Assembly: GCA_905234395.1 (NCBI GenBank)
Contig: CAJOHG010000011.1
Coordinates: 1 to 64,000 of the forward strand
Reading direction: 5' to 3'
Origin: an uncultured Selenomonadaceae bacterium
GTDB lineage: Bacteria; Bacillota; Negativicutes; Selenomonadales; Selenomonadaceae
Length of the DNA stretch: 64,000 bases
In this document: piece after piece, positions 1-64,000 of the stretch
How the letters are laid out: each line of letters opens with the position of its first letter
How positions within the stretch are numbered: position 1 is the first letter of the stretch
The notes under the pieces: generated by a model
What the model was told of the DNA's origin: nothing
The model's database searches: none
The model's input: only the letters and a program-made list of their open reading frames with translations
Program-made: the position numbers and the translations under genes

Positions 1-43
1 GATATTTTTCTATCTTTTCATATTGTTCTTGTGTGATTTTCAT
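1..43 (-). CDS. Transposase, 5' end only (runs off the window)
   Basis: Reading leftwards from an ATG at position 43, fourteen codons (MKITQEQYEKIEKY) remain before the window ends. This resembles the N-terminus of IS5-type DDE transposases, which often begin with a (M)xLTxxQYxxIE pattern. The fragment is too short for certainty. The upstream DNA contains a motif (about 78-98) that could be the terminal inverted repeat of the same element. It could equally be an unrelated small gene. Confidence 0.35.
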   Translation of the reverse strand, partial: MKITQEQYEKIEKY

Positions 44-77
44 GACTTCATTTTATCAGCTTTATTTTCTATTTTCC

Positions 78-98
78 ATAGTGTGAACACGCTCTAGT
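78..98 (-). mobile_element. Possible terminal inverted repeat of an IS element
   Basis: On the minus strand this reads TAGAGCGTGTTCACACTATG, directly upstream of the partial transposase-like gene. GTGTTCACAC is itself nearly palindromic. A GAGCGTGTT-type end upstream of the transposase start fits IS5-family ends as I remember them. The other end lies outside the window, so the element cannot be confirmed. Confidence 0.3.
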
Positions 99-149
99 CA
101 AGATTTAAGAAAAATTTAACAAAAAAATTTCGCGGGCAATGTGCGCATA

Positions 150-184
150 AAAAAAGCTCCCTTGCGTCGTGCAAAGGAGCTGTG
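150..184 (-). terminator. Rho-independent terminator after the SDR gene
   Basis: On the minus strand AGCTCC pairs with GGAGCT around a loop of about 15 bases, followed by a run of seven T. It lies just downstream of the SDR stop codon and closes the minus-strand cluster. Confidence 0.8.
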
Positions 185-193
185 AAAAATTTT

Positions 194-1027
194 TCAGTGC
201 GTCGCCTTGAGATATTGCAGGTCGCCGAAAAAGTATGAAGCAGTTGTTCCGCCGTCAATCAGAAAATCTGCGCCGCTGATGAATCGTCCGCGACTGCTCA
301 TCAAAAATTCCGCGAGGTCGCCGACTTCATCGGGCGTGCCGGCACGTCCTGCAGGTGATGCCGCCAACATTTTGCGATAACCTTCGCCGCGAGGCCCTTT
401 CAATTCGTCAGCTGCTAACGGCGTGATGATTATGCCGGGACTGATTGAATTGATCGTCGCGCCGCGTTTGCTCCAAGGTGTCGCTTGACCTGCCACGCGC
501 AAGACGTTGCAACGTTTGGAATATTGATAAGCCTTGAGAGTGTCGGTTATCGCCTTTATGAACGGCAAATTCAAAAGCTCTTCCGTCGGAGCAGTGGCGA
601 GCTGAAAATTTTGTTCTTCCGTCAATGCGCCGAGCCTGTGACCCGATTGCGAAGAGATTATCACGCCGGAGCCGCCGTCCGAAATTATTTTGCCGAATTC
701 TTCAAGCAAGACCGCCGTCCCGTATAAATCGACCTGCAAAATTTTTTCGACGGGTGCTTGCGAAGGACTCACGCCCGCCGCGTTAATCAAATTTTTCACT
801 GCACCGAATTGTTGAGCGTGTTCGATGAGTTTCAAAATCGATTCGCGGCTTGAAATGTCGACTGCGATTGTTGAAGTTTCAAAGCCTGCCTCTTCCAAAA
901 TTTTAGCCGCCGAATCTGCCGCCGATTGTTTCAAATCGCCCAAGACAACATGTTTGCCCGCGCCGACACGTCGAGCGATAGCTTGACCGATTGAGCCGGT
1001 GCCGACCAATACAACAACGTCTTTCAT
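194..1027 (-). CDS. Short-chain dehydrogenase/reductase (SDR)
   Basis: NAD(P)-dependent oxidoreductase of the classical SDR family, cytosolic, substrate unknown. The N-terminal Rossmann motif reads VLVGTGSIGQAIARRV. A central NAA-type motif (LINAAGVS), the catalytic YxxxK (YQYSK) and a C-terminal SPGIIITPL segment are present. The tail GADFLIDGG is typical of SDRs. I chose the ATG at 1027 because it overlaps the stop of the upstream lipoprotein gene (ATGA) and has GGGAGGC nearby. An in-frame start at 1042 is too close to the ribosome site. It is the last gene of the minus-strand cluster and is followed by a strong terminator. Confidence 0.88.
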   Translation of the reverse strand: MKDVVVLVGTGSIGQAIARRVGAGKHVVLGDLKQSAADSAAKILEEAGFETSTIAVDISSRESILKLIEHAQQFGAVKNLINAAGVSPSQAPVEKILQVDLYGTAVLLEEFGKIISDGGSGVIISSQSGHRLGALTEEQNFQLATAPTEELLNLPFIKAITDTLKAYQYSKRCNVLRVAGQATPWSKRGATINSISPGIIITPLAADELKGPRGEGYRKMLAASPAGRAGTPDEVGDLAEFLMSSRGRFISGADFLIDGGTTASYFFGDLQYLKATH

Positions 1028-1947
1028 CTGTTTGCCTCCCAAAAGTTAATTGCGTCGTCAATCCAACCTTGCGCCGAAGTGCCGAGTCCGAGTCCGAAGC
1101 CGTGTTCAAGATTCGGATACTTGTGAAATTCAGTGACGATACCATTCGCGGCAAGATTGTCAATGCAACGTTCCATTGTGCGCCAAGAAGCAATGCCGTC
1201 ACGTGCTCCGACGCAAGCAAACGTTGGCGGGTCATTGGCAGTATAATCGCTGTGACCGGTGTATTGCATGATGACAGCAGCAGGTCGCGGGATTTTGTCG
1301 CCGCCGAAATTTTCAGCACCGTAAGAGCCGAGATAAGCCGCCATACGCGCACCGGCAGAGCCTCCCCATAACGAGTAGCCGTTCACGTCAACGCCGAGTT
1401 CGTCCGCGTGTCGAAAGATGAAACTCAACGCCGCCGCCAAATCTTCGCAGGCAACTTGCGCAGAACCCGTCCGATATTGCAACGCGAAGGCATTGTAACC
1501 TTTGCGACTTAGATACAGCGCGTGCGGCAAACTTTCATGCAACAAACCGACATAAGCGAAACCGCCGCCGGCATTGACGACTGCAAACGGTGCACCTTTC
1601 TTGCCGCGCAAAAAGAATAAGCCTGTCTCAAATTTGCGGTCGTCGTCGTAAATCGCGTAGAAAATTTTTTCGCCGCGTTTAGCCCGCGCAGATAATTCGT
1701 TGAGCACGTCAAGCGTTGTATCGTCCGAAATGTGCGTGTGCCAGATGTAAAAATCTTTTAAGTCGCTAATTCGGTCGTCAGCCGATAAAGTTTTGACGCC
1801 CTGCGAAATCAGCAAGTGTCCGAATCCTGCGAACTCCGGGCGATTCATCACGTCAATCAATTTTGTTTCCGCGTTCATTTCAAGCGTCTCCATTGCCGCG
1901 AACTTTTGACAGCCGATTGAAAGTGCGACGAGTGAAATTATTATCAC
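1024..1947 (-). CDS. Alpha/beta hydrolase (esterase-like) lipoprotein with frameshifted signal peptide
   Basis: Carboxylesterase/lipase-like alpha/beta hydrolase. The nucleophile elbow is GGSAGAR, and a C-terminal LEHGFGLG holds the likely catalytic His. The intact frame opens at a GTG (1947) giving MIIISLVALSIGC, a hydrophobic stretch with a lipobox but no charged n-region. Better start signals lie further out: GAGGAG near 1975 and GTG at 1966, followed by codons for K-K-F-F. Removing one T from the T6 run at about 1955-1960 joins these to the main frame (VKKFFAVIII...). I infer an extra T has broken the normal lipoprotein signal. The gene overlaps the downstream SDR by 4 bp. Confidence 0.75.
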   Translation of the reverse strand: MIIISLVALSIGCQKFAAMETLEMNAETKLIDVMNRPEFAGFGHLLISQGVKTLSADDRISDLKDFYIWHTHISDDTTLDVLNELSARAKRGEKIFYAIYDDDRKFETGLFFLRGKKGAPFAVVNAGGGFAYVGLLHESLPHALYLSRKGYNAFALQYRTGSAQVACEDLAAALSFIFRHADELGVDVNGYSLWGGSAGARMAAYLGSYGAENFGGDKIPRPAAVIMQYTGHSDYTANDPPTFACVGARDGIASWRTMERCIDNLAANGIVTEFHKYPNLEHGFGLGLGTSAQGWIDDAINFWEANR

Positions 1948-1974
1948 CGCGAAAAAATTTTTTCACGCCGTCAG

Positions 1975-2240
1975 CTCCTCAAACGCCCTTGCCCAATTCA
2001 TAAGCCTTCGTCGCGAATTTGGACGTGCGAGCATCATTTTTTCGTAGAGCCATTGCCGAGACTTCTCCGCGCAATTTTTCTGTTGCCGCCAAAATTTTTT
2101 TCTCCGCCGATTGAGCCGCTTCCAATGCCTCGATTGTCTCTTTGCGTTCGCCGAAAGTTTATCGAATGCCGTTTGAGCCTCTGCGACCGTCATAATCTGC
2201 GCGGACTGCGACAAATTTTTTCTCTGTTGAGAAGTTCTCC
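1975..2240 (-). pseudogene. Displaced fragment of sbcC
   Basis: This minus-strand stretch matches the coiled-coil part of the intact sbcC at about 8500-8740. Shared peptides include KNLSQSAQI.TVA.AQTAFDKLSA, then, after a gap of roughly 57 bp and a frame change, ALEAAQSA.KKI and LRGEVSAMA. It sits between the DUF362 gene and the lipoprotein gene, has no proper start, and cannot encode a working protein. It is a diverged partial copy inserted or recombined about 6.5 kb from its source and in inverted orientation. Confidence 0.75.
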
Positions 2241-2252
2241 TAAATCGTCTGC

Positions 2253-3318
2253 TCAATCGACGCTAATCAGTTCATATTGACTGTTGCCCATTTTGTGATG
2301 CGCCATTGCCGTGAGCTGATGAAGTCCATGACGATCTTCAATGCGTTTGCGCAAATCGGCTGTGTCTTTTGCCGAGTAAACCAAATCGCAGCAAGCCTGA
2401 TCAATCGCCAAAATATCAGTCGACGCGAGAATTCCGACGTCCGCGCAGGTCGGTTCGGCAGCACGAGTTCCCGCGCAGTCACAGTCGACGCTCATTCGCC
2501 GCATCACGTTCAGGAAGACGATTCTCTTGCCGAAATAGTCACAAGTCGCCTTGCCGCTGTCAGCCATGCGTTCCATAAGGTGTTCTTTAAGAGGAAAAGT
2601 TCCGTCGAACCAATTAACGTCCTTAGGCGGCATACCGAGCTTGGTGTCGTAGCCGTGAACTTGAACTTTGCCGACGTGCCCGCTAGCCATGCCGATAGCG
2701 ATATTTTTCAAACTGCCGCCGAAGCCGCCCATTGCGTGCCCTTTGAAGTGCGTCAAAACGATGACCGAATCATAATTGACCAAATGACCGCCCATAGCCA
2801 CTTCCTTGAGGTGAAAGCCGTTGCGCACGGGAAAATTAACGTAGCCTTCGTCCGCGTCCATGATGTCGACTTCGCAGAAATTCCAGCCGTTGGTTTTAAT
2901 CGTCGCGAGATGATCTTCCGTCGTGTAGCGTTTGCCGACGTAAAGCGTATTCGTCTCGATGATGTTGGAATTCGGGACTTGAGCTTGAAAAGCTTTGACC
3001 ATGTCGCGCGGCAAAATGTTCGGACCGTTGGGTTCGCCGGTGTGAAGTTTAATAGCGACTTTGCCGTAAATTTCGCCGTTAATCATGTTGTAAAGCTTGA
3101 TGAGATGATCAGCGTCGATTTTTTCCGTGAAGTAAACTTTTGCCGCCGAGCCGCTGTGTGCCGGTGACGTTCTTTGAGCCGACGACAGGAGCCGCCTTGA
3201 GCTTGAGAATTTTTTTGCCATGAGCCGCCTCAACGTTTGAAGTCGTGAATTGTCCGACGGTTGCACCGATTGCCGCCACTCCCGCCATTTTGAAAAGATC
3301 TCTGCGTGTGATGTCCAT
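2253..3318 (-). pseudogene. DUF362 protein with Tat signal, frameshifted
   Basis: DUF362 family protein, often linked to Fe-S or redox maturation, predicted exported. The N-terminus from ATG 3318 is a twin-arginine signal (TRRDLFKMAGVAAIGATVG). The body includes VAIKLHTGEPNG, HFKGHAMGGFGGSLKN and a Cys-rich CDCAG segment. The two parts lie in different frames. Near 3160 (minus strand GGCACACAGCGGC) removal of one C joins VTGT to SGSAAKVYFTEKID. Either a real single-base insertion has inactivated the gene or this is a sequencing error. Two neighbouring genes are also frameshifted, which favours gene decay. Downstream of the flavodoxin gene by 15 bp. Confidence 0.75.
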
Positions 3319-3333
3319 GATGTTGCCTCCCGT

Positions 3334-3848
3334 TCAAATTTTGCTTTTAAGCCAACGTTCGACCTGCGCGGCAGATTGACCTGCCTGCGAGCCGTAAATT
3401 GCCAGACCGTCACTGATGACAGCTTTCGGGCAAATTTTTTTTATGTAATTGACGGAGCCGCCCAAGCCGCTGCCTTCATGCGTGCAGAACGGAAAAATTT
3501 TCTTGCCGCCGAAGTCGTAACGTTCAAGGAAAGTGCTCACTGCCATTGGCGGTATTGACCACCATATCGGATAGCCGAGAAAAATTTTGTCGTAGTCGTC
3601 GATGCTGTCAAGGTAGCGTTTCAATTCGGGACGCGCCTTCTGCTGAATCTCGACCTTCGCAACGTTGGTGCATTCGGTGTAGTCAACGGGATAATCTTTC
3701 ACGGTGTCAATCTCGAACAATTCGCCGCCGACAGAACGTTGAATCTCTCCGCGACAATTTCGGTGTTGCCCTTCGCCAAATTTTTTATCGCGCCGCTGAC
3801 GTAATTGAGACCTTTGCGCGAGTAATAGGCGATTAAAATTTTTGCCAT
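3334..3848 (-). pseudogene. Flavodoxin-like protein, frameshifted
   Basis: Short-chain flavodoxin family. The start is ATG 3848 with GAGGAG upstream, encoding MAKILIAYYSRKG, the phosphate-binding region and GNTEIVAER. The rest (IQRSVGGELFEIDTV, YDKIFLGYPIWW, FPFCTHEGSGLGGS) is in another frame. One base appears missing near 3745 (GAGAGATTCAAC). An internal ATG at 3720 could express only the last 128 residues, without the FMN phosphate loop. It is a paralogue of the flavodoxin at 5006-5611, but without a Tat signal. Genes of this kind act in FMN-based electron transfer. Confidence 0.75.
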
Positions 3849-3879
3849 GCTATCAGCTCCTCAATCAATGATTTGGCAT

Positions 3880-4989
3880 TCATTTAACATCAAGTCCTTT
3901 CGACTTCAACCACTGCTCCACCAAATTCGCAAGCTCTTGATTGTTTTGGTCTGCCATAAGAAAATGCGTATTGCCCTTGAGCCCAACCTTTGGAAGTTCA
4001 ATCAATGTAGCGTCTCCGCCGTGACGATTGACAGCCGCCACAAATTTTTTCGCCATCTCAAGCTCTGTATACCATTTGTCCGGGCCGACAAGCTCCGACG
4101 ATTTTTTGATGTTGTCGCCGTAATAGAGGACAATCGGAATTTTCGTCAACTTCATGAAGTCTTCGAGCGGTACTGCTTGAGCACTTGCACTTAGCGGAGC
4201 AAACGTTGCGACTTCTGCTTCGGGAACTTCGCCTTCAGGGAAAAGAAACGGTGTGCCGCCCGGTTCAAACGCGACGATAGCTTTAACCTTGTCGGTGCGG
4301 AAAGGTGTGCGCCAACCGATTGTTCCGCCCATGCTGTGAACCAGCAAAATTCCGTCACCGATTTTTTCAAACAGCGCGGCAAGTGCATCGGCATTAACGT
4401 CGTTGTCAAGTTCGCCGGTGTAATTTGTCCACGAGCGTTGAAATTGATTAATCGATTCGGCATCATTCGGAAAGGCGGCGTTGTCGAAAACGTGCGGAGT
4501 GTCACCGTCAAAAGTTCCGATGCGGCTCAACATGAACAAAGTTTTATCGGCATAGAGCGGATTTCCTGCCCAAGGATTTTTATCGCCGACAGCTTCCGTC
4601 GAAAGTCCTGCCTCGCCGATTCGCGGTTGGTCTAAAAGATAAACGCCGTAGCCTTTGCGCAGGAAAATATTTTGGAAACCTTCGCGACCGTCGGGCGTTG
4701 ATTCCCATGTGCGTTTAGATTGTGCACCGCCGTGTTGAAAAACTAACGGATATTTTTTCGCCTTGACGGGAATTTGATAGAAAACATAAGCATGATCTCC
4801 GTAAGCGCGTTGACCTTCGGGCGAGAGAAAATTTTTCGTCGAGAAAGTGCCCGCGTGTTTGACAGTCGAGCCGCCGATTGCGAAACTGCCTTGCTCTTGA
4901 ATCACAATCGGCTTTGCCGCGTCGACTGTACTCAACGGGCTGAACGCGATTAATCCTGCCGCCAATGTTGCCAAAAATTTTTTCCGCAT
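3880..4989 (-). CDS. Secreted alpha/beta hydrolase
   Basis: Exported esterase-like hydrolase of 369 residues. A Sec signal peptide (MRKKFLATLAAGLIAFSPLS...VDAA) is followed by an alpha/beta hydrolase domain with PLVFQHGG near the oxyanion region. The nucleophile elbow is VHSMGG (Ser), and a C-terminal GNTHFLM supplies the likely catalytic His. The substrate is unknown. It lies between two flavodoxin genes, with spacing of 16 bp to the upstream one, so it is probably co-transcribed. No defects are seen in this gene, unlike its downstream neighbours. Confidence 0.85.
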   Translation of the reverse strand: MRKKFLATLAAGLIAFSPLSTVDAAKPIVIQEQGSFAIGGSTVKHAGTFSTKNFLSPEGQRAYGDHAYVFYQIPVKAKKYPLVFQHGGAQSKRTWESTPDGREGFQNIFLRKGYGVYLLDQPRIGEAGLSTEAVGDKNPWAGNPLYADKTLFMLSRIGTFDGDTPHVFDNAAFPNDAESINQFQRSWTNYTGELDNDVNADALAALFEKIGDGILLVHSMGGTIGWRTPFRTDKVKAIVAFEPGGTPFLFPEGEVPEAEVATFAPLSASAQAVPLEDFMKLTKIPIVLYYGDNIKKSSELVGPDKWYTELEMAKKFVAAVNRHGGDATLIELPKVGLKGNTHFLMADQNNQELANLVEQWLKSKGLDVK

Positions 4990-5005
4990 AACTTTTTGTC
5001 TCCTG

Positions 5006-5611
5006 TTACAAGCCGAGCCGTTTCAAATTTTCGACGACGATTGATTCAGCCTCCGAACGATTGTTCTGCGCAACAGAACCTCTGATTGCAAAACCTTTGA
5101 GCACCTGCGCGGACGGACAAGTCAAAGAAATTGTCTGATCGGTGCCAGAAAGACCGCTGCCGCCGTGTGTGCAGAACGGAACGATTTTTTTGCCGCCGAA
5201 GTCGTAGCGTTTAAGGAACGTCTCGACAATCTGCGGATAAGCTCCGTACCAAATCGGATAGCCGATAAAAATCATCGTGTAGTGCGAAAAGTTTTCCACG
5301 TCGCCGACAAATGCCGGTTGAGCCTTAGTCGCCTTCTCGCGGCTTGCAATGCGTTTGCAGTCTTCGTAGCCGATAGGATAAGGCGTTACAGGTTTAATCT
5401 CGAATAAATCTCCGCCGACTTTTTGCGCGATAATCTCCGCGACAATCGCCGTGTTGCCTTTGCTGATGGTGCCGAGTCCGTATTCTTCGCCCGTGCGCGA
5501 AAAGTAAGCGACCAAAATTTTTTCACTCGTCGCGGCGTCAACTCGTCCGAACGAAAGCAAAAGTCCCGTCGTGCCCGCAAGCTTGATAAAATTTCTGCGC
5601 GTCATGTTCAC
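5006..5611 (-). CDS. Flavodoxin family protein with Tat signal
   Basis: Exported flavodoxin-fold protein, predicted to bind FMN. The N-terminus carries TRRNFIKLAGTTGLLL, a twin-arginine signal. The mature part has VAYFSRTGEEYG (phosphate loop), MIFIGYPIWYGAYP and VPFCTHGGSGLSGT. The start is placed at GTG 5611 because GGGAG lies 8 bases upstream. ATG 5605 is possible, and GTG 5620 is too close to the ribosome site. A broken copy of the first third lies immediately upstream at 5654-5799. First intact gene of the minus-strand cluster. Confidence 0.82.
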   Translation of the reverse strand: MNMTRRNFIKLAGTTGLLLSFGRVDAATSEKILVAYFSRTGEEYGLGTISKGNTAIVAEIIAQKVGGDLFEIKPVTPYPIGYEDCKRIASREKATKAQPAFVGDVENFSHYTMIFIGYPIWYGAYPQIVETFLKRYDFGGKKIVPFCTHGGSGLSGTDQTISLTCPSAQVLKGFAIRGSVAQNNRSEAESIVVENLKRLGL

Positions 5612-5640
5612 GTCAATCACTCCCGAAATTTTCTTGACGC
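5466..5640. repeat. Segmental direct repeat, flavodoxin 5' end, copy 1
   Basis: About 175 bp covering the ribosome site and first third of the flavodoxin gene is repeated at 5654-5828 (offset 188 bp). The copies differ by scattered substitutions. This copy belongs to the intact gene. Confidence 0.9.
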
Positions 5641-5653
5641 TGATTAGCGATTT

Positions 5654-5799
5654 ATGGTGCCGATGCCGTATTCTTCGCCTGTGCGCGAAAAGTAAGCGAT
5701 CAAAATTTTTTCACTCGTCGCGGCTGAAACTCATCCGAAGGACAGCAAAAGTCCCGTCGTGCCCGCAAGCTTGATAAAATTTCTGCGCGTCATGTTCAC
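5654..5799 (-). pseudogene. Truncated duplicate of the flavodoxin 5' end
   Basis: Repeats the start of the downstream flavodoxin gene: GTG 5799, MNMTRRNFIKLAGTTGLLLSFG. A TGA then replaces the Arg codon of the intact copy. The downstream peptide ATSEKILIAYFSRTGEEYG is still recognisable before homology ends near 5654. It retains the ribosome site (GGGAG) and lies next to the promoter. Any product would be a 20-odd residue Tat-signal-like peptide. It is a diverged remnant of a partial tandem duplication. Confidence 0.85.
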
Positions 5800-5830
5800 G
5801 TTAATCACTCCCAAAATTTTCTTGACGCCA

Positions 5831-5862
5831 ATTATAAGCCGTTGAGTCGGCTCTAAGTAAAT
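5831..5862 (-). promoter_or_regulatory. Promoter for the flavodoxin cluster (minus)
   Basis: A perfect TATAAT on the minus strand (5831-5836) lies about 30 bp upstream of the duplicated flavodoxin start. The -35 (TTTACT-like, near 5857) is weak. Confidence 0.45.
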
Positions 5863-5935
5863 ACTTTTGAAAAAAATTTTTATCGTCATCGAATGTGATA
5901 TAATTGCCGCAAAATTTTTGGAGGCGATTTTTTTT

Positions 5936-7015
5936 ATGAGACTGCTGCACACCGCCGATTGGCACCTGGGCAAAACGTTCAAAGGTCAACCGCTGCTCGA
6001 CGACCAAAAATTTATTCTCGACGAAATTTTTCACGTCATTGCCGCTGAAAAGATCGATGCGATTTTGATTGCCGGCGATATTTACGACCGCGCCGTTCCG
6101 CCGATTGATGCCGTTGATTTGTTTGACGAAACGCTAAACCGTCTTGCCGAAAAGAATTTGCCGACGCTGATTGTCGCGGGCAACCACGACAGCGCAACTC
6201 GTTTGAATTTCGGCAGCAAACTTTTCGAGCGGCAAAAAATTTTCATCGCGTCGAAAGTCAACGCCGCGCCCGTGACTGTTCCGATTGATGACGACTTCGG
6301 CAAAATTTATTTCACGTTGTTGCCGTTCGCCGAACCTGTCGCACTTACCGCAATGATAAATTCTGCGCGGCAAAAAATTCCGTCGGGCAAAAGAAATGTC
6401 GCGGTTGCTCACGCATTTTTGACGGGCGGCATTGAATCCGATTCGGAACGCAAATTCGTCGGCGGCACTTCAAACGTCGACGCGCAAATTTTCAACGGCT
6501 ATAATTACGTTGCGCTTGGTCATCTTCATCGTCCGCAAAAGATCACTGCTGAAAATATTCGATACGCCGGCTCTCCGCTGAAATATTCCTTCGACGAGGC
6601 AACGCATAAAAAGTCCGTCACGATTGTCAATTTGAATGCAAAAGGTTTCGTCGACGTGGAAAAAATTCCGCTCACTCCGCGCCGAGATGTTCGCATTGTC
6701 ACGGGCACGCTTGCCGAGCTCAAAAAATTTCCGCGCACCGAAGATTACATTCACGCACGCCTTACCAAACGAGAGATTAACGCTCAAGATAAGCTTGCCG
6801 ACGTTTTCCCGAATCTGTTGAGCGTTGAATTTGTCCTGCCGCAAGAAATTTCAATCGGCAACACGACGACGACTGCTCTGCGTGAAGGCGGCTCAACGCT
6901 CGACTATTTCACGGATTTTTTTGCTGAACAGACCGGCGAGACTTTGAACGACGATTATCGGGCGGCAATGCAGAATTTGTTGATTGAACTTGCTCGCGAC
7001 GAAATGGAGGCATGA
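5936..7015 (+). CDS. sbcD: Exonuclease SbcCD subunit D
   Basis: Nuclease subunit of SbcCD (Mre11 homologue), which cuts hairpins and processes DNA ends in repair. The calcineurin-like metal motifs are clear: LHTADWHLG at the N-terminus, AGDIYDR, VAGNHD, and GHLHRPQ further on. Length of 359 residues fits the family. I chose ATG 5936, preceded by GGAGG; an in-frame upstream start at 5867 gives a non-conserved extension. A TATAAT at 5899-5904 may serve as -10. The gene ends 3 bp before the sbcC start, with the sbcC ribosome site inside its last codons. Confidence 0.95.
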   Translation: MRLLHTADWHLGKTFKGQPLLDDQKFILDEIFHVIAAEKIDAILIAGDIYDRAVPPIDAVDLFDETLNRLAEKNLPTLIVAGNHDSATRLNFGSKLFERQKIFIASKVNAAPVTVPIDDDFGKIYFTLLPFAEPVALTAMINSARQKIPSGKRNVAVAHAFLTGGIESDSERKFVGGTSNVDAQIFNGYNYVALGHLHRPQKITAENIRYAGSPLKYSFDEATHKKSVTIVNLNAKGFVDVEKIPLTPRRDVRIVTGTLAELKKFPRTEDYIHARLTKREINAQDKLADVFPNLLSVEFVLPQEISIGNTTTTALREGGSTLDYFTDFFAEQTGETLNDDYRAAMQNLLIELARDEMEA

Positions 7016-7018
7016 ACT

Positions 7019-9646
7019 TTGAGACCGATTAAACTTAAAATGACGGCGTTTGGTGCGTATGTCAAACCTGTTGAAATTGACTTCGTGAAAGGACTCGGCG
7101 GCGAAAATTTTTTTCTGATACACGGCGCGACCGGCTCCGGCAAGACCACGATTCTTGACGCGATTTGCTTTGCACTTTATGGCGAAAGTTCCGGCGGCGG
7201 ACGAACCGGCAATATGATGCGCTCCGAACAGGCATCGCCCAACGACAAGACCGAAGTTGAATTCAAATTCGCAGTGCGCGGCAAAACTTACACAATCAAA
7301 CGCAGTCCAAAATATTTGCGACCGAGCAAACGCGGCGGCGGCTTGACGGAAGAGAAAGCTTTTGCGGAAATTCGGATTGACGGCAGACTAATTGAGACGC
7401 GAGACGTTTCGGAATATGTGCGCGACCTTTTGCATTTTAACAGCGAACAATTCCGCCAAGTGATTATGTTGCCGCAAGGTGCCTTCCAAAAATTTTTGCT
7501 CGCAAAATCGGACGACAAACAAAAAGTCTTGAACACGCTCTTTAACGCAGAATTTTTTAAGCGCGTGGAAGACGAACTCAAGCTCCGAATGTCCACGGCA
7601 CGCAGCAAATTTGAAACGTTGTCGGCACGCAAAAGCGGCTTGCTCGACGAGGCGGCTTGCAAAGAAAATGAATTGCCCGCGCTGATTAAAAAAATTTCTG
7701 CGGATCTCGACGCGTCACAAATTCGGCTCAAGACGTTGGAAGCTCAATCACTCGACGCACAAAAAAAATTCTCCGACGGCGAAATTTTAGATAAGGCGTT
7801 CGACGATTTGAAAAAGAAATCGCAGGCTTTAACCGAAGCTCAACGGTTGCTTGAAAAAATTTCCGCTGAACTGTCCGCCGCAAAAATCGAACTCGACAAA
7901 CGCACGGCTGAAGAAATTCGGCGCAAAGAATTGGATCGATTGACAGCTGACCTTGCCGCAAAAAAAGACGCGCTCGGAAAATTGCAAGGCAAACGTCGCG
8001 AACTTCAATCGGCAATCGAATCGGCGGAAAAATCTTCGGCTCAAGTCGCACGGCTCACGAAACTTAAACAGGCTTGCGATGACACGATGTCAAAGCTCAC
8101 GGCTCAAGTCGAACGCCTTCAAGACGCGCCTGCAAAAAAAATCGTTGCCGAAAAACTTTTGGACGACCTTAAAGCGATTGTCGAACTGCGCGGAAAAATT
8201 TCATTGGCGGAAAAAAATTTCTCGACAGCAACTCAAGCTCACGACGCGGCAGAGAAAATTCTTTCCGAACTTCGCGGACGACAAATTTCGGGAAGTGCGG
8301 CACGATTGGCGTTGACGTTGACGGACGGCGAACCTTGCCCTGTGTGCGGAGCGATTCATCATCCGTTGCCGGCAAAATCAGACGCAGCAATTCCAACCGA
8401 CGCTCAAATAAAATCCGCCGAATCAAAGCTTAAACAGCTCATCGCCGATAAAAATTCCGCCGCAGAAAATTTGGCACGTTTGAAAGGCGAACTCGTCATC
8501 AGAGAAAAAAATTTGTCGCAGTCCGCGCAGATTGTCACGGTCGCACAGGCTCAAACGGCATTCGACAAACTTTCGGCGGACGTTCAAGCACTGGAGCATT
8601 TTCGCGCGCGAATCAAGAACGGCGAATCAAAAACGCAAGAGACAATCGCGGCATTGGAAGCGGCTCAATCGGCGGACAAAAAATTTTCCGAGTCGTTGAA
8701 CACACTGCGCGGCGAAGTGTCGGCAATGGAACGCAACGTTGACGCAAAATATTTGACCGATAAAAATTTGCTCGACGCGGAAATTTCTTCAACAACCAAA
8801 GAACTCAACACACTCAATGCGGCGTTCAAATTCGCGCAGGAAAATTTCAATCGGCTCAACAATCAATCGGCGGCTCAACGCTCAACGGTCGAATCGGCAC
8901 TGAAAATCAAATCGGAAGTCGCGGCTCAAGTCGACGGCAAAACTCAACCTGACCTTGACGCGCTGAAAAAATTTCGTGACGACACGCGGGCGGCTGAACG
9001 TTCGGCAATCGACGCCAAAGCAAAATTATCTGCGCGGCTCGAACGATTGACGGAGCTTGCGAAAAAAATTTCGGCACTCGACGACGACTTGACCGTTGCC
9101 GACAAAAATTTTCTGATGTGGAAGACGCTTTCTGACACGGCAAGCGGCAAGGTCTCAAAAATTTCTTTCCAGCGATTTTATCTTGCGACGATGTTTAACG
9201 AAGTCATTGCCGAGGCGAACAATCGGCTTGAGAAAATGAGCGGCGGACGTTATCGATTCAAGCGCAAAGAGAACGTTACGGATCGTCGTATCGGCGGCGG
9301 CTTGGATTTGGAAATTTTCGACGACTACACCGGCTCAACGCGTCCCGTCGAAACTTTGAGCGGCGGTGAAAGTTTTTTGGCGTCGTTGAGTCTCGCGTTA
9401 GGCTTGGCGGCTGTCGTGCAGAACAATTCGGGCGGCATCAAACTCGACACGATTTTTATTGATGAAGGCTTCGGCACACTCGACACGGAGACGCTCGATT
9501 TCGCGATGAAAACTTTGCTTGAACTGCAGAGCGGCGGAAGATTGGTCGGGATAATTTCGCACGTCGAAGAGCTGAAAAATCAAATGCCAGTCCGCTTGGA
9601 AGTCATCAAGACAAAATTCGGCTCGACTGCAAGATTCAAAAGCTAA
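7019..9646 (+). CDS. sbcC: Exonuclease SbcCD subunit C (SMC-like ATPase)
   Basis: Rad50-like ATPase partner of SbcD. The N-terminal Walker A is HGATGSGKTT. A long coiled coil follows, and the zinc hook CPVC lies near residues 440-443. The C-terminal half holds the ABC signature LSGGESF and Walker B FIDEGFGTLD. The 875 residues are slightly shorter than many SbcC. The start is TTG 7019, supported by GGAGG nine bases upstream within the sbcD end. A piece of its coiled-coil region (about 8500-8740) has a degraded second copy near 1975-2240 on the other strand. Confidence 0.95.
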   Translation: MRPIKLKMTAFGAYVKPVEIDFVKGLGGENFFLIHGATGSGKTTILDAICFALYGESSGGGRTGNMMRSEQASPNDKTEVEFKFAVRGKTYTIKRSPKYLRPSKRGGGLTEEKAFAEIRIDGRLIETRDVSEYVRDLLHFNSEQFRQVIMLPQGAFQKFLLAKSDDKQKVLNTLFNAEFFKRVEDELKLRMSTARSKFETLSARKSGLLDEAACKENELPALIKKISADLDASQIRLKTLEAQSLDAQKKFSDGEILDKAFDDLKKKSQALTEAQRLLEKISAELSAAKIELDKRTAEEIRRKELDRLTADLAAKKDALGKLQGKRRELQSAIESAEKSSAQVARLTKLKQACDDTMSKLTAQVERLQDAPAKKIVAEKLLDDLKAIVELRGKISLAEKNFSTATQAHDAAEKILSELRGRQISGSAARLALTLTDGEPCPVCGAIHHPLPAKSDAAIPTDAQIKSAESKLKQLIADKNSAAENLARLKGELVIREKNLSQSAQIVTVAQAQTAFDKLSADVQALEHFRARIKNGESKTQETIAALEAAQSADKKFSESLNTLRGEVSAMERNVDAKYLTDKNLLDAEISSTTKELNTLNAAFKFAQENFNRLNNQSAAQRSTVESALKIKSEVAAQVDGKTQPDLDALKKFRDDTRAAERSAIDAKAKLSARLERLTELAKKISALDDDLTVADKNFLMWKTLSDTASGKVSKISFQRFYLATMFNEVIAEANNRLEKMSGGRYRFKRKENVTDRRIGGGLDLEIFDDYTGSTRPVETLSGGESFLASLSLALGLAAVVQNNSGGIKLDTIFIDEGFGTLDTETLDFAMKTLLELQSGGRLVGIISHVEELKNQMPVRLEVIKTKFGSTARFKS

Positions 9647-9662
9647 TCTTTGCCGCGACGCG

Positions 9663-9691
9663 TTGACTTTTGGCAAACTGTTTCCTATAAT
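9663..9691 (+). promoter_or_regulatory. Consensus sigma-70 promoter
   Basis: TTGACT at 9663-9668, 17 bp spacer, then TATAAT at 9686-9691. It lies 48 bp upstream of the binding-protein gene, just after the sbcC stop, so the downstream gene is likely transcribed on its own. Confidence 0.85.
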
Positions 9692-9739
9692 CCTGCGCAG
9701 GAAATATTCAGTGAAAATTTTTTGGGAGGTTGAACGGAA

Positions 9740-10936
9740 TTGTTTTCCATCGGTAAAAAGTTCAAATTGGCGTCAATGATCGCTTGCGGGATTTTGGCAA
9801 GTGCATTGTTCACGGGCTGCGGCGGCGGAGATTCTGCAGGCGGCGGCGAAAAAAAATCTGCGGGCGATGAAATCGTCATCGGCGCAAACTTCGAGTTGAC
9901 AGGCAACGTCGCTCAATACGGCGCAAATGCCAACAACGGTCTCAAGCTCGCAATCAAAGAGATTAACGACGCGGGCGGCATCAACGGCAAGAAAATCAAA
10001 GTCGTCGAGGCTGATGCCAAATCCGAAGCTGCAGAAGCCGTCAACGCCGCGACCAAATTAATTTCCGACGACAATGTTGTTGCGCTTATCGGCCCGGCTG
10101 TCACTGCCAACGTCATCGCCGAATCGCAAGTTGCAACTGACAACAAAGTCCCGATTATCGCTCCTGCCGCGACCAATCCCGACGTGACGATTGAAAATGG
10201 CGAAGTCAAACCGTTTGTCTTCCGCGCATGTTTCATCGACCCGCAACAATCCGAAGTTATGGCTCAATTCGCCGCCAAAGATTTGAACGCGAAAACCGCC
10301 GTGCTTTACATTGATTCAAGCTCCGATTATTCCAAGAGTCTCGGCAAAATCTTCAAGGAAAAATTCGAGGCTGACGGCGGACAAGTCGTCATGGAAGAGG
10401 CTTTCCTTGCCAAAGACCAAGACTTCAAAGCCGCGTTGACAAAAATTCAAACCGCCAACGCTGATGTTATTTTCGTTCCTGCTTATTATGAGGAAGTCGG
10501 CAAAATCATCAAACAGGCTCGCGAACTCGGAATCAACGCCGCAATTCTCGGCACCGACGGTTGGGACGATGTTAAGGTTATCGAAATCGCCGGCAAGGAC
10601 GCGCTCAACAATACTTTCTTCTGCACGCACTGCTTTGAAGGCGAAGAGAGTATGCAAGCTTTCATCAACGCTTACAAGGCGGAATACAAAGCCGAACCCA
10701 ACGCTTTTGCGGCACTCGGCTACGACGCAGGCAAAATGTTGATTGATGCCATTCAACGCGGCGGCGAAGACTCCGAAAAAATTCGCGCCAACATCGAGAG
10801 CATAAAAGACTTGCAAGTCGGCACCGGCAAAATCACGATGGATGCCGCGACGCACAATCCGATTAAAGGCATCGTCGTTATCGAGACCAAAGACGGCGTT
10901 CGCTCACTGCGCACCAAAATCGCGCCCGAAGGTTAA
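9740..10936 (+). CDS. Branched-chain amino-acid ABC transporter substrate-binding lipoprotein
   Basis: Periplasmic-binding-protein type 1 fold of the LivJ/LivK family, which captures leucine, isoleucine, valine or related ligands for an ABC importer. The N-terminal lipoprotein signal ends in LFTGCGGG. The mature part begins with EIVIGANFELTG and continues with NNGLKLAIKEINDAGG, a hallmark of the family. The start is TTG 9740 with GGGAGGT upstream. No permease or ATPase genes of a Liv system are adjacent. It is a single-gene unit bounded by its own promoter and a terminator. Confidence 0.92.
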   Translation: MFSIGKKFKLASMIACGILASALFTGCGGGDSAGGGEKKSAGDEIVIGANFELTGNVAQYGANANNGLKLAIKEINDAGGINGKKIKVVEADAKSEAAEAVNAATKLISDDNVVALIGPAVTANVIAESQVATDNKVPIIAPAATNPDVTIENGEVKPFVFRACFIDPQQSEVMAQFAAKDLNAKTAVLYIDSSSDYSKSLGKIFKEKFEADGGQVVMEEAFLAKDQDFKAALTKIQTANADVIFVPAYYEEVGKIIKQARELGINAAILGTDGWDDVKVIEIAGKDALNNTFFCTHCFEGEESMQAFINAYKAEYKAEPNAFAALGYDAGKMLIDAIQRGGEDSEKIRANIESIKDLQVGTGKITMDAATHNPIKGIVVIETKDGVRSLRTKIAPEG

Positions 10937-10978
10937 TCAAAATTTTTTCGCGACAAAATCATCACGACAAATAAAAAT

Positions 10979-11008
10979 CTCCACGAAATTTTTCGCGGAG
11001 TTTTTTTT
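10979..11008 (+). terminator. Rho-independent terminator
   Basis: CTCC(A)CG pairs with CG(C)GGAG around an AAATTTTT loop, followed by eight T. It closes the binding-protein gene and also faces the convergent DUF2156 gene. Confidence 0.85.
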
Positions 11009-11020
11009 GTTGCCAATGAT

Positions 11021-11926
11021 TCAAGCAAGCGTCGCGTTAAACTTTTCAATCAGCTTCACGGGACGATAAGATTCTTTCGCCTGCCGCAAGCCGTCAATGC
11101 CCATGTCTTCTTCGCGATTGATGTAAGTCATTTCCGACCATTCATGCGCAACAAAACTTTGATTAATCGCAACGTAAATGCCGCGAACGTCGGGATCAGC
11201 TTTTTCGACGTGGATAACCGCCGTGTCAGAATTTAGCCGCTCGCCGAACGTGAACGCCACGACTTTATCATCAATCAGAATCGCGCCGCCTTTGAGTTTG
11301 AACGCGTCGAAGTGGTCAAAAATCTCGTGAATCGCCGCCTGCTCATAACCGATAAACGGATCGTCGGGATTGTCTCGCTTATGCGTCGTGTACCACAAAT
11401 TCAACTCGTCGCGGCACTTCGGGATAATTTCTTCGGTTATCGGCAAATAAACGGCGTCGGGATATTCTTTGCGGAAGGCGTTCAGATGATTTTTCTTGCC
11501 GTGAAATTTTCTGCCGGAAAGGTTAATCAAATCCTGCGACAGATAAACGTAGTCGAAATTGTTGCGGTCAACGGTGATGTCAAATTTCGCGTGAGGATAC
11601 CGTGTCAACTCGTCGGCAAAACTTTTCTCCAGTCCGACAAAGAAAACTTCCTGCTTTTGCTCGTCAAAGAATCGAATCATTTTGGTGATGGCGTCTTGCA
11701 AATTTTCCTGCGCACCAATCGGTTGCCACGCCGCGATTTTTCCTTGCCAATGTGCAATGACGTAAAGCACGCCGTCTTCCGTCGCCCAATGCAGATTGAG
11801 CATTTCGCGCCACATGAAAAGATTCGTGAAGGTGTATTGCGCACTCTCGCAGTATCGCGCACCGTAAAACTCGTCAAAAACTTCCTTGTCCTTACACTCC
11901 AACTTTTTGAAGTTAATTTTGTCCAC
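11021..11926 (-). CDS. DUF2156 protein (lysyl-phosphatidylglycerol synthase C-terminal-like)
   Basis: A 301-residue soluble protein of the DUF2156 family, which shares its double GNAT fold with the catalytic half of MprF and FemX-type aminoacyl transferases. Visible family traits are the N-terminal YTFTNLFMWRE and FHGKKNHLNAFRKEYPD. The C-terminal YINREEDMGIDGLRQAKESY is strongly conserved. It lacks the membrane half of MprF, so lipid lysinylation is not implied. Its start overlaps the end of the cysteine-rich protein gene (11913), suggesting translational coupling at the end of a seven-gene minus-strand run. Confidence 0.82.
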   Translation of the reverse strand: MDKINFKKLECKDKEVFDEFYGARYCESAQYTFTNLFMWREMLNLHWATEDGVLYVIAHWQGKIAAWQPIGAQENLQDAITKMIRFFDEQKQEVFFVGLEKSFADELTRYPHAKFDITVDRNNFDYVYLSQDLINLSGRKFHGKKNHLNAFRKEYPDAVYLPITEEIIPKCRDELNLWYTTHKRDNPDDPFIGYEQAAIHEIFDHFDAFKLKGGAILIDDKVVAFTFGERLNSDTAVIHVEKADPDVRGIYVAINQSFVAHEWSEMTYINREEDMGIDGLRQAKESYRPVKLIEKFNATLA

Positions 11927-12647
11927 TCTCCTCGAATAAAAGTTCCGCCAAATGAAAAGCTTTTGAGCTGCCCAATTTTAAACCGCGCAAGCAATAATGA
12001 CAATACGCCGCAACTTTTTCCGTTTGAATCGCCGCGCAGTGTTCGTGCATGAGCTGAAATTTTTCGTCGTCGGTGTGCGGTTGAAACAAACCTTTTGCGC
12101 CGTGCAAAAATTTTTTCGGTGCAAGTGCAGGATTTCTCGGCGGTTGCGGCTGATACAACGAGTAGCCGCAAAATTTTGTTCGCTCATGATTTTCGGGCAG
12201 TTCGACGACTTCAAAGTTCATGCGTCGCAAAATTTCTCGAACAGCCGCTTGCTCCGCGAAGTTCTCCTTCGACCGCCAACAATCTTGAATCGTAATTGCT
12301 TCGCCGTGATGATTCGGGTAAGAAAATTTTTCGTCGGAAAGTATCAGTTCCCAAATCGACTCGCGCAAAATTTCGGGATGTTGCTCCTCGAAAATCGCCG
12401 AGCAGTTGTGACAAACTGAAACCATCGTTGAGCCTGGCGGAAATTTTTCAAAGTGTTTAATCGCGCGCCACTCGTCACGATAATTTTCCGGCATGCGCTC
12501 TTCAAACTCCGCGACCTTATAATTTTTGACGCAACAACGAATTATCGGCAAGTCGAATCGTTCGCGAATGTAAGATTGAACTTTGAAACTTAGCGCGGGA
12601 TATTCTTCCGTGAACACGCAACTTGCCACGTAAAATTTCTGATTCAT
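11913..12647 (-). CDS. Cysteine-rich (probable Fe-S/redox) protein
   Basis: 244 residues from ATG 12647, which overlaps the upstream hydrolase stop region. It has clustered cysteines: RCCVKNYK, SVCHNCSAIF, DCWRSKE, KFCGYSL and YCHYCLRGL. This pattern recalls the CCG-type domain of heterodisulfide-reductase-like proteins, so a metal- or Fe-S-binding role is possible. I do not recognise the exact family. No signal peptide or membrane segment is seen. An in-frame upstream extension to 12770 lies inside the hydrolase gene and is not credible. Confidence 0.7.
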   Translation of the reverse strand: MNQKFYVASCVFTEEYPALSFKVQSYIRERFDLPIIRCCVKNYKVAEFEERMPENYRDEWRAIKHFEKFPPGSTMVSVCHNCSAIFEEQHPEILRESIWELILSDEKFSYPNHHGEAITIQDCWRSKENFAEQAAVREILRRMNFEVVELPENHERTKFCGYSLYQPQPPRNPALAPKKFLHGAKGLFQPHTDDEKFQLMHEHCAAIQTEKVAAYCHYCLRGLKLGSSKAFHLAELLFEESGQN

Positions 12648-12648
12648 G

Positions 12649-13491
12649 TCAAGCACTCCAATTTTTAATCGACGCCGCAATTTCCGCACAATGACTTTCC
12701 AAGGCGAAATGTCCGCTCTCGACGAATTCAATCTGCGCGGACGGCAAATCTTTCTTGAATGCCTGTGCACCTTGGCAAATGAACGACGGATCGTTTTTGC
12801 CCCACACCGCCAAAAGTTTCGGGTGATGTTCGCGCAGATATTTTTGGAAGGTCGGATACAGCGCGACGTTGCTTTGATAATCGAAAATCAAATCGGATTG
12901 AATTTCGTCGTAACCGGAACGGTTCGTGTAAAAAATATCCAGCGAATAACCGTCGGGCGCAACAGAATTTTCGGGCGTGCCGAAAGTGTATTGTCCGATA
13001 ATCGTTTCGGCGGCGAATGCAGCTTTGTATTGCTCGCGAAGTTCGGGCGTGGGATTTTTCCAATATTCGGCACGAGCCGCCCATTTCACGCCGAGACCTT
13101 CCGCGTAGACGTTGCCGTTTTGACTGACGAGACCCAAAATTTTCTGCGGATTTTTTGCAGCAATGCGAAAACCAATCGGCGCACCGTAATCGAAGACGTA
13201 CATGAAAAATTTTTCGACGCCGAGCCGTGCAAGAAATTTTTCAATGACGGCGGCAAGATTGTCGAAGGTGTAAGAGAAATTTTCACGCGGCGGCATATCG
13301 GATTGACCGAAGCCGGGATAATCGGGCGCGATTAAATGAAACTTGTCCTCAAGCATCGGAATTAAATCGCGGAACATGTGACTTGACGAAGGGAAACCGT
13401 GAAACAAAATCATTGTCGGCTTATCGACTGCGCCTGCCTCGCGATAAAAAATTTTCACGCCGTCCACGTCAAGCTTTTTGTAAGTCGTCAC
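12649..13491 (-). CDS. Alpha/beta hydrolase, haloalkane dehalogenase/epoxide hydrolase-like
   Basis: A 280-residue cytosolic alpha/beta hydrolase. ILFHGFPSSSHMFRDL carries the HG oxyanion motif. The nucleophile elbow reads YVFDYGAPIG, with Asp rather than Ser, as in haloalkane dehalogenases and epoxide hydrolases. Further motifs are LLAVWGKNDP (acid) and ESGHFALE (catalytic His). The true substrate cannot be deduced. Preceded by a small hypothetical gene 12 bp upstream and followed directly by the cysteine-rich protein gene. Confidence 0.87.
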   Translation of the reverse strand: MTTYKKLDVDGVKIFYREAGAVDKPTMILFHGFPSSSHMFRDLIPMLEDKFHLIAPDYPGFGQSDMPPRENFSYTFDNLAAVIEKFLARLGVEKFFMYVFDYGAPIGFRIAAKNPQKILGLVSQNGNVYAEGLGVKWAARAEYWKNPTPELREQYKAAFAAETIIGQYTFGTPENSVAPDGYSLDIFYTNRSGYDEIQSDLIFDYQSNVALYPTFQKYLREHHPKLLAVWGKNDPSFICQGAQAFKKDLPSAQIEFVESGHFALESHCAEIAASIKNWSA

Positions 13492-13503
13492 AAAAATTTC
13501 TCC

Positions 13504-13761
13504 TTAAGTCAATTTTCTGATGTCGTCAACGAAACCATTCAGCGGTCGAACGTAATTTTTCATGCCAAGATGCGCCGAACATTTTTGATAAGTGTCGCTC
13601 GTATTCGGAAGGTAAAAAATTTGTCGTTGCTCGCCGAGCCGAACAATTTTGTCGTCCGATAAATCTTTGTCAAACGTTATCAAGTGCCACAGCTCTCGAA
13701 TTTTGAAATGCGACAACGTTCCTCTGTCCGCTTGACTTAACTGCTTCCAACGCTCGCGCAA
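13504..13761 (-). CDS. Small hypothetical protein
   Basis: An 85-codon frame from TTG 13761 that overlaps the preceding RHH gene by about 90 bp in a different frame and ends 12 bp before the hydrolase start. It has a protein-like composition (IRELWHLITFDKDLSDDKIV, MKNYVRPLNGFVDD) and no recognised domain. A large overlap with the RHH gene could mean a paired small module. It could also mean a frameshift that split one longer protein near 13700-13760. Confidence 0.4.
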   Translation of the reverse strand: MRERWKQLSQADRGTLSHFKIRELWHLITFDKDLSDDKIVRLGEQRQIFYLPNTSDTYQKCSAHLGMKNYVRPLNGFVDDIRKLT

Positions 13762-13993
13762 AGTCCGCTTGCAACTTTTTACCGTCAGCCTCTGTAATGA
13801 ATTCTTCGCCGTGATTTTTAATGTATTCCTCTACTCCATTTTGAATAAGTTTTGAAAGACTTAATCCCAATTCCCGTGCCGCCATTTTGTACGAGCCAAG
13901 CTTACCCTTAGGAATATCTACAATAAGTCGCTCCCGCTTATCTTTTTGACGAGGTTCTCTGCATATTAATCGCTTGTTTTTTGATGTCGTCAT
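13670..13993 (-). CDS. Ribbon-helix-helix-like DNA-binding protein
   Basis: 107 residues. The N-terminal half (ERLIVDIPKGKLGSYKMAA, LGLSLSKLIQNGVEEYI) fits an Arc/CopG-type ribbon-helix-helix: a short strand, then two helices. Such proteins act as antitoxins or repressors. The tail is hydrophilic. The next gene overlaps its 3' end but is not a recognised toxin, so a toxin-antitoxin role is not established. Located 26 bp downstream of the DNA methyltransferase gene. Confidence 0.55.
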   Translation of the reverse strand: MTTSKNKRLICREPRQKDKRERLIVDIPKGKLGSYKMAARELGLSLSKLIQNGVEEYIKNHGEEFITEADGKKLQADFARALEAVKSSGQRNVVAFQNSRAVALDNV

Positions 13994-14019
13994 CGAAACT
14001 CCTCCTTAATTGAAAGATT

Positions 14020-14844
14020 TTAAAACATTAGCGGCAAGACAATTTCATTGGACACATCGTCACGTTGCCGCCAATCACCTCCGTCAATCCGAGCTTGAGC
14101 CATTTCGCAATACTTGAGCGACTTCTCAATCAGAATGAAATTCCTGCCGAATTTTTTCGCACAAACGCCCGTCGTGCCCGAACCTGCGAACGGATCCAAA
14201 ATTATTTGCCCGGTCGTGCTTGAAATGATTCTGTCGATAAGCTCTTCGGGAAACGGCGCGGGATGAGGATTTTTCATCTCCTGCTTGACTTCCCAAACGT
14301 CGGTTAATTTATTCGCGCCCTTGGCAAGTTTGAACGCCTTGTTGCACACCAGATAAATTTGTTCGGTCGTCGGCAGGAAGTAGCCCGCATTAAAGTTAAT
14401 CGCGCCGCTGCGTTTCCAGATGATGATTTGCCGCAAAGGAAAGCCGCGCAAAATTTCTCCGCGATCTTCGAGCAAACCGTTCTGCACACGATTTTTGTTG
14501 TTGTAAAAAATTGCGCCGTCGTCCTTGATGAGCCGACACATTTCCGCGACGCATTCACGTTGCCAAGCGACATATTCGGCGTAAGGCATGTTGTCATCGT
14601 ATTCGGCGTAACCGTTCTTAATCGCGGCGTTCTTCCACTTGCCGCAGTTCGTATTGCGTTTCAAGCCGTTGCCCGTGGAGTTGAGCAGATTATAAGGCGG
14701 CGAAGTTATCACGACATCAACGCATTTATCGGGCAATGTACGCATAACCTCCAAACAATCGCCGTGAATAATTTTGTCGCGGCAACCGTCAACGTCAGCG
14801 GCTCCGTCGAACTCAACAATCTCCGTCATTTCAATCACCGTCAT
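14020..14844 (-). CDS. Orphan site-specific DNA methyltransferase (N4-cytosine or N6-adenine)
   Basis: 274-residue methyltransferase. The catalytic motif IV, TSPPYNL, comes early (near residue 48). The SAM-binding FxGxG motif, DPFAGSGTTGVCAKKFGRNF, comes near the C-terminus. This order is that of the beta group. SPPY suggests N4-cytosine, but N6-adenine activity is possible. No restriction enzyme lies beside it, so it is likely an orphan with a regulatory or protective role. The start overlaps the upstream SAM methyltransferase stop by 4 bp (ATGA). Confidence 0.9.
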   Translation of the reverse strand: MTVIEMTEIVEFDGAADVDGCRDKIIHGDCLEVMRTLPDKCVDVVITSPPYNLLNSTGNGLKRNTNCGKWKNAAIKNGYAEYDDNMPYAEYVAWQRECVAEMCRLIKDDGAIFYNNKNRVQNGLLEDRGEILRGFPLRQIIIWKRSGAINFNAGYFLPTTEQIYLVCNKAFKLAKGANKLTDVWEVKQEMKNPHPAPFPEELIDRIISSTTGQIILDPFAGSGTTGVCAKKFGRNFILIEKSLKYCEMAQARIDGGDWRQRDDVSNEIVLPLMF

Positions 14845-15539
14845 TTTGTCGCGTGAATGGCAAACAGCGGCACCGAATCATACACGCAACGATTGTCCCT
14901 GTGCACGACGTGTGAAATATCCTCGTCAAGCCGCACAGAAAAATTTATGCCTTCCAAAAAACCTGCGTCCCAAAACGGTCGTCGACACGTGCTTATCGTC
15001 AAGGAATTCTTAATCGCATCGCACTCAATCAACATCGCGTCAGTAACTTCAATCTCGTTGCAAACGTCGTCAGAAAAAATTTTGTTGCCGTAATCGGAAT
15101 CGAAATTCATCAGCACACCGCCGACTTTCAAGACGCGTCGCCATTCACGATAAGCCGCCTTGACATCGGGCAAAGTCCACGTCAAATTTCGCGTGACGAC
15201 CGCATCAAAAGTTTCATCGGCGAAATCGAGAACTTGAGCATTCATTTTAATGAATTCGGCTTGTAAATTCAGTTCACGCAGATTTTTATCAGCCTCGCAA
15301 AGCATTTTCGTCGACATGTCAATGCCCGTGACTTCATGACCTAAGCTTGACAGAATTGCCGCGAAAAATCCTGCGCCCGTGCCAACGTCGAGAATCTTCA
15401 ACTTGTCGCCGGGCAAATTTTTTTTGAAAATGTTCCGCCAAGCCAAACCGTCAATGCCGTCAAGTTCAAGCCGCCGAGTCCTGCTGAAGTCCGCACTGCG
15501 TTCGTCCCAATAATTTTCAATTCGTCGCGTTAAAGTCAT
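14841..15539 (-). CDS. Class I SAM-dependent methyltransferase
   Basis: 232 residues with a classic Rossmann methyltransferase domain: ILDVGTGAGFFAAILS (motif I), VTGIDMS (motif II), FDAVVTRNLTW and LKVGGVLMNFD. It belongs to the broad Methyltransf_11 group acting on small molecules. The substrate is unknown. In many bacteria such a gene follows oligopeptide/nickel-type ABC ATPase genes, as here. It has GGAGG upstream and overlaps the DNA methyltransferase gene downstream. Confidence 0.85.
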   Translation of the reverse strand: MTLTRRIENYWDERSADFSRTRRLELDGIDGLAWRNIFKKNLPGDKLKILDVGTGAGFFAAILSSLGHEVTGIDMSTKMLCEADKNLRELNLQAEFIKMNAQVLDFADETFDAVVTRNLTWTLPDVKAAYREWRRVLKVGGVLMNFDSDYGNKIFSDDVCNEIEVTDAMLIECDAIKNSLTISTCRRPFWDAGFLEGINFSVRLDEDISHVVHRDNRCVYDSVPLFAIHATK

Positions 15540-15614
15540 TTGACACCTCCGAAAGTTTTCCTTCGCGCAATTCGAGTTTGCGGTCGGTTAATTTTTTTTA
15601 TCAGTGCCGGGTCG
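15540..15614 (-). other. Intergenic vestige resembling an ABC-ATPase C-terminus
   Basis: In one frame the minus strand reads KKLTDRKLELREGKLSEVSN just before the methyltransferase start, much like the last residues of ABC ATPases (ADR..EL..GKL). It has no start and lies after the complete stop of the adjacent ATPase. It could be a remnant of a lost ATPase gene or of the original 3' end of the neighbouring one. It also contains the methyltransferase ribosome site. Confidence 0.3.
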
Positions 15615-16526
15615 TCACGTCGTCGCGAAAAAATCCGTTGCCATAAGTTGGCGCGTGAACGATGATTGTGCGTCGGTGATAAGTTGTCGCGGCGTGCCCT
15701 GTTCGACGATGCAACCGTTGTGCAAGACGATAACACGGTCGGCGATTTTCGGTAACAGTGCCAAGTCGTGCGTGATGAACAAGCACGCGATATTTTTTTT
15801 CACGCAGAGATTTTTTATCAGCGCAACGACTTGAGCTTGAATCGTCACGTCAAGCGCGGAAGTTGCTTCGTCGCAAATTAAAAGTTTCGGCTCAACGGAA
15901 ATTGCCCTTGCTATCGCCGCACGTTGACATTCGCCGCCGCTAACTTCGCGCGGATATCGTTCGGCATAATTTTTCGACAGTCCGACTTCTGCCAAAAGTT
16001 TTTCGACTTTAGCTTTAAGCTTTGAGCTTTGAGCTTTTAGAGGTGTATTTTCCTTAAAGCTTAAAGCTTCAAGCTCCAAGCTTTTAAAATTTTTAATCGG
16101 TTCGGCGATGCTTGCTCCCAAAGTTCTGCGCGGGTCGAAAGAATCTTCGGGCGTCTGAAAAATCATCTGCATGTTGCGATAAAAAGCGTTGCCGGTCGCG
16201 TGAGTGATGTCTTCGCCGCAGAGAAAAATTTTTCCGCCGTCGCAGTCAATCAATCGCGCAATGATTCTCGCCAACGTCGATTTGCCGCAACCGCTCAAGC
16301 CGACAATCCCTAAAATTTCGCCCGCGTCGACAGAAAAATTCACGTCGTCAAGGATTAGTTGATTGCCGAAAAATTTTTTGACGTGCCGAACTTGCAAAAC
16401 GTTCATGATGTCGCTCCGATTAATTCTTGCGTGTAAATTGCCCGCGTCGATAGAAAAATTCACGTCGTCAAGGATTAGTCGCTTGCCGAAAAATTTTTTG
16501 ACGTGCCGAACTTGCAAAACGCTCAT
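15615..16526 (-). CDS. ABC transporter ATP-binding protein (DppF/OppF/NikE-type) with duplicated N-terminus
   Basis: ATPase of an oligopeptide/nickel importer. Walker A is GLSGCGKSTLA, signature VSGGECQRAAIARA, Walker B LLICDEATSALD, H-loop FITHDLALL. The first 40 codons are an in-frame tandem copy of the next 40, so the protein reads VLQVRHVKKFFG...DDVNFS twice. The ancestral start is the ATG at 16406, and the outer ATG at 16526 overlaps the upstream ATPase stop. Residues around FKSLELEALSFKENTPLKAQSS are a repeat-derived low-complexity insert (16011-16085). The partner permeases are missing from the window. Confidence 0.88.
   Translation of the reverse strand: MSVLQVRHVKKFFGKRLILDDVNFSIDAGNLHARINRSDIMNVLQVRHVKKFFGNQLILDDVNFSVDAGEILGIVGLSGCGKSTLARIIARLIDCDGGKIFLCGEDITHATGNAFYRNMQMIFQTPEDSFDPRRTLGASIAEPIKNFKSLELEALSFKENTPLKAQSSKLKAKVEKLLAEVGLSKNYAERYPREVSGGECQRAAIARAISVEPKLLICDEATSALDVTIQAQVVALIKNLCVKKNIACLFITHDLALLPKIADRVIVLHNGCIVEQGTPRQLITDAQSSFTRQLMATDFFATT
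16011..16085. repeat. AGCTTTG heptamer-type repeat inside an ATPase gene
   Basis: Two arms of AAGCTTT/AGCTTTG-like units (16011-16038 and 16053-16085) in inverted orientation are translated in frame as a Lys/Leu/Ser-rich stretch. Related ATPases have a shorter linker here, so the repeat appears to have been accommodated within the coding region. Confidence 0.65.
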
Positions 16527-16559
16527 GATGTCGCTCCGATTAATTCTTGCGTGTAAATT
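16320..16559. repeat. 120-bp tandem duplication spanning an ATPase gene junction
   Basis: Copies 16320-16439 and 16440-16559 differ at a few bases. Each contains the end of the upstream ATPase coding sequence (YTQELIGAT), its overlapping stop, and the first codons of the downstream ATPase. The unit is 40 codons, so the downstream frame stays open. Confidence 0.93.
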
Positions 16560-17284
16560 TCTTGTGGTGCGTTGAAAATTTGATCGCGCGTGCCGAATTC
16601 GATTGCCGCTCCGTGTCGCAGGATTAAAATTTTGTCCGCCATACGTCGTGCGATTTTCAAGTCGTGCGTGACCATGACGATTGAAATTTTCAGCCGCTCG
16701 CGCAGATTCAGCAGCTCTTTGACGACGCCGATTTGTGTCACAACGTCCAATGCGCTGGTCGGTTCGTCGGCAAGCAAAAGTTTCGGTTCGAGAATCGTCG
16801 CCGCCAAAATTCCCGCACGTTGCGCCATGCCGCCCGAAAGTCTGAACGGATATTCGTCAAGCGTCGCGGAGTCGAGATTTATTTTCCGCATGAGTTCAAA
16901 CGCTCGTTCGCGGAAAAATTTTTTGTCCCAATCGCGATGAGCTTTGACGCTTTCAAAAATTTGGTCGCCGATTGTGCGTATCGGGCAGAAACTCGCGCCG
17001 GCATTCTGAAAAATCATTCCGATTGAGTCGCCGGAAATTTTGCGTCGCTCGTCGTCTGAAAGGTTAGTGATGTCGCGTCCGTCGAAGAAAATTTTGCCGC
17101 CGACAGAAAAATTTTTGCCGAGCAGTCCGTCAATCGCCTTTAAAATCGTCGACTTGCCGCTGCCAGATTCGCCCGCGATAATCAAAATTTCTCCGCGCTC
17201 AACAGAAAAATTCACGTCGTGCAAAATTTTTTTCCCGCCGCAATCAACATGCAGATTTTCAACCGTCAAAAGTTCGTTCATCAA
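16523..17284 (-). CDS. ABC transporter ATP-binding protein (DppD/OppD/NikD-type)
   Basis: 253-residue ATPase, first of a pair. Walker A is AGESGSGKSTILKAID, signature LSGGMAQRAGI, Walker B LLLADEPTSALD, H-loop MVTHDLKIA. The Q-loop region contains GMIFQNAGASF. It lacks the long C-terminal OppD extension, as do many nickel/opine-type ATPases. The upstream DNA (17300-17350) shares a repeat and terminator with 20399-20450. It should work with the binding protein at 18844-20376, but no permease gene lies between them. Confidence 0.9.
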   Translation of the reverse strand: MMNELLTVENLHVDCGGKKILHDVNFSVERGEILIIAGESGSGKSTILKAIDGLLGKNFSVGGKIFFDGRDITNLSDDERRKISGDSIGMIFQNAGASFCPIRTIGDQIFESVKAHRDWDKKFFRERAFELMRKINLDSATLDEYPFRLSGGMAQRAGILAATILEPKLLLADEPTSALDVVTQIGVVKELLNLRERLKISIVMVTHDLKIARRMADKILILRHGAAIEFGTRDQIFNAPQEIYTQELIGATS

Positions 17285-17299
17285 ATCACTCCGCGAAGA

Positions 17300-17345
17300 A
17301 TTTTAAACGACGTTTGCAAAAAAAATAAGCCCTGCGCGGGGATAG
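17300..17345. repeat. Dispersed direct repeat, copy A
   Basis: About 45 bp starting TTTTAAACGACGTTTGC and running into the terminator stem recurs almost exactly at 20399-20444. The two copies flank the block with both solute-binding protein genes. Confidence 0.85.
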
Positions 17346-17350
17346 GGCTT
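17319..17350 (-). terminator. Rho-independent terminator
   Basis: On the minus strand AAGCCC pairs with GGGCTT around a GC-rich loop, followed by ATTTTTTTT. It ends the solute-binding gene at 17372. Confidence 0.8.
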
Positions 17351-17371
17351 GTAAAAATTTTTCGCAGTCAA

Positions 17372-18145
17372 TTATCTGCCATACTTAATCAAATCGGCTT
17401 GAAACCATTTTTCCGAGATTTTTTTGGCAGTTCCGTCTTTAACCATGCTGTCAAACGCCGCTTGAATTCTGTCGCGCAACTCCGTATCGCCTTTGCGAAA
17501 ACCGATGCCGTATTGATTCGTTTTGCCGACCGTAATGTTCAATACCTCAAAATTATGATTATACTTCACAACGTAATAGCGTCCCAACATTTCATCACAA
17601 ACTACCGCATCAACTTCGCCGCTTTCCAAAGCCTTGAATGTATTCTCGTCGCTGTCATAAGTTTTCAGAGCTTTTAATTTGTCTTTTGCGCCTTCTTCGG
17701 TCTCAAAATAAAATTCTGCAGTCGTGCCGGCTTTCACGCCGATATTTTTGCCGTCAAGGTCGCCTTCCGAAACTATTTCGAGCGGATTTTTTTTCAAGAC
17801 GACAATCACGCGGCGATTATCCATGTACGGCTTGCTGAAGAGCATAATTTCTTTTCGTTCGGGCGTGATGTCCATGCCGTTCCAAATCATGTCGATGTTG
17901 CCGCTGTTAAGTTCCTGTTCTTTCTCGTTCCAGTGAATGATTTTGAATTCCGCCTTCGCTCCTGCACGGTTAATTGCTTCTCGCGCCAAATCAATTTCAA
18001 AGCCGACAATTTCGCCGCGTTCATCACGATAGCCCAACGGCGATTCATCAAAGCCGACGATTATAACTCCGCTTGAATCGGAATCAGAGCCGCAACCGGT
18101 CATCAGCAGACACAACAACATCATCACCGCAAAAAACTTTTTCAT
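17372..18145 (-). CDS. Amino-acid ABC transporter substrate-binding lipoprotein
   Basis: Family 3 solute-binding protein (polar amino-acid type), 257 residues. The lipoprotein signal is MKKFFAVMMLLCLLMTGCGS. The mature part begins IIVGFDESPLGYRDERGE and has IDMIWNGMDITPERKEIM and GKNIGVKAGTTAEFYFE, standard for this family. I chose ATG 18145. The open frame continues upstream to 18322, but that extension precedes the signal peptide and is not plausible as part of this protein. No matching permease or ATPase of the amino-acid type is adjacent. Confidence 0.9.
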   Translation of the reverse strand: MKKFFAVMMLLCLLMTGCGSDSDSSGVIIVGFDESPLGYRDERGEIVGFEIDLAREAINRAGAKAEFKIIHWNEKEQELNSGNIDMIWNGMDITPERKEIMLFSKPYMDNRRVIVVLKKNPLEIVSEGDLDGKNIGVKAGTTAEFYFETEEGAKDKLKALKTYDSDENTFKALESGEVDAVVCDEMLGRYYVVKYNHNFEVLNITVGKTNQYGIGFRKGDTELRDRIQAAFDSMVKDGTAKKISEKWFQADLIKYGR

Positions 18146-18266
18146 TTCGTGAACGCCTCTTCGTTGCAAAAAAATTTCCGAATCTAATCGGAGAAAGTTC
18201 TCTATGGTGAACCGCGCCTGCCAATTAAAAACCTCATCAAATACCTTGAAACAATGCTTGCGCAAA

Positions 18267-18512
18267 TTATACAACGGTACTTGCGAGGTTACAATTATTT
18301 TCTTCCAAAAATCTTCGCGCATATTCGCAATCGAGAGTAATTTCTTCGGTCAATATGTAATACTCAACCAGGCAATTACGCTCCGCCAAATCGTCGTGAT
18401 GTTTTATCCTGCCGATCAGCAAAATTTTTTCCAATTCGTCTTCCGTCATGGCATCGACACCGGGCTTTTTCATTTCAATCAGTACTTTTCGCTTAAAAAT
18501 TGGTTTAGACAT
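18267..18512 (-). CDS. Small hypothetical protein
   Basis: 81 residues, soluble, ending NCNLASTVV. The central part (LVEYYILTEEITLDCEYA) resembles short Firmicute proteins that begin with an xEYYLLxE core, possibly DUF6514, but I am not certain. The next frame upstream of the solute-binding gene (REDFWKKIIVTSQVPLY ... FDEVFNWQARFTIENFL) looks like a natural continuation. A frameshift near 18315 may therefore have split one protein of about 130 residues. Confidence 0.45.
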   Translation of the reverse strand: MSKPIFKRKVLIEMKKPGVDAMTEDELEKILLIGRIKHHDDLAERNCLVEYYILTEEITLDCEYARRFLEENNCNLASTVV

Positions 18513-18568
18513 TATAAAAAAAAAAACGGACTGTCAATCCGTCAGAAAAATTTTTTTATCAATGTTCG

Positions 18569-18847
18569 TCACATTTCAAGGAGCCAAAAGATTATCCAGA
18601 ATGCGAAGAAACAGCCCGACATTACCGCCGGAATGAGAAAGCAACGGTTGCCGCGCCTGCTGATGTCGCCGAGTCGGTCTCTGTACACGTCGTAATATAG
18701 ATACGTCGCAATAGCCGTAGGAATGAACATGCGAGCGAGCCATATCGAGCCCGTGTATTCAAATTCTTCAAAGCTCAAAGTGACAATCATCAAAATCGCG
18801 ACAATCAGCGTGCAGGCAAGATAAATTCCAAGAATAAAATTTTTCAT
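18569..18847 (-). CDS. Small integral membrane protein
   Basis: 92 residues with three predicted membrane helices: positions about 4-24, 34-52 and 70-90 (CFLIPAVMSGCFFAFWIIFW). A basic loop (YRDRLGDISRRGNR) lies between the second and third. No family is recognised. It overlaps the stop of the upstream solute-binding gene by 4 bp, so it is probably translationally coupled. Its size and topology do not fit an ABC permease. Confidence 0.6.
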   Translation of the reverse strand: MKNFILGIYLACTLIVAILMIVTLSFEEFEYTGSIWLARMFIPTAIATYLYYDVYRDRLGDISRRGNRCFLIPAVMSGCFFAFWIIFWLLEM

Positions 18848-20376
18848 CGCTTATCAAGCTCCGGGCGAATTTCGTAGTAATCGGACGGGTGCGCCGTGAA
18901 TCCTTCGACGTTCGGTTTCATCACGAACGACATTTTCAAATGCGACGCGTAAATCAGTGCGCAATCGTCGAGAATTTGTTGAGACATTTTGACGACGAGT
19001 TCCGAACGATTAGCCGCGCCGAAAGTGTTGTGCAATTCATTTTCCAACGCGACAAGCTCCGCGCTGTCATAAAAGCCTGCGTTGTCGACTGCGCCGGGCA
19101 AAATGTGGCTCGTGAAATAATATTCGCCGTCGCCGGTCGGAGCAGTGACAATCGCCTTGCTGAAAAGATCGTAGTCGCCATTTTTCAGGAACGTCTTGTA
19201 ATTGTCGGTTGCGTTGACGTTGACTTTGACGCCGATTTTTTTCAAACTCGCCTGCGCGGCTTCGGCAAGGAGCGGCAACTCTTGACGTGAAGTGTAAGTC
19301 AGATAACGCAGTTCAAGATTTTTTCCGTCCTTGTCAACGTAACCGTCGCCGTCAGTGTCAATCCAACCTGCATCCGCCAAAAGTTTCTTCGCGCCGTCAA
19401 GGTCGTAAGTCGCCGCATGAACTTTATCGCCGCCGAAAGTCAGATTCGCGGGAAATGCTCCGATTGCGGGCGAACCGTTGCCGTCAAGCAGAATTTTGCA
19501 GAAATTTTCTTTGTCAATCGCCATGGAAATTGCGCGGCGAACGTTGACATCTTGCAATGCGGGCGTCTTGAAGTTGAAGGCGATTTGATAAACTCTGGAC
19601 GTGTCAGCCTGCGAAATTTTGTAACCGTCGCCGAAAAGTTTCAAGCTTGAATACGGCAGACCTTGCACCGCATCGAGTTCGCCGTTTTGCATTGCCATCG
19701 TCAACGTGTCGCCGTCAGTAATGCTCTTGACGATAATTTTGTCGAGTTTCGGCTTGACGGTGCCCCAATAATTTTCGTTCGCAACCAAATCAATCTGCGT
19801 GTCGGTGACTTTGACGGCGCGATAAGCTCCCGTGCCAACCGCAATGCCGTCGTGAACGCCCGCTTCAACGTCGACAATGCAACCGTAAGGATCACTAAGA
19901 TAATTCAGCAACGCGGGAACTTTTTCGGCAGATTTAATCGTGACAAATTGCCCGTCAGCGTCGATTGAAGAAATTTTCAAGTCTTTGGGCGCACGGTCAT
20001 GATTGGCGATTAAATGTTCAAGACATTTTTTAACGGCGGCTCCGTCAACTTTTTTGCCGTTGGAAAATTTTGCGGCATCGTTGATTTTGATTTTAACCGT
20101 GAAGTCGTCGACCTGCTCGAAATTTTCTGCAAGCCACGGTTCAAGCTCCATGTGCTCGTTGAATTTAAAAAGCGTTTCGCCGATGCCGTAGCGTAACGTT
20201 GACCAGCCGCTGTAACTTTCGTGCGGATCAGTGCCGACGTTTTCCATTGCCACGCCGTAAGCGACGGTGCCGTAAGTAAAAGTTTTTTCGCCGCTCGAAG
20301 TCGATTGACCGCTGTCACTACCGCAACCTGTCATCAACAAACAAATCGCGCAGATTATCAGAAAAAATTTTTTCAT
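18844..20376 (-). CDS. Oligopeptide/nickel-type ABC transporter substrate-binding lipoprotein
   Basis: Family 5 solute-binding protein (NikA/OppA/DppA group), 510 residues. The lipoprotein signal is MKKFFLIICAICLLMTGCGS. Family traits include LRYGIGETLFKFNEHMELEPWLAENFE near the mature N-terminus, VRRAISMAIDKENF and YDLDGAKKLLADAGW. Start at ATG 20376; the frame opens at 20397 but the signal peptide begins at the inner ATG. It should pair with the ATPases at 15615-17284. The ligand (nickel, opine or peptide) cannot be fixed from sequence. Confidence 0.9.
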   Translation of the reverse strand: MKKFFLIICAICLLMTGCGSDSGQSTSSGEKTFTYGTVAYGVAMENVGTDPHESYSGWSTLRYGIGETLFKFNEHMELEPWLAENFEQVDDFTVKIKINDAAKFSNGKKVDGAAVKKCLEHLIANHDRAPKDLKISSIDADGQFVTIKSAEKVPALLNYLSDPYGCIVDVEAGVHDGIAVGTGAYRAVKVTDTQIDLVANENYWGTVKPKLDKIIVKSITDGDTLTMAMQNGELDAVQGLPYSSLKLFGDGYKISQADTSRVYQIAFNFKTPALQDVNVRRAISMAIDKENFCKILLDGNGSPAIGAFPANLTFGGDKVHAATYDLDGAKKLLADAGWIDTDGDGYVDKDGKNLELRYLTYTSRQELPLLAEAAQASLKKIGVKVNVNATDNYKTFLKNGDYDLFSKAIVTAPTGDGEYYFTSHILPGAVDNAGFYDSAELVALENELHNTFGAANRSELVVKMSQQILDDCALIYASHLKMSFVMKPNVEGFTAHPSDYYEIRPELDKR

Positions 20377-20398
20377 GTCATCATCACCTCGCGACAAA

Positions 20399-20444
20399 TT
20401 TTAAACGACGTTTGCAAAAAAAATAAGCCCTGCGCGGGGATAAA
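20399..20444. repeat. Dispersed direct repeat, copy B
   Basis: Nearly identical to 17300-17345. It lies immediately upstream of the solute-binding gene, as copy A lies upstream of the ATPase gene. Confidence 0.85.
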
Positions 20445-20450
20445 GGGCTT
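20417..20450 (-). terminator. Rho-independent terminator of the Hsp70-like gene
   Basis: AAGCCCT/AGGGCTT stem with a GC-rich loop, followed on the minus strand by ATTTTTTTT. Same stem as the terminator at 17319-17350. Confidence 0.8.
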
Positions 20451-20469
20451 AAAAAATTTTCAGTACGTG

Positions 20470-23400
20470 TCATTTGCTCAAGATAATTTTGCCGACTTGC
20501 TTAAGTGTCCACGCGTCGTTGACAAGTTCAAAAATCGCCGCACGTTCCACGCGAATTCTTGAGTAAGTTCCGCCGTTGAAGTTCGATTCAAAAACAAGTC
20601 CAAATGCCCGTTCCGCATGATGATTCTCCGTGTAAGTCTTCAAATTCGGCACGACAGCGAAAAGATTTTCCGCAACTGCACACGCCCAAAAATCGCCGCT
20701 CGCCGCACTCGACGCCGCAGAAAATTTCGGGGCAAGTTTCGGATTGTTCATGCGTTCATCGACGTTCGCGCAGGTGAAGGCTTTGACTTTGTGACGACGC
20801 AAAAATCTTTCGCGCGCCTGCCGACTGCTGAAGCCGCTCAATTTCGCCAACGCGTTGAAGTCGTTTGCAAAGTTCTCGCCGAAATTTTTAACCGTCGCCG
20901 CCGAAGTCGTCTGAACTTTTGTTTTGGTCGTCAACGGTTGCAAATTCCCGGTGCCAAGCCAAAGTTTCAGCTCGGCGATAAAAATCGGCTCAATCAGCAA
21001 AGTTTTAACGTCGCGCCCGCGTTTGTCGACAAAGAAATTATTCACGTCGCGAACAAGTTCTTCAGCATCGAAAGTGACGCCTTCCGCCCAAAGTTTTTGC
21101 GCAGCGTTGAAACGTTCGACAAAAATTTTAAACTCGTTCAAGCCGTCGACGGTCATACCTGCTGAAAAATCGTGCGCACTGATGAAAGCTCCCGCCGATT
21201 GATTTTCGCCGCCTTGAACAAAATCCGCACCGGCAAGTACCGCCGAATAAATCAGCTCGTCAGCGTCGCCGAACATTTCACGGTTGATCCGCGCCTCGTC
21301 GAAAAATTCATCGGCATTGGCAGGACGTTCGACAATCATGCCCGCCGCGACTTCGACTTTCGGTTGATCGCTCATGTGCAGATAAAATTTTTTGTAGCCG
21401 TCAAGACCGCTCGCCGCGACGAAAATTTTTTCCAACACGTTGAGATAAGCGTTGCCGTCAAGTTCGGTGCCGCCGGTCAACCATTTAAAAATTCTTGCGC
21501 CGTTGCCGCCGACAAACACGTGCGGAATTTTTTTGCCGCGATAGTGACCGTAATCATGCAAAACTTTGACAAGCTCGCCGAGATAGTGGAAAAGTCCCGC
21601 CGTCGCGAATTGAGCCGCCTGCAAAACATTTTTGACTTGCGCGTTGCCGGTCTTGAACTTCAAATCGGCAAGATATTTTTCACTGTGCTCGCGAAGGTCG
21701 GCGTCGATAATCGCCTGCCGTTGAGTGTCGTCGTGCAATTTGTCGCCGGAAAGTTTTTCGCCCGCGAACAGCTCGTAATTGTCATAAATCGGTTTGAACA
21801 TTTGCCGCGCCGCATAACGAATCGACGTGTGATAAACAATTCGCGGAGGTTCGCCGCTGATAATGCTGATGTCGGTCGTGCCCGCGCCGATGTCGACGCA
21901 AATTGCTCCTTGCGCGAAATTTCCAGCCTTGCCGTCGAGTTTGTTGAAGTGATAAGCCGCCGCCTCACTTTCGGGCAAGAAACTGACTTGCGCACCGTCA
22001 ACAGCATCGCGGCAGAGTTCTTGGAACGAAAATTTCTGCGATTGAGAAAAAGCCGTCGGGTAGGAAAAATTCCACTGCACATCGTTTGCACCGTTTGAAA
22101 AAGCTTCCGCCGCCGCCTGCAGACAAATTTGCTTGATGTAAGCCGCCGTCTTGCGCCGTTGCCGAGAGTCGTCTTGCCATTTCAAATTCGCGTCAATCTG
22201 CGCGGCGAACTGTTCAAAGACACGCGTATTTTCCGAGCTCAACAAAAATACATGCCCGTCAAGAATCGGTCGAATCTCTTTCAAATCGCCGACGTTGAGC
22301 AAATGAAAAACGCTTAGAAATGAGCCGTCAACACGCGCGGGAATTTGCGACGGAATGAATTGCCGATAAGTTTGTGCACGTGCGCCGCCCGATGCCGTCA
22401 CTTGAAAGAGATTCGGAGAAAAATTCAGCGGACGCGGTTCCTGATTGTTCTCGGCGTAAAAAATCATCGTGGAACTTGTGCCGAAGTCGACGCCGATTTT
22501 CCACGACACATCAGCATTGCGCTCAATGAGTTTCGGTTTGTTTAACAGCAGCGTGCCGATTTCATACGGAGCCTTTCCAACGTGCGGCGGCGGGTTGTAC
22601 GTGACAATCAACGCGTCCGGGAAGTCGTCAAGCTTTGCGGTCAAACGGTTCGCCAAAAAATTTTCACTGCTTTTGAACGGCGCAACGTAATAAATGTCCG
22701 TGGCAAGCGCGGTGTCGTCCGATTGCGCACGAGAGTTTTCGTAGTAGAGAAAATAATTTTTCCAGTCGGCGCGGCGGAAATTCGGATAAATCTCAACGAC
22801 GGGAACATCGCGGTCAATGTAAATCAAATCGCGCTTCGGATAAGTCTTCGTCCAACGAAAATTTTTTCCGCTGCCGTCAACGCCACTCAACGGGAAATTG
22901 AAATGCACATAAAAATTTTCCGTGTCGTCGCTGATTGACAGTCTCGCAGAAATTTCATCGGGCGTGAACAGTTCCAAAAGCTCGCGCTTAAACGGCGGTA
23001 TCGGCGTCAAATCTTTTTCAGACAGCGAATCGGTTCCGTGAAGTTGCGGCGAATTCGGAAAGGCGTTTGCAGGTTCAACGACTGCCATCCGCGCATGAAA
23101 AAAATCTTCCGGTCGACGCCACTGCACACCGTTTAAACTCGTGCGCCCGATTTTGTTGCGGTCGGAAAGTTTGTCGTCGGAAATTTCGTTCGCGCTGATT
23201 CCTTGCCAAACGACGAGCCTTGACGCGTCGACGCCTTCAAAGCGTGCAAAATCCCGGACGATTTCGGGAGCAACGAGCAACAGATTTTTTTTCGACGTGA
23301 GCAAACGGACGGCAGAATCTTCAAAGCGCGGTTCACGCCCTTTAATCGTGTCGTCAAGCAAGCGGGCAATTCCGACGTGCAAATTCAAATTCGACGGCAC

Positions 23401-24171
23401 AAATTCAAAAGTCCCGGTCGCATTTGCAACGGCGGCAACGTCTTGTTCAAAGTCGGCTAAACATTTCAACAGCGCGTTAGAAATTTCCTTAGACTTGCTT
23501 CCGATTTTGTCGAGGTGCTGAATTTTGTCGTAGAGATTCGCCAGCCAAACTTTCAGCGCGTCGAGTTCAGCCATCGACAAAAATTTTATCGGGTCGGTTA
23601 ATGTTTGTTGATTCGTGCTCCACGGCGAGAAAATTTTTCCCGCGAAGACGTTCTCATAATCAGCCGCGCAGGTCACGAGCGTCGTCGGCGATGTCATTGC
23701 GATTGGCAGCCCGTTGAAAAAAATTATGTAAACGTCCGTGAGCCACGCCGATTTGTTGCCCGTAAGTGATTCTTGCGGCGCGAGTGATTTTAAAATTTTC
23801 GCAAGGTCTGAATTGTCGTCGCGCAGATTGACTTGTTCCGCCTTTAAATCGAGCCGTTTGAAATCTTTCAGCGCGAGCATTGCCAACAACGCCCGCCACT
23901 CTCCGCGAACTTTTTCATGCAAGCCCGTGATGAATTGTTTTGTCGGCTCCAAATCGAACAACGCCATTTTGAACAGCAACGGTCGCGCCCACATGTCCGG
24001 GATTGAATCGACCGAGCCCATGTCTTTGATTGATTCGCCGCAATCGAGACTGTTTGACAGTCCCTGCAAAAAATTTATGTCCGTTTCCTTCCAAATGCCC
24101 GCCTGGTCTTTGAGAATTTTCGACACGTCCTCGTTGACTTTCGGCAGCATCGGGAAATACGAATTCGCCAT
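20470..24171 (-). CDS. Giant Hsp70/actin-fold ATPase with unknown N-terminal domain
   Basis: 1233 residues, no signal peptide. The ATPase core lies in the second half: phosphate-1 loop IGVDFGTSSTMIF near residue 560, phosphate-2 loop VDIGAGTTDISII near 757, adenosine motif VFVGGNGARIF near 887. About 550 residues before the core are of unknown function (start MANSYFPMLPKVNED; SIPDMWARPLLFKMALFD; GEWRALLAMLALKDF). About 250 residues follow it. It lacks the canonical Hsp70 substrate-binding domain and is larger than SrfB-like proteins. An extended -10 (TGCTATAAT, 24206-24211) precedes it. Single-gene unit divergent from an RTX gene. The function is unknown. Confidence 0.85.
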   Translation of the reverse strand: MANSYFPMLPKVNEDVSKILKDQAGIWKETDINFLQGLSNSLDCGESIKDMGSVDSIPDMWARPLLFKMALFDLEPTKQFITGLHEKVRGEWRALLAMLALKDFKRLDLKAEQVNLRDDNSDLAKILKSLAPQESLTGNKSAWLTDVYIIFFNGLPIAMTSPTTLVTCAADYENVFAGKIFSPWSTNQQTLTDPIKFLSMAELDALKVWLANLYDKIQHLDKIGSKSKEISNALLKCLADFEQDVAAVANATGTFEFVPSNLNLHVGIARLLDDTIKGREPRFEDSAVRLLTSKKNLLLVAPEIVRDFARFEGVDASRLVVWQGISANEISDDKLSDRNKIGRTSLNGVQWRRPEDFFHARMAVVEPANAFPNSPQLHGTDSLSEKDLTPIPPFKRELLELFTPDEISARLSISDDTENFYVHFNFPLSGVDGSGKNFRWTKTYPKRDLIYIDRDVPVVEIYPNFRRADWKNYFLYYENSRAQSDDTALATDIYYVAPFKSSENFLANRLTAKLDDFPDALIVTYNPPPHVGKAPYEIGTLLLNKPKLIERNADVSWKIGVDFGTSSTMIFYAENNQEPRPLNFSPNLFQVTASGGARAQTYRQFIPSQIPARVDGSFLSVFHLLNVGDLKEIRPILDGHVFLLSSENTRVFEQFAAQIDANLKWQDDSRQRRKTAAYIKQICLQAAAEAFSNGANDVQWNFSYPTAFSQSQKFSFQELCRDAVDGAQVSFLPESEAAAYHFNKLDGKAGNFAQGAICVDIGAGTTDISIISGEPPRIVYHTSIRYAARQMFKPIYDNYELFAGEKLSGDKLHDDTQRQAIIDADLREHSEKYLADLKFKTGNAQVKNVLQAAQFATAGLFHYLGELVKVLHDYGHYRGKKIPHVFVGGNGARIFKWLTGGTELDGNAYLNVLEKIFVAASGLDGYKKFYLHMSDQPKVEVAAGMIVERPANADEFFDEARINREMFGDADELIYSAVLAGADFVQGGENQSAGAFISAHDFSAGMTVDGLNEFKIFVERFNAAQKLWAEGVTFDAEELVRDVNNFFVDKRGRDVKTLLIEPIFIAELKLWLGTGNLQPLTTKTKVQTTSAATVKNFGENFANDFNALAKLSGFSSRQARERFLRRHKVKAFTCANVDERMNNPKLAPKFSAASSAASGDFWACAVAENLFAVVPNLKTYTENHHAERAFGLVFESNFNGGTYSRIRVERAAIFELVNDAWTLKQVGKIILSK

Positions 24172-24205
24172 TTAAAAACTCCTCTCCAAAGTTTTGCCCG
24201 CGCCG

Positions 24206-24214
24206 ATTATAGCA
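24206..24214 (-). promoter_or_regulatory. Extended -10 for the Hsp70-like gene
   Basis: Minus strand TGCTATAAT, 35 bp before the start codon; the -35 is poor. The same GCGCCGATTATAGCA string recurs near 28565. Confidence 0.5.
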
Positions 24215-24235
24215 GAAAAAATTCCAACCGAAAAC

Positions 24236-24265
24236 TTGACAGGCAGATTGACCTAAAATTAAAAT
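24236..24265 (+). promoter_or_regulatory. Promoter of the RTX gene
   Basis: TTGACA at 24236-24241 and TAAAAT at 24260-24265 with an 18-bp spacer, followed by a strong GGAGGAG ribosome site at 24281-24287. Confidence 0.75.
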
Positions 24266-24292
24266 GATTAAAATTTTTGAGGAGGAGATTTT

Positions 24293-25555
24293 ATGGCGAC
24301 GATTAACAATTTCAATTCTAACACGCTGTTGAGCGGCACGAGCGGCGAAGACAAAATTTACAACTACGCCTCAAGTGTCACCGTCAACGCTGACAATGGC
24401 AACGACACCATTAGAAACTATTACGAGGGTCATTACGTTTCAATTAATGGCGGTAACGGCGACGATGACATTTTTTCACACGACGCTTCCAACATTACGA
24501 TAAGTGGCGGCTCCGGTAACGATTCTATTCGCAATCGAGCCGGCAACGCAATAATTATCGGCGGCAAGGGTAATGATTTAATTTCTCTCGACAGCGATGC
24601 CAAAAATAATGTTATCAAATATGGCTCCGGCGACGGCAACGATTCAATCGTTGGTTTTAACTCGGCTTCGACGCTGAGCATTGCGGGTAGTTCTTACTCG
24701 ACAAAAAAGAGCAACGGCAATGTCATCGTTACGGTCGGCACGGGCAAGATAACTTTGGAAGGCGCGGCGAGTCTTTCCAAAGTCAATATAAAGAAAACCA
24801 CCGGCTCTTCGACAACAAAGACAATCACCGACTCGACAAAATCTCCTGTAACTGTCGGTTCCGCCGTCAAAACGATTGATGCTTCTTCGCGCACAAAGGC
24901 TGTTAAAATTACGGGCAACGCTCTCGCCAATACAATCACGGGCGGTTCTAACAAAGACACATTGTCGGGCGGCGAAGGCAATGACAAACTCATCGGCGGT
25001 GCAGGAAACGATTCACTCAGCGGCGGTGACGGCAAGGACACATTATCGGGCGGTGCAGGCAATGATAAACTTCTCGGCGGTGCAGGAAACGATTCACTAA
25101 GCGGCGGTGACGGCAAGGATACGTTATCGGGCGGTGCAGGCAATGACAAACTTCTCGGCGGTGCAGGAAACGATTCAATCAGCGGCGGTGACGGCAAGGA
25201 CACATTATCGGGCGGTGCAGGCAATGATAAGCTCCTCGGCGGTGCAGGTAATGATTCACTAAGCGGCGGTAAGGGCAATGATTCGCTTTGGGGCAATGCA
25301 GGAGCTGACACCTTCTACTATGCTAAAGGCGACGGCAAAGACGTTATTTATGGCTTCGCGAACAACGACAAGTTGACGCTCGACGATATAACCTTCAAGA
25401 CAAGCATGGCGTCTTACAACAAGTCGAAGGGCGAAATTTATTTCAAAGTCGGCTCCACTGCCAAAGCCATTACCTTGAGCGATTTCACTGCGTCGACTTT
25501 CAACATCAACGGCACCAATTACAAAATCAGCGGCTCTAAGCTCGTCAAGAAATAA
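24293..25555 (+). CDS. RTX-type calcium-binding secreted protein
   Basis: 420 residues. The N-terminal part has degenerate Asn/Gly/Asp-rich repeats (SGSGNDSIRNR, GGKGNDLIS). A middle Ser/Thr-rich stretch and then a regular block of GGxGND(x)L nonapeptides follow at about residues 220-335. The C-terminus (YGFANNDKLTLDDI...NYKISGSKLVKK) looks like an RTX tail. Such repeats form calcium-bound beta-rolls, usually in proteins exported by type I secretion. No export genes are in the window and there is no Sec signal. No enzymatic domain is visible, so a surface or adhesive role is a guess. Confidence 0.88.
   Translation: MATINNFNSNTLLSGTSGEDKIYNYASSVTVNADNGNDTIRNYYEGHYVSINGGNGDDDIFSHDASNITISGGSGNDSIRNRAGNAIIIGGKGNDLISLDSDAKNNVIKYGSGDGNDSIVGFNSASTLSIAGSSYSTKKSNGNVIVTVGTGKITLEGAASLSKVNIKKTTGSSTTKTITDSTKSPVTVGSAVKTIDASSRTKAVKITGNALANTITGGSNKDTLSGGEGNDKLIGGAGNDSLSGGDGKDTLSGGAGNDKLLGGAGNDSLSGGDGKDTLSGGAGNDKLLGGAGNDSISGGDGKDTLSGGAGNDKLLGGAGNDSLSGGKGNDSLWGNAGADTFYYAKGDGKDVIYGFANNDKLTLDDITFKTSMASYNKSKGEIYFKVGSTAKAITLSDFTASTFNINGTNYKISGSKLVKK
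24955..25290 (+). repeat. Tandem nonapeptide-coding repeat block
   Basis: Roughly 54-bp super-units (GGTGCAGGCAATGA-type strings) recur in near identity, each encoding GGAGND and GGDGKD motifs. The high DNA identity between units implies recent expansion or gene conversion. Confidence 0.9.
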
Positions 25556-25573
25556 ATTCATCGCGACAATCTT

Positions 25574-25602
25574 ATCCCGTCAAATGCGGCGGGATTTTTT
25601 TT
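25574..25602 (+). terminator. Rho-independent terminator of the RTX gene
   Basis: ATCCCG pairs with CGGGAT across a 10-base loop, followed by eight T. Confidence 0.8.
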
Positions 25603-25639
25603 GAGATCGAAAATTTTTTATGCGCATTCGTGCGCAAAC

Positions 25640-25676
25640 AAAAACACCTTCAGCAGAAAAGCCGGAGGCGTTTTTA
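25640..25676 (-). terminator. Terminator of the small secreted protein gene
   Basis: The stem GCCTCCGGC/GCTGAAGGT is extended by flanking A and T runs and is preceded by an A run on the opposite side, so it may act in both directions. Confidence 0.7.
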
Positions 25677-25687
25677 ATCGCAGTCAA

Positions 25688-26032
25688 TCAGCGGAAGACG
25701 AAATTATTTTGTACAAAGCGCGTCAGATTGTAAACGACGGGCGTTTTATATTTGTCGACTTCGCCGAAAAAACCTTGCGAGCTTTTAACGTAGAACGCAC
25801 CGTCAAGCCAAAAAGTGTAGCCGATATAAACACAATCGTCGTATTTGGCGGCTTTGACTGTGCAACGGAAATTGTAGCCGTCCGTGCCGACGAGCGTCTC
25901 CGTCATCAAGTAGGCGTTGTAACCGTCCTCGTAAGTGCCGACGTATTGATCATAAGCGGCGGCGCGATTCGGATTCAGCGCAAAAATCGTGACCAGACAC
26001 ATCAGCGCAAAAAAAATTTTTCGCATCTTCAA
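25688..26032 (-). CDS. Small secreted protein of unknown function
   Basis: 114 residues. A Sec signal peptide (MKMRKIFFALMCLVTIFALN...AAA) is followed by a Tyr-rich mature domain of about 88 residues (YDQYVGTYEDGYNAYLM, YIGYTFWLDGAFYVKSS). No known family is recognised. It has its own terminator, and the remnant of cysE lies just upstream. The composition suggests a small beta-rich periplasmic or surface protein. Confidence 0.65.
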   Translation of the reverse strand: MKMRKIFFALMCLVTIFALNPNRAAAYDQYVGTYEDGYNAYLMTETLVGTDGYNFRCTVKAAKYDDCVYIGYTFWLDGAFYVKSSQGFFGEVDKYKTPVVYNLTRFVQNNFVFR

Positions 26033-26049
26033 TCACTCCAATTCCTTGT

Positions 26050-26106
26050 CGATTATCGACGTGCGCAAAGCCTCTGCAGAAATTTCAGTGCGGGCGGCGG
26101 CAAGTT
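26050..26106 (-). pseudogene. Diverged duplicate of the cysE 3' region
   Basis: Encodes [17 protein letters not shown] in the minus orientation, matching the C-terminal part of CysE (26188-26244) at an offset of 138 bp (46 codons). It lies after the cysE stop and has no start of its own. Confidence 0.85.
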
Positions 26107-26134
26107 CAACACAAGAAAATTTATCGGCGAGAAT

Positions 26135-26986
26135 TTACTTCTTGTCAAGGTCAACGCGATTGGATGCCTTGTCGCTAAGAGAAATTTCGATTGACGACGT
26201 GCGCAAAGCCTCCGCAGAAATTTCGGCACGAGCGGCGGCAAGTTCCGTTTCCAATTCACTGACACGAGTTTCAAGCCGTTGAATCTGTCTCAACGCAACT
26301 TCAATCATTTCGCGTTCAGGGTCGGGCAAAATGTTATGATTCAAGTCAACGTCAATCTCCTCAAAAAGTTCTGCGCGAAGGTTGGGATTGTTTATGTCGT
26401 AACCGCGCTCTTGACAAAGTTCATTGACGGCTTGACGATACTCTTCCTCATTGTGAACGCGTTTGCCGTGCAGGACGACGACACGTCCGGGAATGCCTAC
26501 AACAGTTGCGTGCGGAGGGACTTCTTTCAGCACGACGGAGCCTGCGCCGATTTTTGCATGGTCACCGACTTTGAACGAGCCGAGAACTTTTGCGCCGGTC
26601 GCCACGACGACATTGTTGCCGATTGTCGGATGACGTTTTCCTTTTTCCTTGCCGGTGCCGCCGAGTGTCACGCCTTGATAAAGTGTCACGTTCTTGCCGA
26701 GTTCAGCCGTTTCGCCGATAACAATTCCCGTGCCGTGGTCAATGAAAAGTCCGTCGCCGATTGTCGCGCCGGGATGAATCTCAATTCCCGTCAAGAATCT
26801 GCAAAAGTTGGAGACGAGCCGCGCAGAGACAATCCAGCCGTGTTTGAACAGGGCGTGCGAAATTCTGTGTAACCAAATGGCGTGAAGTCCCGAATAGCAC
26901 AGGACAACCTCAAGGACGCTTTTTGCCGCAGGATCGCGCTCAAAGATGACGCGAATATCTTTCTTGATGCGCGAAAAAAATTTCAT
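26135..26986 (-). CDS. cysE: Serine O-acetyltransferase
   Basis: Acetylates serine with acetyl-CoA in the first step of cysteine synthesis. Left-handed beta-helix repeats are seen around [34 protein letters not shown] and [19 protein letters not shown], with the catalytic DHG present. Start at ATG 26986 (GGAGG 7 bases upstream). The 283 residues exceed the usual 220-250. The last 60 or so form an extra acidic, coiled-coil-like tail ([26 protein letters not shown]). A partial copy of this tail lies just downstream. Confidence 0.93.
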
Positions 26987-27174
26987 GGACAATCCTCCAA
27001 CGATAAGATTACGTTAAGTGCGGTGATTAAAACATGTTGGTAAAGTCACGTTAAAGCGAGCTGAGAGCCGGCGCACAGGGATTTTCAGCAAAGAAAAAGC
27101 AGATACTATAAAAATTAAAAGAAATTACAAGCCGAATTAAACGCACGAATCAATTTTATAATGATTGGAGGCGT

Positions 27175-28530
27175 TCAATCTTTCAAATCGGTCTCGTAAA
27201 TTTCCTTGAGCAATTTGTCTTGTTTCTCTTTGCTGCGCCGCTCAAATGAACGTTTCGCGAAAATGTTGGGCATTGATGCGCCAATCGCTATCGCTAGAAT
27301 TATCAGTCCTGCGTCGACGCCCGATTGAATCGCCAATAAAAGTTCGTCAAGCGAGAGTCGGCGAATGTTGATTATCGCGAAGAGCAATCGATAAATCAGC
27401 ACGCCGGGCACCAGCGGAATAACTGCGGGCACGACCAAGACTAATGACGGCGTGTGCAACCAGTGAATCGCGCGGGCAGCAATGACGCTGACCAAGGTCG
27501 CTCCGGCTAATGTTCCGACTTCCGAGCCGAATCCGAGTTCAAAGACGAAAAAATTTCTCGTGCAAACGCAAATCGCTCCGCCAATCGCCGCCGCATAGAG
27601 CAAACGCCTGGGCACATTGAACAGAATCGAAAAACTTGCCGCACCAATCGCCGCCGCCGTCGCAAACAACGCATAATCGCTTTCGGGACGCATCGCCAAG
27701 TTCGTGAACGAGTCGAAGTCCGCCATGCCAATCGCGAAGACAATTCCGAACGTCATTGCGCCGATAATAATTCCCGTGTGCATGATTCGCGCCGCGCCGC
27801 TGATTATGTAGGTGTTGAGCATGTCGCTGAAGCCGTTAATCATCGGAATGCCGGGCACGAGAAATAATGATGCGGCTATCAGCGGATGCCAAGGCGTTGC
27901 TGTCGGCAAAAGGTGCGTGAGATATGCGACGATTGTTGCCGTGAATGCCGCGAATGTCATCGAGACGTAAGGATTTATTCCGAAACGTTCAGCGCATTGA
28001 ATTTGGACGACCTTGCCGATAAACGCCGCAATCGTCGTGTAAATCGCCGCATTGACATCGCAACCGAACAACGTGCAAAAAGCTCCGCAACCCGTGCCCG
28101 CCGATAAAATTGTCAGCCAATGCGGATAACTGCGCGGCGAAGTGGCAATGGCATTAAGTTCGCCCTTGAATTCGTCCAACGTGTAATGATCTTGCAATGC
28201 TCGCCACGTCAAACGGCTAATCGCGGAAATGATTCGCATGTTGACGGCGTGCTTGACACATTTTCTAAACGACGTGTGCGAATGGTGTTCGTCGCTGATG
28301 TTTAGCATTAACGTCGTGTACATGATGTGCAGGTGAAATTTGTCGGCGGAAATGCCCATGTAAGCCGCAACGCGTTTCATGTCGCGAACGATTTGACTTG
28401 TGTCGGCACCGTTCTCCATGAGCAGCTGTCCGACCGTCAAGAGCAGTTCGGCTTTCTGTCCGATCTGCGCAAATGCCTCGCGCAACATCTCCCGCTGCTC
28501 CTCGTAATAAGTTTTGAAGTCGTTGTCCAT
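27175..28530 (-). CDS. Threonine/serine exporter, fused ThrE type
   Basis: 451-residue inner-membrane protein. The N-terminal cytosolic part (GQLLMENGADTSQIVRDMKR, LHIMYTTLML) is the DUF1212 signature of ThrE. About ten hydrophobic helices follow, and the second half corresponds to the ThrE_2 domain. The SFLVPGIPM-like stretch ASLFLVPGIPMINGFSDM and the related VPAVIPLVPGVLIYR mark the two halves. Here both domains are in one polypeptide. It likely exports threonine or serine. The gene follows metK after a hairpin that contains a TATAAT. Confidence 0.87.
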   Translation of the reverse strand: MDNDFKTYYEEQREMLREAFAQIGQKAELLLTVGQLLMENGADTSQIVRDMKRVAAYMGISADKFHLHIMYTTLMLNISDEHHSHTSFRKCVKHAVNMRIISAISRLTWRALQDHYTLDEFKGELNAIATSPRSYPHWLTILSAGTGCGAFCTLFGCDVNAAIYTTIAAFIGKVVQIQCAERFGINPYVSMTFAAFTATIVAYLTHLLPTATPWHPLIAASLFLVPGIPMINGFSDMLNTYIISGAARIMHTGIIIGAMTFGIVFAIGMADFDSFTNLAMRPESDYALFATAAAIGAASFSILFNVPRRLLYAAAIGGAICVCTRNFFVFELGFGSEVGTLAGATLVSVIAARAIHWLHTPSLVLVVPAVIPLVPGVLIYRLLFAIINIRRLSLDELLLAIQSGVDAGLIILAIAIGASMPNIFAKRSFERRSKEKQDKLLKEIYETDLKD

Positions 28531-28548
28531 AATTTGTTCCTCGCGCTG

Positions 28549-28593
28549 AAAAAAAATTCCCTCTCGCGCCGATTATAGCACACGAGAGAGAAT
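28549..28593 (-). terminator. Terminator after metK (also contains a -10)
   Basis: Minus strand ATTCTCTCTCG pairs with CGAGAGGGAAT, followed by eight T. The loop contains TGCTATAAT, a likely extended -10 for the exporter gene downstream. Confidence 0.8.
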
Positions 28594-28619
28594 TTAAACA
28601 ACGAAATAATCTTGTCGAT

Positions 28620-29807
28620 TCAAATGCCGGCAGATTTGCGCAAGGCGTCGACTTTGTCAAGGCGTTCCCAGGGAAATTCAACGTCCGTCCTGCCGAAGTG
28701 ACCGTAAGCCGAAGTCGGACGATAAATCGGGCGTCTAAGGTCGAGCATCTTGATTATTCCGGCGGGTCGCAAGTCGAAATTCTCCTTAACGATTTTTTCG
28801 ATAAGCTCCTCGTCAATTTTTGCCGTGCCGTGACTGTCAACGCGAACACTGACAGGATAAGCCACGCCGATTGCGTAGGCGAGCTGAATTTCGCATTCAT
28901 CAGCCAAACCTGCCGCGACGATATTTTTCGCGACGTAACGAGCCGCATAGGACGCCGAACGGTCAACTTTCGTTGGATCTTTGCCGCTGAAAGCTCCGCC
29001 GCCGTGACGTGCCCAGCCGCCGTAAGTGTCGACGATGATTTTTCTGCCGGTCAAGCCGCTGTCGCCTTGCGGGCCGCCGATAACGAATTTGCCCGTGGGA
29101 TTGACGAAAAATTTTGTCTCCGCCGTCAACAGTTCAGCGGGAATAACGGACTTGATGACGTGCTCAATCATATCGCGTTTGATTTGCTCAAGCGAAACGT
29201 CGGGATTGTGTTGCGTGGAAATGACGACGGTATCGACTGCAACGGGCTTGCGACCTTCATAAGCGACGGTGACTTGAGTTTTGCCGTCGGGACGCAGATA
29301 ATCAACTTCGTGCGTGACTTTGCGGACTTCGGCAAGACGACGCGCTAACTTATGCGACAGAGAAATTGGCAACGGCATAAATTCGGGAGTCTCGTTTGTC
29401 GCGTAGCCAAACATCATTCCCTGGTCTCCTGCGCCAATCGCATCTTCAATCGCCATATCGCCTTCACGAGCCTCAATCGATTTGTTGACGCCTTGAGCAA
29501 TGTCGGGCGACTGTTCATCAAGCGAAACAAGCACTCCGACGGTGTCCGCGTCAAAGCCGTAAGCCGAATTCGTATAACCGATTTCTCGAATCGCGCCGCG
29601 AATTATTTTGGGAATGTCAACGTAACAAGTCGTGGAAATTTCTCCGACGACGTGAACTTGCCCGGTCGTCACGAGCGTTTCACAGGCGACGCGCCCGACG
29701 GGATCTTGTTCTATAATCGCGTCCAATATGCTGTCGGAAATTCTGTCCGCAACTTTGTCGGGATGACCTTCGGTCACGGATTCGGAAGTGAATAAAATTC
29801 TGCGCAT
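28620..29807 (-). CDS. metK: S-adenosylmethionine synthetase
   Basis: Makes SAM from methionine and ATP. The 395 residues have the family length. Signature motifs are present: [13 protein letters not shown] at the N-terminus, [12 protein letters not shown], and [16 protein letters not shown]. All three domains appear intact. The start ATG is followed by RRILFTSES. Only 75 bp separate it from the upstream stop, too short for a SAM riboswitch, but a promoter fits there. Confidence 0.97.
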
Positions 29808-29845
29808 TCTTATGCCTCACTTTCTTGTATTGCTGATATACGGGC

Positions 29846-29874
29846 AAGCTACCACAAATGCTTTGCACTGTCAA
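29846..29874 (-). promoter_or_regulatory. metK promoter
   Basis: Minus strand TTGACA (29869-29874), 17-bp spacer, TAGCTT with an extended TGG (29846-29851). Confidence 0.6.
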
Positions 29875-29882
29875 GAAACGGT

Positions 29883-30596
29883 CTAACGTTCACAAGCAAT
29901 GAAACTTTTCAACTTGTCGACGCTCGTGTTGAGAATCAGAGACTCGTTGAAATTTATCTCGCGCAAAAATTCTTCCGCCAATGTGAATTCGCCGACAGCC
30001 GACGGATCGTGCGCATCGGAGCTGACGATTATCGGCACGGAAAATTTTTCACACAACGCAAGCATCGTCCGATAATTTTCGTAACAATTCAGCCGCACAT
30101 GTTTCTTGACGAGAGAGCTGTTGTTGAGCTCAAGGGCGACGTGAAAATTTTTCGCGCCTTCGACGAGCCGAGCATAATTCAGCGGCGTGTGATCGTCATC
30201 GGGATGCGACACGAAGAAAATTTTTTCATTGCTCATGCACGAAAGGAGATTGTCCGTATTTTTCTCGCGCCCGACGTTTTCATAACATTGAATGTGAATG
30301 CCCGCAATGCCGAAGTCCAATTTGTCGATAAGCTCTTGGTCAAGGTCAAGCGTGCCGTCGTTTAGAACGTCAATTTCGCAACCGTGAAGAATTTCGACGC
30401 CGTAAAGCGTTCGCGGAATGACAAACAAGTTTCGGAAATAGAACGGGTCAATCGCGCCGGGAATTTTCGGACCGTGTTCAGCGAAGCCCAAAAGTTTCAA
30501 GCCGCGTTCACAAGCCGCCTGCGCCATTTCGCGAATCGTGCCGTAAGCGTGTCCGCTGGCTATCGTGTGCGTGTGAATGTCAAGAATCAAATTCAT
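29883..30596 (-). CDS. PHP-domain phosphatase, YcdX-like
   Basis: 237 residues of the polymerase-and-histidinol-phosphatase (PHP) superfamily. Metal-binding motifs are LDIHTHTIASGHAYGT (N-terminus), GFAEHGPKI, GCEIDVLNDG, FVSHPDDDH and VSSDAHDPS. YcdX-type enzymes bind three metals and hydrolyse phosphate esters; the substrate is not known. Start at ATG 30596. The open frame runs to 30929, but that extension has no conserved sequence and overlaps the region of the cheV promoter on the other strand. Confidence 0.88.
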   Translation of the reverse strand: MNLILDIHTHTIASGHAYGTIREMAQAACERGLKLLGFAEHGPKIPGAIDPFYFRNLFVIPRTLYGVEILHGCEIDVLNDGTLDLDQELIDKLDFGIAGIHIQCYENVGREKNTDNLLSCMSNEKIFFVSHPDDDHTPLNYARLVEGAKNFHVALELNNSSLVKKHVRLNCYENYRTMLALCEKFSVPIIVSSDAHDPSAVGEFTLAEEFLREINFNESLILNTSVDKLKSFIACER

Positions 30597-30740
30597 TTCG
30601 TCACGTCCTTTGCAATGTTTTGACGTGATTTTATCAACTGCCTTCGACGCGTTCAAGCTCACGAAAAATTTTGTCACGTGAAGGATTAAAAATTTTAACG
30701 GCGAAATTTTATCGAACAAAACATTTCGGAGGCGAATTTG

Positions 30741-31700
30741 ATGGCAAAAGATAAAGTACGCAAAGGAACGGCAACTCTCGGCGATTCCAAAGGCATTTTG
30801 CTTGAGAGCGGCACGAACGAATTTGAGATAGTCGAGTTCAGCATTGGCGGCGTCAATTACGGCATAAACGTTGCAAAAGTTCGCGAGGTCATCCAACGCA
30901 TTCCCGTCACTGCAATGCCGCAAGCTCATCCTTACGTTGACGGTCTGTTCACTCTGCGCGGCAAGGCAATTCCGCTGGTCAATCTTCCTCGCTGTCTTAA
31001 CGTCACCAACGGCGAAGATTCAAAGAACATCATCGTCACGGAAATTAACAACTTCGACATCGGTTTCCTCGTGGAAAATGTTTCGCGCATTCACCGCATT
31101 TCGTGGAAAGATATGGAGCCGTCGCCCGAAGTCGGCGATCAAAGTCGCGTCGTCGGAATAATCAAGATGCCCGACAGAATTGTCCTGCTGTTGGATTTTG
31201 AAACGATTATCGCGGAGATTAATCCCGAAATTAACGCCAAACTCACCACCGTTGCCGACGCCGACTCAGACGTTCGCGCAATGCGTGCCGAATTTCATGT
31301 TGTCGTTGCGGAAGATTCGCCGATGTTGCGCGATTTGCTCGTGTCCACGTTGCATGATTCGGGCTATCGTTTCGTTCGCGATTTCGGCAACGGTCAAGAC
31401 GCGTGGGAATATCTGCAAGGTCTCGCCAAAAAGGAAGGTGCCATTTCCGAACACGTCGGCATAATCGTTTCCGATGTCGAAATGCCCAAAATGGACGGTC
31501 ACAGATTCCTTAAACTCGTTCGTGCCAGCGACAAGCTCCGCGACGTGCCGTTTGTTCTGTTCTCGTCGCTCATCAATGAAGAAATGCGCTTGAAAGGCGA
31601 AGAACTCGGCGCGAGTGCTCAAATTTCCAAGCCGGAAATCGGACAGCTCATCGACCTGCTTGACAAATTCATCTTCGGCAAAAAGCAAGTCAACATTTGA
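30741..31700 (+). CDS. cheV: CheV chemotaxis coupling protein (CheW-REC)
   Basis: Couples chemoreceptors to the CheA kinase and can be phosphorylated. The first half is a CheW domain (EFEIVEFSIGGVNYGINVAKV; VDGLFTLRGKAIPLVNLP). The second half is a receiver domain with the acidic pocket VVAEDSPMLRDLL, the phospho-acceptor Asp in VSDVEMPKMDGH and the switch Lys in ISKPE. The 319 residues are normal. Start at ATG 30741 (TTG 30738 adjoins) with GGAGGCG upstream. No other motility gene is in the window. Confidence 0.93.
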   Translation: MAKDKVRKGTATLGDSKGILLESGTNEFEIVEFSIGGVNYGINVAKVREVIQRIPVTAMPQAHPYVDGLFTLRGKAIPLVNLPRCLNVTNGEDSKNIIVTEINNFDIGFLVENVSRIHRISWKDMEPSPEVGDQSRVVGIIKMPDRIVLLLDFETIIAEINPEINAKLTTVADADSDVRAMRAEFHVVVAEDSPMLRDLLVSTLHDSGYRFVRDFGNGQDAWEYLQGLAKKEGAISEHVGIIVSDVEMPKMDGHRFLKLVRASDKLRDVPFVLFSSLINEEMRLKGEELGASAQISKPEIGQLIDLLDKFIFGKKQVNI

Positions 31701-31711
31701 ATCGACAATCA

Positions 31712-31758
31712 AAAAGTGGTCTAGGGTCAGAGAAATTTTCTGATCCTTGACCACTTTT
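31712..31758. terminator. Bidirectional terminator between cheV and thiD
   Basis: AAAAGTGGTC(T)AGGGTCAG pairs with the complementary CTGATCCTTGACCACTTTT arm around AGAAATTTT. A and T runs on both sides suit both convergent genes. Confidence 0.75.
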
Positions 31759-31771
31759 AAATTTGCGTCGT

Positions 31772-31847
31772 TCAAAGCGACTGCCGGGCTTGAAAATTTA
31801 ACGTGACTTTCAAAGCGACTGCCGGGCTTGAAAATTTAACGTGACGT
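31772..31847. repeat. Two tandem 38-bp repeats after thiD
   Basis: Units 31772-31809 and 31810-31847 are almost identical (TCAAAGCGACTGCCGGGCTT start) and directly abut the thiD stop codon. The thiD end itself shows weak similarity to the unit. No spacers and only two copies, so it is not a CRISPR. Confidence 0.9.
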
Positions 31848-32651
31848 TCAATCGTTGAAGTCACTGCCGCGCAGATTGAAACCGTGATCCAAAGGTCCGC
31901 TGCCATTGCCGAGATTAAGTCCGCTGCTCAATGCGCCTGTCAAATAATTTTTCGCGCGCCCGACGGAAATTTTCAAGTCGTGACCTTTGGCGAGATTGGC
32001 GGCAATCGCTGAACTCAACGTGCAACCGGTGCCGTGAGTGTTCGTCGTGTCAATGCGTCGTCCGTGAAACCATGTGCCCGCGCCGTCGAAAAGATAATCG
32101 TTGGCGTCGTTGTGACCGTGACCGCCTTTGGCAAGAACTGCGCAACCGTGAGCGTCGAAAATTTTTTGCGCGGCAAGTTCCATTTCAAGCGGCGTTGAAA
32201 TTTTTTCACCGATTATAACTTCCAATTCGGGCAAATTCGGCGTGATGACCGTCGCGAGCGGAAAAAGTTTCGTCTGCAAAGTTTTTACGGCGTCCGCGTC
32301 GATTAATCGTGCTCCCGACGTTGCAACCATCACCGGGTCGACGACAATTTTTTTCGCGCCGTGAAATGTCAATCGTTCCGCAATGACTTCAATCAGTCGC
32401 GCCGAAGAGACCATGCCGATTTTAATTGCGTCGGGAAAAATATCTTCAAAAATCGCGTTGAGTTGGTCGCATAAAAATTCGGGCGTCGAATTCAGCACGG
32501 AACGAACTCCGCAAGTGTTTTGCGCCGTCAAAGCCGTTATCGCGCTCATGCCGTAAACATCGTTCGCCAAAAAAGTTTTCAAGTCAGCTTGAATGCCCGC
32601 ACCGCCCGATGAATCAGAGCCGGCGATTGTCAATGCGCAATGTATGTTCAA
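31848..32651 (-). CDS. thiD: Hydroxymethylpyrimidine/phosphomethylpyrimidine kinase
   Basis: Phosphorylates HMP and HMP-P in thiamine synthesis. Ribokinase-like fold: N-terminal ALTIAGSDSSGGAGIQADLKTF, VDPVMVATSGARL, ITPNLPELE, and the C-terminal NTHGTGCTLSSAIAA with the catalytic Asp position (GTGC anion hole). 267 residues. The start is TTG 32651 with GGAGGAAAA upstream. 12 bp after birA, so likely co-transcribed. No thiamine riboswitch is visible. Confidence 0.95.
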   Translation of the reverse strand: MNIHCALTIAGSDSSGGAGIQADLKTFLANDVYGMSAITALTAQNTCGVRSVLNSTPEFLCDQLNAIFEDIFPDAIKIGMVSSARLIEVIAERLTFHGAKKIVVDPVMVATSGARLIDADAVKTLQTKLFPLATVITPNLPELEVIIGEKISTPLEMELAAQKIFDAHGCAVLAKGGHGHNDANDYLFDGAGTWFHGRRIDTTNTHGTGCTLSSAIAANLAKGHDLKISVGRAKNYLTGALSSGLNLGNGSGPLDHGFNLRGSDFND

Positions 32652-32663
32652 AAAATTTTCCTC

Positions 32664-33635
32664 CTAACGAATGGAAACGTCGCCCGCATAAACCGCACGC
32701 AGTCCGTTGTCAGTCTCGACGATAAGCGCGCCGTCCGAATTTAAATCGACAGCTTTGCCCGTGAAAGTTTCGCCGCCGTCGCCCGCAGATATGACACGAA
32801 TATTTTTGCCGAGCGTGACGTTGAATTTGCGCCAACGCTTAAGCACGTTATCGAATCCCGTTGAATTGACTTCGCGATAAAGTTTGTCGAATTCTTCAAG
32901 CACTGCACGCAAAAATTTCACGCGAGAAATTTCTTCGCCGCAAATCTCCGATAACGACGCGGCAACAGTTTGAAGTTCTTCGGGGAAGTCGTCGCGGCTG
33001 ATGTTGACGTTAATTCCAATTCCAATGACGAGATAATTTATCTTGCCGAGTTCGCCGCTGATTTCCGTCAAAATGCCGACGAGTTTGCGCCCGTTGAACA
33101 TGATGTCGTTTGGCCATTTGATTTCGGCTTTCATGTTGAAACGAGTCATTGCTTCGGCGACGGCGACTGCTGCCATTAACGTGCACTTGGGAGCTTCGTG
33201 CGGCAAAAAATTCGGGCGCAATATCACTGAAAACCAAATGCCTTTTCCGCGCGGAGAAAAAAATTTTCGTTCGAGCCGACCTTTACCGCCGGTCTGCTCT
33301 TCTGCAACGACGATTGTACCTTCCGCCGCGCCGTGATATGCCAATTTTTTTGCGAGGCGGTTTGTCGAATCAACGGAAGGATGATATTCCATTTCCTTGC
33401 CGATAATTTCCGTGTCGAGTCCGATTTGAATTTCGCTGGGCAAAAGTAAATCGGGCGCGTCTTTGAGCCTGTAGCCGCGTCTTTCGCGACTGATAATTTC
33501 GTAGCCGTGTTCGCGAAGTTTTTGAATATGCTTCCAGACAGCGGTACGCGAAATGCCCAATTCGCCGGCGATGCTCTCGCCGGAAACAAAATCGCCGCCC
33601 GCATTCTTCAACAACTCAACAATCGTCTTTCGCAT
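32664..33635 (-). CDS. birA: Biotin-protein ligase / biotin operon repressor
   Basis: Bifunctional BirA. The N-terminal winged helix (LGISRTAVWKHIQKLREHGY) binds DNA. The ligase domain contains GGKGRLERKFFSPRGKGIWF and KWPNDIMFNGRKLVGIL, which form the biotinyl-AMP site. A C-terminal SH3-like domain closes the protein. 323 residues. I chose ATG 33635 because GAGGTG lies 7 bases upstream; the ATG at 33641 is too close. It attaches biotin to carboxylase carrier proteins. Confidence 0.95.
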   Translation of the reverse strand: MRKTIVELLKNAGGDFVSGESIAGELGISRTAVWKHIQKLREHGYEIISRERRGYRLKDAPDLLLPSEIQIGLDTEIIGKEMEYHPSVDSTNRLAKKLAYHGAAEGTIVVAEEQTGGKGRLERKFFSPRGKGIWFSVILRPNFLPHEAPKCTLMAAVAVAEAMTRFNMKAEIKWPNDIMFNGRKLVGILTEISGELGKINYLVIGIGINVNISRDDFPEELQTVAASLSEICGEEISRVKFLRAVLEEFDKLYREVNSTGFDNVLKRWRKFNVTLGKNIRVISAGDGGETFTGKAVDLNSDGALIVETDNGLRAVYAGDVSIR

Positions 33636-33764
33636 ATTCATTCACCTCGCAACACAGCTTAGCATAATTCGCATTGTAAAGCAAATCGCCGGCGAACGGA
33701 AAAAAATTTTTCGGCAGTAGGGATTGAAGCGTCGCGAATAGAATTTTCCCGCGAGGTGATTTTG

Positions 33765-34925
33765 ATGAACGAATTGGAATTGAAATACGGTTGCAACCCG
33801 AATCAGAAGCCCGCGAAAGTTTTCGTCGCTGATGATGAATTGCCGTTTGAAGTCTTGAACGGACGACCGGGCTACATCAATCTTTTGGACGCGCTCAACG
33901 GTTGGCAACTCGTCCGCGAACTTCGAGAGGCTACAAATTTACCTGCCGCCGCGTCGTTCAAACATGTAAGTCCCGCAGGTGCCGCCGTAGCCGAGCCGCT
34001 TGACGACGTGCTGAAAAAAATTTACTTTGCAGAGAACGTTGAATTGTCCGCGCAGGCAAATGCTTACGTTCGTGCACGCGGTGCAGATCGCATGAGTTCT
34101 TACGGCGACTTCGCAATTCTTTCCGACGAGTGCGACGAAACTGTTGCCGCTTATCTTAAACGCGAAGTCAGCGACGGAGTTATCGCGCCGAGTTTTTCGC
34201 CAAAAGCTCTGGAAATTTTGAAGTCGAAACGCGGCGGAAATTATCTCGTGCTGAAGATGAATCCAAACTTTGAGCCGCCCGAATTTGAACGCAAACAAAT
34301 TTTCGGCGTGACTTTTGAACAGAGACGCAACGACATTAAAATTTCCGACGATTGCCTTGCCGAAGTTCCGACGCGCAATAAAAATTTCACGCCCGAAGCT
34401 CGCCGCGACCTTTTAACCGCGCTGATAACTCTCAAATACACGCAGTCGAATTCCGTTTGCTACGCGAAAGGCGGTCAAGCGATTGGTATCGGTGCCGGTC
34501 AACAGAGCCGCGTTCATTGCACGAGACTTGCCGGAAACAAAGCCGATTATTGGTTCCTGCGCCAATGCCCGAAAGTTTTGGATTTGCCGTTCGTGAAAAA
34601 TGTCAAACGTCCCGACCGCGACAATGCCATTGACGTTTATCTTGGCGGCGAAACTTTTGAGGACACGTGGCAGAATTTGTTCACCGTCAAGCCTGCTCCG
34701 TTCACTGCCGACGAAAAAATTTCCTGGCTGAAAAATCTGCGCGGCGTGTCGTTGGCGTCTGATGCATTTTTCCCGTTCGGCGACAACATTGAAAGAGCTC
34801 ATCAATCGGGCGTCGAATTCATTGCGCAAACAGGCGGCTCAATTCGCGACGACAACGTTATCGACACCTGCGACAAATACAACATCGCAATGGCTTTCAC
34901 GCACATTAGATTGTTCCACCACTGA
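33765..34925 (+). CDS. Stand-alone AICAR formyltransferase (PurH C-terminal-like)
   Basis: 386 residues matching only the AICAR transformylase half of PurH. It starts MNELELKYGCNPNQKPAKVF and contains AASFKHVSPAGAAVA, the K-H motif of the formyl-transfer site, and a C-terminal FIAQTGGSIRDDNVIDTCD. The IMP cyclohydrolase half is absent, so another gene must supply that step. Start at ATG 33765 with GAGGTG upstream. Single forms of this kind are known in Firmicutes. Confidence 0.9.
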   Translation: MNELELKYGCNPNQKPAKVFVADDELPFEVLNGRPGYINLLDALNGWQLVRELREATNLPAAASFKHVSPAGAAVAEPLDDVLKKIYFAENVELSAQANAYVRARGADRMSSYGDFAILSDECDETVAAYLKREVSDGVIAPSFSPKALEILKSKRGGNYLVLKMNPNFEPPEFERKQIFGVTFEQRRNDIKISDDCLAEVPTRNKNFTPEARRDLLTALITLKYTQSNSVCYAKGGQAIGIGAGQQSRVHCTRLAGNKADYWFLRQCPKVLDLPFVKNVKRPDRDNAIDVYLGGETFEDTWQNLFTVKPAPFTADEKISWLKNLRGVSLASDAFFPFGDNIERAHQSGVEFIAQTGGSIRDDNVIDTCDKYNIAMAFTHIRLFHH

Positions 34926-35178
34926 AAAATTTGACTGCCGATTTTTACCGGTAATAAAGACCGCGCATGGACGCGCGGTCGCCGACATGCTGAGCGTGAC
35001 GCGAAGCTGTCGGCACTTACGGCTTATGAAAGTCTCAACGTTGCGGCAATGATGACTATCGCTCCGCGCGTAGCGGTGGCTTTCTTTGCTACTTTCTTTC
35101 GCCAGTGAAAGAAAGTAGATCAAAAAAACCGTCCGAGGAAATTCTTCGGGCGGTTAAAATTTTTTCGAGCGTCAGATT
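34926..35178. repeat. Palindrome-rich intergenic element (REP-like)
   Basis: 253 bp without a credible gene. It contains several strong inverted repeats in series. GACCGCGC/GCGCGGTC lies at about 34969-34990. GCCGACA/TGTCGGC lies near 34981-35014. CGCT/AGCG is near 35060. A perfect 12-bp stem CTACTTTCTTTC/GAAAGAAAGTAG lies near 35089-35118. GCTGAGCG and GCGAAGC strings recall intergenic REP sequences. The last part is the GH32 terminator. Confidence 0.6.
35126..35157 (-). terminator. Terminator of the GH32 operon
   Basis: Minus strand AACCGCCCGAAG pairs with CCTCGGACGGTT around AATTT, followed by seven T. Confidence 0.85.
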
Positions 35179-36720
35179 TTATTTGTAGTTGAATTTGCCG
35201 AGTTGCCAGACTTCGCCGGTTTTGTCGGCGGAAATTTCGAGCACGGGAGCAACGTCTTCTTCCGGATAGACGAGCAGACTGCAAGCCTCTTCGCCGTCCT
35301 GCAGGAAGAGTTCGATAACGGAATTATCGACGAACAGGCGGAAGTTCAGCTCTTGATTCGTGAAGAGTTTGAATTTGCGCGTGCCGATATTAACGTCGGT
35401 GTTCTTGCCGTCGCTGAAAGGACGAATGCCTTTGCCGCCGAGTTTCATGCCTTCGCGGTCGAGCATTATAATTTGCGTGTCGCGGTCGTATTTGATGACG
35501 AATTTTTCATCGTTCCATTTAACGGCAACTTCAACCTTGCGAGCCGCGCCGAAAACGATATTGAGATCGGACTCGGAGCCTTTCGGCAGTTGAATCGGAA
35601 TGTTCTGCCCGTTGGACACGTCAACATCGGTGCGTTCTTTGCGGAGAGCGTCCATTTCTTTGACGGGTTGCGAACGGACTTTGCCTTGATGAATCGTCAA
35701 TTCGCGCGGCATCGTCAAAGAGTAGAGCCATTCGCCTTCTTCAGCGGATTCAACGGTGTCAGTGAGGTCGGGCATGCCAATCCAACCAATCATGATGTGG
35801 CGCGCTTCATTGGCGAAAACTTGCGGAGAATAGAAATCAAAGCCTTTGTCGAGTTCATGGAATTTGCCGTGAATCATGTCGAGACTGTCAACGGAGAAAT
35901 GACCGATGAAATAACCGGCGAGGCAGTGATTCTGATATTTAAGCTCTTCGTGCTTGACACCTTGCGGGCAAACGATAAGAACGTCCATATCTTCAAACTG
36001 CATAAGGTTCGGGCATTCCCACATGTAGCCGAAATCGTAGTAATCGGTTTTGACTTCGCCGAGGAGTTCCCAGCCGCCTTCAGCCTTTTCTCTGTAGATG
36101 AGCACTGCGCCGTTAGTCGGACGAGAACTTTTCGCGGGATCGCTCATGCGTTGTGCAGCCATTGCGAAATAGCGAACGCCGTTGCGATAGAAGAAATTGG
36201 GATCTCTGAAATGCGCGGTGTAACCTTCGGGATTGCCTTGAACTTGAATTTCGTCCAACGTGATTGAGCCGTCATCTTGGAGCGTGCCGAAACGTTGAGC
36301 AACCGTGCGCTGATAATCTTCGTCGCGGGAATTGGCGGTATAGAACACGCGAACTTTGCCGTCTTCGACGAAACCGCAGCCGGAGTGGCAACCGTCTTTG
36401 TCGTGAATGTCTCTGGGCCAAAGCGACAATTCGGGCATGGTGTAGTTGATGAAGTCTTTCGTTGCGGTGTGCATCCACGATTTATTTTTGTGCCAATTCT
36501 TGTTTATCGGAGTGGGATTCCATTGGCAGAAAATGTGATACGTGCCGTCGCAGCAACAAAGACCGTTTGGATCGCTTATCAGAGAATAAGGCGCGTCGAT
36601 GTGGAAGGCGTTGTGCCAACGTCCGCCTTTAAGCACTGCCTCGCGAGCACGAGCGTCGACTTCTTGCTTGTTAAATCTCTTTTTGATTTCCTCCAAATTT
36701 TCGCCGCTTTTCTTCGCCAT
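35179..36720 (-). CDS. Glycoside hydrolase family 32 (sucrose-6-phosphate hydrolase/fructanase)
   Basis: 513 residues, cytosolic. Five-bladed propeller motifs: SLISDPNG (nucleophile Asp; the usual Asn before it is replaced by Ser), FRDPNFF (transition-state Asp) and MWECPNL (acid/base Glu). A C-terminal beta-sandwich (DNSVIELFLQDGEE) is typical of GH32. Next to a sucrose-type PTS gene, so the likely task is splitting imported sucrose-6-phosphate or fructosides. The start ATG 36720 has GGAGG upstream. Last gene of the sugar unit. Confidence 0.92.
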   Translation of the reverse strand: MAKKSGENLEEIKKRFNKQEVDARAREAVLKGGRWHNAFHIDAPYSLISDPNGLCCCDGTYHIFCQWNPTPINKNWHKNKSWMHTATKDFINYTMPELSLWPRDIHDKDGCHSGCGFVEDGKVRVFYTANSRDEDYQRTVAQRFGTLQDDGSITLDEIQVQGNPEGYTAHFRDPNFFYRNGVRYFAMAAQRMSDPAKSSRPTNGAVLIYREKAEGGWELLGEVKTDYYDFGYMWECPNLMQFEDMDVLIVCPQGVKHEELKYQNHCLAGYFIGHFSVDSLDMIHGKFHELDKGFDFYSPQVFANEARHIMIGWIGMPDLTDTVESAEEGEWLYSLTMPRELTIHQGKVRSQPVKEMDALRKERTDVDVSNGQNIPIQLPKGSESDLNIVFGAARKVEVAVKWNDEKFVIKYDRDTQIIMLDREGMKLGGKGIRPFSDGKNTDVNIGTRKFKLFTNQELNFRLFVDNSVIELFLQDGEEACSLLVYPEEDVAPVLEISADKTGEVWQLGKFNYK

Positions 36721-36732
36721 AACAATTCCTCC

Positions 36733-37014
36733 TTAATTTTTGAGTAATGAAACAATAACGGTGACGACCATCGCGCCGATAGCACCCATAGCCGTCAAAG
36801 CCAAGTTGCGGACGTGTTTGCCCATGCTGTCGAGGCTTGAACGAATCTCGCGCATATCCTCTGCACGTTGATTATCGCGGTCGCGCATTTCTTCCTTGAA
36901 GTCTTGCATTGCACGAATCAGCCCGTTGACATTTACTGTTATTTCGCCGACTTGACGTTCAAGACTGCTAACACGTTCGTCGAGTTTCTCAACTTTATTT
37001 TCCAAATCTGCCAT
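36733..37014 (-). CDS. Coiled-coil protein with C-terminal membrane anchor
   Basis: 93 residues. The first 65 form an obvious heptad coiled coil (ENKVEKLDERVSSLERQVGEI; MRDRDNQRAEDMREIRSSL). The last 25 are one hydrophobic helix (MGAIGAMVVTVIVSLLKN). The layout resembles XhlA-type or DUF1640-like proteins. Role unknown. Good ribosome site (AAAGGAG). 12 bp before GH32, so probably co-transcribed in the sugar unit. Confidence 0.7.
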   Translation of the reverse strand: MADLENKVEKLDERVSSLERQVGEITVNVNGLIRAMQDFKEEMRDRDNQRAEDMREIRSSLDSMGKHVRNLALTAMGAIGAMVVTVIVSLLKN

Positions 37015-37056
37015 AACAATCTTCTCCTTTCATTTAAAAACAACCGCACCTTTTTA

Positions 37057-37116
37057 ACAATTAGGAATTAGCAGTTAGCAGTTAGCAATTTAATTGCTTA
37101 TTGCTAATTGAATTGG
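37057..37116. repeat. TTAGCAG heptamer repeat with hairpin
   Basis: TTAGCAGTTAGCAGTTAGCAA-type units are followed by an inverted half (TTGCTAATTGAATT). Similar repeats occur at 63842-63880. Confidence 0.75.
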
Positions 37117-37176
37117 CGCGGCAATGTTTTCAAATCAAGAAGTGGCAAGACGTTCAACTTGACAGTGAAGAGGTGT

Positions 37177-38667
37177 TTATTTCGCGCTGACGTAACTGCG
37201 TTGACTTTCCGAAATTGCCGCCCAGTTAATCTCGTTGACAGCAATATTTTTCTTCAAGCCGTAAGCCGCCGCAATGCCCGTTGCCTCGCCCATGCTCATG
37301 CACGTCGGCTGAATTCGTATGGCAGCTTGAGCCGGAAAATCTGCACTGATACATCTGCCCGCGACCATCAGATTTGAAATTTCGTTGGTGATAAGCGAAC
37401 GGAAGGGCACTTCATAAAATTCGCCCTTGCCCAGGAGCGTAAGTTTCAAAGATTCGTCGTGAATGTCAATGGGATACGCGGAACGACAGACGGCGTCGGG
37501 AAATTTCTGCGCATTGAAGTAATCGTCTTTGGTCATGCAGTATTTGCCCTTGATGCGCCACGATTCGCGCACGCCGAGCATCGACGCTTCACGACTGATA
37601 TACGCGTTCTTGAATCCGGGAATATTTTTTCGGAAAAAGTTTGCAAGGCGACGAATCATTATTCTGCCCTGCTGAATGGCTTTGCTGCGATCAAGAGCGT
37701 TGGTCGAGCTGTAAATATACGGAGACATTTCGGGACAATTCATCGAGAGCGTGCCGGGCTTGCCAACGATTGTGAAGGCTTGAATATAAGCCACGTCGTC
37801 TTTCGTGACTTCGCCGCGTTGAATGCCCTCGTAGTAAAATTTTTCGGTGTTCGTCGACTTGGCAAACTCAAATTCCGGCGGTTTAGATTCGCACCAACCG
37901 TCTTTGAGCTTCTTGACGAAGAATTTGTAAACCTTCATCTCTTCGACGCCGCCCATTTCAAAACGGAAACTCATCTTTTGGTTGCGATCGGTGACATCGG
38001 AGCCGCGAGCTGAAGGAACTCCTGCCGCCCGTGACAATGCCGCGTCGCCCGTTGCATCAATGAAAATTTTAGCCTCGACTTTGCGGAGACCTTCGACGGT
38101 GTGAACAATCGCTTCAGAAATTTTGCCGCCTTGAACGTTCGCACCGACGAGCGTCGTCTCGTAAAGGACATCAACTTTGTAATCGGCGCAAAGTTCATCA
38201 TAAATGAACGCCAAAAGTTCGGGCGTGTATTCGCGTGCTCTGCCGCCGTTTTTATATTCAGGTTCATCTGTCCAATTAACTTGGACGCCGTGCATTGCAA
38301 ATCTTTTGTTCAAGTCGGTTATATACGGCGTGTCGCTGTTGGTGATTCTCGTCGGCATTGCGGGATAGACAAGCCCTTGAGTTTGCAAGCCGCCCAAAAC
38401 AATTCCTTGCTCAATCAAGACGACTTTCAAGCCGTTTCGTGCCGCACTGACAGCCGCCGCAGTTCCCGCCGGGCCGCCGCCGCATACACAAACATCAGCG
38501 CGCAACAACACGGGAATATTTTCAGCGTTTATGGAAAAATTTTGTGTCGGAGCCACGGTTTCGGCGTTGACGGAATTATTTGAGCTCAGGACACTTCCCG
38601 CCACGGTCAAACCTGCAAGCTTGAGCAAGTCGCGTCTGGAAATTGGTATCAAAAAATTTTTCAACAT
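37177..38667 (-). CDS. Tat-exported FAD-dependent oxidoreductase
   Basis: 496 residues. The twin-arginine signal is SRRDLLKLAGLTVAGSV. The FAD-binding Rossmann motif reads VCVCGGGPAGTAAAVSAARN near residue 60, and a second dinucleotide-related motif FIDATGDAALSRAAG follows. The C-terminus MVAGRCISADFPAQAA...SMGEATGIAAAYG is the second FAD contact of the FAD_oxidored group. Export implies a periplasmic substrate. A close paralogue lies 12 bp upstream. Both are inside the sugar transcription unit. The substrate is unknown. Confidence 0.87.
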   Translation of the reverse strand: MLKNFLIPISRRDLLKLAGLTVAGSVLSSNNSVNAETVAPTQNFSINAENIPVLLRADVCVCGGGPAGTAAAVSAARNGLKVVLIEQGIVLGGLQTQGLVYPAMPTRITNSDTPYITDLNKRFAMHGVQVNWTDEPEYKNGGRAREYTPELLAFIYDELCADYKVDVLYETTLVGANVQGGKISEAIVHTVEGLRKVEAKIFIDATGDAALSRAAGVPSARGSDVTDRNQKMSFRFEMGGVEEMKVYKFFVKKLKDGWCESKPPEFEFAKSTNTEKFYYEGIQRGEVTKDDVAYIQAFTIVGKPGTLSMNCPEMSPYIYSSTNALDRSKAIQQGRIMIRRLANFFRKNIPGFKNAYISREASMLGVRESWRIKGKYCMTKDDYFNAQKFPDAVCRSAYPIDIHDESLKLTLLGKGEFYEVPFRSLITNEISNLMVAGRCISADFPAQAAIRIQPTCMSMGEATGIAAAYGLKKNIAVNEINWAAISESQRSYVSAK

Positions 38668-38678
38668 GAGACCACCTC

Positions 38679-40169
38679 TTAACCTGCAGTGACGTAACTT
38701 CTTTGATGAGCAGGAATTTTCGCCCAATCAATCTCGTTTGCCGCGACATGGTTTTTAATGCCGAATGCCGCCGCAATGCCCGCTGCCTCGCCGATACTCG
38801 CGCAAGTCGGTTGAATACGCATCGACGCCTGCAGAATGAAACTCGCGCTGATACATCTGCCCGCGACGATTAAATTTGAAACTTTGTCACTGATAAGCGC
38901 ACGATACGGAATTTCGTAATAGCCGCCTTTGGGCAGCTTTTCGGAAACTTTTTCGCCGTGCGCGTCGATAAACCATGCCGTGCGACAAACCGCGTCGACA
39001 AAACGGCTCTGGTTGTGATAGTCGTCTTCGACCATGTAATATTTGCCTTTGATTCGCCACGACTCACGAGCACCGAGCATGACGGCTTCGCGGCTGATGA
39101 AAGCGTTCTCAAATCCGGGCAAATGTTTAATCAGATAGCGTGCAATGTTGCGCATCATTTTGCGCCCGAATGTGACCGCCTTGCTGTAAGAAATTGGATC
39201 AGTCGCGCTGAACTTCACGGGAATTTCCGGGCAGTTCATGCTCATGACTCCGTTCTTGCCGATAATCGTGTAGCCTTGCATGTATTCGGCTTCGTCTTGA
39301 GTAATTTCGCCGGTCTCGACGCCGCGAGCCATTAACTCTTCAAGCTTGTAACGTTGCTTGCGGTGCATGGCTTCAGCAATTTCAAAATACGGCAACTTCG
39401 ACTTGCACCAATCTTCTTGCAATTCAATCGCGACGTAATTGTAAAGTTTCTCCGTGTCAATGCCGCCCATCTCGAATCTGAAACTCAACGGTTGATTGTT
39501 GCCGGTCTTCTCGTAGCCGCGTTCATAGTCGACGCCCGAACATCTTGCCAGGTAAGCGTCGCCTGTCGCGTCAATGAAAGTTTTGGCTTTAACCGCCGCA
39601 AGTCCCGCGATTGTCTGAACGATAACCGCAGAAATTTTTCCGCCGCTCGTGATTGAATCAACGACAACCGTTTGATACAAAATGTTGACGCCGGAACTTT
39701 CGCACATCTCATCATGAATCAGCGCGAGAGTTTCGGGATTGTGCCAAGTTTGTTGCGTGACGCCGTCGAAAGGCTCAATACCTTTTTTGCGAAGTCTCTG
39801 CTTGAGTTCGGCAACGTAAGGCGTGTCGGAATTTGGCGCGTGCGTGTCCATGAAAGGATAAACGCAACCTAAAACGCCGAGTCCGCCGAGTGCAACGCCG
39901 CGTTCAATCAAGACGACGCTGACATCTTTACGAGCCGCATTGACAGCCGCAGCAGTTCCCGCCGGACCGCCGCCGCATACGCAAACGTCCGCCGAATAGA
40001 GCACGGGAATTTTTTTGTTCGCGTATTTGATTGAGTCGCCGGAAATTTTTTCAGCCGCCTCAACGTCGTTGGTGTTAATCGAGCCGCTAAGGACTGCACC
40101 TGCCGCCGTCACGCCTGCCAACTTCAACAGGTCGCGTCGCGAAATTGGTATCGAAAAGCCTTTCAACAA
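38679..40169 (-). CDS. Tat-exported FAD-dependent oxidoreductase (paralogue)
   Basis: 496 residues, close relative of the next gene downstream, clearly from a tandem duplication. Tat signal SRRDLLKLAGVTAAGAVL, FAD motif VCVCGGGPAGTAAAVNAARK, FIDATGDAYLARCSG and C-terminal VAGRCISASF...GEAAGIAAAFG. The start is TTG 40169 (GGAGTGA upstream), followed by LKGF, matching MLKNF of the paralogue. Unlike the shorter duplications elsewhere in the window, both copies are complete and intact. Confidence 0.87.
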   Translation of the reverse strand: MLKGFSIPISRRDLLKLAGVTAAGAVLSGSINTNDVEAAEKISGDSIKYANKKIPVLYSADVCVCGGGPAGTAAAVNAARKDVSVVLIERGVALGGLGVLGCVYPFMDTHAPNSDTPYVAELKQRLRKKGIEPFDGVTQQTWHNPETLALIHDEMCESSGVNILYQTVVVDSITSGGKISAVIVQTIAGLAAVKAKTFIDATGDAYLARCSGVDYERGYEKTGNNQPLSFRFEMGGIDTEKLYNYVAIELQEDWCKSKLPYFEIAEAMHRKQRYKLEELMARGVETGEITQDEAEYMQGYTIIGKNGVMSMNCPEIPVKFSATDPISYSKAVTFGRKMMRNIARYLIKHLPGFENAFISREAVMLGARESWRIKGKYYMVEDDYHNQSRFVDAVCRTAWFIDAHGEKVSEKLPKGGYYEIPYRALISDKVSNLIVAGRCISASFILQASMRIQPTCASIGEAAGIAAAFGIKNHVAANEIDWAKIPAHQRSYVTAG

Positions 40170-40187
40170 AACGTCACTCCTTTAATA

Positions 40188-40227
40188 ATAAGTGATTAGG
40201 GACGTGAAGCTATCCCTAACCACTTAT
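40188..40227. repeat. Intergenic inverted repeat
   Basis: AAGTGATTAGGGA and TCCCTAACCACTT form a 13-bp stem with one mismatch around a 9-base loop, between the PTS gene and the oxidoreductases. No T run follows, so it may be an mRNA-processing or stabilising hairpin. Confidence 0.7.
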
Positions 40228-40247
40228 CACTACAACTGATGATTAAA

Positions 40248-42158
40248 TTATTCGTCGTGCTTAAAGAGCGTGTAAGTCAAAGCAAAACCGACTGCAAAGG
40301 CGATTATGTTGACGATAATGTATTGCAGAATTTGACCGTTCATGTAGAGGAGCATACCGGGAAGAACCGTGATGCCCATGCCTGTACCTGCAAGACCGAG
40401 GAAGCTGGAAACTGCACCGCCTGCCGCGCCGCCGACGCAACCGAACATAAACGGTTTCATGAGACGCAGGTTGATACCGAAGATAGCCGGCTCAGTGATG
40501 CCCAAGAACGCAGGAACAGTCGAGGAAATGTAGAGAGCACGTTTACGCGGATCTTGCGTTTTGAGAGAAACTGCCAATGCCGCACCACCTTGAGCGATCG
40601 TCGCGCAAGTGATAATCGCGTTGAACGGGTCGGAGCCTTGAGTTGACAGCAGATAAATTTCCAACGCGCTGAAGACGTGGTGAACACCGAAGATAACGAT
40701 GACCTGTTGCAAGCCGCCGATAATCAGACCGCCGACGACAGGAATCGTCAAGAACTGCTGAACCGCGCCAAAGACGAGTGATTCAAGACCGTGCATGATA
40801 GGACCGACAACGAGGAAGCCGAGAGCCATTGAAACAGTAAGCGTGAGGAACGGAGTAACAATCAAGTCGATCATATCGGGAATGAAAGTTTTAAGGAATT
40901 GCTGGAACTTAGCCGCGAAGATACCCAAAACGAGTGCGGGGAGAACGGAGCCTTGATAGCCGACGAGCGGAATTGTCACGAAGCCGAGATCGAGCGGAAT
41001 AGGAGTTTTGCCGGCATATTCGGGCAATGCGGACGCCTCAACCCACGTGAGACCTTTTTCCGCAATTTCTGCTGCCGCGCCACCAACGACGTAAGCATTC
41101 GGCAAACCGGGGAAGACGAGCATTAAACCTAAGACGATACCGATAACAGCCGTGCCGCCGAATTTATTCATTGTCGACCAGCAGACCAGTGCAGGCAGGA
41201 ACGCGAACGCCGTATCCGTCAAAACCTGCGTCATCAATAAGAAGTTGGGATCCCATTCGCTGCCCATTGAAAGTATTGCGCCACGGCAGCCCATGAAAAG
41301 ACCTGTTGCAACGAGAACTGGGATAATCGGAACGAAAACGTCGCCGAGTGTACGAGAAATTTTCTGCATTAGGCTCATTTCGGCATAAGCAGCCTCTTTG
41401 CCGCCGCCGCCCGCCAATGACGGTTTGAGCTTGATGAATTCTTCGGTGACCTTGTCGACAAAGCCGGTGCCGCAGATAATCTGATACTGTTGCGCCGCGA
41501 AGAATTGACCTTTGACGCCTTCAATGTTCTCAATTTTTTTCTCTTGAATCTTGGTTTTGTCGTTGACGATAAGACGGAGACGAGTTGCGCAGTGTTCAGC
41601 AGTGCCGACGTAGTGCATAATCGACTTTGCAACGCGTTCCGCATCGGGCAATCCCGCAAACGACTTAATGACATCGTCATCATCAACGGGGCCGGCAGCG
41701 GCTGCTTCTTCAGCGGGAGCTTTTGCCGTGACTTCTTGTCCGTCGAGTTCAACAGTGATGTCGCCGAAGTCCGCGTGGTTCGTGACAACAACGGGAGTCG
41801 TCGTCTCGTAACCGGCTTTTTTAATCGCTTCGGGACTGAATTCAAGCAGGAGCTGACCGCGTTTTATCTTGTCGCCTGCTTCGGCTTTGGGAGTGAATCC
41901 TTCGCCGTTCATTTTGACGGTGTCCATGCCGACATGAATCAGCAATTCGATACCGTCGTCGGATTTGAGACCGATGGCGTGTCCCGTGGGGAAGAAAACA
42001 GTTATCTCGCCGTCAAATGGCGCGTAAACCTTCCCTTTGGGATCTTGTACGGCAACGCCGCGTCCCATTGCGCCGCTCGCGAAAACGGGATCGTTGATTG
42101 AGTTCAGCGGAACCAACTTACCGTTCAGCGGGCTGCTTATCCTTATGTCCTTTGCCAT
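40248..42158 (-). CDS. PTS sugar transporter EIIABC, sucrose/beta-glucoside type
   Basis: 636 residues with the order A-B-C. The EIIA domain (glucose type) has the phospho-His in ELLIHVGMDT (His75) and GHAIGL. The EIIB domain has the phospho-Cys in EHCATRLRLI (Cys190). EIIC follows with about ten helices and FGVHHVFSALEIYLL and GITEPAIFGINLRL, seen in sucrose/trehalose-type permeases. ATG 42158 is chosen; the in-frame extension to 42212 is not conserved. With GH32 downstream, sucrose or short fructans are the likely substrate. Transcribed from the promoter at 42327-42355. Confidence 0.92.
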   Translation of the reverse strand: MAKDIRISSPLNGKLVPLNSINDPVFASGAMGRGVAVQDPKGKVYAPFDGEITVFFPTGHAIGLKSDDGIELLIHVGMDTVKMNGEGFTPKAEAGDKIKRGQLLLEFSPEAIKKAGYETTTPVVVTNHADFGDITVELDGQEVTAKAPAEEAAAAGPVDDDDVIKSFAGLPDAERVAKSIMHYVGTAEHCATRLRLIVNDKTKIQEKKIENIEGVKGQFFAAQQYQIICGTGFVDKVTEEFIKLKPSLAGGGGKEAAYAEMSLMQKISRTLGDVFVPIIPVLVATGLFMGCRGAILSMGSEWDPNFLLMTQVLTDTAFAFLPALVCWSTMNKFGGTAVIGIVLGLMLVFPGLPNAYVVGGAAAEIAEKGLTWVEASALPEYAGKTPIPLDLGFVTIPLVGYQGSVLPALVLGIFAAKFQQFLKTFIPDMIDLIVTPFLTLTVSMALGFLVVGPIMHGLESLVFGAVQQFLTIPVVGGLIIGGLQQVIVIFGVHHVFSALEIYLLSTQGSDPFNAIITCATIAQGGAALAVSLKTQDPRKRALYISSTVPAFLGITEPAIFGINLRLMKPFMFGCVGGAAGGAVSSFLGLAGTGMGITVLPGMLLYMNGQILQYIIVNIIAFAVGFALTYTLFKHDE

Positions 42159-42326
42159 AAAACAACCACACCCTTCTGATATTTTAATAACCCACAAAAA
42201 ATTTCTTGACATACTCCCGAAGGATTCCGCTATTTGCGCAGGACGATGTCGCGCCCTGTTTAAAGCTGAGATTCTGCCCGCTTAGTCGACGGTATACGTC
42301 CGACTTCAAAAGCAAAATCATTTTGA

Positions 42327-42355
42327 ATTATACTTTTAGAACGTTCTAACGTCAA
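42327..42355 (-). promoter_or_regulatory. Promoter of the sugar PTS unit
   Basis: Minus strand TTGACG (42350-42355), 17-bp spacer, TATAAT (42327-42332). The leader before the PTS start is about 160 bases. Confidence 0.88.
42336..42349. promoter_or_regulatory. Perfect palindromic operator between -35 and -10
   Basis: TTAGAACGTTCTAA is a perfect 14-bp inverted repeat placed exactly in the promoter spacer. A repressor bound here would block polymerase. A LacI-type sugar regulator is likely, as CG-centred palindromes are typical of that family. No regulator gene is in the window. Confidence 0.75.
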
Positions 42356-42443
42356 TCTAAAAAATTTTTTTCTTGCGGCGTGCGCGTCGAAAAATTCAAT
42401 CAAAAAGCGGCGGACTTATGAAAAACTCGTCGCCAAAAATTTT

Positions 42444-43067
42444 TTACAGCGTGGCAAAAATTCTGTCGCCTGCGTCACCGAGTCCGGGCACAATGTGGCA
42501 ATTTTCGTTCAAGCCTTCGTCAATCGACGCCATGTAAATTTCAACGTCGGGATGGTCGGCAGAAATTTTTTCGATGCCTTGCGGCGAATAGACTATGCAC
42601 AGGAAAAAATTTTTCTTCGCACCACGAGCCTTGAGAAGTTTCAACGCGGCAGAAGCACTTCCGCCGGTTGCAAGCATCGGGTCGACGACAAGCAAAATTT
42701 TTTCGTCAAAGTGCGGCGGCATCTTGAAGAAATATTCGACGGGCTTGAAAGTTTTTTCGTCGCGATAAAGTCCCACGTGTCCGATTGAGGCGTTCGGCAA
42801 AATTTTCAGCACACCGTTTGACATTGCCAAGCCCGCGCGGAGAATCGGCACGACGACAAAATTTTTCTCGTCCAAAAATTCAGCGCGACAAATTTTTATC
42901 GGCGTCTCAATTTCAATCGTCTGTGTCTGAAAATTTTTCCCGACCTCGTAAGTCAACATTGCGGCGATCTCTTCGACCAGTGCGCGAAAATCTTTGGACG
43001 ACGTTTCTTTGCGGCGAAGTTGCGCGAGTTTGTGATTGACAATCGGATTTTTAATTTCGTGAATCAT
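42444..43067 (-). CDS. upp: Uracil phosphoribosyltransferase
   Basis: Salvages uracil to UMP with PRPP. 207 residues. PRPP-binding loop VVDPMLATGGSASAAL, uracil-binding GLGDAGDR near the C-terminus, and VPILRAGLAMSNGVL are diagnostic. The start ATG 43067 has GGAGG upstream. It appears to be a single-gene unit with its own promoter. Confidence 0.97.
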   Translation of the reverse strand: MIHEIKNPIVNHKLAQLRRKETSSKDFRALVEEIAAMLTYEVGKNFQTQTIEIETPIKICRAEFLDEKNFVVVPILRAGLAMSNGVLKILPNASIGHVGLYRDEKTFKPVEYFFKMPPHFDEKILLVVDPMLATGGSASAALKLLKARGAKKNFFLCIVYSPQGIEKISADHPDVEIYMASIDEGLNENCHIVPGLGDAGDRIFATL

Positions 43068-43096
43068 TGCGTTGACCTCCGAACTTTTTGCGACAA

Positions 43097-43125
43097 ATTT
43101 TAATGCAAACGCGGTTTGACTGCAA
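43097..43125 (-). promoter_or_regulatory. upp promoter
   Basis: Minus strand TTGCAG (43120-43125), 17-bp spacer, TAAAAT (43097-43102). Confidence 0.6.
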
Positions 43126-43181
43126 ATTAAAACGACGCCGAGAATTTTCGACGCCGTAAAAATTTTTTAATCGGAATGTTC

Positions 43182-44312
43182 CTAATTAACGCGAGCACGT
43201 TCAATCAGTCGAACGATTTGCTTAACCGTCGCGAAAATGTTTTCTGCGGCGATTTTTTTATTCATTGCATCAGCTAAAGTCATTGGCGAACGCAGAATTG
43301 CAAATGCCGCGTCAAGTTTCGCGTCGTCCGAAATGTCTGCTACACTGCCGCCAATACCGACCGTTAAAATTTGGGGATTGAGTTTCTTCGCGAGTTTCGC
43401 CACGCCCGAAGGTGCTTTGCCTTGTGCAGTCTGATTGTCCAGACGACCTTCGCCGGTTATCAAAACGTCCGCCGATTTCAAATCCGTTGCGATGTCAAGC
43501 GCGTCCAAAACCAATTCGACGCCGGGCACGAGTTCGCCGCGCAGATAACTCCTGAACGCAAAACCGAGACCGCCTGCCGCACCGTCGCCCGCAACGGAAA
43601 TTTTTTCGAGTCGCAGGAACTTCGCGGAGAGTTCGGCAAAATTTTTAATCCAAGCGTCCATTGCAGAGACAATTTCGGGTGTCGCGCCTTTCTGCGGAGC
43701 GTAAATCGCCGAGCAACCGTTATCGCCCGTCAAAGGATTTGTCACGTCGCAGGCAATTCGGAACGTGCAATCGCGCAATTCGGGCAGAGCGTTTGAATCG
43801 TCGACACCGGAAATTTTTTCCAAGTCGCGCCCGAAAATTCCGTTCGCACCGATGAATTTGTAACCGAGCGCAGTCAACATTCCGAGCCCGCAATCGTTAG
43901 TCGCAGAGCCGCCGATACCGATGACAAAATTTCTGCAACCGTCAGCAATCGCGAGCCGAATCAATTCGCCGACGCCGTAAGTTGTCGTGTTCAACGGGTT
44001 GCGAAAATTTTCGGGCACGAGCGGAAGTCCTGCGGCGTTCGCCATTTCGATGACCGCCAATTTTTTTTCGAGCACTTCGCCGAATTCCGCAACGACTTTT
44101 CCGCCGAGAGGATCGCAAACTTTTGCCGATTTAATTTCGCCGCCGAGTCCGCCGATTATCGCCCGACAAGTTCCCTCGCCGCCGTCAGCAAGCGGAAAAA
44201 TTTTAACGTCCGATTTTGCCGACGCAGATAAAATTCCGTCACGAGCCGCCGCGCCCGCCTCTAAACTGGTCAACGAGCCTTTCAAGCTGTCAATCGCCAC
44301 GATGATTTTCAT
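43182..44312 (-). CDS. Glycerate kinase (GlxK/GarK family)
   Basis: Phosphorylates D-glycerate to 2-phosphoglycerate. 376 residues. N-terminal KIIVAIDSLKGSLTSLEAG, the central GIGGSATNDCGLGMLTALGY, and VLITGEGRLDNQTAQGKAP are hallmarks of the type 2 kinase. ATG 44312 is used (GGAGG 8 bases upstream); the GTG at 44318 is too close. A TATAAT lies at 44340-44345 on the minus strand. It feeds glyoxylate/serine-derived carbon into glycolysis. Confidence 0.94.
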   Translation of the reverse strand: MKIIVAIDSLKGSLTSLEAGAAARDGILSASAKSDVKIFPLADGGEGTCRAIIGGLGGEIKSAKVCDPLGGKVVAEFGEVLEKKLAVIEMANAAGLPLVPENFRNPLNTTTYGVGELIRLAIADGCRNFVIGIGGSATNDCGLGMLTALGYKFIGANGIFGRDLEKISGVDDSNALPELRDCTFRIACDVTNPLTGDNGCSAIYAPQKGATPEIVSAMDAWIKNFAELSAKFLRLEKISVAGDGAAGGLGFAFRSYLRGELVPGVELVLDALDIATDLKSADVLITGEGRLDNQTAQGKAPSGVAKLAKKLNPQILTVGIGGSVADISDDAKLDAAFAILRSPMTLADAMNKKIAAENIFATVKQIVRLIERARVN

Positions 44313-44386
44313 TGCCACGACCTCCGAAAATTTTTCGCCATTATATCACGTCGTCGCGCAAAAAAATAAACCGCTTTGACGGCGGC

Positions 44387-44414
44387 TTGAAAATTTTTTC
44401 GACCGTGATAAAAT
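44387..44414 (+). promoter_or_regulatory. Promoter of the small-peptide RNA
   Basis: TTGAAA (44387-44392), 16-bp spacer, TAAAAT (44409-44414). Confidence 0.6.
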
Positions 44415-44440
44415 AATCGCGTGCTTGTTGCCAATAAAAC

Positions 44441-44475
44441 GGCAGGCGGTTGAGACTGCCCTCGGAAAGGAGGGC
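44441..44475 (+). promoter_or_regulatory. RBS-sequestering leader structure
   Basis: GCCCTC (44458-44463) pairs perfectly with GAGGGC (44470-44475) and occludes the GGAGG ribosome site. An upstream GGCAG (44441-44445) can instead pair with CTGCC (44456-44460), which shares bases with the first stem. The two hairpins are mutually exclusive, as in switchable leaders. Confidence 0.65.
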
Positions 44476-44483
44476 AACCGACG

Positions 44484-44558
44484 ATGTTTAAAATCATCGT
44501 TTGCGTGGTTATCTTGACGGTAATAATCCTCTTGATACTCACAAATACAGCCGCCTAA
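44484..44558 (+). CDS. 24-residue hydrophobic peptide, type I toxin-like
   Basis: Encodes MFKIIVCVVILTVIILLILT followed by NTAA: one membrane helix with a short charged N-terminus. It has a strong GGAAAGGAGG ribosome site that lies inside a perfect hairpin, its own promoter and a rho-independent terminator about 75 bp after the stop. This layout (short stable RNA, sequestered ribosome site, tiny membrane peptide) is that of type I toxin genes. The antisense partner is not clearly seen, although a weak minus-strand promoter may lie near 44600-44630. Too short for standard gene finders. Confidence 0.65.
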   Translation: MFKIIVCVVILTVIILLILTNTAA

Positions 44559-44634
44559 GCTCCGACACAGCACGGGCGACTAACCTTTAGTTGTACCAGA
44601 CATATTTTTGAGGGCTAACCGCTTTGACAAGCAC

Positions 44635-44665
44635 AGCGTCCTGTTTTTGTAGTGACGCTTTTTTG
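44635..44665 (+). terminator. Terminator of the small-peptide RNA
   Basis: AGCGTC pairs with GACGCT across a 13-base loop, followed by six to seven T. Confidence 0.8.
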
Positions 44666-44752
44666 TTGCTGACGAAATTATAATCGCCGCGAGAAATTTT
44701 GGCAAGAAAAATTTTGCAACGTTACTTCCGCGCCGAAGACGTTAAAAAATTT

Positions 44753-46123
44753 TCAGCTCGTGAAGAACATGTGCGCAACCGGTGCCGCGATAAACAGGCT
44801 GATGATTGTGCGTTCAAGGAAGAGAATAAAAAGTTCGGGAAGATTGACGGGAATTTTTGAACCGAGAATCAGCCCGCCGACTTCCGACAAATAAATTAAC
44901 TGCGTGACCGAGATGACCGCCACGATAAATTTTGCCATCGGACTGGTGATTGTGCCCGCTGCCAAGACTGACGGTGTGAACATGTCCGTGAAGCCGACGA
45001 TCATTGTTTTGGAAACTTCCACGGCTTGAGGAACGTCCAAAAGTTGCAACAGCGGCAGGAACGGCAAGCCGAGCGTGTCGAAAATCGTCGTGTGATTCGC
45101 CAAGGTCAAAGCCAACGTTCCTATGCACATGACGACCGGCAAAACTCCAAACCACATGCCCGCCGCATTTTTGAAAGCACCTTCCATGAATTGTTCAAAG
45201 CCGCGATGTTCGCCGACACGTTCACGCGCCAAAGCCAGTCCGTATTGAAATGATGTCGTGTAGCCTTCGGGAAGAGATTCGCCCATTGCTTTGCCGGGAA
45301 CCAAGTATTCGTCTTTCTTCAAGCTTAGCGGCGGGATTCTCGGCAAAATCAGTGCGCAGACGATACCGATTGCGCAGATTAAAAGATAGTAGAGACCGAA
45401 ATATTCCATTAAGTCGACTTGCGCCAAAACGACGATTGAAAACGTGATTGACACGGCGGAAAAAGTCGTCGAGATAATTGCCGCCTCGCGTTTGGAATAG
45501 TAGCCGCCTTCGTATTGATTCGCAGTCAACATAACGCCGAGCGTGCCGTCACCAATCCAGCTCGTTATGCAGTCGACAGCCGCGCGACCGGGTATCGTGA
45601 ACAGCGGACGCATAATTTTTGTCAACATTGCGCCGATGAATTCGAGCAGCCCGAAATCCAACAGCAACGGCAATAAAAGTCCGGCAAGCAAGAAAATTAC
45701 GACGAGAACGGTCAGCAAATCGTGCAGGACAAAGCCTCCGTTGTCGGCACTGGTTATCAAGCCGATTGTGCTGTCGGGATCTTCCGCGTCGACGCCGAGA
45801 TAAGTCAGCCAAATGAAAATCGCGCCGACGATTCTAATCACGACCCAAATTGCCGTCGTCGAGAAAGTGTTTGCGACAATCGGATAAGTCGCGATGAAAT
45901 TCGGTTTGCCGAGAAAAATTATGCCGAGAATTGCCGACAACGTTACAATTCCCACGCACAGCATTGGCAGAAAATCGCCAATCGCGTTGCTGATGATGTC
46001 CGCGACGATTTTCACGACGATTGTCCAGCTCCCGTCGTATTGCACGGGAATCATAAACAAGATAATCCCGATGATTGACGGCACCAAAAATCCCGCCAAA
46101 GAGCCCTGTTGTTTGTTTTCCAT
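44753..46123 (-). CDS. YjiH-family membrane transporter (Gate domain)
   Basis: 456 residues, about eleven helices. Members carry two nucleoside-recognition (Gate) domains. Traits here are the GDFLPMLCVGIVTLSAILG start of the first, GRAAVDCITSWIGDGTLGVML in the middle, and VGFTDMFTPSVLAAGTITSP with a conserved Asp. The cargo is not established. Start at ATG 46123 (AAGGAG 6 bases upstream), with an extended -10 TGCTATAAT at 46181-46189. Single-gene unit. Confidence 0.82.
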   Translation of the reverse strand: MENKQQGSLAGFLVPSIIGIILFMIPVQYDGSWTIVVKIVADIISNAIGDFLPMLCVGIVTLSAILGIIFLGKPNFIATYPIVANTFSTTAIWVVIRIVGAIFIWLTYLGVDAEDPDSTIGLITSADNGGFVLHDLLTVLVVIFLLAGLLLPLLLDFGLLEFIGAMLTKIMRPLFTIPGRAAVDCITSWIGDGTLGVMLTANQYEGGYYSKREAAIISTTFSAVSITFSIVVLAQVDLMEYFGLYYLLICAIGIVCALILPRIPPLSLKKDEYLVPGKAMGESLPEGYTTSFQYGLALARERVGEHRGFEQFMEGAFKNAAGMWFGVLPVVMCIGTLALTLANHTTIFDTLGLPFLPLLQLLDVPQAVEVSKTMIVGFTDMFTPSVLAAGTITSPMAKFIVAVISVTQLIYLSEVGGLILGSKIPVNLPELFILFLERTIISLFIAAPVAHMFFTS

Positions 46124-46180
46124 TTCAATCTCCTTCGCCAAAAATTTTAGAGAGAAACTCTCGAAACAAAATCGTCGATT

Positions 46181-46189
46181 ATTATAGCA
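46181..46189 (-). promoter_or_regulatory. Extended -10 upstream of yjiH
   Basis: Minus strand TGCTATAAT, about 58 bp before the start codon. Confidence 0.5.
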
Positions 46190-46250
46190 CCAATCGGGCG
46201 ACTTTCAATATTTGGCGTTGAGGAAACGTCACGAAATTTTTTAGTTCAAG

Positions 46251-47651
46251 TTAAATCTCCGTCAAGAAAGCCGCGTAACCTTTTTTAGTTTCGTAGATGT
46301 CGACTTTGGAAGTTGCTTCCCACGGCGCGTGCATACTCAACACTGCAACACCGCTGTCGATAACTTCCATGCCGTATTCCGCCATCATGTAAGCGATTGT
46401 TCCGCCGCCGCCGAGATCAACCTTGCCGAGTTCGCTGAATTGATAATGAACGTTGTGCTTATCGAGAATCGCGCGAAGTTTGCCGACGTATTCGGCATTT
46501 GCATCGCTGGAGCCGCTTTTTCCGCGCGAGCCCGTGAATTTGTTGAAGACCATGCCTTTGCCGAGATAAGCAACGTTCTTTTTCTCGTAAGCGTCGGCGT
46601 AAAGGGCATCAAATGCACTTGAAACGTCGGAGCTTAACATGAACGAATTCTTCAATGCGCGGCGCAAGGCAAGTTCGCTGTATTGTCCGCAGGCGTTCAA
46701 AAGTTCGGCGAGCGTGTTCTCGAAAAATCTTGACTTCATGCCGGTCGCGCCGTAGCTGCCAATTTCTTCCTTGTCGACGAGCAGACAGCAAGCAGTCTTT
46801 CCGAAAGTTTGATTAGCCGCCTCCAACATTGCAACGAGCGACGTGTAAGAGCAAACGCGATCATCTTGACCGTAGCCGAGCACCATTGAACGATCGAAAC
46901 CTAAATCGCGAGCCTTGCCTGCCGGGACAAGCGCGAGTTCAGCCGAAATGAAATCTTCCTCGTCAAGGTCGTAAGTGTCTTTCAAAAGCTTGAGCACGCC
47001 TTTTTTGACGGACTCCTTGTCGTTTTCTTTGAGCGGATAATTTCCGACGAGAATATCCAATTTTTCGCCGGTGATAACTTTGTCGGCGGTCTTCTTAAGC
47101 TGTTCCTGCGACAAGTGAATCAACAAATCGGTCACGCAAAAAACAGGGTCGCTGTCATTTTCGCCGATAACAATTTCGACAACGCGCCCGTCCTTTTTGA
47201 CAACGACGCCATGCATTGCAAGCGGCAACGTCACCCACTGATATTTTTTTATGCCGCCGTAGTAATGCGTGTCCATGTAAGCAAGTCCGCCGTCCTCGTA
47301 AAGCGGATTCTGCTTTAAATCGAGCCTGCAAGTGTCGATATGTGCGCCGAGAATTTTCAAGCCGTTTTCTAAAGGTTCGGTGCCGATTTGAAACAGCGCG
47401 ACGGTTTTTTTCATGCACACGCAATAAACTTTGTCGCCCGCATGAAGTTTTTCGCCGCTCTTAATCACGTCGTCAAGATTTTTGTAGCCGACAGCTTCCG
47501 CACGTTTGACAGCCTCAACGACGGATTCGCGCTCGGTCTTGCAACGGCTGATGAAGTCGATATAACCCGCCGCAAGTTCTTCAAGTGCCGATTTGTCCTC
47601 GTCGGTGTATTCGCTCCACACGGAAAATTTTTTGTCTTTGTCTTCAGCCAT
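46251..47651 (-). CDS. M18-family zinc aminopeptidase
   Basis: 466 residues. M18 traits are GAHIDTCRLDLKQNPLY (first metal His/Asp), LLVDKEEIGSYGATG (catalytic Glu pair), MLSSDVSSAFD and the C-terminal SMHAPWEATSKVDIYETKK (metal His). Such enzymes release N-terminal residues from peptides in the cytosol. ATG 47651 (GGAAGAA upstream) is chosen. The in-frame start at 47744 only adds sequence derived from the upstream duplication. Confidence 0.92.
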   Translation of the reverse strand: MAEDKDKKFSVWSEYTDEDKSALEELAAGYIDFISRCKTERESVVEAVKRAEAVGYKNLDDVIKSGEKLHAGDKVYCVCMKKTVALFQIGTEPLENGLKILGAHIDTCRLDLKQNPLYEDGGLAYMDTHYYGGIKKYQWVTLPLAMHGVVVKKDGRVVEIVIGENDSDPVFCVTDLLIHLSQEQLKKTADKVITGEKLDILVGNYPLKENDKESVKKGVLKLLKDTYDLDEEDFISAELALVPAGKARDLGFDRSMVLGYGQDDRVCSYTSLVAMLEAANQTFGKTACCLLVDKEEIGSYGATGMKSRFFENTLAELLNACGQYSELALRRALKNSFMLSSDVSSAFDALYADAYEKKNVAYLGKGMVFNKFTGSRGKSGSSDANAEYVGKLRAILDKHNVHYQFSELGKVDLGGGGTIAYMMAEYGMEVIDSGVAVLSMHAPWEATSKVDIYETKKGYAAFLTEI

Positions 47652-47652
47652 T

Positions 47653-47967
47653 TTACGGTTCTTCCTTTCGATTTGAAGTTTTTTCCACTCGCGCATCTTC
47701 GCCCTCAACTCGGCGATTTGTGCGATAAGTTTGTTGTCGTCCATTTAATTCCTCTTGAAATTTTGATTCGGCAAGCAAAGCCCTCAAAAAGTCGCTGATT
47801 GCCTTTACGACTTGCGATTCTTGCAACTCTTTCGCCACGTTGTAAAGTTTTAAGCCGCCGTTGAAAATATATTTGCCGATAAGCTCGCCGACTTTGTCAG
47901 CTGTCATTGCGATTTTTATCGGCATCGTCTTTTCGGCGATTTGCTCGATAAGTTTGTTGTCGTCCAT
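47653..47967 (-). pseudogene. Duplicated 3' fragment of the coiled-coil membrane protein gene
   Basis: A 104-codon frame whose middle (ADKVGELIGKYIFNGGLKLY ... AISDFLRALLAESKFQEELN) is a near copy of the C-terminus of the upstream gene. The copies lie 223 bp apart, which shifts the frame, so it is not a fused repeat. It starts with MDDNKLIEQIAE, echoing the MDDN start of the parent gene. It overlaps the aminopeptidase ribosome site. Probably a relic, though a short peptide could be made. Confidence 0.75.
47713..47907. repeat. Segmental direct repeat, membrane-protein 3' end, copy A
   Basis: About 195 bp repeated at 47936-48130 with only a handful of substitutions; 28 bp of unrelated sequence separate the copies. 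Confidence 0.93.
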
Positions 47968-49057
47968 TTAATTCCTCTTGAAATTTCGATTCGGCAAGCA
48001 AAGCCCTCAAAAAGTCGCTGATTGCCTTCACAACTTGCGATTCTTGCAACTCTTTCGCCACGTTGTAAAGTTTCAAGCCGCCGTTGAAAATATATTTGCC
48101 GATAAGCTCGCCGACTTTGTCAGCTATCATTCGCGCAATAACGAACAGGATTATCGAAACTTTTATGCCCAAAACCGTCAACGCGATGCCGCCGAACAAC
48201 GGCAACAAGAAAATCATTGCAAGTTTTATCAGCAGGAACGAGAACGCCACGCTCACTGCCGCGCGCGACAATCTGATAAACAACGGTGCTTTGCTGCGGA
48301 CGGTCTTGCGAATGTCGTCAAAGGCAAGTTTCGGGTGACGAATTGCTTTCACGGCGAATGCTCCCGCTCGCCGCGCGTAATAGGTGAAAAATTCTCCGAC
48401 CTTTTGAATCAGCTTGTTGATGTCCGTCGGAATGCTCGTGACCGTCGCGACAATCATTTGCGGGTTAAAGTCCGTGATAAAGCCGCGCATTGAACGAAAT
48501 GCCTCGCCGAAAATTGCCGGCGGTTTGCTCATGTTCGCAACGGCGTCGGGTATCGGCAACGCAGGGATAAACGCCATAATCACGTAAAGCAAAATTGCAA
48601 GCACGCGTCCCAACATCATGCCGAGAAAATATTTTATGACGGCTTTTGGATTGCGTTTGAAGGCGGCGGGAAAACTGCGAATTCTGCGCGGAACTTTCTT
48701 TTTGACTTTGTCGAGTTTCTTTTCGGGCGGCAAATTTTTTTTGTCGACGGGCTCTGCGCGGACATCTTCGCGGACAATTTCTTCTTCGCTGCCAAATTCA
48801 AGCTCGTGCGACAGTCGAATCATTCTTTGGAAGGCGTCGGCGATATTTTTTTCCTGTTCCTTTTGACGCTCCTCAATTTGCCGGTCAAATGAGCGCGTGG
48901 CGTGAATCATTTTTCGGAAGGCGTTCTGCAAATCTTCAGAGCGCGTCGTTTGCATCATGCGCCGAAGTGCCCGTTCCAAATCGGATTGCTTTGTCTGCTT
49001 AATCATCTGCTGAAGATTTTTTTGCAAGTCGCAAGATTTTTTGTCGTTGTCGTCCAT
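47897..49057 (-). CDS. Coiled-coil membrane protein of unknown function
   Basis: 386 residues from ATG 49057. The first 90 are charged helical repeats (ALRRMMQTTRSEDLQNAFRK, IADAFQRMIRLSHELE). A basic linker (KKVPRRIRSFPAAFKRNPK) precedes three or more membrane segments (IKYFLGMMLGRVLAILLYVI; VAFSFLLIKLAMIFLLPLFG; LGIKVSIILFVIARM). The C-terminal 80 residues are amphipathic. No family is recognised. A consensus promoter lies just upstream. Its 3' end is duplicated downstream and the present tail KDDADKNRNDS may be a product of that event. Confidence 0.72.
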   Translation of the reverse strand: MDDNDKKSCDLQKNLQQMIKQTKQSDLERALRRMMQTTRSEDLQNAFRKMIHATRSFDRQIEERQKEQEKNIADAFQRMIRLSHELEFGSEEEIVREDVRAEPVDKKNLPPEKKLDKVKKKVPRRIRSFPAAFKRNPKAVIKYFLGMMLGRVLAILLYVIMAFIPALPIPDAVANMSKPPAIFGEAFRSMRGFITDFNPQMIVATVTSIPTDINKLIQKVGEFFTYYARRAGAFAVKAIRHPKLAFDDIRKTVRSKAPLFIRLSRAAVSVAFSFLLIKLAMIFLLPLFGGIALTVLGIKVSIILFVIARMIADKVGELIGKYIFNGGLKLYNVAKELQESQVVKAISDFLRALLAESKFQEELNGRQQTYRANRRKDDADKNRNDS

Positions 49058-49092
49058 CGCCTCACCACCCACGCAGAATTTTCCACGCGACG

Positions 49093-49121
49093 ATTATAAA
49101 ATCTGCACGCACTTTTATCAA
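49093..49121 (-). promoter_or_regulatory. Promoter of the coiled-coil membrane protein gene
   Basis: Minus strand TTGATA (49116-49121), 17-bp spacer, TATAAT (49093-49098). Confidence 0.85.
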
Positions 49122-49169
49122 GGCGAAAAACAATTCATCGGCGGCGGACGATAAAATTTTCTTAAAACA

Positions 49170-49198
49170 TTGCGGCTGAAAAGTTTTTTGTGTACAAT
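49170..49198 (+). promoter_or_regulatory. rph promoter
   Basis: TTGCGG (49170-49175), 17-bp spacer, TACAAT (49193-49198), about 34 bp before the start codon. Confidence 0.55.
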
Positions 49199-49231
49199 GT
49201 ATCAGCTATGGATATTGGCGGAGGTGAAAGT

Positions 49232-49975
49232 TTGAGACTTGACAGGCGACAGGCGAACGAATTGCGCGAAATTTTTTTGCGGCGGCGTGTGCAAAAATTC
49301 CCGGCAGGCTCGGCACTGATTGAAGTCGGCGACACGAAAATTATCTGCGCGGCGACGATTGAAGACAGAGTTCCATTTTTCTTGAAAGGCACGGGCACCG
49401 GTTGGCTCACGGCGGAATATTCAATGCTCCCCGGCGCGTCGGCTGAACGTGTTCCTCGCGACAATCGTTCCGTCAAAGCAAACGGTCGGGCAATGGAAAT
49501 TCAGCGGCTGATTGGTCGGGCACTTCGCGCGGTGACTGATTTGTCGGCGATTGGTGAACGCACGATAACGATTGACTGCGACGTTCTTCAAGCTGACGGC
49601 GGCACGCGCACCGCGTCGATAACGGGAGCATTTGTCGCACTGGTCGAGGCTTGCGAGACGATTTACAAAGTCGGCGGCACCTTTCCCGTCACGGATTTTG
49701 TTGCGGCAATTTCGGCGGGCATCACTTCAGACGGCGAGAACATTTTGGATTTGAACTACGCGGAAGATTCGACTGCTGTTGCCGATTGCAACGTCGTGAT
49801 GACGGGCGCGGGCGAACTCGTCGAAGTTCAGATCACTGCCGAAAAAAAACCGTTCACTCGTGCGCAACTCAATGACCTTTTGAATTTGGCTCAAGTCGGT
49901 ATCGCGGAGCTGATTGATTTGCAGAAAGACGCTCTCGGCAGAGAATTGGTTTGGCGTGTCGGACGGATTGGCTGA
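49232..49975 (+). CDS. rph: Ribonuclease PH
   Basis: 3'-5' phosphorolytic exoribonuclease that trims tRNA 3' ends. 247 residues. Family motifs include [52 protein letters not shown] and [20 protein letters not shown]. The start is TTG 49232, with GGAGG 8 bases upstream; the frame is open to 49190 but that part is not conserved. First gene of an rph-rdgB-yfcE-MATE series. The last 47 codons are duplicated immediately after the stop. Confidence 0.96.
49834..49974. repeat. Segmental direct repeat, rph 3' end, copy 1
   Basis: The final 141 bp of rph recur at 49975-50115 with few differences; unit length is exactly 47 codons. Confidence 0.93.
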
Positions 49976-50118
49976 CAGTTGCCGAAAAAAAATCTTTCAC
50001 TCGTGCGCAACTCAATGACCTTTTGAATTTGGCTCAAGTCGGTATCGCGGAGCTGATTGACTTGCAGAAAGACGCTCTCGGCAGGGAATTGGTCTGGCGC
50101 GTCGGCAGAGTCGGTTAA
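49976..50118 (+). pseudogene. Tandem duplicate of the rph 3' end
   Basis: Follows the rph TGA directly and stays in the same frame: [15 protein letters not shown] ... [14 protein letters not shown], then TAA. It has no start codon or ribosome site, so it is a remnant unless the TGA is read through. Confidence 0.9.
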
Positions 50119-50172
50119 AATTTTAACGCCGTTCAAAGTTTTTGCAACGATTTACGGACAGGAGGATTGATT

Positions 50173-50766
50173 ATGAAAAAAATTTTGCTCGCGTCGAAGA
50201 ATTCGGACAAAGTCAAGGAAATTCGCCTTATCCTCAAAAATCTGCCGCTTGAAATTCTCTCGCTCGCCGACTTTGACGAAATGCCCGACGCTGTTGAAAA
50301 TGGCGCGACGTTTGAAGAAAATGCACTTATCAAAGCGCGATTCTTTTCCGAACGCACGGGACTTGCCGCACTCGCTGACGATTCAGGATTGGAAGTTGAC
50401 GCGCTCAACGGTTTGCCCGGCGTTCACTCTGCACGATTCGCAGGTTATCACGCCGACGACATCACCAACAATCAAAAACTTCTCGACGAGCTGAAAAAAA
50501 TCGGTGTCAATGAATCTGCGGCGGCTTATCGTTGCGCAATGGCTTTCGTCGACACTGACGGCACCGAATTCGTCACGAACGGCAAAATCGGCGGCACGAT
50601 TAAAACCGTGGCAAAGGGCAGCGGCGGTTTCGGCTACGACCCGTATTTTTACATCGACGCACAAAGGACAATGGCTCAACTTTCCGTCGACGAGAAAAAT
50701 CTAATCAGTCATCGCGGCAACGCTCTGCGCGAAATGGCTTTGAAACTCAAGGAGCGTTTTACATAA
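50173..50766 (+). CDS. rdgB: XTP/dITP diphosphatase (RdgB/HAM1)
   Basis: House-cleaning enzyme that hydrolyses non-canonical purine NTPs (ITP, XTP). 197 residues. Motifs are LLASKNSDKVKEI (N-terminal SxNxxK), FEENALIKARFFS, LADDSGLEVDALNGLPGVHS and GSGGFGYDPYFYI, with SHRGNALREM at the end. Start at ATG 50173 with GGAGG 7 bases upstream. Follows rph and its duplicated tail; the usual Firmicute neighbour. Confidence 0.96.
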   Translation: MKKILLASKNSDKVKEIRLILKNLPLEILSLADFDEMPDAVENGATFEENALIKARFFSERTGLAALADDSGLEVDALNGLPGVHSARFAGYHADDITNNQKLLDELKKIGVNESAAAYRCAMAFVDTDGTEFVTNGKIGGTIKTVAKGSGGFGYDPYFYIDAQRTMAQLSVDEKNLISHRGNALREMALKLKERFT

Positions 50767-50866
50767 AATTTTTGACTGGGAATTGAAAACAACCGATTCT
50801 TACTGCCTCGTCCCTAGTCCTATATGAAAGGAGGCAAGTCGCACTCTTCGGAGAGCGGCACCTGAC

Positions 50867-51352
50867 GTGAAAATTGGACTAATAAGCGACACTCACGGAA
50901 ATTGGTCGGCGATTGATCAAGCGGTCAGTATCGCGCAAAATATGGATATGTGGCTTCACATGGGCGACTGCACGCCCGATGCCGAATATTTGCAATCATT
51001 GCTTGACGTTCCGGTTTTTGGCGTTGCCGGCAATTGCGATTGGCCAACCGGAAAAATTTGCTACGAACGAATCATCGACGCCGAAGACCACAAAATTTTT
51101 ATCACTCACGGACACAATTACGGCGTGCGCTACACACAGGAATATATCATGGAAGCGGCTGAATCGCAGAACGCTGACATTGCGGTTTACGGGCACACGC
51201 ACATCGTTGAATATCTCATGGGCCCGCCGATTATTTTAAATCCCGGCAGTGCATCTCGTCCGCGCGACGATACTCGCGGCTCGTTCATGGTAATGGAGCT
51301 TGAACGCGGCAATGACCCGCGAATTACCGTCGTCCGCATGAAACACCGTTGA
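50867..51352 (+). CDS. YfcE/MJ0936-type metallophosphoesterase
   Basis: 161-residue phosphodiesterase with the calcineurin-like motifs IGLISDTHGNW, LHMGDCTPD, GVAGNCD, FITHGHNYG and YGHTHIVEY, all with intact metal ligands. Start GTG 50867. The ribosome site is unusual: GGAGAG within a small CTCT-TCGG-AGAG hairpin about 10 bases upstream, and a stronger GGAGG lies too far away (50830). Substrate unknown. Third gene of the rph series. Confidence 0.9.
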   Translation: MKIGLISDTHGNWSAIDQAVSIAQNMDMWLHMGDCTPDAEYLQSLLDVPVFGVAGNCDWPTGKICYERIIDAEDHKIFITHGHNYGVRYTQEYIMEAAESQNADIAVYGHTHIVEYLMGPPIILNPGSASRPRDDTRGSFMVMELERGNDPRITVVRMKHR

Positions 51353-51370
51353 CAATTCAATTTGAAGTAT

Positions 51371-51417
51371 GAATCTCAATCTTGTAATCTCGTAATCTTG
51401 CAATCTCGCAATCTTGG
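51371..51417. repeat. Octamer tandem repeat (ATCTYGYA)
   Basis: About five to six units alternating AATCTTG(T/C) and AATCTCG(T/C) lie between the phosphoesterase and MATE genes, ending at the MATE ribosome site region. Confidence 0.88.
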
Positions 51418-51435
51418 AGTTTGGGGGATTTTTTT

Positions 51436-52782
51436 TTGAACGCAAGAGATATAGACATGTTGCGCGGCTCGTTGTGGGACAAAATAATTTTGTTCGCGCT
51501 GCCGTTGGCATTGACGGGCGTAATGCAACAACTTTTGAACGCGGCGGACGTCGTGACGCTCGGCAAATTCGTCGGCAAAAATGCAATGGCGGCTGTCGGC
51601 AACAACATATCAATGGTCGGGCTGATCGTGAGCTTGCTTATGGGCTTGAGTCTCGGCGCAAACGTCGTCATCGCTCAAAGCATCGGCGCAAAAAAATTTG
51701 ACCGTGCTCAATCGGCAGTCAGTACATCGTTCAGCTTGTCAATCGCGGCGGGAATTTTTTTCTGCGTCGTCGGAGAAATTTTGGTCGCACCAATTTTTTA
51801 TCTGCTTGAAGTGCCGGAACTCGTCGTCGATATGGCGGAGTCTTATCTGCGAATTTTTTTGCTCGGCTTACCGGCGATGAGCTTGTACAATTTCGAAGCG
51901 GCAATCTTCCGCAGTAAGGGCGACACGCGAACTCCGTTAATCGCATTGGCGGCGGCAAGCGGCGTCAATATCGTGCTCAACCTGCTGTTCGTCCTGCAAT
52001 TCGATTTGGGAATTTCGGGCGTTGCAGTCGCCACAGTCATTGCCAACATCGTCAGCGCAATAATTTTATTCCGCGCACTGCTCAATTCGGAAGGCGTCAT
52101 CAAACTCAACCTGAACGCGCTGATTGTCGACCGCGAAGAATTGTTCGAGATTTTGCGAATCGGACTGCCCGCAGGCGTTCAAGGAATGGTTTTCTCGTTG
52201 TCAAACCTTTTGATTCAAGCGGCGATAAATTCACTCGGTGCGGATGCAATGGCGGCATCGGCGGCGGCGTTCACGATTGAGATAAACGTTTTCTGCATCG
52301 TCAACGGCTTCGGACAGGCGGCAACAACTTTTGTCGGACAGAATTACGGCGCGGGAAATTTTCAACGTTGCAAGCGCGTGACGTGGGTATCAATGGGCTT
52401 GAGCGCGATTTTCATGCAGACGTTGTGCTGTTTTATTTTATTCTTCGCCGAAGAAGTTTTGAGCCTCTTCAACAACGACCCTGAAGTAATTCGCCTCGGC
52501 GTGATTCGATTGTGGTACATCGTCGCGCCCGAACTCGTCAACGTTTTAATGGAAGGTTTATCGGGTTCACTGCGCGGCTACGGAATATCATTGACGCCCG
52601 CCGTGATAACGTTGATTTGCGTATGCGGCGTTCGCGTGACGTGGGTATTCACAGCCTTTGCGAAGATTCCGACTTACGCGACGTTGATGGCGGTCTATCC
52701 AATCAGCTGGTTCATCACGACGATTGTACTTGTCGCGGCTTACAACTATCACATGAAACGCCTCAAGCCCGCACGGAAATAA
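51436..52782 (+). CDS. MATE-family efflux transporter
   Basis: About 448 residues, twelve predicted helices in two homologous halves. Conserved features are PLALTGVMQQLLNAADVVTLGKFVG near the start, GLSLGANVVIAQSIGAK, GLPAGVQGMVFSLSNLLIQ at the start of half two, and NGFGQAATTFVGQNYGA. It exports drugs or metabolites using Na+ or H+. Two TTG starts (51421, 51436) are possible; 51436 fits the GGGGGA ribosome site better. Last of the plus-strand series. Confidence 0.92.
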   Translation: MNARDIDMLRGSLWDKIILFALPLALTGVMQQLLNAADVVTLGKFVGKNAMAAVGNNISMVGLIVSLLMGLSLGANVVIAQSIGAKKFDRAQSAVSTSFSLSIAAGIFFCVVGEILVAPIFYLLEVPELVVDMAESYLRIFLLGLPAMSLYNFEAAIFRSKGDTRTPLIALAAASGVNIVLNLLFVLQFDLGISGVAVATVIANIVSAIILFRALLNSEGVIKLNLNALIVDREELFEILRIGLPAGVQGMVFSLSNLLIQAAINSLGADAMAASAAAFTIEINVFCIVNGFGQAATTFVGQNYGAGNFQRCKRVTWVSMGLSAIFMQTLCCFILFFAEEVLSLFNNDPEVIRLGVIRLWYIVAPELVNVLMEGLSGSLRGYGISLTPAVITLICVCGVRVTWVFTAFAKIPTYATLMAVYPISWFITTIVLVAAYNYHMKRLKPARK

Positions 52783-52786
52783 TTTT

Positions 52787-52956
52787 CAGTACAGGCGAAC
52801 ATTTTCATCGCCGAGCAAATTTTTCAACGCATTGCACAATTCCGAACCGTAAGCGATTCGTTGAGCAATCTTTGTCCACGTGCCGCCTTGTTGCAAAAAA
52901 ATTTGTCCTTGTCCTTTATGTACGAGAAAAATTTTCTTCAACGTCTCAATCGTCAC
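52787..52956 (-). pseudogene. Duplicated 3' end of dnaE
   Basis: Minus strand encodes TIETLKKIFLVHKGQGQ, then a four-residue insert, QGGTWTKIAQRIAYGSELCN and NLLGDENVRLY before a stop. This is nearly the DnaE C-terminus (TIEALKKIFHAHEGDGQQGG ... NLLGTENVRLY). Offset about 176 bp. It has no start of its own. Several amino-acid changes are conservative, so it diverged some time ago. Confidence 0.88.
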
Positions 52957-52961
52957 GAACT

Positions 52962-55900
52962 TTAATATAGACGGACATTTTCCGTGCCGAGCAAATTTTT
53001 TAACGCGTCGCACAATTCCGGGCCGTAAGCGATTCGTTGAGCAATCTTTGTCCACGTGCCGCCTTGTTGTCCGTCGCCTTCGTGCGCATGAAAAATTTTC
53101 TTCAACGCCTCAATCGTTGTGGAAGTCTGAAGTTGCGCGGGAATTGTCAACCAAAAGTCCGGCACATAAAATTCCGCCGCCGTAACTTTGTCCGCCAAAA
53201 TCTGAAGCTCGTTGTTATTATCAACGCGCCCTTCAACGACGACAACATTATCAATCTCCACAGCGTTTATCGCCGCAGAAAAAACTCGCGGGAAAATCGT
53301 AACGTCAATCGCGCCGTCAAAGTCCTCAACCTTGATGAACGCCATCAAGTCGCCCTTTTTAGTCACGATTTGTCGCACGTCCGTTATAAGTCCGCCGATT
53401 TTGACGCGCTTGCCGATTTTGCCGCCGAGAACTTTGCTTGACGTTAGATTGGAAATTTTTTCGCGGAATTCGTCCAGCGGATGACCCGAAATGTAAAAGC
53501 CGAGAGTCTCCTTTTCCCACGCGAGAATTTCTTTAGATGAAACTTTTTTCGCGTCGGGAATGATTATGTTTGTCTGATTCAGTTCATCGTCGCCGAAAAG
53601 ATTTATCGCGCCGCCGAGCCGTTCACGTTGCCGATTGAAACTTGCCGTCATCAATTTATCGACAGATTCCAACAGAGCATTGCGCCGATTGTCCAAGCTG
53701 TCGAACGCGCCGCATTTAATCAAGTTCTCCAGAATATGTCGCGAAACGTTTTTCTGATCGAGCCGTCCGCAAAAATCAGCAGGAGATCTGAATTTGCCGC
53801 CGCGCCGACGTTCAGCGACAATGCTCTGATATGCCGCCTCGCCGACAGATTTTATGACCGATAAGCCGAATCGAATTGCGCCGTTGTCGACGGTGAAACG
53901 TGCCTCGCTGATGTTTATGTCCGGCGGAAGAATTTTTATGCCCATGCGCCGCGAAAGTTCAATGTAGTCAGCAATTTTATTCGCGTCGGGAATGCCGTTC
54001 AATATCGCCGCCATATATTCTGCAGGATAATGCGCCTTGAGATAAGCCGTCTGCCAAGCCAAAAGTCCGTAAGCCGCCGAGTGCGATTTGTTGAAGCCGT
54101 AATCGGCGAAGTGACTAAGCAGATCGAAAATTTTTTCCGCCAACGATTTTTCCACGCCGTTAGCCGCACAGCCGCGCAGGAAATTTTCTTTTTGTGCAAG
54201 GAGAATTTCAGCCTTCTTCTTGCCCATCGCACGCCGCAAAATGTCAGCCTGTCCGAGTGTGAAGCCCGCCAAAGTCTGCACGATTTGCATGACTTGTTCT
54301 TGATACAAAATCAAGCCGAAAGTTTCTTTGAGTATCGGCTCAAGTTTCGGGTGCAAATATTTCGCGACTTTGCGTCCGTGTCTGCCCGCGATGAAGTCTT
54401 CAACCATGCCCGAACCAAGCGGTCCCGGTCGATAGAGCGCGACGGTCGGTATCAAGTCTTCAAAACATTCCGGGCGCAATTCTTTAACAAGTGCCGTCAT
54501 GCCCGCAGATTCCATTTGAAAAACCGCGCCCGTTAATCCTGCCGTGAGCATTGCCGAAGTTTTTTTGTCGCGCAACGGAATTTTTGACGGCTCCAATTCA
54601 ATGCCGCGTGAAGTTTTGATGTTCGCCAAAGTCTCCGCAATAATCGTCAGCGTGCGAAGTCCCAGGAAGTCCATTTTCAGCAAGCCGAGTTCTTCAACGG
54701 CGTCTTTGTCGTATTGCGTGATGAGCATTCCGTTGGAAATTTGCAGCGGAACAATTTCATCGAGCGGAATTTTTGATATGACGACGCCCGCCGCGTGAAC
54801 CGATGTGTGTCGCGGAAGACCTTCCAATTTGCGTGCGAAGTCGATAACTTTGCGCGTGTCAGGATTTGTATCGTAGTCGTCGCGCAATTCTTTGGAAGTT
54901 TTCAACGCCTCGTCAAGCGTGATGTTCAAAACGTTTGGTATCAGCTTGACAATTTCCGAGCTTTGCGAATATGAATAATTCAACACGCGGGCAACGTCGC
55001 GAATCGATGCCTTAGCCGCCATCGTTCCGAACGTCGCGATTTGCGAAACTTTTTCCGCACCGTAGCGATTGCGCACGTAATTAATCACTTCGTCGCGGCG
55101 AATGTAGCAAATGTCAACGTCAATATCGGGCAACGTGACGCGTTCGGGATTGAGAAAACGTTCAAAAAGCAGACCGTACTTAATCGGATCGAGCTCCGTA
55201 ATTCCCAGCAGATACGCAACGAGACTTCCTGCCGCCGAGCCGCGTCCGGGCCCGACAGGAATTTTTTTCCGCCGCGCAAAGTCGATGAAGTCGTGCACGA
55301 TTAGAAAGTAGCCGTCGTAGCCCATGCCGTGAATAATTTCCAACTCGTGATTGAGCCGCGTCATAATTTCCGGCGTCAAAGTTTCGTAGCGCGTCGGAAG
55401 TTTTTTATTGCACAGGTCGCGCAGATAATCGGCGGCGTCAACGTAACCATCGGGCAACGGGAATTCGGGCATTTGAAATTTTCCGAACTCCAACGTCACG
55501 TTACAGCGTTCAGCGATTCTCAAAGTGTTGTCGCAAGCTTCGGGCGTGTCGGCGAAAAGTTCTCGCATCTGCGCGGGCGACTTCAAATAATAATCATCGG
55601 ACGGAAATTTTAATCGCCGTTCATCGTCAAGCTTCCGATTCGTCTGCAGACACAACAGCAAATCGTGAAAATCCGAATCTTCGCGGCGAACGTAATGCGA
55701 ATCATTTGTTGCGACGAGCGGAACGTTCAACTCTGCAGAAAACTTTTTGAGCACTTCGCGGACTTTAAACTCTTCGTCCAGCCCGTGATTCTGTATCTCC
55801 AGAAAAAAATTATCGCGCCCGAAAATCTCAACGTACTCTGCGACGAGCTCCTTTGCATGAGAAAAATCTCCGCGCAAAATCGCACGAGGAATTTCTCCGA

Positions 55901-56324
55901 CGACGCACGCACTCAACGCGATTAGCCCGCCGTGATATTTGCGCAGAATATCTTTGTCGACGCGCGGACGATAATAAAAACCTTCAGTAGACGCCAACGA
56001 CGCGAGCTTGACGAGATTTTTATAGCCTTCGTTGTTTTCGGCGAGCAAAATCAAATGATACGGTCGAACGTCTTCAACTTTGTCCTTGTCGAGACGCGTT
56101 CGAGGCGCGACGTAAACTTCACAGCCGATAATCGGTTTGATGCCGCGTTTGCCGGCCGCCTTGTAAAAATTAACGACGCCATACATTGTGCCGTGATCGG
56201 TTATCGCGATTGAATTCATGCCGAAATTTTTTGCCGCGTCGAGAAGGTCGCCGATACGAGCCGCGCCGTCGAGCAAGCTGTATTCCGTGTGAACGTGAAG
56301 GTGTGTAAAATTTTTGTTGCTCAT
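52962..56324 (-). CDS. dnaE: DNA polymerase III alpha subunit
   Basis: Replicative polymerase, C-family, 1120 residues. N-terminal PHP domain (FTHLHVHTEYSLLDG), palm with GPGRGSAAGSLVAYLLGIT and the catalytic PDIDVDICYIRR (usual DFxDF-type third position is Ile here), fingers with GLILYQEQVMQI, helix-hairpin-helix, and an OB fold near the end (GGLITDVRQIVTKKGDLMAF). Its start lies 1 bp from the MFS gene stop. A diverged copy of its last 50 codons follows. No dnaE-typical neighbours are present. Confidence 0.95.
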   Translation of the reverse strand: MSNKNFTHLHVHTEYSLLDGAARIGDLLDAAKNFGMNSIAITDHGTMYGVVNFYKAAGKRGIKPIIGCEVYVAPRTRLDKDKVEDVRPYHLILLAENNEGYKNLVKLASLASTEGFYYRPRVDKDILRKYHGGLIALSACVVGEIPRAILRGDFSHAKELVAEYVEIFGRDNFFLEIQNHGLDEEFKVREVLKKFSAELNVPLVATNDSHYVRREDSDFHDLLLCLQTNRKLDDERRLKFPSDDYYLKSPAQMRELFADTPEACDNTLRIAERCNVTLEFGKFQMPEFPLPDGYVDAADYLRDLCNKKLPTRYETLTPEIMTRLNHELEIIHGMGYDGYFLIVHDFIDFARRKKIPVGPGRGSAAGSLVAYLLGITELDPIKYGLLFERFLNPERVTLPDIDVDICYIRRDEVINYVRNRYGAEKVSQIATFGTMAAKASIRDVARVLNYSYSQSSEIVKLIPNVLNITLDEALKTSKELRDDYDTNPDTRKVIDFARKLEGLPRHTSVHAAGVVISKIPLDEIVPLQISNGMLITQYDKDAVEELGLLKMDFLGLRTLTIIAETLANIKTSRGIELEPSKIPLRDKKTSAMLTAGLTGAVFQMESAGMTALVKELRPECFEDLIPTVALYRPGPLGSGMVEDFIAGRHGRKVAKYLHPKLEPILKETFGLILYQEQVMQIVQTLAGFTLGQADILRRAMGKKKAEILLAQKENFLRGCAANGVEKSLAEKIFDLLSHFADYGFNKSHSAAYGLLAWQTAYLKAHYPAEYMAAILNGIPDANKIADYIELSRRMGIKILPPDINISEARFTVDNGAIRFGLSVIKSVGEAAYQSIVAERRRGGKFRSPADFCGRLDQKNVSRHILENLIKCGAFDSLDNRRNALLESVDKLMTASFNRQRERLGGAINLFGDDELNQTNIIIPDAKKVSSKEILAWEKETLGFYISGHPLDEFREKISNLTSSKVLGGKIGKRVKIGGLITDVRQIVTKKGDLMAFIKVEDFDGAIDVTIFPRVFSAAINAVEIDNVVVVEGRVDNNNELQILADKVTAAEFYVPDFWLTIPAQLQTSTTIEALKKIFHAHEGDGQQGGTWTKIAQRIAYGPELCDALKNLLGTENVRLY

Positions 56325-56325
56325 G

Positions 56326-57477
56326 TTAAATTTTTCTGCGGTAGGAAGAAATCATGCACATCATGCCGACGAAACTGACAATCGCTCCGCACCAAAGCAA
56401 CGCCTTAATTCCGAAGCTCTGCAACAGAATTCCGCCGACGATGCTGCCGAGCACAATGCCAATCGTTTCCGTCGCCGCCATGTACGCTTGCCCGGTCGCC
56501 TCGTATTTCTTGCCGACAGTTTCATCAACGTAATAGACACGCGCCGCCGCCATCAAGCCGTAAGAGACGATTTGCAACGTTTGAATCAGATAAATCATCG
56601 TGACCGATTGCGCGAAGACGAACAACGCCGCTTTGACAAAGAACGCAATGCCCGAAGCCGTCAAGAAAATTTTTGAAGGCGTTTGACCTTTAACGCGAGT
56701 ATAAGCGAACAGCACGGGAATTTCCAGCAACGCCGCAATTCCGAGCGCAATGCCAAGGTTGCTGTTGTTGCCGCCGACGAGTTCAATCGCGTAAATAAAA
56801 TACGTCATAACCATGTTGTGGAAAAGCATTACGAGACTTAAACCGATAAGCATGAGTCTGAACGCCGGAAATTTGCTGAGGTTGAGCGTCGAAGTTTCGT
56901 GCGGCTTATTCGGTTGAACGTTGCCCTTGAGCGTCGGCATTGTCATCATTATCGCAAAAAATATCGCGCCCAAAAGTCCGTAGCTCAACGGCACGACGAT
57001 TGTCCCGATATTCGCCGTGAGGAAGCCGAGAATTATCGAGCAGACGCAAAAGCTCATCGACCCGCAACCGCGCGCCACGCCGTAATTGACGGAAATGCCT
57101 TTGTTCTTGTAATAGAAGCTGAACGAATTCAGAACGGGCAACATTATCAGCGCAATGCAAAGGAGACTGCTGAAGGTTATCGCCTTAAGGTTGCCCGCGC
57201 CGAGATACGCCGAGTAAAGTCCCGTCAACGTCATTATCGTTGCCAAAAACAGCAAAAGTTTTCTGCCGTCGAGAATGTTTCTGTCGACAAGCCGCCCGAC
57301 GAATTGTTGCATGATGACCGCGATAAGACAGCTTGCCGCGACCAAAATTCCAATGCTCCGCGCCGAAATTTCTGCGTCCGACAGATATTGCGCCACGAAG
57401 TTCAAGCCCGGACAAAGCATCATCGTATGGACGCCGAGCAGTGCCGAGTAGCGAATATTTTCCGTGCGTTCGTTCAT
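56326..57477 (-). CDS. MFS transporter
   Basis: 383 residues with twelve predicted helices, of the LacY/nucleoside-symporter-like MFS group (MFS_1_like). Landmarks are the loop VGRLVDRNILDGRKLLLF after helix two and ISVNYGVARGCGSMSF in helix four. The C-terminal half has VYYVDETVGKKYEATGQAYM. Substrate unknown. Its start overlaps the stop of the restriction gene by 4 bp and its stop adjoins dnaE, so it is embedded in one transcript. Confidence 0.85.
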   Translation of the reverse strand: MNERTENIRYSALLGVHTMMLCPGLNFVAQYLSDAEISARSIGILVAASCLIAVIMQQFVGRLVDRNILDGRKLLLFLATIMTLTGLYSAYLGAGNLKAITFSSLLCIALIMLPVLNSFSFYYKNKGISVNYGVARGCGSMSFCVCSIILGFLTANIGTIVVPLSYGLLGAIFFAIMMTMPTLKGNVQPNKPHETSTLNLSKFPAFRLMLIGLSLVMLFHNMVMTYFIYAIELVGGNNSNLGIALGIAALLEIPVLFAYTRVKGQTPSKIFLTASGIAFFVKAALFVFAQSVTMIYLIQTLQIVSYGLMAAARVYYVDETVGKKYEATGQAYMAATETIGIVLGSIVGGILLQSFGIKALLWCGAIVSFVGMMCMISSYRRKI

Positions 57478-60389
57478 TTGTCTTTGCCTCCTGTTAATTG
57501 TTTCTCTTCAAGCTCTTGAAAATTTTTCACGACCTCATAATTCACGACGTCGAAATATTTTTTCGCGCAAGAAATTTTTCCTTCCTCAATGCCGCGCAAC
57601 TGATTTGAATCGACGGAGCCTTTTGTCTCGACGACGAAATAAATTTTGTCAACGGCACCTTCGCGAAAGACAACAGCCCAATCGGGATTGTAATTGCCGT
57701 AAGGCGTCGGAATGCTGAATCGCGGCGGCAACTTGACATAAACGGCAACATTGTCGGTATGATCCAAATCGGCGGCAAAATTTTTCTCGCCCGGTGAATC
57801 GTAAATCAAATAGTCATAAAGATTTTTGACGGTCTCAACGGCGTTGACGTTCAGTTGTCCGCGCAGATCAACGTTGCTGAAAATTTTTATGTCGAAATTC
57901 TCGCCCGTTTCGTTGTAGCTGATTCCGTCGGCGTTATCGACAACTTTTGAGTTGTTGATGAGTTTTTCGGCGTCGCGGAGAAATTTATCGGCGTCGCGTC
58001 GGATGAGCGTGAAAATTTTTTTATCGGCACTGCGCAAAATTTTCATCACGTCGCGTCGAGTTAAGCCCGTCAATTCAACCAACTTGCCGAGCAAATCAAT
58101 CGGCGGATTCGTCACGTCCGCGAACTGAAAATTTCCCGCGCGATGATGTTCGGCGTCAAATTCGGCTTTGTAATTCAAAGTTCCGCTGTCAACGACGAAA
58201 TAACCTTCCGGCACGTGCAGTTGATTGAGCGCGTTCGATGCCCGATTGACAATCGCATTTGATGTGAAGTTGTCGCCGTCGACGCGATAAAAACGTTTCG
58301 GACTGATTCGCGACCAAAGCTCCGTAAAATTTTTCGTGCGCAATTTTTCCGTGTCAAGCTTGGCTTCAACGTTGTTCGCGCGAGCATTTTCAATCACGAT
58401 GCCTTTGTCGCCGACTTCGCCCAAAATTTTTTTGATGTCCGCGCAGTAAGTTGCAAGATCCGTGCCGAAGTCAAGCGCACCGTTCAAGCTGTCGTCGTGA
58501 AATTTTTCCGTCAAGTGTTCGTCGTCGTCAAGATAATCGCGTTTAATCAGAGCGTGGTAAATTTTGCGTGAAAAGTTTTCGTCAACGACACGTCCCGAAA
58601 TTTTTTTGTCGATGAAAAAATCTTGCTTGACAATCAACGGACGATTGACAGCCTCGCGAATTTCCGTTTGAAGTCCCGCCGCGAAAGTCTGATAGCTCTC
58701 GTTGGCAATGACGGTCAAAATATTTACGTTGTGAACGTCCGCGCCGATTTTGGCAACGTCCATGCGTTCGCCGCGATTGTTTATGCAAAGACGCATTCCG
58801 CGACCAACTTCTTGCCGCCGCCGAACGTCGCTTGAACTCTGCTTGAGTGCGCAAATCTGAAAGACGTTTGGATTGTCCCAACCTTCTCGCAAAGTCGAAT
58901 GTGAAAAAATAAATCGCACGGGCGTCTGAAAATCCAACAAGCGTTCTTTGTCGCGCATAATCAAATCGTAAGCGTCAACGTCATCAATCTTGCCGTCAAC
59001 CTGCCGTTTCTTCTTGTCAATCGAAAAATAACCGGCGTGCGTGTCCTGCGCGGCGATTGATTCAAGATAGCGTTGATAATCGGCGTCGGACGTGTCGAAG
59101 TCTTTCACGGCGGCGGTGTACTCTTCCTCAAAAATCTTGGCGTAAAGCCCGGCAACAGGATTATTCGCGTCGTCGTATTGCCGATATTTGGCGACCTCGT
59201 CAATAAAAAAGAGCGACAAAACTTTTATGCCGCGACTGAAAAGTTGAGCCTCGCGCTCAAGGTGTGATTGAATCGTTTCGCGAATTTGAATGCGTCGGAA
59301 AATTTCTTCGCTCACGTCGCCGATAACTTGTCCCGCGAAAAGTTTCAGCCCGTTGATAAATTCAATCGAATTCGCTCCGCCGTCAATCTTCGCCGCGATA
59401 AAATTTCTGTACTCTTCCATGCCGCCCGACAGCTTAAACAAATCGTCCTTCTCAAAAATTTTGCGCGTGATTTTTTTAGTGGCGTTCTTGCCGCGATGAT
59501 TGAAAGTCAAAGTCGCCGCCGGATTTTTTTTTGACAGATTGACGCGTTCAAAGAAAAGATAGCCCGGCGATTTGTCGCCGCGCAGTTCAATGCCTTTGAC
59601 GGAAATTTTTTTGACAAGCCGTTGTTGGTAAGCGTCGAGAGCGTCGAGACGATAAACTTGGTTGAAAAGATTTTTGTGCGTCGCCGAATAGCGCAACGTC
59701 ATCAGCGGATTGAACTGCTTGATTTTTTCACGCGCAACGGTTCCTTCGACGGACTGCGGCTCGTCAATGATAACAATCGGTCGAATTTGCGCGATAACGT
59801 CAATCGGAGCCTGGCTTTGAAATTCGTCAAGGTCGTGCAACATTCGGCGCGCATCGGCACTGCGTGAACTGAACGCCTGCACATTGACAATCATCGCCCA
59901 AATTTTCATGTCGCCAATAAAACTTTGAATCGTCGACAGATTTTTGGAGTTGTAAACGAAGTAGCGAATCTTTTCTTTGTATTCATCCGCGAAATGTTCT
60001 TCGGTCATTGCGAACGTTTTCTTGACGCCTTCACGAATCGCAACGCTCGGCACGACGATAATAAATTTGCTCCAACCGTAATTTTTATTGAGCTCGTACA
60101 TTGTCTTGATGTAGGTGTAAGTTTTGCCAATGCCCGTCTCCATCTCAATCGAAAAATTTTTCCCGTCGAGTTGTTCGCTCGGTGGCAATTTGTTTCTCTT
60201 TTGCACTTCGCGCAGATTTTTCAGCAGTTCATCGTCGCTGAGTTCGATTGGCGCATTTGTTCCGATTTGCAATTCGTCGTCGCCGCTCAACGTGAATTTT
60301 CCCGACTGAAAACTTTGTCCATCAAAAATATCGCAGACTGCCGCCGCCGCATCCGCTTGAAATTGTTGGTGCTTGAATTGAAATTTCAT
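57474..60389 (-). CDS. res: Type III restriction enzyme, Res subunit
   Basis: 971-residue helicase-nuclease. SF2 motifs: METGIGKTYTY (Walker A), VVPSVAIREGVKK (Ia), IIDEPQSVEG (II), LRYSATHKN (III), and HSTLREGWDNPNVF and RRRQEVGRGMRLC (V, VI). The C-terminal PD-(D/E)xK nuclease reads NPDWAVVF ... YFVVETKGS. All catalytic parts look intact. It overlaps mod by 4 bp, as in known type III systems. With Mod it would cut DNA carrying unmodified inverted sites. Confidence 0.95.
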   Translation of the reverse strand: MKFQFKHQQFQADAAAAVCDIFDGQSFQSGKFTLSGDDELQIGTNAPIELSDDELLKNLREVQKRNKLPPSEQLDGKNFSIEMETGIGKTYTYIKTMYELNKNYGWSKFIIVVPSVAIREGVKKTFAMTEEHFADEYKEKIRYFVYNSKNLSTIQSFIGDMKIWAMIVNVQAFSSRSADARRMLHDLDEFQSQAPIDVIAQIRPIVIIDEPQSVEGTVAREKIKQFNPLMTLRYSATHKNLFNQVYRLDALDAYQQRLVKKISVKGIELRGDKSPGYLFFERVNLSKKNPAATLTFNHRGKNATKKITRKIFEKDDLFKLSGGMEEYRNFIAAKIDGGANSIEFINGLKLFAGQVIGDVSEEIFRRIQIRETIQSHLEREAQLFSRGIKVLSLFFIDEVAKYRQYDDANNPVAGLYAKIFEEEYTAAVKDFDTSDADYQRYLESIAAQDTHAGYFSIDKKKRQVDGKIDDVDAYDLIMRDKERLLDFQTPVRFIFSHSTLREGWDNPNVFQICALKQSSSDVRRRQEVGRGMRLCINNRGERMDVAKIGADVHNVNILTVIANESYQTFAAGLQTEIREAVNRPLIVKQDFFIDKKISGRVVDENFSRKIYHALIKRDYLDDDEHLTEKFHDDSLNGALDFGTDLATYCADIKKILGEVGDKGIVIENARANNVEAKLDTEKLRTKNFTELWSRISPKRFYRVDGDNFTSNAIVNRASNALNQLHVPEGYFVVDSGTLNYKAEFDAEHHRAGNFQFADVTNPPIDLLGKLVELTGLTRRDVMKILRSADKKIFTLIRRDADKFLRDAEKLINNSKVVDNADGISYNETGENFDIKIFSNVDLRGQLNVNAVETVKNLYDYLIYDSPGEKNFAADLDHTDNVAVYVKLPPRFSIPTPYGNYNPDWAVVFREGAVDKIYFVVETKGSVDSNQLRGIEEGKISCAKKYFDVVNYEVVKNFQELEEKQLTGGKDK

Positions 60390-62143
60390 AGAACTTTTAC
60401 CTCCGTGTCGGGCGCAACGTAGCGGAAATATGCAAACGCGTTGATTTTGACGGCTGAACTTGCAAACGACGCGTCGCGGAACAAAATTTTGGCGGGCGTG
60501 CGATTTGCCAACGTTCGGAAAAATTCTTCGGGCAGATTTTTTTCAAAGCACGCGAGAATCTTTCCGCCGTAATTCAAAACTTCGTGACCGTCAACCGTCT
60601 CAACCGTCAACGTGTCGTCAAGCGTCGCGCCCGTCTCAAGCAAATAGCCGAACAATAAATCCAACGCGTTGCGGTCGGGCTTGATGTTTTCCACGAAGTC
60701 CAACAAAATTTCCGGCTTCCAAACTTCCGGCGGTTCGATGAAATTTGACGTGTTGACTTTGAAAACTCTAAAGCCGGTGTCGAGTTCGGGATTGTCGATT
60801 TTGATTTTGTCGCCTGCACGACGAATGCGCTCTTCGCCAATGTCGCAGATTGTGTTGTAGCCTGCGCGGCGAGCCTCGGAATTTTCGGGCGTTGATTCGG
60901 GCAACTGAATCATGATGAACTGACGTTTGCCGCCGTCTTGAACGTTAAGTTCCATCACAGCATGAGCCGTCGTCGCAGAGCCGCTGAAAAAATCCATAAC
61001 GATTGAATCAGCGTCCGTTGCAAATTTCAAAATGTATTCAATCAGACTCGTCGGCTTCGGCGAAATAAAAATTTTCTGCCCAAAAATTTCCATAAGCTCG
61101 TTCGTGCCGTCGCCGTTGTAGCCTTGCTTATCAAACCAAGTATTCGGCTTATTGGTCAAATTTCTCTCGGCGGCAAAAACTTTTTGCACGGGACTTGAAG
61201 TGCCGCTCTTGCCGAAAATAATTCTGCCGTCAGCGATTCTGCGCAAAACTTCAGCCTCGTTGAAAACCCAATAACGTCCACGCGGCGGGAAAAATTTTTC
61301 GCCCGTATTTGGATTGGTTATCGCGAAGTGCGGACCTTTGTGGCTTGCCGTCAAACTCATTGTCGTCCAATCACCGCGCGGATCGTTGTCGGGATTGGAA
61401 TATTTACCTTTCAAATATTCTTCTGACTGCGCCAAAGCGAACGGCTTCAGTTGAGTGATGTCTTTGCAATAAACGAGAATAAAATCGTGAACGGGCGGAA
61501 TGAATCCCATGTTGTTGCCGTAAGGTTTCCGCTTCCAAACAATATTCGCGACAAAATTTTTCTCGCCGAAGACTTCGTCGCAGATTTTTTTCAAGTTGGC
61601 TTGCTCGTGGTCGTCAATGCTGATGAAAATCACGCCGTCATCGCGAAGAAAATGTTTGGCAATTAAAAGCCTTGAATAAATCATCGCGCACCAATCGGAA
61701 TGAAAACGTCCGCGACTCTCACGATTTAAAATTCTGTTGCCGTCAACGGCACGCGTGAAGTCGTTGCGATAAATGAAATCTCCGCCCGTGTTATACGGCG
61801 GGTCTGTGTAAATCAGCTTGACCTTGTGAAGATAACTTTCCTGCAAAATTTTCAGCGCGTCGAGATTGTCGCCTTCAATGTAAAGATTTTTCGTGGCGTT
61901 GAAGTCGCGGCTCCTGTCAATAATCGGACGCAACGTTTTTCTAATCGGTTTGTATGCTTCCGAAGTCGCACGTTTCTTGCCGACAAAATCAAAAACGTAA
62001 GTCTCGCGTCCGTCAATCAAGTTGTCGCTCAAAATTTGGCGCAAAAGTTCAAAGTCAATCGCACAAATCAAATTTCCGTCGCCGTCAGCAGATTCGGTGA
62101 TGCATTGCGGAAAAATTTCGGCGAGTTTGTCAATGTTCGTCAT
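60386..62143 (-). CDS. mod: Type III DNA methyltransferase, Mod subunit
   Basis: 585 residues from ATG 62143, which overlaps the cbiE stop (ATGA). Motif IV TDPPYNTGGDF (N6-adenine type) comes at about residue 130, followed by the target-recognition region. Motif I MDFFSGSATTAHAVMELN comes at about 385, the beta-group order. It recognises and methylates a short asymmetric site. No simple-sequence repeat is seen in the gene, so phase variation is not evident. Confidence 0.95.
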   Translation of the reverse strand: MTNIDKLAEIFPQCITESADGDGNLICAIDFELLRQILSDNLIDGRETYVFDFVGKKRATSEAYKPIRKTLRPIIDRSRDFNATKNLYIEGDNLDALKILQESYLHKVKLIYTDPPYNTGGDFIYRNDFTRAVDGNRILNRESRGRFHSDWCAMIYSRLLIAKHFLRDDGVIFISIDDHEQANLKKICDEVFGEKNFVANIVWKRKPYGNNMGFIPPVHDFILVYCKDITQLKPFALAQSEEYLKGKYSNPDNDPRGDWTTMSLTASHKGPHFAITNPNTGEKFFPPRGRYWVFNEAEVLRRIADGRIIFGKSGTSSPVQKVFAAERNLTNKPNTWFDKQGYNGDGTNELMEIFGQKIFISPKPTSLIEYILKFATDADSIVMDFFSGSATTAHAVMELNVQDGGKRQFIMIQLPESTPENSEARRAGYNTICDIGEERIRRAGDKIKIDNPELDTGFRVFKVNTSNFIEPPEVWKPEILLDFVENIKPDRNALDLLFGYLLETGATLDDTLTVETVDGHEVLNYGGKILACFEKNLPEEFFRTLANRTPAKILFRDASFASSAVKINAFAYFRYVAPDTEVKVL

Positions 62144-62772
62144 GTCGGCTCCTTTACGATTAAAATGCAACGTTTGACGGGTGCGGACTGCGCGGCGTCG
62201 ATGAGCGTCGTTGTGAAAATTTTTTCGTCGGCGTATGAAAGTCTTGCGCAGATTGTGACGGAAGAATTTTTATCCCAGCCGCAATCGATAAGCAGTCGTG
62301 AAATTGTCGCGGAGTTGAATTTGTCGTCGGTCAGCAGTCCCAAAATTTTTCCCGCCGAAAATTTCAGAGCTTCCCGCGCAGGTTGTCTTCCGTGAAAACT
62401 TAGGAGCGTTGCGTCGTGCCAAGGCAGTGCGATTTTTGCGAAGGCGAGTTGCATTGCGCTGATTGACGGAATGACCTCGATTGACGACGACGGAAAATTT
62501 TTTCTCAGCAAATCGAGCAACGAATAGTAGCCCGGATCTCCGCTTACCATGACGACGACATCAGCGAGCAAAATTTTTTCGCGGATGAAATTTATCGGCG
62601 CGTCCAAGTCGCGAGTGATGGCGCAAGTGATTTGGTTCGGTGCAGAAAATTCGTTGAGCGCACGAGTTCCGCCGATTAAAAATTTAGCCGCCCGAATTTT
62701 TTCCAGCGCGGCAGGCGTGATGAAATTTTTATCGCCGGGACCGATGCCGACGACGACGATTTTATTTTGCAA
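62140..62772 (-). CDS. cbiE: Precorrin-6Y C5,15-methyltransferase subunit CbiE
   Basis: Corrin-ring methylase of cobalamin synthesis, 210 residues. The N-terminal IVVVGIGPGDKNFITPAAL and VMVSGDPGYYSLL are typical of tetrapyrrole methylases, and IPSISAMQLAFAKI is CbiE-like. The decarboxylating CbiT domain is absent. Start chosen as TTG 62772 with GGAGTG upstream; the frame runs on to 62850 without conservation. No other cobalamin gene is in the window, so it is separated from its pathway partners. Confidence 0.88.
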   Translation of the reverse strand: MQNKIVVVGIGPGDKNFITPAALEKIRAAKFLIGGTRALNEFSAPNQITCAITRDLDAPINFIREKILLADVVVMVSGDPGYYSLLDLLRKNFPSSSIEVIPSISAMQLAFAKIALPWHDATLLSFHGRQPAREALKFSAGKILGLLTDDKFNSATISRLLIDCGWDKNSSVTICARLSYADEKIFTTTLIDAAQSAPVKRCILIVKEPT

Positions 62773-62791
62773 GCCAATCACTCCGTTCAAA

Positions 62792-63241
62792 TTACCAGCG
62801 CAATTTCCGTTGCCACGCGAGCAAATCTTTTTTACCGAGCGGCAAGTCAATCGCCTGTCCGTTGTCGTAGTAAAATTTTACGCGAATTTCTTTGGCGGTG
62901 AGCAAATCTTTCAAACTGGCTTTCGGGAAGTGAAAAAACAATTTATTCTGGTTGCGCCAACCGTCAGCCGTTTGCTTGGTGACAGCGTCAATTTCCCACG
63001 GCGCACCGTCAGTGAAGACAACGACCTTGCCGAGAAGTTGCGCGTCGTCGTAACGATAATCCCACAAGCTAAGCGATGCACCTTCCCAATTTCCGTCGCC
63101 GTCGCGTGCAACTTGAAAATCTGTCGTGGCGTATTTGTCGAGAGTATCAGCTTCGCGGTGATCGTGATGCCACGTGTAACTTGCGCCAAAAATTCCCAGA
63201 AGTATCAGCGCGATACCGACGCCCAGTAAAATTTTTTGCAT
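62792..63241 (-). CDS. Membrane-anchored periplasmic protein of unknown function
   Basis: 149 residues from ATG 63241. One N-terminal hydrophobic segment (MQKILLGVGIALILLGIFGA) acts as signal anchor. The rest is soluble, Trp/Asp-rich (NWEGASLSLWDYRYDDAQLL; DLLAWQRKLRW). No family is recognised. It lies 20 bp upstream of cbiE and seems to open the transcript that runs to dnaE. Confidence 0.65.
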   Translation of the reverse strand: MQKILLGVGIALILLGIFGASYTWHHDHREADTLDKYATTDFQVARDGDGNWEGASLSLWDYRYDDAQLLGKVVVFTDGAPWEIDAVTKQTADGWRNQNKLFFHFPKASLKDLLTAKEIRVKFYYDNGQAIDLPLGKKDLLAWQRKLRW

Positions 63242-63280
63242 GACCGACCCTCGCTTTATTAAACCGCGTCGCAATTATGC

Positions 63281-63309
63281 TTGCAAACGCGAATAAGTTT
63301 TAGTAAAAT
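63281..63309 (+). promoter_or_regulatory. Promoter of the acidic-protein gene
   Basis: TTGCAA (63281-63286), 17-bp spacer, TAAAAT (63304-63309). Further -10-like TATAAT (63317) and TACAAT (63350) lie downstream. Confidence 0.55.
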
Positions 63310-63398
63310 GCATTCGTATAATTCCAAATGATTTTGCGTACCCTAATAGTACAATACATTCGGTGCACTTTTCAATAATTTTTTCGGAGGGAAGTTCT

Positions 63399-63782
63399 AT
63401 GATCAGACCGCGTTTTGAAGATGAAGACGAAGTTTATATCCCGGAAATAGGCGGTGACGAATCGGAATTTGACAGCGTCCACGACAGAGTTCCGCACTCA
63501 AATGCAGGCGTCGCGCTCGGTTGGTCGGCTCTGGAACAGCAAATGTTTGATTTACTCTTGCTCAATCGTTTTGCCGCTGACGATCAAGAATTGCTCGACG
63601 AGACGGCGCGCACAATTTCCCGCCTGGTTGAAACTTTTGAGGCGCACGAGATCGCCCGAATCATGGCGGTTGCGATGATGTCGTTCCAACTTGCCGCGAG
63701 CGAAGATAAATCCTTTGAAGACGAATACAATCGTTATCGCGACTACATTAAAAAGCATCCCGAAGATTTGGAAGAAATTTGA
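63399..63782 (+). CDS. Small acidic protein of unknown function
   Basis: 127 residues, from ATG 63399 with GGAGGG upstream. It is strongly acidic at both ends (RFEDEDEVYIPEIGGDESEF; HPEDLEEI) with a helical core (LEQQMFDLLLLNRFAADDQE; IARIMAVAMMSFQLAAS). No signal peptide and no known domain. A terminator follows, so it is a single-gene unit. Confidence 0.65.
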   Translation: MIRPRFEDEDEVYIPEIGGDESEFDSVHDRVPHSNAGVALGWSALEQQMFDLLLLNRFAADDQELLDETARTISRLVETFEAHEIARIMAVAMMSFQLAASEDKSFEDEYNRYRDYIKKHPEDLEEI

Positions 63783-63803
63783 GCAGACGTCAACAAAAAT
63801 TCA

Positions 63804-63840
63804 ATCCCTTGTCAAAAATTTTCGGCGAGGGACTTTTTTT
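63804..63840 (+). terminator. Rho-independent terminator
   Basis: TCCCTTG pairs with CGAGGGA around AAAAATTTT, followed by seven T. Confidence 0.8.
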
Positions 63841-63841
63841 A

Positions 63842-63880
63842 ATTAGCAGTTAGGAGTTAGCAGATAGCAGTTGTTAACTG
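63842..63880. repeat. TTAGCAG-type heptamer repeat
   Basis: Units TTAGCAG, TTAGGAG, TTAGCAG, ATAGCAG in series; the same motif as at 37057-37116. Confidence 0.75.
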
Positions 63881-63900
63881 ACAGAAAGTGAGCGATTAAT

Positions 63901-64000
63901 TTGGCAGATTTACTTTACACAATCAAAGCGAACACTCCAAAGGAAGAAATTATTCGGCAGCTGCGCGAACATCCCGAAATTAAATTCGTGTCACTCGTCG
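63901..64000 (+). CDS. Probable glutamine synthetase, 5' end only
   Basis: Runs off the right edge after 33 codons from TTG 63901 (AAAGTGAG upstream): MADLLYTIKANTPKEEIIRQ then LREHPEIKFVSLV. The EIKFVSLV string matches what I recall of the N-terminus of some Firmicute glutamine synthetases, where it leads into GVD..GNDTDE. Too little is visible to confirm. Confidence 0.5.
   Translation, partial: MADLLYTIKANTPKEEIIRQLREHPEIKFVSLV

Follow-up and report, generated by a model that had tools for sequence, protein, structure and literature searches.

A displaced, inverted fragment of sbcC between a DUF362 gene and a hydrolase gene, shared by two species of an uncultured Selenomonadales genus

Gene-fragment pseudogenes of bacteria are recognized by their significant match to a portion of an intact gene and by the lack of an intact frame or of coding constraint. 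Double illegitimate recombination was reportedly described in Acinetobacter baylyi by Hulter and Wackernagel in 2008, and a 2016 paper is said to have dealt with a short-patch form of it (SPDIR) in the same organism. The short-patch events mostly concern tens of bases. Microhomology-mediated template switching, which yields a templated insertion, takes place at broken or stalled forks. PMC13344027 cites Hulter and Wackernagel 2008.

An initial annotation of the DNA analyzed here had proposed that a displaced, inverted and degraded piece of sbcC lies at 1975-2240, and blastn bore this out with corrected borders. The window, by which we mean the whole stretch of DNA that was analyzed (64,000 nucleotides), comes from an uncultured Selenomonadaceae bacterium, referred to as G000 among the genomes of its genus. 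The locus consists of the following features.

2253-3338, minus strand: DUF362 gene, upstream neighbor (PF04015, E 2.4e-37), with its N-terminal part in another frame
2242-2252, minus strand: spacer from the DUF362 stop codon to the relic, identical in genome G020
2145-2241, minus strand: first piece of the relic, a copy of sbcC 8485-8582 (90%)
2143-2144, minus strand: internal deletion site, where sbcC 8583-8636 is absent, also in G020
2050-2142, minus strand: second piece of the relic, a copy of sbcC 8637-8729 (82%), with differences clustered at 8684-8705
1979-2049, minus strand: remaining 3' end of a lost FMN-reductase gene, about 20 recognizable codons and the stop (PF03358 family in genome G026)
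1024-1947, minus strand: alpha/beta hydrolase gene, downstream neighbor (PF20434/PF07859)
7019-9646, plus strand: intact sbcC, an open frame of 875 aa with AAA_23 and SbcC_Walker_B domains
8485-8729, plus strand: source stretch within sbcC, from blastn against the window and the genome

The pairwise alignment that had been suggested as a check was run as a blastn search of 1801-2400 against the window. It matched, in each case on the opposite strand, 2145-2241 to 8582-8485 (88/98 bases, 90%, E 4e-32) and 2050-2142 to 8729-8637 (76/93, 82%, E 1e-20). When the whole genome was searched (2.83 Mb, 157 contigs), these two matches had E values of 1.7e-30 and 1.7e-19 and bit scores of 129 and 92, and the next-best matches reached at most 39 bits. 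In this respect, the relic resembles a gene-fragment pseudogene, since it significantly matches a portion of an intact gene. Its proposed placement held for 2050-2241 and failed for 1975-2049, which has no match to sbcC and was recognized as the end of the FMN-reductase gene. The source had been rightly assigned to sbcC, and its borders were corrected from about 8500-8740 to 8485-8729, a stretch of ~245 bp from which the inverted relic lies ~6.2 kb away. A genome-wide search for additional sbcC fragments, which had also been suggested, came back empty at E ≤ 1e-5: when the entire sbcC gene was used for the search, there was no non-self match beyond the two relic pieces, neither a second full sbcC nor any further fragment in the genome. 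The idea that the remainder of sbcC once resided at the 2050-2241 site was rejected, since no trace of its other parts was seen there.

The first piece of the relic is one base shorter than its source in sbcC and than the copy in G020. At the internal deletion site, the relic has one extra A and lacks about 53 bp of sbcC (8583-8636). The missing stretch has ACG at both ends in sbcC, which fits a deletion between short repeats. The first bases of the relic (2229-2239) form a short palindrome, GAGAA-C-TTCTC on the minus strand, which sbcC itself does not have and which is created by three of the four differences to sbcC in this interval.

The initial annotation had considered the relic notable for coming from sbcC, since SbcCD processes hairpins and DNA ends, and this was not supported. 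No hairpin or mobile element, no sign of end processing and no antisense arrangement was found that would link the relic to SbcCD function, and the genes beside it are read on the strand that is sense to sbcC. Nothing was found to connect the relic to what SbcCD does at hairpins or ends; the source, sbcC, is just a long gene that lies about 6 kb away.

Several other observations were made on the neighboring genes. The flavodoxin gene (3334-3855) and the DUF362 gene in its N-terminal part (about 3165) are each split over two frames, which reflects either a decaying gene row or base-calling errors. Ahead of the hydrolase gene, 1940-1970 contains a AAAAAATTTTTT run, and a VKKFF start is one frame off the lipoprotein-like leader in both G000 and G020. 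G020 (L039:1437-1786) likewise carries a partial tandem duplication of the hydrolase 3' end, such that 1038-1189 of the window matches twice.

The claim that duplication in the window is not only tandem was supported by this inverted, dispersed piece of sbcC. Partial tandem duplications of two copies are found at 5466-5834, 16320-16559, 47710-48131 and 49837-50105, with periods of 120-223 bp and 93-96% matches. Judged without comparison, four of these look many for 64 kb, and they either are habitual in the genus or arose when the assembler merged overlapping variants of strains. A non-coding stretch of 86 bp with a hairpin-like, GC-rich core occurs twice near transporter genes (17278-17361 and 20378-20460; same orientation, 88% identical, 3 kb apart). 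Tandem units of 27, 54 and 81 bp occupy 24952-25310, and these resemble GGxGxD calcium-binding (RTX-type) repeats.

Among 66 genomes of the genus, our own included, an orthologous relic was found in only one of the 65 others, G020, where 294/294 bases aligned at 95% identity (E 4.6e-128). On the G020 contig (4415 bp), DUF362, the relic, the hydrolase and an SDR gene follow one another as they do in the window, with which they share 90-93% identity, and the two species are about 7-10% apart in flanking DNA. The internal deletion in the G020 relic matches that of G000, and the one-base deletion of G000 is absent from it. Since the relic and its neighbors are common to both genomes, the relic is old and not an assembly error. 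The sbcC gene of G020 was not found in its genome, which is an estimated 60% complete. Matches at E ≤ 1e-6 in G022, G066, G069 and G073 were rejected as relics, as they fall within the sbcC genes of these genomes. The initial annotation overlooked this second species, as it did the FMN-reductase 3' end at 1979-2049.

When 1982-2056 is read on the minus strand, it ends in RKNDARTSKFATKAYELGKGV, followed by a stop. In the 25-residue tail that lies outside sbcC, 12/19 residues match the C-terminus of an FMN reductase encoded in G026, which is 177 aa long (PF03358, E 1.8e-23). This was the best tail match outside G000 and G020 among the 66 genomes, with an E value of 0.005 as calculated for one genome. 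Four more weak matches were found in G011 (two), G002 and G081 (E 0.08 to 0.78), of which the one on G011:C17 falls in another protein of the kind of the G026 FMN reductase. None of 20,000 shuffled sequences reached the score of the tail, whether that of G000 or that of G020 was used. A blastx search of the gap against the G026 FMN reductase gave an E value of 8e-6, in an alignment that also extends into the sbcC-like part. In G026, the FMN-reductase gene is directly downstream of a DUF362 gene, whose product ends in nearly the same residues as that of this genome (GNSQYELISID in this genome and GNSQYELISVD in G026). What follows the FMN-reductase gene in G026 is a flagellar-hook-like frame, named by eye from its residues, and not a hydrolase gene. 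The FMN-reductase protein of G011 is encoded elsewhere and not beside DUF362. The neighbors of the hydrolase gene vary among other relatives: in G019, the hydrolase gene is directly followed by DUF362, and in G002 a cupin-like gene (named by eye) stands between them. No genome intermediate between the FMN-reductase row and the relic was found among the 66. Taken together with the synteny in G026, the sequences give good grounds for reading the ~245-bp sbcC piece, which directly abuts the FMN-reductase 3' end, as occupying the position of an FMN-reductase gene. Almost all of this gene would have been replaced and not just interrupted, with only its 3' end left. This reading is good but limited, because the synteny of DUF362 and FMN reductase comes from one genome.

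The sbcC frame is broken in both relics, by the missing base in G000 and by a stop codon in the frame of G020; because of this stop, a coding role for the 97-aa frame (1963-2256) was rejected. Nine private substitutions that arose after the split of the two species and have a clear direction fall 5/2/2 on the old codon positions 1/2/3. A broken frame and substitutions that do not favor third positions indicate that the relic is non-coding. It therefore also lacks the intact frame and the coding constraint whose absence marks a gene-fragment pseudogene.

The relic is probably a gene fragment that was put between DUF362 and the hydrolase by illegitimate recombination and replaced the FMN reductase, where the single step and the mechanism are what we infer. 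An ancestral row of DUF362, FMN reductase and hydrolase would have lost the reductase except for its 3' end, and the gap may have been filled with a strand of sbcC through illegitimate recombination at short, imperfect homologies. This could have involved template switching at a stalled fork; alternatively, a single strand that came from this cell or a related one could have annealed at these homologies. The joins would lie near AGGxGAACT...TCA on the left and ATGG on the right; these homologies are short and imperfect and were read by eye off decayed sequence. A later deletion between the two ACG triplets would have removed the 53 bp. No inverted or direct repeats of at least 9 bases were found at the two joins, and no transposase was recognized by eye in the frames of 1-14000.

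It is possible, though doubtful, that the piece came from outside, as an sbcC allele that was taken up from a related strain or species and joined by illegitimate recombination. Of the 23 fixed differences between the relics and the sbcC of G000, 13 fall in 8684-8705, where the relic is closer to the alleles of G069 and G001 than to its own sbcC, and the sbcC of G000 resembles that of G022. However, in a tree of 191 aligned columns with sbcC from nine relatives, both relics and the sbcC of G000 formed one clade (100% bootstrap), making the piece as a whole a sister of its own sbcC. The two parts of the G000 relic are 90.7% and 81.7% identical to that gene, compared with at most 75.3% and 69.9% in the nine relatives (G022 being the nearest). 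Moreover, later allele exchange in the resident sbcC would yield the same pattern, and the 8684-8705 cluster reflects either a sister allele as the source or a resident sbcC that has since exchanged that bit.

Another explanation, which we consider unlikely, is that the relic has been retained because it serves the hydrolase gene as a leader or spacer, in the form of a transcribed region that controls translation. Between G000 and G020, 10/261 aligned sites of the relic and tail differ, where four gap columns in the tail may hide a few more substitutions. In the hydrolase and SDR genes, 53/275 four-fold sites differ (28/136 and 25/139), so that divergence is lower in the relic (p 1e-8). This speaks against a neutral relic, which should equal them, and is in favor of a leader, as is a ribosome-binding-like GAGGAG that was seen by eye in the alignment at the end of the FMN tail, ahead of the hydrolase. 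In contrast, the divergence is not lower at p<0.05 than that of the sole other non-coding stretch compared (95-193; 8/97 sites differ, p 0.10), and an indel separates the relics of the two species. There was no Rfam match in 1-12000, and in 1850-2400 no terminator-like site was present and promoter-like sites were weak. The low divergence is explained equally well by recent exchange of a tract and by constraint. Such a tract is plausible because of this non-coding stretch and because the 33 hydrolase codons adjoining the relic show 0/12 four-fold differences; divergence is high to both sides of this region (four-fold differences of 5/12 in 1747-1846 and 8/23 in DUF362), a pattern that resembles an exchanged tract more than constraint. 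It is quite improbable that a single event swapped most of the FMN reductase for a piece of the resident sbcC and that this patch was then kept, or passed between species, as a functioning hydrolase leader; if true, the leader would explain why the relic differs less than the four-fold sites of its neighbors.

An assembly chimera, in which an sbcC read was misjoined, is conceivable in a genome of so many contigs with an estimated contamination of 4.69%, but it is very improbable and was ruled out as an artefact by the same joins in the separate G020 genome with its diverged flanks, the copy itself also being diverged from sbcC. Chance similarity through coiled-coil codon use, which the initial annotation had named as the finding that would count against a copy, has a negligible probability, for although sbcC coiled coils share their composition with other genes, a control in which the sbcC coiled coil was cut into 23 overlapping pieces of 300 nt, each compared with the remainder of the window, reached at best 40.1 bits (median 31.9) versus 129 and 92 bits for the relic, which shows that the copy is real.

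To return to the preferred reading of a fragment joined by illegitimate recombination, the relic today is old, ordinary and non-coding, and it is probably a functionless, inherited scar of faulty recombination. Similar to template switching, it presents an inverted copy from a few kilobases off with putative short homologies at the joins; these joins are too decayed for proof, and the comparison uses the present position of sbcC. Similar to double illegitimate recombination, a stretch would have been replaced by an unrelated one, from the same or another genome, with putative joins at short homology. In contrast to short-patch events, which mostly concern tens of bases, ~245 bp here stand in place of roughly 500 bp; the one-step origin is conjectural in this comparison, and the host is not an organism known to be transformable. 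The origin of the relic would work like one of these two processes, of either of which it is a candidate case. The relic resembles bacterial gene-fragment pseudogenes in being an internal piece of a resident gene with no start, a broken frame, indels and divergence from its parent, and it differs in that it also stands in for most of another gene and is old enough to be common to two species. It is a natural case, in two species, of a piece of one gene standing in for another, in which both source and victim can be identified. Such patches arise and persist in this uncultured Selenomonadales genus, with no bearing on SbcCD function, and the relic is a further case of the known gene-fragment relics, real but ordinary.

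Follow-up and report, generated by a model that had tools for sequence, protein, structure and literature searches.

The window, by which we mean the whole stretch of 64,000 nucleotides of uncultured Selenomonadaceae DNA analysed here, contains at 44387-44665 a short unit that raises two questions: whether it encodes a real peptide and, if so, whether this peptide could be a toxin under RNA control. The original prediction had read the locus as a candidate type I toxin gene with a promoter, a terminator, a tiny peptide frame and a ribosome site locked in a hairpin. We recovered each of these elements: a promoter, a presumed RNA of ~245 nt, a terminator and a 24-codon ORF, overlooked by gene finders, whose ribosome site is held in a hairpin (Table 1). 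With a loop of more than 8, the mRNA terminator escaped a simple terminator scan. Based on the comparison with relatives described below, the locus very likely represents a type I toxin-antitoxin-like module, consisting of a silent-looking mRNA and a convergent antisense gene, in which the toxin action is putative.

Table 1. Coordinates in the window of the predicted elements of the locus
Feature	Position	Strand	Evidence or remark
Terminator-like hairpin 5' of the candidate toxin promoter	44368-44388	-	Present in a minority of copies
Candidate toxin promoter, TTGAAA-16-TAAAAT with extended TG	44387-44414	+	Transcription start inferred at ~44421
mRNA 5' end GUGCUUGU, outer arm of 5'-3' long-distance pairing	44421-44428	+	Perfect complement ACAAGCAC at 44627-44634
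GCGGUU, inner arm of 5'-3' pairing	44446-44451	+	Partner AACCGC at 44617-44622
Shine-Dalgarno (SD) hairpin UGCCCUC/GAGGGCA, GGAGGG inside a 7-bp stem (44457-44463 with 44470-44476)	44457-44476	+	Predicted fold, comparison of copies
Candidate toxin ORF, 24 aa, MFKIIVCVVILTVIILLILTNTAA	44484-44558	+	ORF, family profile match, codon table of 126 copies
Predicted antisense RNA terminator hairpin across the toxin stop codon	44547-44582	-	Strand-specific wobble, parsimony events
Antisense-strand stem AGUCGCC/GGCGGCU, then GUAUUUGUGAG	within 44547-44582	-	Minus-strand terminator-like sites here
3' UTR segment GAGGGCUAACCGC...ACAAGCAC, pairs with 5' UTR	44611-44634	+	Fold and permutation comparisons
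mRNA intrinsic terminator, GCGTC/GACGC hairpin then T6	44635-44665	+	Sequence, found by eye; end ~44665
Convergent antisense promoter, TTGCCA-17-TATAAT	44677-44705	-	Antisense transcription start inferred at ~44670

The peptide and its family

Conservation of the peptide in related genomes, on which the original prediction had been made to depend, was borne out by ~126 distinct coding copies in an uncultured ruminant-gut genus of Selenomonadaceae. With a family profile (A3) built from 26 peptides and a threshold of E<=0.001, we found copies in 45 of 66 same-genus genomes and in 0 of 123 genomes representing 29 other genera of the family, and a class-wide profile search outside the genus gave weak matches at most. 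About one third of the same-genus genomes have no detectable copy, many of them being incomplete. When GTDB contigs were searched with a DNA pattern derived from the conserved 3' end of the coding region, 39 stretches matched, 38 of which belong to Selenomonadaceae/Selenomonadales metagenome-assembled genomes, with named sources that are mostly ruminant gut (goat, sheep, deer, buffalo). One match, on an Actinomadura contig, is taken as chance. No copies were found on plasmids or phages, and viral contigs searched with the exact DNA pattern gave no match, so that a phage or plasmid origin was rejected.

The genome of the window itself carries three copies, namely the window ORF, which matches the profile at E 2e-11, and two paralogues, MFKIIVRVVILTVIILLILTNTAA on C20, with 78% DNA identity to the window locus, and MKRIVWIIIRTIAVTGATLLVLSGHAA on C56, while the family form of the peptide is MFKIIIRVVILTGIILWALTKTAA. 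Copies are often in tandem, as seen in 18 fetched stretches with more than one copy and a spacing of usually 336-476 nt. Their neighbour genes vary from copy to copy: 199 neighbours fall into 107 clusters, and part of the largest cluster consists of open frame lying antisense to the repeats.

Type I toxins are typically small hydrophobic peptides of less than ~60 aa under selection, and the family peptides, with 24-27 aa and a GRAVY of 1.7-2.5, are of this kind. Arg7 is present in 123 of 126 copies and is encoded by all six Arg codons; Leu16 (121/126) and Ile15 (120/126) are likewise kept with varied third bases, and the median dN/dS over codons 3-19 is 0.35, a rough value given saturation. 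Because Arg7 is kept through all six of its codons, the comparison indicates that the peptide is real and is under selection at the protein level. The window copy alone has a Cys at position 7 (TGC at 44502-44504), where its closest paralogue, on C20, has CGC, and this Cys7 form may be a weakened allele.

A predicted convergent antisense gene

The second half of the module, absent from the original prediction, is a gene on the opposite strand. A minus-strand sigma-70 element made of a TTGCAA/TTGACA-like box, a spacer of usually 17 nt and TATAAT lies mostly 110-140 nt past the stop codon (~115). At a score of at least 10, this antisense promoter was found in 111 of 125 copies versus 2.8 in shuffles and 24 on the plus strand; the expected number of such sites is 0.0275 per 160 nt on one strand of the window. 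For comparison, the sigma-70-like toxin promoter scored at least 10 at the same distance in 107 of 125 copies. Since the antisense promoter is kept in 32 of 34 copies with a same-strand upstream neighbour and in 42 of 47 with a same-strand gene downstream, it is independent of the neighbour genes. Thus, nearly all copies carry, as judged by sequence only, an antisense gene with its own promoter and complementary to the toxin mRNA.

Where the antisense RNA would end is suggested by the hairpin formed by the last codons of the peptide, ACA GCC GCC TAA, and the segment directly past the stop. A hairpin serving the mRNA is expected to drift via G·U pairs on the mRNA, whereas one serving the antisense RNA would drift via C·A on the mRNA, which corresponds to G·U on the antisense strand. 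In 80 copies examined at six pairs, departures from perfect pairing in the stop hairpin were 57 of the G·U-on-antisense type versus 4 of the G·U-on-mRNA type, the opposite of the pattern in the 5'-3' helix of the mRNA (73 on the mRNA versus 7 on the antisense strand). Since the protein constrains the coding arm, events were compared within the 3' arm alone to avoid this confounder; there, parsimony on a tree built without the hairpin columns gave 37 G/A events, tolerated by antisense wobble, versus 4 C-to-T events, tolerated by mRNA wobble. The stop-codon hairpin therefore behaves as expected of an antisense RNA terminator that overlaps the final toxin codons. More generally, such a strand G·U asymmetry can tell on which strand's RNA a hairpin acts, and can thereby reveal antisense genes without RNA-seq.

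Given that the pairing of this hairpin is kept via antisense G·U, the antisense RNA probably ends at ~44537, which, from a start at ~44670, would make it ~130 nt long. The requirements of the overlapping terminator also account for the frozen C-terminal codons, Ala being encoded by GCC in 228 of 233 cases versus 18 of 116 elsewhere, and Lys by AAA in 71 of 75 versus 39 of 87. The sequence that most frequently follows the stem on the minus strand is GTTTTGCT or GTTTTCGT, and the antisense T-tract is weak in copies with Gly-type peptides. In some copies a further minus-strand terminator precedes the toxin promoter, exemplified in the window by 44388-44368, and this hairpin is a possible backstop against antisense read-through. 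On the mRNA side, a T-run terminator is found 80-140 nt past the stop in most copies.

The mRNA fold and the ribosome site

The ~245-nt RNA is predicted to fold at -89.1 kcal/mol versus -63.9 in shuffles (z -5.4), and GGAGGG is sequestered in its 7-bp hairpin in the minimum free energy structure and in 12 of the 12 suboptimal structures listed. This local SD hairpin is present in 104 of 114 copies, with compensatory changes in one pair. The original prediction had also invoked an alternative hairpin, formed with upstream sequence, by which the ribosome site would be released. We rejected this element, since upstream pairing of at least 5 bp with the anti-SD arm is depleted among the copies, being found in 1 of 104 versus 28 when the upstream sequence was shuffled.

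The comparison points to a pairing of the two ends of the mRNA. RNAalifold on 104 copies paired the 5' end with the 3' UTR (UGCUUGA/UCAAGCA and GGCGGUUU/AAACCGCC) and also found the SD hairpin and the terminator. The outer 5'-3' helix is recovered in this 104-copy alignment and is lacking in the RNAalifold result for A4, an alignment of 80 sequences, because the ends align poorly. In A4, the inner 5'-3' helix has 97.2% of its cells paired, 6 of its 8 pairs show double changes, and its covariation taken together with that of the SD hairpin is 0.268 versus 0.209 in shuffles (0/500) and <=0.15 in slid versions, all to be read knowing that the copies are related by descent, so that counts are not independent and covariation-type counts are inflated by kinship. 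The outer helix varies in sequence yet stays complementary, as GUGCUUGU/ACAAGCAC in the window and as UUGAACUUG/CAAGUUCGG, GUACCUG/CAGGUAC or AGUGCC/GGUGCU in other copies; its cognate mean score is 14.8, versus a maximum of 13.2 in 2000 permutations among copies. Both prediction and covariation thus indicate a sequestered ribosome site and a 5'-3' pairing, as in type I toxin mRNAs.

The GAGGGC of the 3' UTR segment at 44611-44634 is also complementary to the anti-SD arm, and the match of this SD-like segment to the arm co-varies among copies (cognate 15.0 versus a maximum of 14.1 in permutations). Because of this covariation, one might propose a three-way RNA switch, in which GGGGCU/GAGGGC, located just before AACCGCC, mimics the SD, competes for the anti-SD arm and opens the ribosome site, until an antisense RNA with a 5'-UTR-like 5' region captures that 3' end and silences the toxin. 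We regard such a switch as rather doubtful. The SD hairpin is predicted to be closed in the full-length and in the 3'-truncated RNA alike, with an SD unpaired probability of 0.23 when the 3' element is free and of 0.21 when it is blocked or removed; a thermodynamic opening of the SD by the 3' UTR is therefore not predicted and was rejected as such.

The candidate toxin module, its alternatives and known systems

Considering the above results, the type I reading of the original prediction is supported by the conserved peptide and by an antisense gene identified by comparison, whereas the part of its mechanism that relied on the alternative hairpin is not supported. Against this reading stand the kinship of the copies, the same-genus genomes in which no copy was detected, the weak T-tract of the Gly-type copies, the Cys7 of the window copy and an SD hairpin predicted to be closed even in the truncated RNA. 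In the mechanism we propose, the full-length mRNA would be made in a translation-silent form and, during growth, an antisense RNA of ~130 nt would pair with its 3' UTR, causing the mRNA to be degraded or held closed. Upon loss of the antisense RNA or processing of the mRNA, the peptide could be made and might insert in the inner membrane, leading to growth stop or cell harm. Both toxicity on overexpression and neutralisation by the antisense RNA, which define type I systems, are putative here.

It seems unlikely to us that the gene encodes a small, non-toxic regulatory membrane peptide that is merely by coincidence under antisense RNA control. Selection on the peptide does speak for function and not for toxicity, but the many divergent and often tandem copies, the silent-mRNA layout and a cis-antisense gene nearly everywhere fit the control of a toxin better than they fit a regulator with a single target, and no common neighbour gene emerges from the 107 clusters. 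We find it very improbable that the peptide is a secreted signal or the precursor of a pheromone with the conserved C-terminus T-x-T-A-A as its signal: the profile searches gave one very weak match to a Phr-type NCBIfam model (11 bits, below the cut-off of 35), the C-terminus is conserved at the codon level in a way explained by the overlapping antisense terminator, and what is conserved at the protein level is the central Arg7 and the hydrophobic core. Nor does a receptor gene recur next to the copies.

A short ORF with hairpins and a terminator could also recall a leader peptide or attenuator of a neighbour gene. However, most copies have a convergent gene on their downstream side, and transcription of the unit is self-contained; an operon leader was rejected since the neighbours vary among copies, and we give this explanation almost no credit. 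Equally little can be said for an intergenic repeat or a structured non-coding RNA in which the ORF is incidental. Such an element would account for the strong RNA structure and the many copies and is contradicted by the six Arg codons at position 7 and the dN/dS; in addition, no transposase or terminal repeats were seen.

Returning to the toxin-antitoxin reading, we asked how the module relates to described systems. Searches of Pfam, NCBIfam, PADLOC, PDB and Rfam gave no match above threshold, and no Rfam family matches the window. Among the closest known systems is aapA/IsoA of Helicobacter pylori, which combines a short membrane peptide, several copies and an antisense RNA with a full-length mRNA showing 5'-3' long-distance pairing and local SD-sequestering hairpins (PMC6733600). 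All these features are common to both, with no sequence similarity seen; unlike aapA/IsoA, our family has a strong SD hairpin that persists in the fold of the truncated RNA and an antisense RNA predicted to cover the 3' UTR. By analogy with aapA, the full-length mRNA may thus be closed by its 5'-3' pairing (PMC6733600). In bsrG/SR4 of Bacillus subtilis, the antisense RNA overlaps the 3' end of the toxin mRNA and controls both the SD and mRNA decay, and capture of the 3' UTR might similarly repress or destroy the mRNA here (PMC8309996). The bsrG toxin, in contrast, has 38 aa and lies on a prophage, whereas our family has 24-27 aa, is multicopy and has no phage match and no profile match.

The Fst/Ldr superfamily also comprises short membrane type I toxins, for which a motif APXXXGXXX/PXXXGC has been reported (PMC8309996); the motif is absent from A3, which has no NCBIfam or Pfam match above cut-off. 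The Ibs/Sib and ShoB/OhsC systems of E. coli have hydrophobic toxins of 19 and 26 aa (PMC8309996). These are small hydrophobic peptides like ours, and the profile searches gave no similarity. Ibs is present in multiple copies, and the antitoxin arrangement of both systems differs from that of our family. On this comparison of profiles and motifs, the family is without detected sequence relation to known type I systems, and its members are very probably RNA-controlled (type I) toxin genes of a new family, with putative toxicity.

According to a paper from 2025, the type I systems known so far are restricted to few phyla and difficult to predict (PMC12390103). Among the open-access papers searched, none mentions 'type I toxin-antitoxin' together with Selenomonadales, and the one paper that combines the term with Negativicutes deals with thioredoxins. 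What is offered here is a family of ~126 copies, overlooked by gene finders, in which comparison supports the peptide as well as the antisense RNA.

Some minor observations concern the surroundings and the variants of the family. Tracts of the AAAATTTT type occur between genes, at 44327-44338, 44389-44399 and 44706-44755 of the window and genome-wide, and their recurrence explains why the first ~35 bases of the locus match dozens of sites in the genome. Beside a full copy in L085, two shorter relatives ending MLRMMFFVVLILWLLTNTAS (minus-strand offsets 432-552 and 746-866) are possibly a derived or decaying form, and a frame ending ISIVVLVIGTKTAA that adjoins an intact copy in L109 (357-453) appears to be the relic of a further copy. 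Finally, genome G082 (L070, L141, L142 and L143) holds a divergent subfamily, often in tandem pairs, with a Cys near the C-terminus and ends that are mostly VLCTK(I/V/A)AA.
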